Virus record (IMG/VR): IMGVR_UViG_3300032242_001849
Span: 1-21,971 of that record
Strand: one strand, 5' to 3'
Length of the DNA: 21,971 nucleotides
DNA from: a virus
The notes under the pieces were generated by a model. That model was not told the DNA's origin, made no database searches, and saw only the letters and a list, made by a program, of their open reading frames with translations. The position numbers were made by a program, and so were the translations under genes. Each line of letters begins with the position of its first letter. The first letter of the stretch is position 1. Positions 1 through 21,971 of this stretch are shown in pieces.

Positions 1-1
1 C

Positions 2-703
2 TGGGCATGGGGCAGGGGCGAGGAGGCCTGGCACATCTATGCGCAGGAGATCTGGGGCGACCCGTCGCAGCCGGAACTGTGGGAGCAGCTTGATGCGGTG
101 CTGGAGACCAGGTGGGCGCGTGAGGGCGGTGGTGAGATGAAGCTGGCCCAGCTGGCGATCGACTCAGGCCACATGGCCCATGAGGTTTACGCCTACTGCA
201 GGGCCAGGAAGTCTCAGGGTGTGGTGCCAATCAAGGGCGCCAGCGTGCGCGGCAAGCCCCCGATCGGGAAAGGCACGCCGGTGGACATCAACCGCCGCAA
301 CCAAGCCACGATCAAGGGCGGCGCCATGCTTTACCAGGTCGGCACCGACACGATCAAGGCCACGCTCTACGCCAGGCTGCGCCACGCCAACCCAGGCCCG
401 GGTTACATCCACATCGGCGAAGCGGCGACCGATCAGTTCCTGCAGCAGCTCACTCCTTGGAAATTGCAGACCCGCTACGTCAAGGGCCAGCCGGTGCGGG
501 ACTGGGTGAAGGCCAGCAAGGACCGCGACGAGTTCGGGGATTGCACGGTCTACAGCTATGCCGCCCTGCAGCTCCTGGCCCGCCGCTACAACCGGGCGAC
601 GATGTGGGATCAGCTGGAGGCTGCAGCCAGGGCCGGCGCCCCCCAGCGGCCAGCACGGCAGGCGCCCCCACCGCAGCGCTCGTCATTCCTGACGAACTGG
701 TGA
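2..703 (+). CDS. Phage terminase large subunit, GpA type, C-terminal part
   Basis: This is the ATP-driven DNA packaging motor and headful/cos nuclease that acts at the portal. The reading frame is open to the left edge, so only about 233 C-terminal residues of a protein usually 600 or more long are present. The fragment covers the nuclease domain: WAWGRGEEAW and GDPSQPELWEQL at the start resemble the RxWGRGEESW...GDPS.PEVW block of lambda GpA-like proteins. IDSG followed by HEVYAYCR gives the first acidic nuclease strand, and DCTVYSYAALQLL near the end matches the usual DCRVYA.AAL helix. The tail is rich in Pro, Ala and Arg. The next gene, the gpW-like protein, starts 24 bases downstream, as in lambda-like head modules. 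The ATPase domain and the small subunit would lie outside the window to the left. The family call is from motif memory and is firm. Confidence 0.9.
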   Translation, partial: WAWGRGEEAWHIYAQEIWGDPSQPELWEQLDAVLETRWAREGGGEMKLAQLAIDSGHMAHEVYAYCRARKSQGVVPIKGASVRGKPPIGKGTPVDINRRNQATIKGGAMLYQVGTDTIKATLYARLRHANPGPGYIHIGEAATDQFLQQLTPWKLQTRYVKGQPVRDWVKASKDRDEFGDCTVYSYAALQLLARRYNRATMWDQLEAAARAGAPQRPARQAPPPQRSSFLTNW

Positions 704-727
704 GATCAGAATCCCTAGCCTGATGCC

Positions 728-1306
728 ATGACGATCCCGCTCCAGTTCAGGGCCGGCGATACGGTGCAGTGGCGCAACCTGCCGACTGCAGACGCGCTCG
801 GCAACCCGATCACAGCCGCTGACGGCTGGAGCCTGGCCACTTACTTCCGCAGCCAGGCCACCGGCGCCGGCGGGGTGACGGTGGCAGCCACGACGGTGGG
901 TCAGGCATGGGAATCAACGCTCAGTGCCAGCGCATCGCTGGCCATGACAGTCGGCGCCTGGTATTGGCAAACCAGGGCCAGCAAGGGCAGCGAAGCGCAC
1001 ACCCTGGCCAGCGGCACCAGCAAGGTGCTGGCCGCCATGAGCTACAGCGGCAGCGCCGCCAGCTTTGACGGGCGCACACAGTCTCAGATTGACCTGGAGG
1101 CGGTGCAGGCCGCTATCCGCGCCGTGCTTGCCGGCGGTGCGGTGCGGCGCTACATGATCGGCGGCCGGCAGCTGGAGCGGTTCAGTCTGGCCGAGCTGAT
1201 TGATCTGGAATCGCGCCTCAAGGCCCGAGTGTCGCGTGAGCTGGCGGCCGAGCGGGTCGCCAATGGCCTGGGCAATCCCGGCAGCACCTTTGTGAGGTTC
1301 GTCTGA
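728..1306 (+). CDS. gpW-like head-tail joining protein with an N-terminal beta domain
   Basis: The 192-residue protein has two parts. Residues 1-110 are beta-rich (FRAGDTVQWRNLP, then ASLAMTVGAWYWQTRASKG) and resemble the Ig/BppU-like accessory domains often found in phage structural proteins. Residues 112-192 follow the pattern of lambda gpW: an N-terminal helix (LEAVQAAIRAVLAGGAVR), a short hairpin (MIGGRQLERFS) and a second helix (LAELIDLESRLKARVSREL). gpW closes the head after packaging and prepares the connector for the tail. The position between terminase and portal is where gpW sits in lambda. The stop overlaps the portal start by one base (TGATG), which suggests translational coupling. 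The gpW assignment is inferred from pattern and position; the role of the N-terminal domain is unknown. Confidence 0.7.
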   Translation: MTIPLQFRAGDTVQWRNLPTADALGNPITAADGWSLATYFRSQATGAGGVTVAATTVGQAWESTLSASASLAMTVGAWYWQTRASKGSEAHTLASGTSKVLAAMSYSGSAASFDGRTQSQIDLEAVQAAIRAVLAGGAVRRYMIGGRQLERFSLAELIDLESRLKARVSRELAAERVANGLGNPGSTFVRFV

Positions 1307-2874
1307 TGGCGTTTGGTCTGGGCTTCTCGATTCGTGAGCGACTGGGCCTGAAGGCTCCGGCGACGGCAGCGCCACGACGGCGCATGTATGGCGGCGCCAT
1401 GCTCGGCCGCCTCACATCGGACTGGGTGACCAGTGGCACCAGCCAAGACGCAGAGGTGCGCGGCAGCGCCCGCACGCTTCGCTTTCGCGCACGCCAGCTG
1501 GTCCGGGACAACGACTATGCGAAGAACGCCGTCCGCAAGCTCACCGACAACGTGGTGGGCCAGGGCGTGCAGTTCCAGAGTCAGGTGCGCATGCAGCGCG
1601 GCGGTGGCCGGCTTGATTCGACGATCAACGACAACATTGAAAGCCGTTGGGCCGAGTGGAGCCGAAAGGATTCGGCCGATGTGGCCGGCCTGCTGTGCTT
1701 CAACGACATCGAACGGCTGGCCTATGCCTCGGTGGTCGAATCGGGTGAAGTATTCATCCGCTTGATCCGTCAGTCCGTGGGCCGCTCAGCGGTGCCGCTG
1801 ACGCTCCAGGTGCTGGAAGCGGACATGCTGGACGACAACTGGAACGGCACCAGCGACGAAGGCAACGAGATCAGGATGGGCGTCGAGGTTGACATCAACA
1901 GCCGCCCTGTGGCGTACCACTTCTTCCCCCGCCACCCAGGCGACTATCAGTACGGCCAGAAGGCCAATCCGTACCGCAAGCGGATCAGGGTGCCAGCGGC
2001 CGAGATCATCCACCTGTATCACGTTGAGCGGCCCGGCCAAACCCGTGGCATCACGCGCTTTGCCTCGGCGCTGTCGCGGCTGCACATGCTGGATGGTTAC
2101 GCAGATTCGGAACTGGTGGCGGCTCGCGCCGGCGCCGCGCTGATGGGCTTCATCCAGTCGCCTGAAGGTGATTTGACCGGCTTCTCTGATGGCGTGCAAG
2201 ATCAGCAGCAGGTGGTCGATTGGGCGCCAGGCCAGTGGAAATATTTGAGCCCGGGGGAAACGGTCAACGTGCCGCAGCTCAACCGGCCGACCACGTTTGA
2301 GCCGTTCGTGCGGGCCTGCCTGCGCAGCATTGCCGTAGGGGTGGGCGTGCCGTATTTCAGCCTGTCCGGTGACGCCAGCCAAACCAACTACAGCAGCGCG
2401 CGCCTGGAGTTGATCGAGGCCCGCGACGGTTATCGCGTCGAGCAGTACTGGCTGATCGAGAACCTGCACCAGCGGGTCTTTGATGCCTGGCTTGACATGG
2501 CCGTGCTCAGTGGCGCGCTCAACCTGCCGGGCTATGACACCGACCCCAGCCGTTACAGCCAGCCGCGGTGGTTGCCGCGCGGTTGGGCCTGGGTGGATCC
2601 GCAAAAGGAAGTGGCCAGCTACAAGGAAGCCGTCAGGTGCGGCTTCATGTCGCAGGGCGATGTGGTGGCCCAAGGTGGCGGCGACCTCGAGGAGCTGTTC
2701 ACCGCTCGTCAGCGGGAGCTGGAGCTGGCCGCCGAACTGGGCCTGGTGTTTGACATCGACCCGGCTCAGGTTGACGCCAAGGGCGCCGGCCAGGGCGCTC
2801 CAGCCAATCCGGCGCTGAGCGATCCCAGCCAGCAGGATCCGGCAACGCCGGATCAAGCAACTCAGTATTCCTAG
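1306..2874 (+). CDS. Phage portal protein, lambda GpB family
   Basis: The portal is the dodecameric ring at one capsid vertex through which DNA enters and leaves and to which terminase and head-tail connector dock. The 522-residue length is normal for the lambda-type portal family. Recognisable blocks include LRFRARQLVRDNDYAKNAVR near residue 60, the core VLEADMLDDN...GNEIRMGVEVD and PVAYHFFPRHPGDY. The clip/wing region IIHLYHVERPGQTRGI is followed by the conserved tail-ward stretch GVGVPYFSLSGDASQTNYSS. The C-terminus, rich in Pro, Gln and Asp, is typically disordered. The start at 1306 overlaps the previous stop by one base. Three bases separate its stop from the annotated GTG of the protease-capsid gene. 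The large minus-strand open frame beneath it is a shadow. Confidence 0.95.
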   Translation: MAFGLGFSIRERLGLKAPATAAPRRRMYGGAMLGRLTSDWVTSGTSQDAEVRGSARTLRFRARQLVRDNDYAKNAVRKLTDNVVGQGVQFQSQVRMQRGGGRLDSTINDNIESRWAEWSRKDSADVAGLLCFNDIERLAYASVVESGEVFIRLIRQSVGRSAVPLTLQVLEADMLDDNWNGTSDEGNEIRMGVEVDINSRPVAYHFFPRHPGDYQYGQKANPYRKRIRVPAAEIIHLYHVERPGQTRGITRFASALSRLHMLDGYADSELVAARAGAALMGFIQSPEGDLTGFSDGVQDQQQVVDWAPGQWKYLSPGETVNVPQLNRPTTFEPFVRACLRSIAVGVGVPYFSLSGDASQTNYSSARLELIEARDGYRVEQYWLIENLHQRVFDAWLDMAVLSGALNLPGYDTDPSRYSQPRWLPRGWAWVDPQKEVASYKEAVRCGFMSQGDVVAQGGGDLEELFTARQRELELAAELGLVFDIDPAQVDAKGAGQGAPANPALSDPSQQDPATPDQATQYS

Positions 2875-2877
2875 CCT

Positions 2878-4821
2878 GTGTCTATGGACAGAATCAAGCT
2901 CCCCAGCCTGACCCGTTCGGCGCAGATTGAAGCGTCGCAGATCGACGCGGAATCCCGCACGATCACGTTCCCGTTCAGCTCCACCTTTCCGGTGGATCGC
3001 TATTTCGGCTCCGAGGTGCTGAGCCATGACGCTGGCGCCGCAGACCTGAGCCGCCTGAACGATGGCGCACCCCTGCTGCTCAATCACGACCCAAACCAAC
3101 TGATCGGCGTGGTCGAGCGCGCCTGGGTTCAAGACGGCCGAGGCTATGCAACCGCCAAATTCAGCAGCAGCCCGATGGCGCAGCAGGCGCAGCGCGATGT
3201 GGCTGACGGCATCATGCGCAACGCATCATTCGGCTACCGGGTGATGGAGCTGACCGCTGGCGAACAGCGCGACGACGGCCAGCCGCAGACCTTCACCGCT
3301 GAGCGCTGGATGCCGTTTGAGGTGTCCCTGGTTTCGATCCCTGCTGACCCCACCGTCGGAATTGGCCGCGCAGCCAACGACGACGAGCAGGAGGTGCCCA
3401 TCCGGGCGCCTTCCACCATCGAGCCACAGGCCCGGGCCCCTGAGCCTGAGCCTGCTGTTCAGGAGGTCGCTGCCTCCACCCCTTCCCTTTCTTCCCCTGA
3501 AACCATGACCGACCTCAACATCGAGGCGGTGCGTTCTGAGGCAGCTGCCGCCGAGCGCACCCGCAACGCTTCCATCACCGCCCTGGGCAGCCGCCACGGC
3601 ATGGACGACCTGGCCCGCCAGTTTGTCGAATCCGGCCGCAGCGTCGAGGAGTTCCGCACCGCGATCCTCGACAAGCTGGGCGCCAAGCAGGAGCCGATTG
3701 ACCAGAGCTCCGGCTCGGTTGACCTGAATGCCAAGGAACAGCGCGAGTACAGCCTCGTGCGCGCCATCAATGCCGCAATCACCGGCAACTGGTCTGACGC
3801 TGGCCTTGAGCGCGAAGTGTCCGCTGAGATTGAGCGCAAGAGCGGCCGCGCTACCAGCGGCTTCTACATGCCCCACAACCTGGAGATGCGGGCGCCCTAT
3901 GCCGTGGGTGCCAGCAGCACCGGCGGCGCGCTGGTTGCCACAAACTTGCTGGCTTCCAACTTCATTGAGGTGCTGCGCAACAACGCGCTCATCATGAACA
4001 TGGGCCCGTCGCTGCTGACTGGCCTGGTTGGCAACGTGAGCCTGCCCCGTCAGACCGCTGCAACCGCCACTTACTGGGTGACGGAAGCAAGCAGCCTGAC
4101 TGAGGCCGAGGCCACCTTTGACACCGTGACCCTTTCGCCCAAGCAGATCGGCGCCCGCAGCCAATACAGCCGCCTGGCATTGGCTCAAACCACGCCGGAC
4201 ATTGAGCAGCTTGTGCGCAACGACCTGGCGAAGGTCATGGCCCTCGGCATCGACCTGGCCGCCATCAACGGCTCCGGTTCCAGCGGCCAGCCCACCGGCA
4301 TCCTCAACACCTCCGGCATCGGCTCGGTGGCGATGGGGACCAACGGCGCGGCCTTCACTGATGGCGCTTCTGGCTCCACCTCCGGCCTTGATCAACTGAT
4401 CAGCCTGGAGAGCAAGCTCGACATCGCCAACGCGCTAAACGGCAACCTTTATTACCTGACCAATGCCAAGGTAATTGCTAAACTCAAAGCCCTCAAAAAC
4501 GCCTACGGCGAATATCTCTGGACCGCCTCCGATGGCGTTACCACCACCGGCACCCCCGGCGGCGTGAACGGCTACGGCGTGATGCGCTCTAACCAGGTGC
4601 CCGCCACCCTCACTAAGGGCAGCGGCACTGCACTGAGCGCACTGATCTTCGGCAACTTCTCGGAGCTGCTGATCGGCATGTGGGGTGCCCTGGAGATCCT
4701 GCCGAACCCCTACGGCAGCGGCTACAACGCCGGCTCCGTGGACATCCGCGCCATGCAGACCTGCGACATCGCAGTGAAGCACGCGGCTTCGTTCGCGGCC
4801 ATCACCGACATCATCGCCTGA
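2878..4821 (+). CDS. Fused HK97-type prohead protease and major capsid protein
   Basis: One 647-residue frame carries two head proteins. Residues about 20-165 form a Herpesvirus/HK97-type (S78) prohead protease. His70 (LLLNHD), Ser117 (RNASFGY) and Glu148 (FEVSLVSIPAD) sit where the catalytic residues of that family lie. Residues 170-209 are a Pro/Glu-rich linker. From Met210 the chain continues with a charged helical delta-like scaffold domain (ERTRNASITALG...), then the HK97-fold capsid protein, with FYMPHNLEMR, the N-arm/E-loop region (LPRQTAATATYWVTEAS), LSPKQIGARSQYS and the P-domain helix. The GTG at 2878 and the ATG at 2884 (MDRIKL) are both possible starts; neither has a clear ribosome site. 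An internal ATG at 3505 (Met210) could make capsid alone, but lacks a nearby Shine-Dalgarno sequence. Self-cleavage of the fusion is the likely route to mature capsid. Confidence 0.93.
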   Translation: MSMDRIKLPSLTRSAQIEASQIDAESRTITFPFSSTFPVDRYFGSEVLSHDAGAADLSRLNDGAPLLLNHDPNQLIGVVERAWVQDGRGYATAKFSSSPMAQQAQRDVADGIMRNASFGYRVMELTAGEQRDDGQPQTFTAERWMPFEVSLVSIPADPTVGIGRAANDDEQEVPIRAPSTIEPQARAPEPEPAVQEVAASTPSLSSPETMTDLNIEAVRSEAAAAERTRNASITALGSRHGMDDLARQFVESGRSVEEFRTAILDKLGAKQEPIDQSSGSVDLNAKEQREYSLVRAINAAITGNWSDAGLEREVSAEIERKSGRATSGFYMPHNLEMRAPYAVGASSTGGALVATNLLASNFIEVLRNNALIMNMGPSLLTGLVGNVSLPRQTAATATYWVTEASSLTEAEATFDTVTLSPKQIGARSQYSRLALAQTTPDIEQLVRNDLAKVMALGIDLAAINGSGSSGQPTGILNTSGIGSVAMGTNGAAFTDGASGSTSGLDQLISLESKLDIANALNGNLYYLTNAKVIAKLKALKNAYGEYLWTASDGVTTTGTPGGVNGYGVMRSNQVPATLTKGSGTALSALIFGNFSELLIGMWGALEILPNPYGSGYNAGSVDIRAMQTCDIAVKHAASFAAITDIIA

Positions 4822-4838
4822 TCCTGTCGTCGTTTCCT

Positions 4839-4860
4839 GGGGCCGGTCTTCCGGCCCTTT
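4839..4860 (+). terminator. GC hairpin after the capsid gene (terminator or attenuator)
   Basis: GGGCCGG at 4840-4846 pairs perfectly with CCGGCCC at 4851-4857 around a TCTT loop, extended by a G-T pair and followed by TTTCCCT. The hairpin starts 18 bases after the capsid stop and ends 4 bases before the next start. The T run is short, so partial termination or mRNA 3'-end protection is more likely than full stop, because essential tail genes lie downstream. Confidence 0.6.
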
Positions 4861-4864
4861 CCCT

Positions 4865-5029
4865 ATGGCCCGTTTCAAGGTTCGCGCTGATTTCTTTGTC
4901 CATCAGGACGGCAAGGTGTTTGAGCCCGGCGCTGAGCTGGATCTCACCCCCGAGCAGTTCGAGCTGGTGGCACACCAAGTGGAGCTGCCGCCTGAACCCA
5001 AGCCCGCCCGCAAGGCCAAGGAGGGCTGA
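4865..5029 (+). CDS. Small hypothetical protein between capsid and head-tail joining gene
   Basis: This 54-residue frame begins MARFKVRADFFVHQDGKVFE and ends with PPEPKPARKAKEG. Its stop shares one base with the ATG of the next gene (TGATG), the junction style used throughout this operon, which is good evidence that it is real. The pattern of a short beta protein (KVRADFFV, GKVFEPGAEL, LTPEQFELV) with a basic, Pro-rich tail resembles the small proteins often encoded after phage capsid genes, whose role is unknown. It follows a hairpin by only four bases and has no visible Shine-Dalgarno sequence, so its translation may depend on reading through or unfolding that hairpin. Confidence 0.75.
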   Translation: MARFKVRADFFVHQDGKVFEPGAELDLTPEQFELVAHQVELPPEPKPARKAKEG

Positions 5030-5394
5030 TGTTCACCGAGGATCTCAGCGTCTTTCTCAACCTTGACGGCTTCGGCGTGCCAGTGGTCGCCGGGGCCGTT
5101 TCGGGCGTGGGGATCCTTGATCAAAACAGCGAGATCATCCTTGGCGGTGAGCTGACGGTGATCGACTACCTGTTGACCGTCCCAACGGCCACCTTTGGCG
5201 CTTTGACCTATGGCGACCTGGTGACCGTGGATGGGGTCAGCTACAAGGTCGAAACCCAGCCGCAGCGCTTCGATGATGGCGCGTTCTGCCGGGTGCCGTT
5301 GGTGAAGGCCGATCCTGATCCGGCGATTGATTACATCCTCGACGGCGGTGCCGCTGTGGCCGCTGGAACCATCTACGACGGCGGAGGAGCATGA
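5029..5394 (+). CDS. Head-tail joining (stopper) protein
   Basis: This 121-residue beta-rich protein opens with MFTEDLSVFLNLDGFGVPVV and contains GVGILDQNSEIILGG and GDLVTVDGVSYKVETQPQRFDDG. This is the typical layout of the short head-tail attachment proteins of the lambda gpFII type: an N-terminal helix, a conserved IFD/ILD turn, and a GD.V.V.G..Y.V hairpin. Such proteins form the ring that seals the portal and docks the tail. Its place directly after the capsid block supports this. It overlaps the preceding 54-residue gene by one base and the following fibre gene by four bases (ATGA). The fold assignment is from pattern memory. Confidence 0.75.
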   Translation: MFTEDLSVFLNLDGFGVPVVAGAVSGVGILDQNSEIILGGELTVIDYLLTVPTATFGALTYGDLVTVDGVSYKVETQPQRFDDGAFCRVPLVKADPDPAIDYILDGGAAVAAGTIYDGGGA

Positions 5395-6854
5395 GCCAAA
5401 CAATCCCCGCACGCATTGTCATCCGCCGCGACACGGCAGCAGCGTGGACCGCTGCAAACCCCGTGCTGCTCAGCGGCGAATGGGGTTTTGAGACGGATAC
5501 CAGGAAGCTCAAGATCGGCAATGGCTCCAGCGCCTGGAATGCGCTGAGCTACTACAGCACCGGCGGCGGTGGCGCCACGATCCTGACCGGCAGCGGTGCG
5601 CCATCAAGCGGCACCGGCGCCAATGGCGATGTCTACATCGACACCACCGCCTGGGAGATCTACGGCCCGAAGGCATCCGGCGCCTGGGGCACGGCGACCA
5701 GCCTGGTGGGCCCGGCTGGGGCTGCCGGAGCAGCAGGCACCAACGGCGCGAACGGCACAGCCGCCACGGTGGCGGTTGGCAGTGTCACCACGGGTGCGGC
5801 AGGCAGCTCCGCCAGCGTCAGCAACGCAGGCACATCCGGCGCGGCGGTCTTCAACTTCACCATTCCTCGCGGGGACACTGGAAGCGCAGGCGCTCAGGGT
5901 CCATCTGGACCAGCCGGAGCGGCGGGAAGCAACGGCACAGCCGCCACAGTCAGCGTTGGCAGTGTCAGCACTGGAGCGGCTGGATCGAGCGCCGTTGTCA
6001 CCAACGCAGGCACGAGCTCGGCGGCGATTCTGAATTTCACCATTCCTCGCGGCGACGCAGGCGCAGCAGGAGCCAACGGCACAAACGGCACGAACGGCAC
6101 AGCCGCCACGGTGGCGGTTGGCAGTGTCAGCACTGGAGCGGCTGGATCGAGCGCCGTTGTCACCAACGCAGGCACATCCGGCGCGGCGGTCTTCAACTTC
6201 ACCATCCCCCGTGGCGATACCGGGGCAACCGGCGCAACAGGCGCCACCGGCCCCGCTGGGCCTGTTGCTGGCAGCAGCGGCCAGCTTGTTTACAACAACG
6301 GCGGCACCGCCGCTGGGGCCTCGGTGGGCGGCGGTCTGACGCTTTCTGGTGGCGTGCTGTCAGCAAGCGGCGGCGGAGGGACCAAAACCTACGCCGTGTT
6401 CACCCCCAACCAGAACCAGCCGCCAAGCACGGCGTTTGCCACCTTCGACACCCGCAACAGCATCCTCAAGCTCGACTACGACGACACCACCAGCGAGAGC
6501 GGTGTGTTTGTCGGTGTGCTACCTGAAGCAGCTTCGCTGGGCTCAGGATTGATCGTGCGTCTGTGGTGGATGGCCAAGACGGCGACGAGCGGCAACGTCG
6601 TGTGGGGCGTGCAGTTTGAGAAGACTGGCACCGACAATGATGCAGATTCGTTCGACACAGCTGCCACCGGCACATCAGCAGCGAACGGAACCAGCGGGAT
6701 AGAGACGTTGGCCAGCATCACGATCACCGCGATTGACAGCCTGGCCGCTGGCGATCGGTTCCGCCTGAAGGTCTATCGCGATGCCGCCAATGCCAGCGAC
6801 ACCATGACAGGTGATGCAGAGCTTGTTGCCGTGGAAGTCAGGAGCGCGGCGTAA
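5391..6854 (+). CDS. Collagen-like phage fibre with Mtd-type N-terminal domain
   Basis: The 487-residue protein is a probable receptor-binding fibre. Residues 1-55 (PARIVIRRDTAAAW, LSGEWGFETDTRKLKIGNG) match the N-terminal attachment domain of Bordetella phage major tropism determinant-type fibres. From about residue 105 come Gly-X-Y collagen-like stretches (GPAGAAGAAGTNG, GPSGPAGAAG, GATGATGATGPAGP). These alternate with three copies of a 43-residue module that runs GTAATV...FTIPRGD. The C-terminal 155 residues (FATFDTRNSILKLDYDD onward) form a beta domain recurrent in phage fibres, probably trimeric. The start is preceded at close range by GGAGGAG. No C-type-lectin variable region is visible. 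Its place between head-tail joining and tail terminator genes is unusual for a fibre gene. Confidence 0.85.
   Translation: MSQTIPARIVIRRDTAAAWTAANPVLLSGEWGFETDTRKLKIGNGSSAWNALSYYSTGGGGATILTGSGAPSSGTGANGDVYIDTTAWEIYGPKASGAWGTATSLVGPAGAAGAAGTNGANGTAATVAVGSVTTGAAGSSASVSNAGTSGAAVFNFTIPRGDTGSAGAQGPSGPAGAAGSNGTAATVSVGSVSTGAAGSSAVVTNAGTSSAAILNFTIPRGDAGAAGANGTNGTNGTAATVAVGSVSTGAAGSSAVVTNAGTSGAAVFNFTIPRGDTGATGATGATGPAGPVAGSSGQLVYNNGGTAAGASVGGGLTLSGGVLSASGGGGTKTYAVFTPNQNQPPSTAFATFDTRNSILKLDYDDTTSESGVFVGVLPEAASLGSGLIVRLWWMAKTATSGNVVWGVQFEKTGTDNDADSFDTAATGTSAANGTSGIETLASITITAIDSLAAGDRFRLKVYRDAANASDTMTGDAELVAVEVRSAA
5754..6224 (+). repeat. Three direct copies of a 129-bp collagen-spacer module
   Basis: The units lie at 5754-5882, 5934-6062 and 6096-6224, each beginning GGCACAGCCGCCAC and ending in the codons for IPRGD plus two residues. 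They are separated by Gly-X-Y linkers of 51 and 33 bases. Units 2 and 3 share long identical blocks (GGCAGTGTCAGCACTGGAGC and neighbours), while units 1 and 3 share others (the GGCGCGGCGGTCTTCAACTTCACC core). This suggests recombination among copies rather than simple tandem divergence. Confidence 0.9.
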
Positions 6855-7495
6855 TGGCTTACAACTTTGTGCAGGCCAATGGTTCCAGGATTATTATCTC
6901 AAATCCTCTAGTTACTAGCGTACCAATTACGCTTTCAGCATGGATAAGGCGCGATGCAGTAGCAACGGAAACCAAAAGCATTTTTGTGCTTGCTGCGAGC
7001 AATGATGAGGTAAATGTTAGATTAACTAGTTCAAATACGTTGCAGGCGTACATGTTTTTTGCCGGTGGCGGCGGCTTTGCTGTAGCCACGAACGGAAATG
7101 TAATTGCAGCTAGTGCATGGACACATGTGGCGGCACGCTACAGTCTTAGCGGAAGCAGGCTAACAGTCTCCGCTTACGTCAACGGCGTTAAAGGTACTGA
7201 CGGCTCCTCAGCAGTTACTTTCTCTCAGGGGGCTTTTGTAGCCATGCAAATAGCGTCATACGGAGGAACCGCTGTATTCGGTGGCGACATTGCCGACGCA
7301 GGCGCCTGGAACTCCGCGCTTAGCGATACCGAGATTGTTTCACTATCACAAGGCATTAGCTGCAGAAACATAAAACCGCAAAGCCTAACATTTTACGCTC
7401 CACTGATTCGGAATCCTAATGACATACGGAACAACAGAACGCTAACGCTCGTCAACTCTCCCACTGTTTCCAACCACCCTCGCATCTACACATGA
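6854..7495 (+). CDS. LamG/concanavalin-like adhesin domain protein
   Basis: This 213-residue protein has the layout of a laminin-G-like (concanavalin A-fold) domain. It contains VPITLSAWIRRD, a loop region NEVNVRLTSSNTLQAYMFF-like, SAWTHVAARYSLSGSRLTVSAYVNGV, and IADAGAWNSALSDTEIVSLSQG, which are the WxHVA..Y and the GxI.D..W...LSD.EI signatures of that fold. Phages use such domains as carbohydrate- or surface-binding fibre tips. Its ATG overlaps the TAA of the collagen-like fibre (TAATG), and its stop overlaps the next start (ATGA). Base composition is visibly lower in G+C than its neighbours (27 of 60 G+C in the line starting at 6901), and codon choice is different, which points to separate acquisition. 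Confidence 0.75.
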   Translation: MAYNFVQANGSRIIISNPLVTSVPITLSAWIRRDAVATETKSIFVLAASNDEVNVRLTSSNTLQAYMFFAGGGGFAVATNGNVIAASAWTHVAARYSLSGSRLTVSAYVNGVKGTDGSSAVTFSQGAFVAMQIASYGGTAVFGGDIADAGAWNSALSDTEIVSLSQGISCRNIKPQSLTFYAPLIRNPNDIRNNRTLTLVNSPTVSNHPRIYT

Positions 7496-7947
7496 CGCTC
7501 CACTACCGCATCACGGACCCCGCCGATGTACGCGACCTTGGCGACTTGTTCGCCACATGGGTTAAAACAGGGAACCCCAAGGCCGACGACTGGGCAGAGC
7601 AGCCGCCAGCACCGGCCCCTGATGCCGCCTGGCAGGAAGGGGCCTGGGTGATTCCGCCACCGCCTGAGCCCACCGCTGACTGGGCACGCTTCAAGCGCAT
7701 CGCGCTCAACTCGGACACCTTGAACGGAATCATTGCCGCCGCCTACGGCTCGGTGCCGGTCGCTGCTGGCGCCCTGGCTTCGGCCCTGCTGCGTGCTGAA
7801 TCCGGGGATGTCAGCGATTTCGCGGACGCCTGGAAGAAGATCACAAGGGCTGTCGATGTCCCCGCCGAGGTGATCACCGGCTTCGTCGGCGTGGCCACGG
7901 CCTGCCAGCTCCCGGCGGATTTTGTGGCGGCGCTCTCGCCAAACTGA
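7492..7947 (+). CDS. Hypothetical protein of the fibre cassette
   Basis: This 151-residue protein is not recognised with confidence. Residues 1-60 hold several Trp residues in a Pro-rich setting (FATWVKTGNPKADDWAEQPP, AAWQEGAWVIPPPPEPTADW). Residues 65-151 look all-helical, with FKRIALNSDTLNGIIAAAYG and a helix around VPAEVITGFVGVATACQLPADF. A Trp/Pro-rich N-terminus joined to a helical bundle is seen in small proteins encoded just after phage fibre genes, including fibre assembly helpers. The four-base overlap with the LamG-like gene also suggests joint production. Base composition returns here to the high G+C of the rest of the operon. Confidence 0.7.
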   Translation: MTLHYRITDPADVRDLGDLFATWVKTGNPKADDWAEQPPAPAPDAAWQEGAWVIPPPPEPTADWARFKRIALNSDTLNGIIAAAYGSVPVAAGALASALLRAESGDVSDFADAWKKITRAVDVPAEVITGFVGVATACQLPADFVAALSPN

Positions 7948-7959
7948 GGACACGACCGC

Positions 7960-8253
7960 ATGAGCACCATGCCACCGGAGGACGTCAGCCACCGCGAGAT
8001 CTGGATCGCGCTCACCGACCTGACCGGGAAGATCAACAACATCCACAGCCTGCTGATCGAACGCAAAGAAGACCAGGACCGCACACGCAAGGACGTTGAT
8101 GGCCTGTTTGATCGGGTCCGGCGGGTTGAGGCCCGCCTGGCCCAGGTGGTCATCCTGGGCGTGGTCTTGGCGATTCTGACCCAGGCATTCAGCCAGGCCG
8201 TGCAGCTCAGACTGCTGGTGCCGACCATTGAACGTCAGCAGGTGAAGCCATGA
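7960..8253 (+). CDS. Coiled-coil, single-TM protein (holin or spanin-like candidate)
   Basis: This 97-residue protein has a predicted coiled coil (about residues 12-60, with KINNIHSLLIERKEDQDR and VDGLFDRVRRVEARL). One membrane helix follows (residues 61-82, VVILGVVLAILTQAFSQAV), then a short tail. The arrangement is like XhlA-type phage membrane proteins and several accessory holins, where the coil faces the cytoplasm. GAGGA at 7946-7950 lies nine bases before the ATG. It overlaps the following small gene by four bases. It could equally be a structural membrane protein; no enzyme motif is visible. Separation from the lysin gene near 17700 means the lysis genes, if this is one, are split. Confidence 0.6.
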   Translation: MSTMPPEDVSHREIWIALTDLTGKINNIHSLLIERKEDQDRTRKDVDGLFDRVRRVEARLAQVVILGVVLAILTQAFSQAVQLRLLVPTIERQQVKP

Positions 8254-8462
8254 ACTGGTTCACCGCCGTTCTAATCGCCGGTTACATCGGCGTGTGTGAG
8301 GCCCGGGTGCCATCGCCGTATCAGGCCTGTGAGAGCCGCTGGAACTGGGCGCTAGGCGTGCTGGTGCCCTCGCCTATCCAGGGCGCCGGGCGGCTCATTG
8401 CCGGCCAGCTGCGCCGCCGCAGGGAGCCTGACATCAACCCCGACAACGATCAGCAGCCATGA
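8250..8462 (+). CDS. Small hypothetical protein with hydrophobic N-terminus
   Basis: The 70-residue product begins MNWFTAVLIAGYIGVCEARV, a hydrophobic segment that could be a membrane anchor or signal peptide. A Cys occurs at residue 16, but the residue before it is Val, which does not fit a lipobox. The middle (WNWALGVLVPSPIQGAGRLIAG) is weakly hydrophobic, and the end is basic then polar (LRRRREPDINPD). It overlaps both neighbours by ATGA junctions, which supports expression. Position next to the coiled-coil/TM protein suggests a membrane role, perhaps with it; this is inference. Confidence 0.6.
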   Translation: MNWFTAVLIAGYIGVCEARVPSPYQACESRWNWALGVLVPSPIQGAGRLIAGQLRRRREPDINPDNDQQP

Positions 8463-8878
8463 CCGCAAGCAAGAGCGAAACGATCCTGGCCCGCATCGCA
8501 ACGGTGCTGGGCCCCACCGCTGGCATCAGCTCAAGGGTGTTCCGCGATCGCTGGGAAGCGTTGGCACGCAACGAGCTCCCGGCCCTGGTGATCGAGCCGC
8601 AAAGCGAGAACGATGACATCCTCACCACCACCGAAACGATCACCACGACGCTGGCGGTGAACGTTGACATCCTGATCAGCGGCGCCCCGCTCAGCACGTT
8701 GGCCGATCCCATCAGGGTGTCGCTGCATTCGCTGCTGCTGGCTGATACAACTCTGCGCGGCCTGGTGATCAGCATCTATCCAACCGGCCGCCAATGGGAC
8801 GCGCAGAGCGGCGAGATTGGAGTGTTGAGGTGTTCCTACGCTGTCAGGTACAGGACCAGCATTGGGAGCCTGACTTGA
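8459..8878 (+). CDS. Tail terminator protein (gpU-like)
   Basis: At 139 residues this matches the size of lambda gpU-type tail terminators, which cap the finished tail tube and join it to the head. The alpha/beta layout fits: an N-terminal helix (KSETILARIATVLG), then SRVFRDRWEALARNELPALVIEPQSEND, a strand pair (TTTLAVNVDILISG), a helix (RVSLHSLLLADTTL) and a last strand pair ending CSYAVRYRTS. The phrase R..R..LAR.ELPALVI.P is common to this group. It lies one small frame upstream of the tail tube gene, the expected neighbour. In most phages it would sit right after the head-tail joining gene; here about 3 kb of fibre genes separate them. Confidence 0.75.
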   Translation: MTASKSETILARIATVLGPTAGISSRVFRDRWEALARNELPALVIEPQSENDDILTTTETITTTLAVNVDILISGAPLSTLADPIRVSLHSLLLADTTLRGLVISIYPTGRQWDAQSGEIGVLRCSYAVRYRTSIGSLT

Positions 8879-9063
8879 GCATCCTTCCTCCCCTCCCCGA
8901 TCAGCCCGGCGCCTACCTGCTGGTAGACGACGACTGGATCCTCGACCACCGCACCGAACTTCCCGCCCTTCCTGATCTGAACCATGGCACTGACGAGACG
9001 GCAGCTGTTGATGGTGGCCCTGGAGGCGACCTACGGGACCAGTGCGACCCCGACGGGCACTGA
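8875..9063 (+). CDS. Possible small TTG-start frame before the tail tube gene
   Basis: A TTG at 8875 overlaps the tail terminator stop (TTGA) and opens a 62-residue frame. The first 36 residues (SILPPLPDQPGAYLLVDDDW, then ILDHRTELPALPDLN) read like real protein and fill the 105-base gap before the tail tube gene. The rest (GTDETAAVDGGPGGDLRDQ) is the shadow of the tube gene in another frame. Either the gene is real and overlaps the tube gene by 80 bases, or it is a decayed remnant or a leader. Evidence is composition and junction style only. Confidence 0.35.
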   Translation: MSILPPLPDQPGAYLLVDDDWILDHRTELPALPDLNHGTDETAAVDGGPGGDLRDQCDPDGH

Positions 9064-9922
9064 TGCCCTGCTGGTGCTTGATCCCAAGCTGACGCCGCTG
9101 GATGCCCAGGTGATCGAACGCGCCATCATCGATCCGGCGTTTGGCCGGGTGCGCTCGCGGATCCTGGCGCAACGCAAGCTGGGGCTGGCGTTTGGTGTTG
9201 AGGCCACCGGCAGCGGCACCGCCGGCACCGCGCCGAAGTTTGGCCCGCTGCTGCAGGCTTGCGGCCTGAGCCTGGCCACCGTGGCCAGCACAAGCAACAC
9301 CTACAGCCCTGCCACCCCGGCCACCGATTCGGTGACGCTGAATCACAACTGGGATGGCAACAAGCATGAGGGCGTCGGCACCCGTGGCACGTTTGAGCTG
9401 GCGATGACGGCCGGCGAAATCCCCCGGTTCAATTTCACCATGACCGGGATTTACGGCAACGGCCCGACTGATGTGGCGTTCCCAACCCCGACCTACACCA
9501 ACCAGGCGCAGCCGCTCGATGTAAGCGCCAGCAACACCACCAGCGTGAGCGTGGCTGGCCTGTCGGCTTGCATGGCTGAGTTCAGCCTGAACTGCAACAA
9601 CACCATCGAGTTCTTTGATCACGCTGGCTGCACCAAGCAAGCCAGGATCACCGATCGCATGGTGGAGGGCAGCATCACGATCGAGCGGCCGGACCTGCTG
9701 AGCACGAAGGACTTCTACGCCCAGGCCATTGCCGGCACCACCGGCTCGATCAGCTTCACGCACGGCACCACCGCCGGCAATCGCATCGTGGTGACCATCT
9801 CGACCGCCAACTTCGGCCCGCCTGAGGTGGCTGACCTGCGCGGCATCGCTGGCCTGAAGATCCCCTTCGTGGCCCTGCACACCGCCGGCAGCTCCAACGA
9901 GTTCTCACTCGCCTTCACCTGA
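8984..9922 (+). CDS. Major tail tube protein
   Basis: The 312-residue protein builds the hexameric rings of the tail tube. It opens with LTRRQLLMVALEATYGTSAT, the usual start of this family, in which an ATYG(T/V) turn follows the first helix. It continues with repeated beta sheets (KLGLAFGVEATGSGTAG, FGPLLQACGLS, GTFELAMTAGEIPRFNFTMTG). Its end, FVALHTAGSSNEFSLAFT, is a typical last strand. Length and position between terminator and assembly chaperones fit. No Shine-Dalgarno sequence is seen before the ATG. A perfect 8-bp hairpin overlaps its stop codon, which is consistent with a highly expressed gene protected or attenuated at its 3' end. Confidence 0.88.
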   Translation: MALTRRQLLMVALEATYGTSATPTGTDALLVLDPKLTPLDAQVIERAIIDPAFGRVRSRILAQRKLGLAFGVEATGSGTAGTAPKFGPLLQACGLSLATVASTSNTYSPATPATDSVTLNHNWDGNKHEGVGTRGTFELAMTAGEIPRFNFTMTGIYGNGPTDVAFPTPTYTNQAQPLDVSASNTTSVSVAGLSACMAEFSLNCNNTIEFFDHAGCTKQARITDRMVEGSITIERPDLLSTKDFYAQAIAGTTGSISFTHGTTAGNRIVVTISTANFGPPEVADLRGIAGLKIPFVALHTAGSSNEFSLAFT

Positions 9923-9937
9923 GCCGCCAGGCTCAGG
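9918..9937 (+). terminator. GC hairpin at the end of the tail tube gene
   Basis: CCTGAGCC at 9918-9925 and GGCTCAGG at 9930-9937 form a perfect 8-bp stem with a GCCA loop, followed by CTTTCG. The TGA stop of the tube gene is inside the 5' arm. The weak T run argues for partial termination or RNA stabilisation. Confidence 0.6.
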
Positions 9938-9968
9938 CTTTCGACTCTGAACCACTCACCGCAACCCC

Positions 9969-10364
9969 ATGGGCTTCAAGATCAGCAGCGCGACCAGTTA
10001 TCCCTGGCCTGTTGCCGGGGAGCTGGCGGGAATCCGTTACAGCTTCACCGCTGACTTTGCTTTTCTGGACCAGGAGCGGATTGATTACTTGCTGGTGGCA
10101 TCAGCCAAGCGAGAAGCGCTTTTGAGGCGTGGCGAGGATGACCCGGCGCTAGAGGACGTAAACCATCGCTCCATTGCCGCTGAGGTGCTGGTTGGATGGT
10201 CTGGCGTGACCGATGGCGAGGGCGAACCCATCGACTTCACCGCTGCATCCATGGCCAAGTTCCTTCGGATTCAGGGCGTAGCAGCGGCCATTGTGAAGGC
10301 CTGGGGCGAAAGCCTTGAGGGAGGCCGCAAGGGAAACTCCAAGGCGCCGCGCGGCATTGGCTGA
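9969..10364 (+). CDS. Tail assembly chaperone, G-like (zero-frame product)
   Basis: The 131-residue product is the upstream part of the paired tail assembly chaperones that coat the tape measure before the tube polymerises, as lambda gpG does. Recognition rests on position (between tube and tape measure) and on the all-helical C-terminal half (SIAAEVLVGWSGVTDGEGEP, FTAASMAKFLRIQGVAAAIV). The phrase VLVGWSGV.D..G.P..FT is common in this family. It also rests on the -1 frameshift site near its 3' end. Translation in the zero frame stops at 10364 after KGNSKAPRGIG. A minority of ribosomes should shift at 10331-10337 and make the longer GT form. Confidence 0.82.
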   Translation: MGFKISSATSYPWPVAGELAGIRYSFTADFAFLDQERIDYLLVASAKREALLRRGEDDPALEDVNHRSIAAEVLVGWSGVTDGEGEPIDFTAASMAKFLRIQGVAAAIVKAWGESLEGGRKGNSKAPRGIG

Positions 10365-10371
10365 GCGGCGC
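10331..10371 (+). promoter_or_regulatory. Programmed -1 ribosomal frameshift site
   Basis: GGGAAAC at 10331-10337 is read in the zero frame as G GGA AAC, the canonical X XXY YYZ slippery heptamer and one base different from lambda's GGGAAAG. Six bases later, GCGCCGC (10344-10350) can pair perfectly with GCGGCGC (10365-10371), giving a seven-pair all-GC stem with a 14-base loop that contains the zero-frame stop. The downstream -1 frame is open to 10657. Confidence 0.88.
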
Positions 10372-10657
10372 TGGGGACACCGATGATCTGCAAGAGTCGG
10401 CAGCAGCGTGGGGCCTTGAGCTGCCGCAGGAGCTGACCGAGCCCGAGCACTTTCAGGTGTGGCCTGCAAATTGGCCGGCCGTAGACCTGTTTATCCGCTG
10501 CCAGACCCAATGGCGCGTCAGCATCAACGGCCGGGCTGGTTTGGACTATGGCGCTTTGCTGGCAATGGGTAGCCTGTTCTTAGTGGAAAACCTGAGCCAG
10601 GTCGTGGAAGACGTGCAGGTGATCGAGGCCGAGATTTTGAGCCAGGGGGCGGACTGA
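10337..10657 (+). CDS. T extension of the tail assembly chaperone (DUF1799-like), made by -1 frameshift
   Basis: This frame has no good start of its own: the first start-like codon is a GTG at 10457, well inside the conserved region and without a ribosome site. Read through the slip site, it adds 106 residues to the first 123 of the G product, giving a 229-residue GT protein. The added part starts LQGAARHWLSGAGDTDDLQE and continues with WGLELPQEL, VWPANWPAVDLFI, CQTQWRVSINGRAGLDYGAL and EDVQVIEAE. This is the pattern of the DUF1799 family encoded between chaperone G and the tape measure in many phages: WP.NW.A...F....TQWR....G..GLDY. The T part recruits the tape measure or tube subunits. Its stop overlaps the tape measure start (TGATG). 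Confidence 0.85.
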   Translation, partial: LQGAARHWLSGAGDTDDLQESAAAWGLELPQELTEPEHFQVWPANWPAVDLFIRCQTQWRVSINGRAGLDYGALLAMGSLFLVENLSQVVEDVQVIEAEILSQGAD

Positions 10658-13005
10658 TGGCCGCAAACATGGACGCGTTGCTAAAGGTTGTCGCTCAGGT
10701 CACTGGGATCGAGCAGGTGAGCCAGCTTGGAAGCACGTTCAAATCGGTGGAAGGCGCGGCAAAAGGACTGACTTCTAGTACTGGTCTGCTTGGCGGTGCG
10801 CTAGGCGCGCTGGCTCCTGTGGTCACCGTGGGAGGGCTGGTGGCCTTGGTGGGCAAGACCGTTGATGCTGGCAAGCAAATGTATGAATTCAGCCAGCAAA
10901 CCGGGGTAAGCGTGGAGATGCTTGGAAAGTTCAAGAAAGCCGCTGGCGTCACCGGCGTTGACATGGACACCGTCGCTGGGGCCTTTGTGAAGCTCGGCCG
11001 GTCTATGTACCTGGCGGCCAGTCAGTCGGGGTTTGCTGGCAAGACAAAAGAGGAGATTGACCAGGCCGTAGAAACGGTAAAAGATGGCGAGCGGCGTCAA
11101 ACAGACATTTTAAAAGAACAGGCGGATCGGCGTATTTCCGTATTGGAACGCGAAACAAATAAACGCATGAAAGAAATTAACAAGCGCTACAGAGAGGAAG
11201 AGCGGATCCTTAATGACACTTTTGATGATGTGCGCGACAAAGAAGACCAGGCGGCTGAAGAAGAAACAAGCCGTTTAACGAAGCAAATTAGCAGACGCTA
11301 TGAAAAAATCAAAAAAGCTGTTAACGATGACGCTCAATTAAATGAACAAGGTAAAGCCATTGCTCTGCAGAATCTTCAAGACAAAGAAGAAAAAGAGCTT
11401 AGCGTTATCCGCAAGGCCGCAGCGCAAAAGTCTAAAGAACGTCATCGAGCAATTAGGGACGATCTGCAGATAAATTCGGACGCACTCAGCGACGCAAAAG
11501 ATAAAGAGGAAACTGCCCTCAAGCAGCGCCTAGAAAACGAAAAACAAGCAATCAAAAAAGCTACGGATTTCAGGGTTGAACAACTTAAAAAATCTACTGA
11601 AGCTGCAACAAAAGAACTGAAAAAAAACCCGGCAGCCGATGAGCTGGGTCAGGAAATGGAAGATTTAGGCCTCAGCGGAAAAAAGGCGTCAAAAGCATTC
11701 CAAGAGCTTGGAATTAGCATTAAAAATTCTGACGGTAGCCTTCGCGATAAGGGCGAAGTAATGCTGGAACTAGCAACAAAGTTGGGAAGCATGGCAGACA
11801 AGACGCGCGCAAGCGGCTTGGCAATGGATATCCTTGGCAAAAGCGGATACAAAATGCTCCCCGTTTTTGCTTTGGGTGGCGCTGCGATTCAAGGCTTTAC
11901 AAGCAAAATGACAACGCTAACCGCTGGCGAGCTGAAGAAATACAGCATTCAGCTGACTGTGCTTTCTGGCAAAATTGCTGGCATTGGGGTTGACCTGACC
12001 AAGGCACTGCTTCCGGCGCTTACCACAATTGCATCTGGAATTGGCAAGGTCGTTGAATTTTTCATGAAAATGCCCGAACCTATCCAAAAGGTTGCGCTGA
12101 TTGCTGCAACGTTTGCAGTAGGAATTACCGCCGCCGCCGCTGCCTTGGCGCCGTTTGCCGTCTTGCTTGGATCGCTTGCTGGGACAGGTGCGCTGACAGC
12201 CATCACCACTGGGCTTGGTGGCATCCTTGCTTTGATTCTTTCATGGCCTGTGGCATTGGTGGTTGCCGGAGCTGCCATTTTCCTGTTCCGCGATCAAATC
12301 TACGGCGTTGTTGATGGCATTAACAAGTCCATCCAAAACACCGTTAAGACAATTGTTGACCTGGTAATTTTTGATCTGCAATTGCTGGGTAAGACCATTT
12401 ACGACGCTGTAGACGGCATTAACAAAGGGATCCGGAACGCCCTTGAATCAACGTGGAAATGGGTAATTGGTTTAATGGGACAAATTGGCGCATCATTGGC
12501 AGCGCCGTTTGAGGCTGCCGCCAATGGCATCAGACAGGTGTTGCGGAATGTGGTCAGCTATGGCGCCAACGTCATCAACGGATTCCTGGGCGCGGTGAAT
12601 CAAATGATCGCTGCAGTCAACAGGGTGGCCGGGCAACTGCGCCTTCCCCAGTTGCCCCTGTTCGGTCTGGTTCCAACGCCGCAATTCGCCACCGGCGCCT
12701 ATGTGACTGGCGCCACAACGGCCACGGTGGGCGAAGCCGGGCCTGAGTATGTGATCCCAGCGGCGCGCATGGGCGCTGCTTCCAAGGCGTTCCTGCAAGG
12801 TGCCAGGGGCATTGATGTGGTGAACGGCGCGGGCGGTTCGGGTGCCCCCACCATCAACATCACCACCGGCCAGGTGGTGCAGATGCCTGATGGCAGCCAA
12901 TGGGTCAGCATGGCTGACCTCGAGCAGGCCATGCGCGCCACCGCTGCTGGTGTCTTGGGTCAGCTGCGCACCCCAGCCGGCCGGGTTGCTCTGGGAGGTG
13001 CCTGA
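10657..13005 (+). CDS. Tape measure protein
   Basis: The 782-residue protein sets tail length and probably reaches the host membrane. It starts with a helical region (VVAQVTGIEQVSQLGSTFKS) and the usual tape-measure block TGVSVEMLGKFKKAAGVTGV (residues about 80-105), with a matching block FQELGISIKNSDGSLRDKG near residue 350. Between them, residues about 129-325 form a long, highly charged coiled coil. Hydrophobic membrane-like helices occupy residues about 475-550 (LIAATFAVGITAAAAAL, AITTGLGGILALILSWPVAL). The end has the typical tail phrase ATVGEAGPEYVIPAARMG. Two related segments, VDGINKSIQN and VDGINKGIRN, lie 33 residues apart. The stretch from about 11090 to 12460 is poorer in G+C than the ends of the gene (22 of 60 at 11341 against 42 of 60 at 10801). 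Confidence 0.92.
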   Translation: MAANMDALLKVVAQVTGIEQVSQLGSTFKSVEGAAKGLTSSTGLLGGALGALAPVVTVGGLVALVGKTVDAGKQMYEFSQQTGVSVEMLGKFKKAAGVTGVDMDTVAGAFVKLGRSMYLAASQSGFAGKTKEEIDQAVETVKDGERRQTDILKEQADRRISVLERETNKRMKEINKRYREEERILNDTFDDVRDKEDQAAEEETSRLTKQISRRYEKIKKAVNDDAQLNEQGKAIALQNLQDKEEKELSVIRKAAAQKSKERHRAIRDDLQINSDALSDAKDKEETALKQRLENEKQAIKKATDFRVEQLKKSTEAATKELKKNPAADELGQEMEDLGLSGKKASKAFQELGISIKNSDGSLRDKGEVMLELATKLGSMADKTRASGLAMDILGKSGYKMLPVFALGGAAIQGFTSKMTTLTAGELKKYSIQLTVLSGKIAGIGVDLTKALLPALTTIASGIGKVVEFFMKMPEPIQKVALIAATFAVGITAAAAALAPFAVLLGSLAGTGALTAITTGLGGILALILSWPVALVVAGAAIFLFRDQIYGVVDGINKSIQNTVKTIVDLVIFDLQLLGKTIYDAVDGINKGIRNALESTWKWVIGLMGQIGASLAAPFEAAANGIRQVLRNVVSYGANVINGFLGAVNQMIAAVNRVAGQLRLPQLPLFGLVPTPQFATGAYVTGATTATVGEAGPEYVIPAARMGAASKAFLQGARGIDVVNGAGGSGAPTINITTGQVVQMPDGSQWVSMADLEQAMRATAAGVLGQLRTPAGRVALGGA

Positions 13006-13466
13006 TGATCCGGGGACAGGCGGCGTTCGTGGCGATCGGCGACGGCTTTGGCGCCACGTTTGCGCGGTGGCAATCGTACTGGGTTGATGCCGTGGTGTCG
13101 TGGGACAGCCAGCAATGGAGCTACCAACAGCTTGACTGGGCAGGCCTCGCCAGCGGCCAGGCTGTGGGCGATCAGGCGACGCTGACCCTGCCAGCGGTGC
13201 CATCGGTGCAGGCCATGACTGAGCAGGCTCTGGCAGGCCCGTGGGTGGCCACCCTGCGCGTGATCCAGTTCGATGAATCCACCGCCGGCAGCGGCACACC
13301 AGCCAGCTACATCCTGGCCGCCAGCTGCGTTGGTGAGGTGATTGGCGCCAGCGCAAGCCTGACCCAGATCACCTGGAAGCTCGGCTCGGCGTTGTCGCCG
13401 GTTGGTGCGCAATTCCCGCCGCGCACGGCGATCTCGCCGCTGATTGGGGTGCCCTGCCGGCTATGA
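13005..13466 (+). CDS. Minor tail protein, distal tail region
   Basis: This 153-residue beta-rich protein lies between the tape measure and the hub/tip gene, the position of distal-tail or hub-adaptor proteins (lambda M/L, Dit analogues). Visible features are a Trp-rich N-terminal half (FARWQSYWVDAVVSWDSQQW, SYQQLDW), a strand pair (ATLTLPAVPSVQ, PWVATLRVIQFDES) and a C-terminal phrase FPPRTAISPLIGVPCRL. That last phrase resembles the ends of phage minor tail proteins in which the last strands bind the hub. No catalytic motif is seen. It overlaps the tape measure stop by one base and the hub gene by four. The specific role is inferred from order only. Confidence 0.65.
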   Translation: MIRGQAAFVAIGDGFGATFARWQSYWVDAVVSWDSQQWSYQQLDWAGLASGQAVGDQATLTLPAVPSVQAMTEQALAGPWVATLRVIQFDESTAGSGTPASYILAASCVGEVIGASASLTQITWKLGSALSPVGAQFPPRTAISPLIGVPCRL

Positions 13467-15703
13467 ACGACTTCGGCTTCAGCGTGAACATGCTGCCGCT
13501 CAAGAGCGGCACCAGCTCCTCGGGGAGCTCAGCAGCGGCGCAGGCCTATGGCACGATGACCGTGGCCGCGGCGGCCCTGACCGGCAAGCTGCCACCGCCA
13601 GCCAACGCCGCCGCAGCTGCCGGCAACTCGCCGCTGCAGGTGCCTCAGGCGGCCATGGTGGTGGGCGAGCCGATCCCGGTGGTGTTCGGCCGCAGGCGCG
13701 GCAACGTTGGTGGCGTGCTGGTGTTCCCCAAGGCGACTGAAGCTCGGTTTGAGAACTCCAGCACCACCATCACCGCGCGTTACCACTGCGTGCTCGGCGA
13801 AGGACTGCTGGGTGATGTCGAGGTGCGCGATGTGCGCCAGGGTGAGTGCCGCCCTGGTGCCGTTTACAGCCAGAACTACAACCAGCGCGCTGGGTCATGG
13901 GCCGCCGGCAACGTCGCCACGGCCCAGAGCGGTTACACCGTGCCGGCATTCCCCAGCTTCACCGGCGGTGGCGGCAACTACCAGGGCCTGAGCACCATCG
14001 AATTCAGCGGCACCTATGCCGGCGGATCTGATCAGTGGCGCACGGCTTGGAATGTGTTCGTGCGCAATGGCCTGGTGATTGAGCGCGGCCGGCTGCTTGA
14101 TTCCACCGCTGGGAGCAGCGACAACATCGCCGATTTGATCCTGTGGGCTCTGCAGCGCAGCGGCCGGGTGCCCAATGCCCTGATTGATTTCGACAGCTTG
14201 ACCGCTGCGGCGCGATTCGTTGAAGCCAACGGCCTGTGGTGCAATGGCGAGTTCAGCAGCTCCACCAACCTGGGCGACTGGCTGATCAAGCTGTTGCCCG
14301 ACTTCCTACTGCGGGAAACCAAGGTGGCCGGCAAGTTTGGCTTGCGGCCTTTGTTGCCCACCAATTCAGACGGCAGCATCAACACCGGCACGATCACACC
14401 GGCCTGGAGCCTGACGGAAGCGGCAATCATCCCAGGCAGCCTCCAGATTGAATACGCCGAAGCCAGCAGCCGGCGGCCGGTGGCCATGGCCCTGCTGTGG
14501 CGCCAGCAGCAAGACGCCACCGATGTGCCGATCGTGCGATCCCTGGCGGTGGGCGATGTCAATGCCAGCGGCCCGGTTGAGCAGCACGACCTGAGCCAAT
14601 ACGCCACGACCGAGAATCACGCGGTCAAGGTCGGCGCCTACCTCTATGCCCGGCGCACCCTTTCAACGCACACCGCCACCGTGCGGCTCAAGGCCGGCAG
14701 CCAGACCGGCACCATTGCACAGGGCGACATCGTGCAGGTCTACCTGCAGAACACCAGCAGCCGTGAGCTCGCTGATGTGTTTAATCGCTACTACCAGGTG
14801 GAATCAGTGGCGCAAGCGATCAGCGGTGAAGAGACGCTGCAGCTCAGCCATTTCCCGGTTGATTCCAGCGGCCGGAGCCTGATCGCGCTGGCCGTGACCC
14901 GCGCCAGCGGCCCGGGCCAGGTGCTCTCAAGCAACCGTACCGGCGGCGGCTGTGATGTGGCTGGAGCTTCGGCCAACACCACAATCCCCGCAAAGGTCAC
15001 CAGCGGCACGCCGATCAGCGGCCAGGCGTCCACCTATTGGGCGGCCTCGGGGCAATCGATTGACCTGTTTCATCCGTGGACTGAGCTGCCCCGCGATGCA
15101 CCGCCAGGCGCCGGCAATGGCACCGGCGTGCCCGGCAAGCCACCGCGGACTGGGGCGCCCGTGGCGGGGCCTGATGGTCCGCTCGGCCCAAGCGATGGCA
15201 CCGGCGGTCTTGGCCCCTGCCCGTTTGGGTATTACCGCATCACCAGCAGTGTTGATTTTGCAAGGATCAACGCTTTTGATCTGGCCATTTCAGCAGGTGA
15301 CACGATCATCTCTAAAAACGTGCCAACCGTTTCTTCGCTTGGCAATGTCAACAACGGCATCTTCATCACCGAGCGTTACCGGGTGTCATTCACCAACATG
15401 GACGGCAACGCCGAAAGCAGAGACTATTCAGGCGTCATCGGTTCGACTAACGGTGATACGTTTAGAGCGCCTTTCAGGTTCCAGCAAACGCAATACTGCT
15501 GCAACGCATCAGATGGCACCCTAGGCGCTTGCACTTCAACACGCAGCTACAGGGTGAAACCAGGCGACACGCTCTGGGACATTGCCGGCCGTTACTACGG
15601 CGACCCGACCAGGTGGCCCGACATCTACAACGCCAACCGGGGCATCATCGGCTCTGATCCCAACCTGATCTATCCAGGCCAGAACCTGACCGTCCCAACG
15701 TAA
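13463..15703 (+). CDS. Tail hub/tip protein with C-terminal LysM domain
   Basis: The 746-residue protein is likely the central hub or tip (host-specificity J-like) protein. Residues about 55-135 contain GEPIPVVFGRRRG and CVLGEGLLGDVEVRDVRQG, the G.PIP.VFG.R/GE.V.Gi...V.V blocks seen in phage tip proteins. The central part (LADLILWALQRSGR-like, FCNGEFSSS-like, LPDFLLRETKVAGKFGLRPLL, then ITPAWSLTEAAIIPGSLQIEY) matches the phage tail hub fold. A Gly/Pro linker at about residues 540-585 leads to a small beta domain. Residues 696-746 form a clear LysM module (YRVKPGDTLWDIAGRYYGDP, ending LIYPGQNLTVP), which binds N-acetylglucosamine polymers such as peptidoglycan. This suggests contact with the cell wall during injection. 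Four-base overlap with the previous gene. Confidence 0.82.
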   Translation: MNDFGFSVNMLPLKSGTSSSGSSAAAQAYGTMTVAAAALTGKLPPPANAAAAAGNSPLQVPQAAMVVGEPIPVVFGRRRGNVGGVLVFPKATEARFENSSTTITARYHCVLGEGLLGDVEVRDVRQGECRPGAVYSQNYNQRAGSWAAGNVATAQSGYTVPAFPSFTGGGGNYQGLSTIEFSGTYAGGSDQWRTAWNVFVRNGLVIERGRLLDSTAGSSDNIADLILWALQRSGRVPNALIDFDSLTAAARFVEANGLWCNGEFSSSTNLGDWLIKLLPDFLLRETKVAGKFGLRPLLPTNSDGSINTGTITPAWSLTEAAIIPGSLQIEYAEASSRRPVAMALLWRQQQDATDVPIVRSLAVGDVNASGPVEQHDLSQYATTENHAVKVGAYLYARRTLSTHTATVRLKAGSQTGTIAQGDIVQVYLQNTSSRELADVFNRYYQVESVAQAISGEETLQLSHFPVDSSGRSLIALAVTRASGPGQVLSSNRTGGGCDVAGASANTTIPAKVTSGTPISGQASTYWAASGQSIDLFHPWTELPRDAPPGAGNGTGVPGKPPRTGAPVAGPDGPLGPSDGTGGLGPCPFGYYRITSSVDFARINAFDLAISAGDTIISKNVPTVSSLGNVNNGIFITERYRVSFTNMDGNAESRDYSGVIGSTNGDTFRAPFRFQQTQYCCNASDGTLGACTSTRSYRVKPGDTLWDIAGRYYGDPTRWPDIYNANRGIIGSDPNLIYPGQNLTVPT

Positions 15704-16866
15704 TGGCTCAATTCCCCGCGCTATCTCCAACAGCTGCGCCGATCACCTTTGGGGCGGCGCCGGTCACGATGGCCAGCAGCCTCAACGGCTCGGAATCACG
15801 CATCCGGCATGGCACCGCCGAGATTGGCAGGCGCCTGCGTTTGACGTTCGAGAACGTCAGCGAGTCGGATTTCCTGGCGATCCTTGGCCACTACCGCGAC
15901 CAGCGCGGTGGTTTCGATTCGTTCGGGTTCAGCACCACCACCCTGGCCGCAGCGCTGACCCCATCCGGCTACGCCTGGCTATACGCCAGCCCGCCCCAGG
16001 TGGTCGATGAGCACGCCAACGTCTTCACGGTGGCCTGTGAGTTCAAGGCCGAGCCGCGCGGCCTGGTGGTGGCACCTGGCGATACATGGCGCAGTTTCTT
16101 CTCGACGTTCACGCCAGGGGCCAGGAACAATGGGATTGTTTCAGCCGCTGGGGTGCCATGGGTGACCAGCTCGACGCGATTTGGGCCAGGTTCTACCGGG
16201 TGGATCCCGCTGGCATTGTCGCCATCGCTGTGGCTTGACTTTGGCGATCCTTTCAGCGTTACATCGGCGTCAGGCAAAATCACGCAGATTGACGACAAGA
16301 GTGGCAACGCACGCCACGCAACGCAATCATACGCACCAAGGCAACCGCTGTACACCACGGCTGGCGTAAACGGACGCAACTGCATGGAATGCACAAATGG
16401 GGATCAATGGGTCGAAATTGCTGCAACGCTAAACGTTCAATGTTTTGTCATTGTCCATCAGAATGCCGGCGGTTGGTTTATTGTTGGTGATTCTTCAAGT
16501 TTTGATTTTCACGGGACGCCTGGAAGTTATTGGTTTGATGGCACCTATGCAAGTTCTCGCATTCTTTCGGGAAACGCTTGGCTTAATGGCGCTTCTATCG
16601 CCCCAAGAGACGCTGAAAAGCAAGCGACTACAACCGCTTACATTTTTAACACTACGGACAACGTTAGAATCAGTCAATTTTCGGCAGACAGAGGCAATGG
16701 CTACGGCACGCGCAGCGCCAATGGTAAGACCTGCGAAATCCTTGGATTCTCCAGCAACCTTGGCACCAGCGATCGGCAGAAACTTGAGGGATACCTAGCG
16801 CATCGCTGGGGCTTTGCCGCAAGCCTGCCCAGCGGTCACCCTTATCTATCGGCACCGCCTACCTAA
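15703..16866 (+). CDS. Tail-tip protein with C-terminal lectin-like domain
   Basis: The 387-residue protein has two parts. Residues 1-125 (MAQFPALSPTAAPITFGAAP, LRLTFENVSESDFLAILGHY, DQRGGFDSFGF) are homologous to the whole product of the gene at 17321 and belong to a small tail-protein family common next to phage tip genes. Residues about 170-387 resemble a concanavalin-like lectin domain of the type LWLDF.D...(x)ITQIDDKSGNARHATQ, ending TSDRQKLEGYLAHRWGFAAS followed by LPSGHPYLSA. The latter signature, ILGFS..L...DRQKLEGYLAHRWG, marks a widespread adhesin module. The lectin part, especially 16380-16700, is less G+C-rich than the N-terminal part, suggesting that the domain was swapped in. 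It shares one base with the hub stop (TAATG). Confidence 0.78.
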   Translation: MAQFPALSPTAAPITFGAAPVTMASSLNGSESRIRHGTAEIGRRLRLTFENVSESDFLAILGHYRDQRGGFDSFGFSTTTLAAALTPSGYAWLYASPPQVVDEHANVFTVACEFKAEPRGLVVAPGDTWRSFFSTFTPGARNNGIVSAAGVPWVTSSTRFGPGSTGWIPLALSPSLWLDFGDPFSVTSASGKITQIDDKSGNARHATQSYAPRQPLYTTAGVNGRNCMECTNGDQWVEIAATLNVQCFVIVHQNAGGWFIVGDSSSFDFHGTPGSYWFDGTYASSRILSGNAWLNGASIAPRDAEKQATTTAYIFNTTDNVRISQFSADRGNGYGTRSANGKTCEILGFSSNLGTSDRQKLEGYLAHRWGFAASLPSGHPYLSAPPT

Positions 16867-16892
16867 CCTGAACCAGGCTCCTGACCCCCTCC

Positions 16893-17321
16893 GTGGCATC
16901 CGTCGTTTACGACTCGTTCCTGGCCGACATGTTCAGCGGCGCGGCCAACACCAGCCACAGCTACAAGGCGATGCTGACCACCAGCAGCTACACCGAGGAC
17001 CGTGGCGCCCACAGCAAGCGCAGCAGCGTCACCAACGAGGTCAGCGGCACCGGATACACCGCCGGCGGCGTTGCGGTCACACTGACCGCAAGCCTGAACA
17101 CCACCACGCACAAACTGACGTTGACCATCGGCTCGGCCACCTGGTCCAGCAGCACCATCACGGCGCGCAAGCTGGTGGTTTACCGGGCCCGCGGTGGCGC
17201 CAGCTCTGCTGATGAGCTCGTCTGCTGCGTGGACAACGGCACCACCGACCTGGTGAGCAGTTCCAGCACCATGCAGTGGAACTCCTCGACCTGGGAGATC
17301 CCGCTGCCGGCGCCGGTCTGA
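16893..17321 (+). CDS. Conserved phage tail-tip protein of unknown function
   Basis: The 142-residue product starts at a GTG (ASVVYDSFLADMFSGAANTS) and contains YKAMLTTSSYTEDRGAHSKR, then SSVTNEVSGTGYTAGGVAVT and SSTITARKLVVYRARGGASS. This order of motifs (YxSFL.D...G; F/YK.ML.TSSY....H.KRS.VTNEVSGTGYTAGG; WxSSTITAR) is familiar from small structural proteins of many tailed phages and is unusually well conserved. It is probably a tail-tip or fibre-associated beta protein, but its biochemical role is not known to me. It lies between two genes with paralogous N-terminal domains and overlaps the next gene by one base. No Shine-Dalgarno sequence is seen. Confidence 0.75.
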   Translation: MASVVYDSFLADMFSGAANTSHSYKAMLTTSSYTEDRGAHSKRSSVTNEVSGTGYTAGGVAVTLTASLNTTTHKLTLTIGSATWSSSTITARKLVVYRARGGASSADELVCCVDNGTTDLVSSSSTMQWNSSTWEIPLPAPV

Positions 17322-17689
17322 TGGCGCAATTTCCTGCCCTTGAGCCGCTTGAGCGGTCCTACGGCCTGGGTGCTCACCCGGTATCTGCGGCGACGCTTGC
17401 CAACGGTGACGAGACCAGGTTCCTCCATGGAGCCCTGGCGTTTGGCGTGCCGATGTCGTTGCAGTTTCGCAAGCTCAACGTCACCGACACGCAATCAATC
17501 CGCGACCACTACGCCGCCCACAGCCTGGCCAGGCCGTTCAAGATCCCGGCAGAGCTGTGGCGCACGCACACCACCGCGACCGATGTGGTGCCGGTGGAGT
17601 TTGCATGGCGCTACGCCGCACCGCCGGAGGAAACGCCGATCAGCGGCGGCCTGTTTGATGTCTCTGTGTCCCTGCTCTCTGTTGACTGA
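17321..17689 (+). CDS. Tail-tip protein, paralogue of the N-terminal domain at 15703
   Basis: This 122-residue protein begins MAQFPALEPLERSYGLGAHP and matches residues 1-125 of the gene at 15703 along its length. Shared features are the MAQFPAL opening, the (L/A)NG.E.R..HG turn, the strand MSLQFRKLNVTD and the .I..HY helix. The ATG at 17321 is chosen over the in-frame ATG at 17276 because it shares one base with the previous stop (TGATG) and because it aligns exactly with the start of the paralogue. It likely forms part of the tail tip. The function is unknown; no enzyme motif is visible. Confidence 0.78.
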   Translation: MAQFPALEPLERSYGLGAHPVSAATLANGDETRFLHGALAFGVPMSLQFRKLNVTDTQSIRDHYAAHSLARPFKIPAELWRTHTTATDVVPVEFAWRYAAPPEETPISGGLFDVSVSLLSVD

Positions 17690-17694
17690 TCACC

Positions 17695-18432
17695 ATGGCC
17701 AACACCATCGCATCAATTCGTGACGCAGCCCAGGAAATTGCCAAGCGGGGCCAGATCCTGCCGCATCAACTGGCGGCCCTGAGCGCCTTGGATCAGGCTC
17801 TGACGCCTGAGCAGCGGCAGCAGTTCACCGAGGACTGGCGTGCCGTGGGAAGCCCAGCAGCGCCGATGCCAAAGCCGCTGCCGCCGCCGGTGCGCAGGGT
17901 CACCAACCCGCTCACGGGGTTTCCCTATTTCGCCCAAGGGGACAACGGGAATGAGGGCTGGCGTCAGTGCCAAACCAGCTCGATTGCGATGTGCCTGGCC
18001 TACCTGGGCGTGGGCGGCATCAAAGACGATCTGGACTATCTGCGGGTGGTGGAGCGCCATGGGGACACCACCAGCCAGGCGGCACATCAGGCGGCGTTGG
18101 CCGAGCTCAAGGTGCGCGCGCGCTTCGTCACCAACTGCTCAGCATCCCAGCTCCAGGCCGAGATCCGTGCCGGTCTGCCTGCCGCCATTGGTGTGCTTCA
18201 CCATGGGCCAACGTCTGCGCCATCAGGCGGCGGCCACTGGCTCGCGGCCTACGGCTTTGATGCCTACGGCTGGGTGGTGAATGACCCCTTCGGGGAGCTG
18301 GACCTGCTCAACGGCCAATGGCTCCGCACCGGCGGCAAGTCCGGCCGAAACCTCCGCTACAGCTACCGGAACCTCAACCCACGCTGGCTGGTGGATGGGC
18401 AGGCCAGCGGCTGGGCCTGGCTGTTCAGCTGA
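17695..18432 (+). CDS. C39-like cysteine peptidase, probable endolysin
   Basis: The 245-residue protein combines a helical N-terminal region (residues 1-50, IRDAAQEIAKRGQILPHQLA and LTPEQRQQFTEDW) and a Pro-rich linker with a papain-fold peptidase domain of the Peptidase_C39_2 type (about residues 74-245). Candidate catalytic residues are Cys92 (EGWRQCQTSSIAM), His181 (SGGGHWLAAYG) and Asp197 (VVNDPFGEL), in the expected order and spacing. Such domains cleave peptide bonds in peptidoglycan stems or bridges. Position at the end of the late operon is typical for a phage lysin. No signal peptide is present, so release would need a holin (candidate at 7960). An alternative is a virion-associated wall-degrading enzyme. 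Confidence 0.78.
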   Translation: MANTIASIRDAAQEIAKRGQILPHQLAALSALDQALTPEQRQQFTEDWRAVGSPAAPMPKPLPPPVRRVTNPLTGFPYFAQGDNGNEGWRQCQTSSIAMCLAYLGVGGIKDDLDYLRVVERHGDTTSQAAHQAALAELKVRARFVTNCSASQLQAEIRAGLPAAIGVLHHGPTSAPSGGGHWLAAYGFDAYGWVVNDPFGELDLLNGQWLRTGGKSGRNLRYSYRNLNPRWLVDGQASGWAWLFS

Positions 18433-18610
18433 GCGGCACCGGCTGGCCCCGGCTCACCAGCAGGGCCCGGTAGCGCTCCATCAGCCTCAGCCCGCAGCGA
18501 TCGCGCAGGCATACACCGCCGGCACAGATCTCCCAGCAGGCGCTGCCGTGCTCGTCGATGACGACGTGCAAGCGGTCGCCATCAGACTGGAGATCCTGAG
18601 GAGATGTCAT
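18425..18610 (-). CDS. Small hypothetical protein on the minus strand
   Basis: The 61-residue frame MTSPQDLQSDGDRLHVVIDE continues with HGSACWEICAGGVCLRDRCG and a C-terminal helix (LRLMERYRALLVSRG). It has strongly GC-biased third positions and reads as a plausible Cys-containing small protein (four Cys, Cys28/32/37/42 region). It fills the 176-base gap between the lysin and the next plus-strand gene, converging on the lysin stop with an eight-base overlap. The ATG at 18610 is preferred over an upstream TTG at 18682. No clear ribosome site precedes it, and its start lies in the same CATG as the plus-strand start at 18609. Function unknown. Confidence 0.5.
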   Translation of the reverse strand: MTSPQDLQSDGDRLHVVIDEHGSACWEICAGGVCLRDRCGLRLMERYRALLVSRGQPVPLS

Positions 18611-18875
18611 GGCCTGGCTCGACCCCACCCTCAGTCTGTCAGCCGAGCTTGAGCTGGAACGCGCACGCCGGGCAATCCCCAAGCTCCACCGCCATGACCT
18701 CGAGGCCCGACTCGACTCGGCGTTGGTTCACCTGGTGACACAGGACCAGCTTTTGCGGCAGGCGCTGGCCCGGGTGCAGGAGCTGGAGCTCAAGGAAATC
18801 GTCAACCAGCCGCCCAACGATCAACACCACGCCTGGGCCGCTGAGGTGCGCGGGTGGTTTGGGTTGGGATCCTGA
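18609..18875 (+). CDS. Small helical protein, NblA-like pattern (hypothesis)
   Basis: The 88-residue frame has a good ribosome site (GAGGAG at 18598-18603, five bases before ATG), one of the few in the window. Residues 8-57 should form a helical hairpin. LSL at residues 8-10, then Leu14, Leu16, Ile23, Leu26, Leu35, Leu42, Val43, Leu48, Leu49 and Leu53 fall, without gaps, on the hydrophobic positions I recall for NblA, the small protein that drives phycobilisome breakdown (it opens LSLEQQF). Residues 58-88 (ELKEIVNQPPNDQHHAWAAE onward) have no NblA counterpart. NblA genes are known in some cyanophages. Generic helical hairpins can give similar patterns, so this is only a lead; otherwise the protein is of unknown function. 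Its 3' end overlaps the sigma gene on the other strand by 74 bases. Confidence 0.65.
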   Translation: MAWLDPTLSLSAELELERARRAIPKLHRHDLEARLDSALVHLVTQDQLLRQALARVQELELKEIVNQPPNDQHHAWAAEVRGWFGLGS

Positions 18876-19749
18876 GGCTGAGCTGCCGCGCCACCTCCGG
18901 CAGCGGCGTGCGCAACGCTGCTTCAGCCTCACGCAGCTGCGCCCTGGCAGCTGGGATGGTCAGCTTCTCGGATGCCGCCAGCGGCCCCAGCTTGAGCTTG
19001 GCGCAGCCAATCCCCCAGCGGCCAGCAATCAACCGGGCCTGGACCGGCGGCAGCGCGGCAATGCGCTCACGCAGCTCCATGGTGATCGGGTCAGGCTCTG
19101 GTGCGCCAGGGCTGGCAATCATCGCGCCAAGTGGCGATGGATCCTCAGACCCGGCCACCGGCTGATCGAGCGAGCAGCAGGATTGGCCCACAGTGAGAAC
19201 CAGATCAAGATCACGCAGGCTCATGCCCAACGCTTCGGCCAATTCGGCACGGCTGGGTTGGCGCCCCAGCTGCCGCTGCAGCTCCTCGCCGATCCGGCCC
19301 AGCCTGGCCAGCTTGGGCGCATGGCCTGATGGTGGCCGGATCAGCCTGCTGCTGGAGTCAGCCCAGCGACTGATCCCCTGGCGTATCCACCAGTAGCCAT
19401 AGGTCGAGAACTTGTAGCCCCGTGCCGGATCGAATCGTTCCGCGCCGCGCATCAGGCCCATGGCGCCAGCCTGGAACAGGTCGGGCAGATCAGCCTCCCC
19501 AACCTGCCGGCCCAGGCCCGGGCGCATCGTGCGCACCACATGGGCCACTAGGCGCAGGTTCGCGTTGACGATGCGATCCCTGGCCCTGCGGCCGCGGCGA
19601 ATGATGCGAGCAGGAGCCTGATCAGGCCCAGCAGGATGATCCTGCCAGGCCCGAACCAGGCTGCCGAGGTGGAGTTCCTCGGCTGCGGTGAGCAGCGGCT
19701 GGCGCCCAGCCTGCTGGAGCCAATGCGTTGCCGCGTCATCGCTGCTCAT
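18802..19749 (-). CDS. Sigma-70 family RNA polymerase sigma factor
   Basis: The 315-residue protein would direct host RNA polymerase to selected promoters. Region 1.2 is at residues 4-37 (THWLQQAGRQPLLTAAEELH). Region 2 spans 56-137, with ARDRIVNANLRLVAHVV (2.1), DLPDLFQAGAMGLMRGAERFD (2.2) and YKFSTYGYWWIRQGISRWAD (2.3-2.4), keeping the aromatic residues used in promoter melting. Region 3 follows (LGRQPSRAELAEALGMSLRD). Region 4 (226-282) begins normally with LPPVQARLIAGRWGIG, but its helix-turn-helix is diverged: TIPAARAQLREAEAALR replaces the usual SRERVRQIE.xAL recognition helix. The YWWIRQGI phrase is typical of cyanobacterial group 2 sigma factors. A basic tail (RAPQRPRRGVDRW) ends the protein. 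It is last in the minus-strand operon, three bases after the preceding stop. Confidence 0.92.
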   Translation of the reverse strand: MSSDDAATHWLQQAGRQPLLTAAEELHLGSLVRAWQDHPAGPDQAPARIIRRGRRARDRIVNANLRLVAHVVRTMRPGLGRQVGEADLPDLFQAGAMGLMRGAERFDPARGYKFSTYGYWWIRQGISRWADSSSRLIRPPSGHAPKLARLGRIGEELQRQLGRQPSRAELAEALGMSLRDLDLVLTVGQSCCSLDQPVAGSEDPSPLGAMIASPGAPEPDPITMELRERIAALPPVQARLIAGRWGIGCAKLKLGPLAASEKLTIPAARAQLREAEAALRTPLPEVARQLSLRIPTQTTRAPQRPRRGVDRWAAG

Positions 19750-19752
19750 GGG

Positions 19753-19908
19753 TCAGGGCGGCGTGGGGCAGATCAAAACCGCCGCGACGCCCAGCGCAGC
19801 GGCCACCACCAGCAAACCGGAATGACCGCCACCGATGCAGATCACAGCCACGCCCAGCACGGCCAGCAGCAGCGAGAACGCACAGCGTTGGGCTTCGTGT
19901 TCGCTCAT
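19753..19908 (-). CDS. Small two-helix membrane protein
   Basis: This 51-residue protein begins MSEHEAQRCA and has two hydrophobic segments, residues 11-26 (FSLLLAVLGVAVICIG) and 31-47 (GLLVVAAALGVAAVLIC), with a short GGGHS turn. The ATG at 19908 is preceded by AAGGAGGT four bases away, the strongest ribosome site in the window, which fixes this start over the longer frame that opens at 20046. The stop lies three bases before the sigma factor ATG. The preceding gene overlaps it by ATGA. A helical-hairpin membrane protein beside a sigma gene could be a membrane partner or anti-sigma, or a holin; none of these is shown. Confidence 0.78.
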   Translation of the reverse strand: MSEHEAQRCAFSLLLAVLGVAVICIGGGHSGLLVVAAALGVAAVLICPTPP

Positions 19909-20126
19909 GCCACCTCCTTGATGCGGCGGCGCAGCTGGCGGCTCCAGTGGAACCCGGCAGCTACGCCCAGCAGCGGGGCAGGGCCTGGGGCGCCGGGTGC
20001 GCTGATCGGCCTGCAGATTTCCGGGCCCACGACATACTCGGTGCAAACGATTGCGGTGCCGGGCAGCGTGGTGAAGGGCCCCAAAGAACTGGGGTCAAAC
20101 AGCAGGGCAAGAGGAAGAGACAGCAT
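19905..20126 (-). CDS. Small hypothetical protein
   Basis: The 73-residue frame starts MLSLPLALLFDPSSLGPFTT, contains two Cys residues (IVCTEYVVGPEICRPI), a Pro/Gly/Ala-rich turn, and ends with a basic segment (HWSRQLRRRIKEVA). Its ATG shares one base with the stop of the single-stranded DNA-binding protein gene (TGATG), and its stop overlaps the next start (ATGA), so it is probably translated as part of the operon. A weak hydrophobic N-terminus could be membrane associated. No family is recognised. Confidence 0.6.
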   Translation of the reverse strand: MLSLPLALLFDPSSLGPFTTLPGTAIVCTEYVVGPEICRPISAPGAPGPAPLLGVAAGFHWSRQLRRRIKEVA

Positions 20127-20710
20127 CAGAACGGCACCTCTTCGCTATCGCCGAACTCATCAACGAAGCCACCGGCATCAGCGGCGACGCTGTAGCCCTC
20201 CTGCTCTTGGAAGCCATCAGTGGCGTCTTGCTCCTCCCGGGGCACAAAGCCGACCACCTGGGCGGCTTTGGGCTGCAGACTCAGGCCCGTGCCTTCGGGC
20301 CGCTCCCAGCCGTAAGTGGTGAAGCTCAAAATCACCTCGGAGCCGTTGCCGATGGCGGCACCATCCCAGGGCTGCTTTTTGGCATCAATGACGCGCGGGC
20401 CCGGCGCGGTGCTGCCGTCGTCGCGCGTGAACTGCTGGGTCTTGAACTTGACGACCACCTTCGACTCGTCGTCTTTGTCGGCTTTCCAAGGCACCCCTTT
20501 GTCGGAGGGCCTCTTCTTGCTGCCGTGGGTTTCGGTGAAGATCGCCTCAAGCTTCTCGATGAACGCGGCGTGACTGGGGTTGGTCTTGGGTTCCAGCACC
20601 AGCTCACAGGTCCAGGCCTTCGGCTTGGATTCGTCGAGCTGCGCGCGTGGGATGATCAGGTGGGCCCAACGCACGGTGGCGCGGGGCGTGTAGTGGATCT
20701 CGGATGCCAT
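20126..20710 (-). CDS. Phage single-stranded DNA-binding protein (DUF2815/gp2.5-like)
   Basis: The 194-residue protein resembles the OB-fold single-stranded DNA-binding proteins of phage replication modules (the DUF2815 group). It contains an N-terminal strand block (ATVRWAHLIIPRAQ, KAWTCELVLEP) and a helix FIEKLEAIFTETHG. It continues with VVVKFKTQQFTRDDGSTAPG, PRVIDAKKQPWDGAAIGNGS and a final strand set (VILSFTTYGW, KAAQVVGFV). The C-terminus is acidic and ends EEVPF, like the DDIPF protein-interaction tip of bacterial SSB and the acidic tail of T7 gp2.5. The ATG at 20710 (MASEIHY) is preferred to the TTG at 20716 because it follows the upstream stop by two bases. It would protect single-stranded DNA during replication or recombination. 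Confidence 0.82.
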   Translation of the reverse strand: MASEIHYTPRATVRWAHLIIPRAQLDESKPKAWTCELVLEPKTNPSHAAFIEKLEAIFTETHGSKKRPSDKGVPWKADKDDESKVVVKFKTQQFTRDDGSTAPGPRVIDAKKQPWDGAAIGNGSEVILSFTTYGWERPEGTGLSLQPKAAQVVGFVPREEQDATDGFQEQEGYSVAADAGGFVDEFGDSEEVPF

Positions 20711-20712
20711 GG

Positions 20713-20970
20713 TCAATTCAGGGGGGAAAGGGGATCAAGACCCGCACCAAGCCGGATCAGGTGATGCGCGGCGCCAGAGCGGCTGAGCTGGTGCCGCTCC
20801 ACCAGGTCGAGAACCGCGGCGGCAGAGTCGGCCCGAAGCGACACCATCACGACCACCGAGCCGCCACCCAGACGCTGGGCGCTGCCGTAAGTGCGGCGGT
20901 TCTGCGTGGCTGGCAGCGTCGGCCGGCGTTTGCGCGGCTCAGGCTCCTGACTCTGATGCTTGCGGGTCAT
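20713..20970 (-). CDS. Ribbon-helix-helix DNA-binding protein candidate
   Basis: This 85-residue protein has a basic, disordered N-terminus (residues 1-35, RKHQSQEPEPRKRR). It continues into a possible ribbon-helix-helix fold: a strand at residues 38-46 (SVVVMVSLR), a first helix 48-60 (DSAAAVLDLVERH), a turn QLSRSGA, and a second helix 66-76 (GAAHHLIRLGA). That order, V.VSLR.......L......LSRS....LI..G, matches CopG/Arc-type dimers that bind operators. If correct, it may regulate this operon, whose leader carries paired operator-like sites. The four-base overlap with the upstream gene supports co-translation. No family hit could be run, and a non-DNA-binding role remains possible. Confidence 0.6.
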   Translation of the reverse strand: MTRKHQSQEPEPRKRRPTLPATQNRRTYGSAQRLGGGSVVVMVSLRADSAAAVLDLVERHQLSRSGAAHHLIRLGAGLDPLSPLN

Positions 20971-21236
20971 GCTGCTGCGTCGTCAACGATGGACAGGACA
21001 GGGGCCATGCGAGCCGGCGGGTAATCGCCGAGCATGTCGGCCAGCTCCCTGGCCAGCCGCTCGATGGTGTCGGTCTGCCGGCTGAGCCCCAGCATCCGAC
21101 CGATGCCGATCGGGCCGGGGTTTTGCTCCAGGCTGGCCGCTGCCTTCTCAGACAGCGCCGCCTGGTATTCGTTACCCACCTGCTCAAGGAGCTCCAGGGC
21201 GCGGCGCAATCGCTCGCGGTTTCTGATGTCGTTCAT
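20967..21236 (-). CDS. Small helical hypothetical protein of the early operon
   Basis: The 89-residue product begins MNDIRNRERLRRALELLEQV and is predicted nearly all helical, with a middle turn (SLEQNPGPIGIGRMLGLSRQ) and a second helix (DTIERLARELADMLGDYPPA). It has the look of a small phage early protein, perhaps a DNA-binding or replication helper. The GLSRQTDTIERLARELADML stretch may be a weak helix-turn-helix, but it is too short to call. It is joined to both neighbours by ATGA junctions. Unknown function. Confidence 0.65.
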   Translation of the reverse strand: MNDIRNRERLRRALELLEQVGNEYQAALSEKAAASLEQNPGPIGIGRMLGLSRQTDTIERLARELADMLGDYPPARMAPVLSIVDDAAA

Positions 21237-21886
21237 GGCCGCACCAGCCCGGCAGCTTCGCCGGTGAAGCGGTCCACAAAGTCAAGGTGCTGAAACTGCA
21301 GGATCAATGGCGCGATCGCCTTCTCGCTGGCAGGCACCTTGAAGGCGCTGCGGAAGCTGATGGCGAACGACTTGCGCTCGGCCGCGTCCATTTCCTTGAT
21401 CATCTGGATCGCCACGGCCTTCTCCTGATCGCTCAGGGGATCCTCGGGCGCGCGAGCTGGCACAGCCGGCTCGGCGATGACCACGCCACAGGTGGCTGCG
21501 GCCAGCGACTCGGCGGCTACATCAACCGCTTCAACCGAATCTGCCGGTTTATGCGCTTTCCGCATTTTTTTATCAGGCTCAGCAGGCTGAGCCTCTTGCG
21601 GCAAAGGCAAAGCGCCCAGCAGGCCCAAGATCAAAGCCAATGGGTCATCCCCGAGGGCCTTTTCCTCTGAACCAGCGCTGTGGCGCAGGATTGCCTCAGT
21701 CACTTCCCCATCAATGGGGCGGAACAGCCAGCAGAAGCCGGCTTCATTGGCAGCCGCCAACACGGTGGCGGCGCCTTGACCATAAGTTTGAAGCTGGAGC
21801 TGGGCCAAGGCGGCTGAGAATGCCGCGTCGGCATCGAATGCCTTGAGGGCCAGTTCCGTGGATAGGAGTTGGGGTTGTTGGTGCAT
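21233..21886 (-). CDS. Hypothetical early phage protein
   Basis: The 217-residue protein is the first gene of the minus-strand operon. Residues 1-95 are helical and hydrophobic in places (LALKAFDADAAFSAALAQLQ, ATVLAAANEAGFCWLFRPID, DPLALILGLLGALPLP). Residues 96-150 are low in complexity and rich in Ala, Glu, Pro and Lys. Residues 150-217 form a second helical block (LSDQEKAVAIQMIKEMDAAE, RKSFAISFRSAFKVPASEKA) that may be a small domain for protein contacts. No enzymatic or DNA-binding motif is recognised. Its place ahead of the SSB suggests a replication or regulatory role. Its start at 21886 has no Shine-Dalgarno sequence. Confidence 0.7.
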   Translation of the reverse strand: MHQQPQLLSTELALKAFDADAAFSAALAQLQLQTYGQGAATVLAAANEAGFCWLFRPIDGEVTEAILRHSAGSEEKALGDDPLALILGLLGALPLPQEAQPAEPDKKMRKAHKPADSVEAVDVAAESLAAATCGVVIAEPAVPARAPEDPLSDQEKAVAIQMIKEMDAAERKSFAISFRSAFKVPASEKAIAPLILQFQHLDFVDRFTGEAAGLVRP

Positions 21887-21971
21887 GTGGTGCTGAAATG
21901 CTGCACCGCCGGACCTTAGCTCCTAACTAAGCCCCGACGCAAGCATTTAGCTCAGAACTCCGACCATCACC
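21887..21971 (-). promoter_or_regulatory. Leader of the minus-strand operon with paired operator-like sites
   Basis: Written on the plus strand, TTAGCTCCTAA (21916-21926) and TTAGCTCAGAA (21947-21957) match at 9 of 11 bases and lie 31 bp apart, about three helical turns. The first is an inverted repeat TTAG-CTC-CTAA, and it also lies within CTTAG...CTAAG (21915-21931). A weak promoter-like pair on the minus strand (TTGCGT, 18 bases, TAAGGT) overlaps the first site, so binding there would block transcription. The region runs off the window edge. Confidence 0.5.

Follow-up and report, generated by a model that had tools for sequence, protein, structure and literature searches.

The sigma factor gene of virus record IMGVR_UViG_3300032242_001849, a contig of 21,971 bases analysed at its full length (the window), encodes a protein in which the residues that hold opened promoter DNA are kept and those that read the duplex are largely changed. 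Its most informative feature is a C-terminal tail that carries a short motif, Q[LIM]x[LIMFW] (Qhxh). These features suggest a sigma factor that keeps its grip on melted promoter DNA without duplex reading, and a virus that turns its genes on while its DNA is being replicated. The best explanation, by analogy with known systems a reasonably probable one, would be a replication-coupled sigma factor tethered to the host sliding clamp, DnaN. That the protein binds DnaN, depends on replication and serves late genes is our inference from the evidence given below.

A sigma factor gene in a cyanosiphophage

The gene lies at 18802..19749 on the minus strand, exactly where the original prediction had placed it, and encodes 315 amino acids from an ATG start. 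It was assigned to the sigma-70 family from the ORF listing, from Pfam, NCBIfam and PHROG_351 profiles and from Foldseek. Pfam cut-offs are reached for region 1.2 (Sigma70_r1_2, PF00140, residues 10-29, 19663..19722; 22.0 bits, at the cut-off of 22), for region 2, which serves in core binding and -10 reading (Sigma70_r2, PF04542, residues 61-130, 19360..19569; 54.7 bits, cut-off 24), and for region 3 (Sigma70_r3, PF04539, residues 147-219, 19093..19311; 47.3 bits, cut-off 25.3), all on the minus strand. Regions 1.2 and 2 are thus kept, as first proposed, and so is region 3, which the proposal had left unmentioned. A Pfam search to E<=1 returned no Sigma70_r4 in the protein. PHROG_351 matches with E = 5.4e-44. 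The best NCBIfam model, TIGR02997 (Sig70-cyanoRpoD; 175.7 bits, below its curated cut-off of 384.5), agrees with the cyanobacterial group 2 style suggested earlier, and a Foldseek search with the predicted structure matches whole solved chains of sigmaA and RpoS. With regions 2 and 3 and the -10 recognition residues in place, the protein belongs to the sigma-70 family; the canonical, -35-reading region 4 of groups 1 and 2 is missing.

That the gene is phage-encoded is borne out by the virus contig and by the structural genes, portal to lysis, that precede it. This late (virion) module occupies 98..18432 on the plus strand and, by profile matches, runs from the C-terminal part of the terminase large subunit to a C39-like endolysin; its further parts are portal, capsid/protease, Mtd_N fibre, tail tube, tape measure and LysM tail protein. 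The tail fibre with the Major tropism determinant N-terminal domain (PF18454) is encoded at 5391-6854 (plus strand). Small unannotated minus-strand genes precede the sigma gene, and an ORF of 196 amino acids upstream of it on the same strand (20126..20716) found no match in Pfam and PHROG searches. In this siphophage genome, the PHROG_351 match stands beside the junction of lysis and early genes. Homologous sigma factors of the cyanosiphophages S-LBS1, S-CBS1, S-CBS3 and KBS-S-2A, annotated as rpsD4/group 2 sigma, occupy a comparable position, with the lysis end of the virion module on one side and the early module on the other, and a comparison of gene order puts the S-LBS1 gene in the same place as that of the window. 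The gene family is already known; the tail appears to be unreported in the open literature searched, and the passages of the S-LBS1 paper considered here give annotation and identity remarks alone on the sigma factor. An integrase/DNA invertase-type gene (L201:3662-4933, minus strand) is found in G001, a relative of 96% identity, so the window phage is probably temperate.

Where does this sigma factor come from? In a tree built from regions 1.2-3, with region 4 and the tail left out, the motif-bearing sigma factors, including that of S-LBS1, form one clade (support 98/87). The nearest host rows, from Synechococcus lacustris (L179) and Synechococcus TMED19 (L184), group with the phage clade at 100/97; unlike the phage proteins, they have a canonical region 4 (SRERTRQLE) and short ends without Qhxh. 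The simplest reading of this grouping, in a tree that samples 80 host loci and leaves the direction unsettled, would be that the phages took over a group 2 sigma of a picocyanobacterial host, much as the original prediction suggested.

Changes in the promoter-reading residues

The region 4.2 recognition helix (residues 263-280; 18910..18963, minus strand) reads LTIPAARAQLREAEAALR in the window versus VSRERVRQLEAKAILKLR in the host. At the positions of E. coli R584, E585, R588 and Q589 the window protein has I, P, R and A, so that one residue in four is kept, whereas a column tally finds all four -35-reading residues in 10/10 host reference clusters. Within the clade of the window, R584 is kept in 2/28 clusters and E585 is mostly missing. 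This divergence of region 4 exceeds chance variation by far, and given the host and clade counts the earlier observation of a helix without its usual residues is correct. The main objection foreseen to that prediction, a normal region 4 in close homologues, falls away because these homologues share the abnormal region.

Has region 4 been lost altogether? Its fold (residues 230-280; 18910..19062, minus strand) is predicted to remain, with a changed DNA-reading face: the AlphaFold helices at residues 221-232, 235-245, 254-260 and 265-279 have a pLDDT of about 90. Across 11 pairs of relatives, dN/dS is 0 to 0.35 in region 4 (0.12 and 0.30 for the window against L002 and L003) and 0.05-0.23 in regions 1-3; region 4 is under purifying selection. 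The 4.2 helix is strongly different from subclade to subclade. An altered region 4 is also present in a separate phage sigma clade, made up of L091, L103 and L115 with their relatives NL273 and NL318 (L273, L318), so the change arose more than once; this second clade has long ends without the Qhxh motif.

The roles of individual residues in promoter contact are established for E. coli sigma-70. In regions 2.3-2.4 of the window protein (RGYKFSTYGYWWIRQGISRW; 19363..19422, minus strand; column tally), Y425, F427, T429, Y430, W433, W434 and Q437 are all kept, and T440 is replaced by S. Across the clade, 26-28 of 28 clusters retain the single-strand -10 readers, and 2/28 retain the duplex -12 reader T440. 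The extended -10 readers of region 3.0 (19300..19341, minus strand) are lost in the window, where H455 has become G and E458 has become P; among the clade clusters H455 is kept in 2/28 and E458 lies outside the common residues, compared with 10/19 and 12/19, respectively, in other phage sigma factors. The pattern of residues suggests that the clade sigma may still open promoters but would locate them otherwise. For the host-like -10 boxes first proposed, the single-strand readers speak in favour and the T440 substitution in the duplex -12 contact against; a new or absent -35 element, also proposed, is the likely reading of I, P, R and A at the four -35-reading positions. The losses of H455, E458 and T440 go beyond the original prediction, as does the C-terminal Qhxh tail.

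A conserved motif in a variable tail

The tail that follows region 4 (residues 281-315 in the window; 18805..18909, minus strand) is 24-101 amino acids long in clade members and absent from the host sigma factors compared. In the window its AlphaFold pLDDT falls below 50 from residue 293. Tail dN/dS among relatives reaches 1.0, a weak constraint, and the sequence is variable apart from one short motif, which follows a linker of 8-55 amino acids and in most cases stands 5-10 residues before the C-terminus. Its forms include QLSLF (L057, L059 and L061), QLALF (L084), QLTLL (L050), QLRLF (L051), QLALL (L070), QLVLPL (L058) and QLSLRL (L005). The window carries QLSLRI (residues 289-294; 18868..18885, minus strand), a less common hexapeptide form that stands 27 residues from the C-terminus and 8 after region 4, and that clade-wide statistics mark as a candidate for sliding-clamp binding.

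Could such a short motif have arisen by chance? With clusters formed at 80% identity, Q[LIM]x[LIMFW] occurs in 27/28 clade clusters versus 3.0 +/- 1.6 after shuffling of the tails (at most 9 in any of 4000 rounds), and the narrower QLxL in 23/28 versus 1.3 +/- 1.1, with 0/19 among other phage sigma clusters; these shuffles overstate independence, because the clade clusters are related by descent. As controls, the Q was swapped for nine other residues (xLxL), which gave 0-4 clusters, and the reversed motif gave 2. The motif idea had been formed on 13 sequences; another scan brought in 19 clade clusters, 18 of them with the motif, and three later scans added 3 new clade clusters, 3/3 with it. 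The final tally stands at 30/31 clade clusters versus 3/36 other phage sigma clusters, and the plain motif is absent from L090. The weight of the motif evidence is its retention over long branches while the linker drifts.

Motif and region 4 do not go strictly hand in hand. L012, L084 and NL254 combine the motif with a region 4 nearer canonical, so the motif is not strictly tied to -35 loss. A strict rule by which a diverged region 4 predicts the motif was rejected as weak (p = 0.049 over all phage clusters; not significant among long tails): L091, L103 and L115 are diverged and lack the motif, and the signal is one of clade membership. The S-LBS1 sigma (44%) resembles that of the window in its tail motif and in the divergence of its region 4. 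Those of S-CBS1 and S-CBS3 differ in having a canonical region 4 and no tail motif. KBS-S-2A, an isolated marine cyanophage whose sigma (L252) falls outside the clade, has a canonical region 4 with a C-terminal QLPLIP, a possible second origin of the motif as far as its letters tell. Tails with two Qhxh motifs are seen in the S-LBS1 subclade (L009, L011, L046, L064, L079, L082, L085 and L089), where a QLVLVA type stands right after region 4 and the second further on; such tails could allow bivalent clamp binding.

The bacterial sliding-clamp motif has the consensus QL[S/D]LF and is usually C-terminal; examples are QLGLF in Pol II, QLNLF in UmuC and QLVLGL in Pol IV (PMC3716654). Peptides of the QL[S/D]LF-like or QLxLxL kind are present in the window (QLSLRI) and in its relatives (QLSLF, QLALF, QLTLL, QLVLPL). 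The Qhxh tail matches this pattern and is a candidate DnaN-binding motif. In picocyanobacterial hosts, DnaE carries QGNLFDL near residue 935 in 5/6 genomes and QGSLLDL in the sixth; the position of QGNLF agrees with that of the clamp motif in E. coli. QMVLF near residue 760 of host DnaE was set aside as a clamp motif, as it presumably belongs to the polymerase core. One host Y-family polymerase carries QGHLF. DnaN itself was found in 6/6 host genomes, and one copy, set against solved clamps, aligns with them from end to end. A search with the bacterial DnaN family PF02768 alone, T4-type families lying outside its scope, recovered control rings in 11/14 cases and no DnaN C-terminal domain in 25 clade phage records, which are possibly incomplete. 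With no DnaN detected in these phage records, the clamp partner would, if the reading is right, be the DnaN of the host.

Proposed replication coupling, target genes and alternatives

Bacteriophage T4 offers the closest comparison. Its gp55 consists of sigma domain 2 with a clamp motif on a linker and is activated by the clamp gp45, while gp33 takes the flap-binding place of sigma region 4 and has a clamp motif of its own (PMC7892883, PMC2988020). The gp55 clamp epitope is C-terminal, and the linker before it diverges in sequence and length (PMC2988020). The clade sigma resembles this pair in its region 2-based -10 recognition, in what looks like a clamp-type motif on a variable linker, and in the lack of canonical -35 reading, gp33 clamping the beta flap as sigma region 4 does. 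It differs in being one chain in which regions 1.2 and 3 and the region 4 fold are kept, rather than a domain 2 protein with a separate gp33, and in its clamp, which is phage-encoded (gp45) in T4 and here would be the host DnaN; common ancestry is not implied. A review of T4 reports that no natural fused late sigma has been found and asks why, adding that gp55-gp33 fusions made artificially, with the clamp motif placed internally, are functional and almost wholly clamp-dependent. We consider it possible, at a little under even chances, that in small cyanosiphophages the clade sigma, as one natural chain, does the late-sigma work of both gp55 and gp33, uses the host clamp and couples transcription of phage genes to replication. 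A clamp-type sigma tail and a replication-coupling hypothesis were not found in the open literature searched.

In the favoured, replication-coupled reading, a cyanosiphophage would have captured a picocyanobacterial group 2 sigma and rebuilt it. Region 2 would hold the host core RNA polymerase, the single-strand readers would open -10 DNA, and the tail would make up for weakened duplex contacts (extended -10, -12 and -35). On phage DNA that is being replicated, the Qhxh motif would dock with host DnaN in its peptide pocket, and the clamp would bring the holoenzyme to promoters. As the clamp would deliver the holoenzyme, transcription would be tied to genome copying, and phage genes, most likely late virion genes, would be transcribed while the genome is copied. 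One point against this explanation is that the diverged 4.2 helix might still read DNA.

Which genes would be served? The virion module at 98..18432 (plus strand) is the supposed target, again by analogy. In the relatives examined, the sequence before terminase showed no shared canonical -10/-35 promoter, and no shared -10-like hexamer turned up either there or in their other intergenic stretches; the switch to late genes that the original prediction had thought possible is a hypothesis. Because the first base of the window already falls within the terminase gene, the late promoter of this phage is not part of the window, and with no late promoters found in relatives the link from sigma to late genes is one of analogy. 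A conserved stretch before the terminase small subunit (G001 1-142; G003 22,900-23,036) contains the inverted repeat TTGTCACA-N-TGTGACAA and no clear -10; it is perhaps near a packaging site, because contigs tend to end there.

Directly upstream of the sigma gene in the S-LBS1 subclade (for example L074, L009 and L013) stands the conserved element TACCGCTTAGGTTCCGGWTCTGCACC, followed 0-4 bases on by a TATRRT-like hexamer. In S-LBS1 the element recurs at about 22,960-23,019 (minus strand) and 31,850 (plus strand), some genomes hold several copies, and one copy precedes a small ribbon-helix-helix-like gene. A role as the -35 element of the sigma gene's own promoter was rejected, as the 0-4-base variation in spacing and the ribbon-helix-helix-like gene fit a repressor operator better; by its sequence the element with its hexamer looks like an operator/promoter set. 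In L057, L059 and L061 the motif-bearing gene directly follows the end of a second sigma gene. In the L057 genome (G005; pair at 20249-21941, minus strand) the upstream sigma has a canonical VSRERIRQRE and no motif tail, and the downstream one a diverged region 4 and QLSLF. A tandem pair in which one sigma reads the -35 element and the other does not suggests that the two divide the work between them, perhaps as a middle and a late factor.

The sigma factor could instead be an ordinary phage late sigma that recognises, through region 4, another -35 element, and whose disordered tail has nothing to do with the clamp. The predicted fold of region 4 and the purifying selection acting on it fit this, as does the R588 kept in the window, and phage 7-11 provides a precedent for new bipartite promoters in the passages of PMC8948821 considered here. 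In the same passages, gp36 of phiEco32 uses single-element promoters and has no homology to region 4 (PMC8948821); it resembles the clade sigma as a phage sigma without canonical -35 reading and differs in that region 4 is missing, with a clamp link unmentioned there. We nevertheless regard a mere change of -35 specificity as unlikely: it leaves unexplained why Qhxh is present in 30/31 clade clusters and in nearly none outside, and why the extended -10 readers and T440 eroded in parallel, and the 4.2 helix is highly different between subclades.

Less likely still is a tail that binds the host clamp to recruit or block replication, through origin priming or DnaE interference, with no activation of late promoters. 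The motif evidence serves this alternative as well as the replication-coupled sigma, and repeat-rich putative origins adjoin primase-polymerase genes. These repeats (GCCTAACCT and GTGATC/GTGAC; S-LBS1 34,237-34,641, G001 32,712-32,964, G003 19,707-19,909) lie just downstream of the primase-polymerase gene and, by their sequence, are possible replication origins. Against it, the motif is borne by a sigma whose core-binding and -10-melting regions are conserved, and the known precedent, T4 gp55/gp33, is transcriptional. Finally, a decaying, functionless former host sigma gene would account for the vanished canonical residues and the undetected Pfam region 4, but is highly improbable given dN/dS values of 0.05-0.23 in regions 1-3 and <=0.35 in region 4 (11 pairs), intact ORFs, and -10 residues conserved across dozens of clusters.

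If the replication-coupled reading is true, it would explain how a sigma factor manages without -35 and extended -10 contacts. The clamp-coupling strategy would then have arisen a second time, with host parts, in phages without a detected clamp, and the question of the missing fused late sigma would become directly testable. The Qhxh tail would also provide a marker motif for such sigma factors elsewhere.
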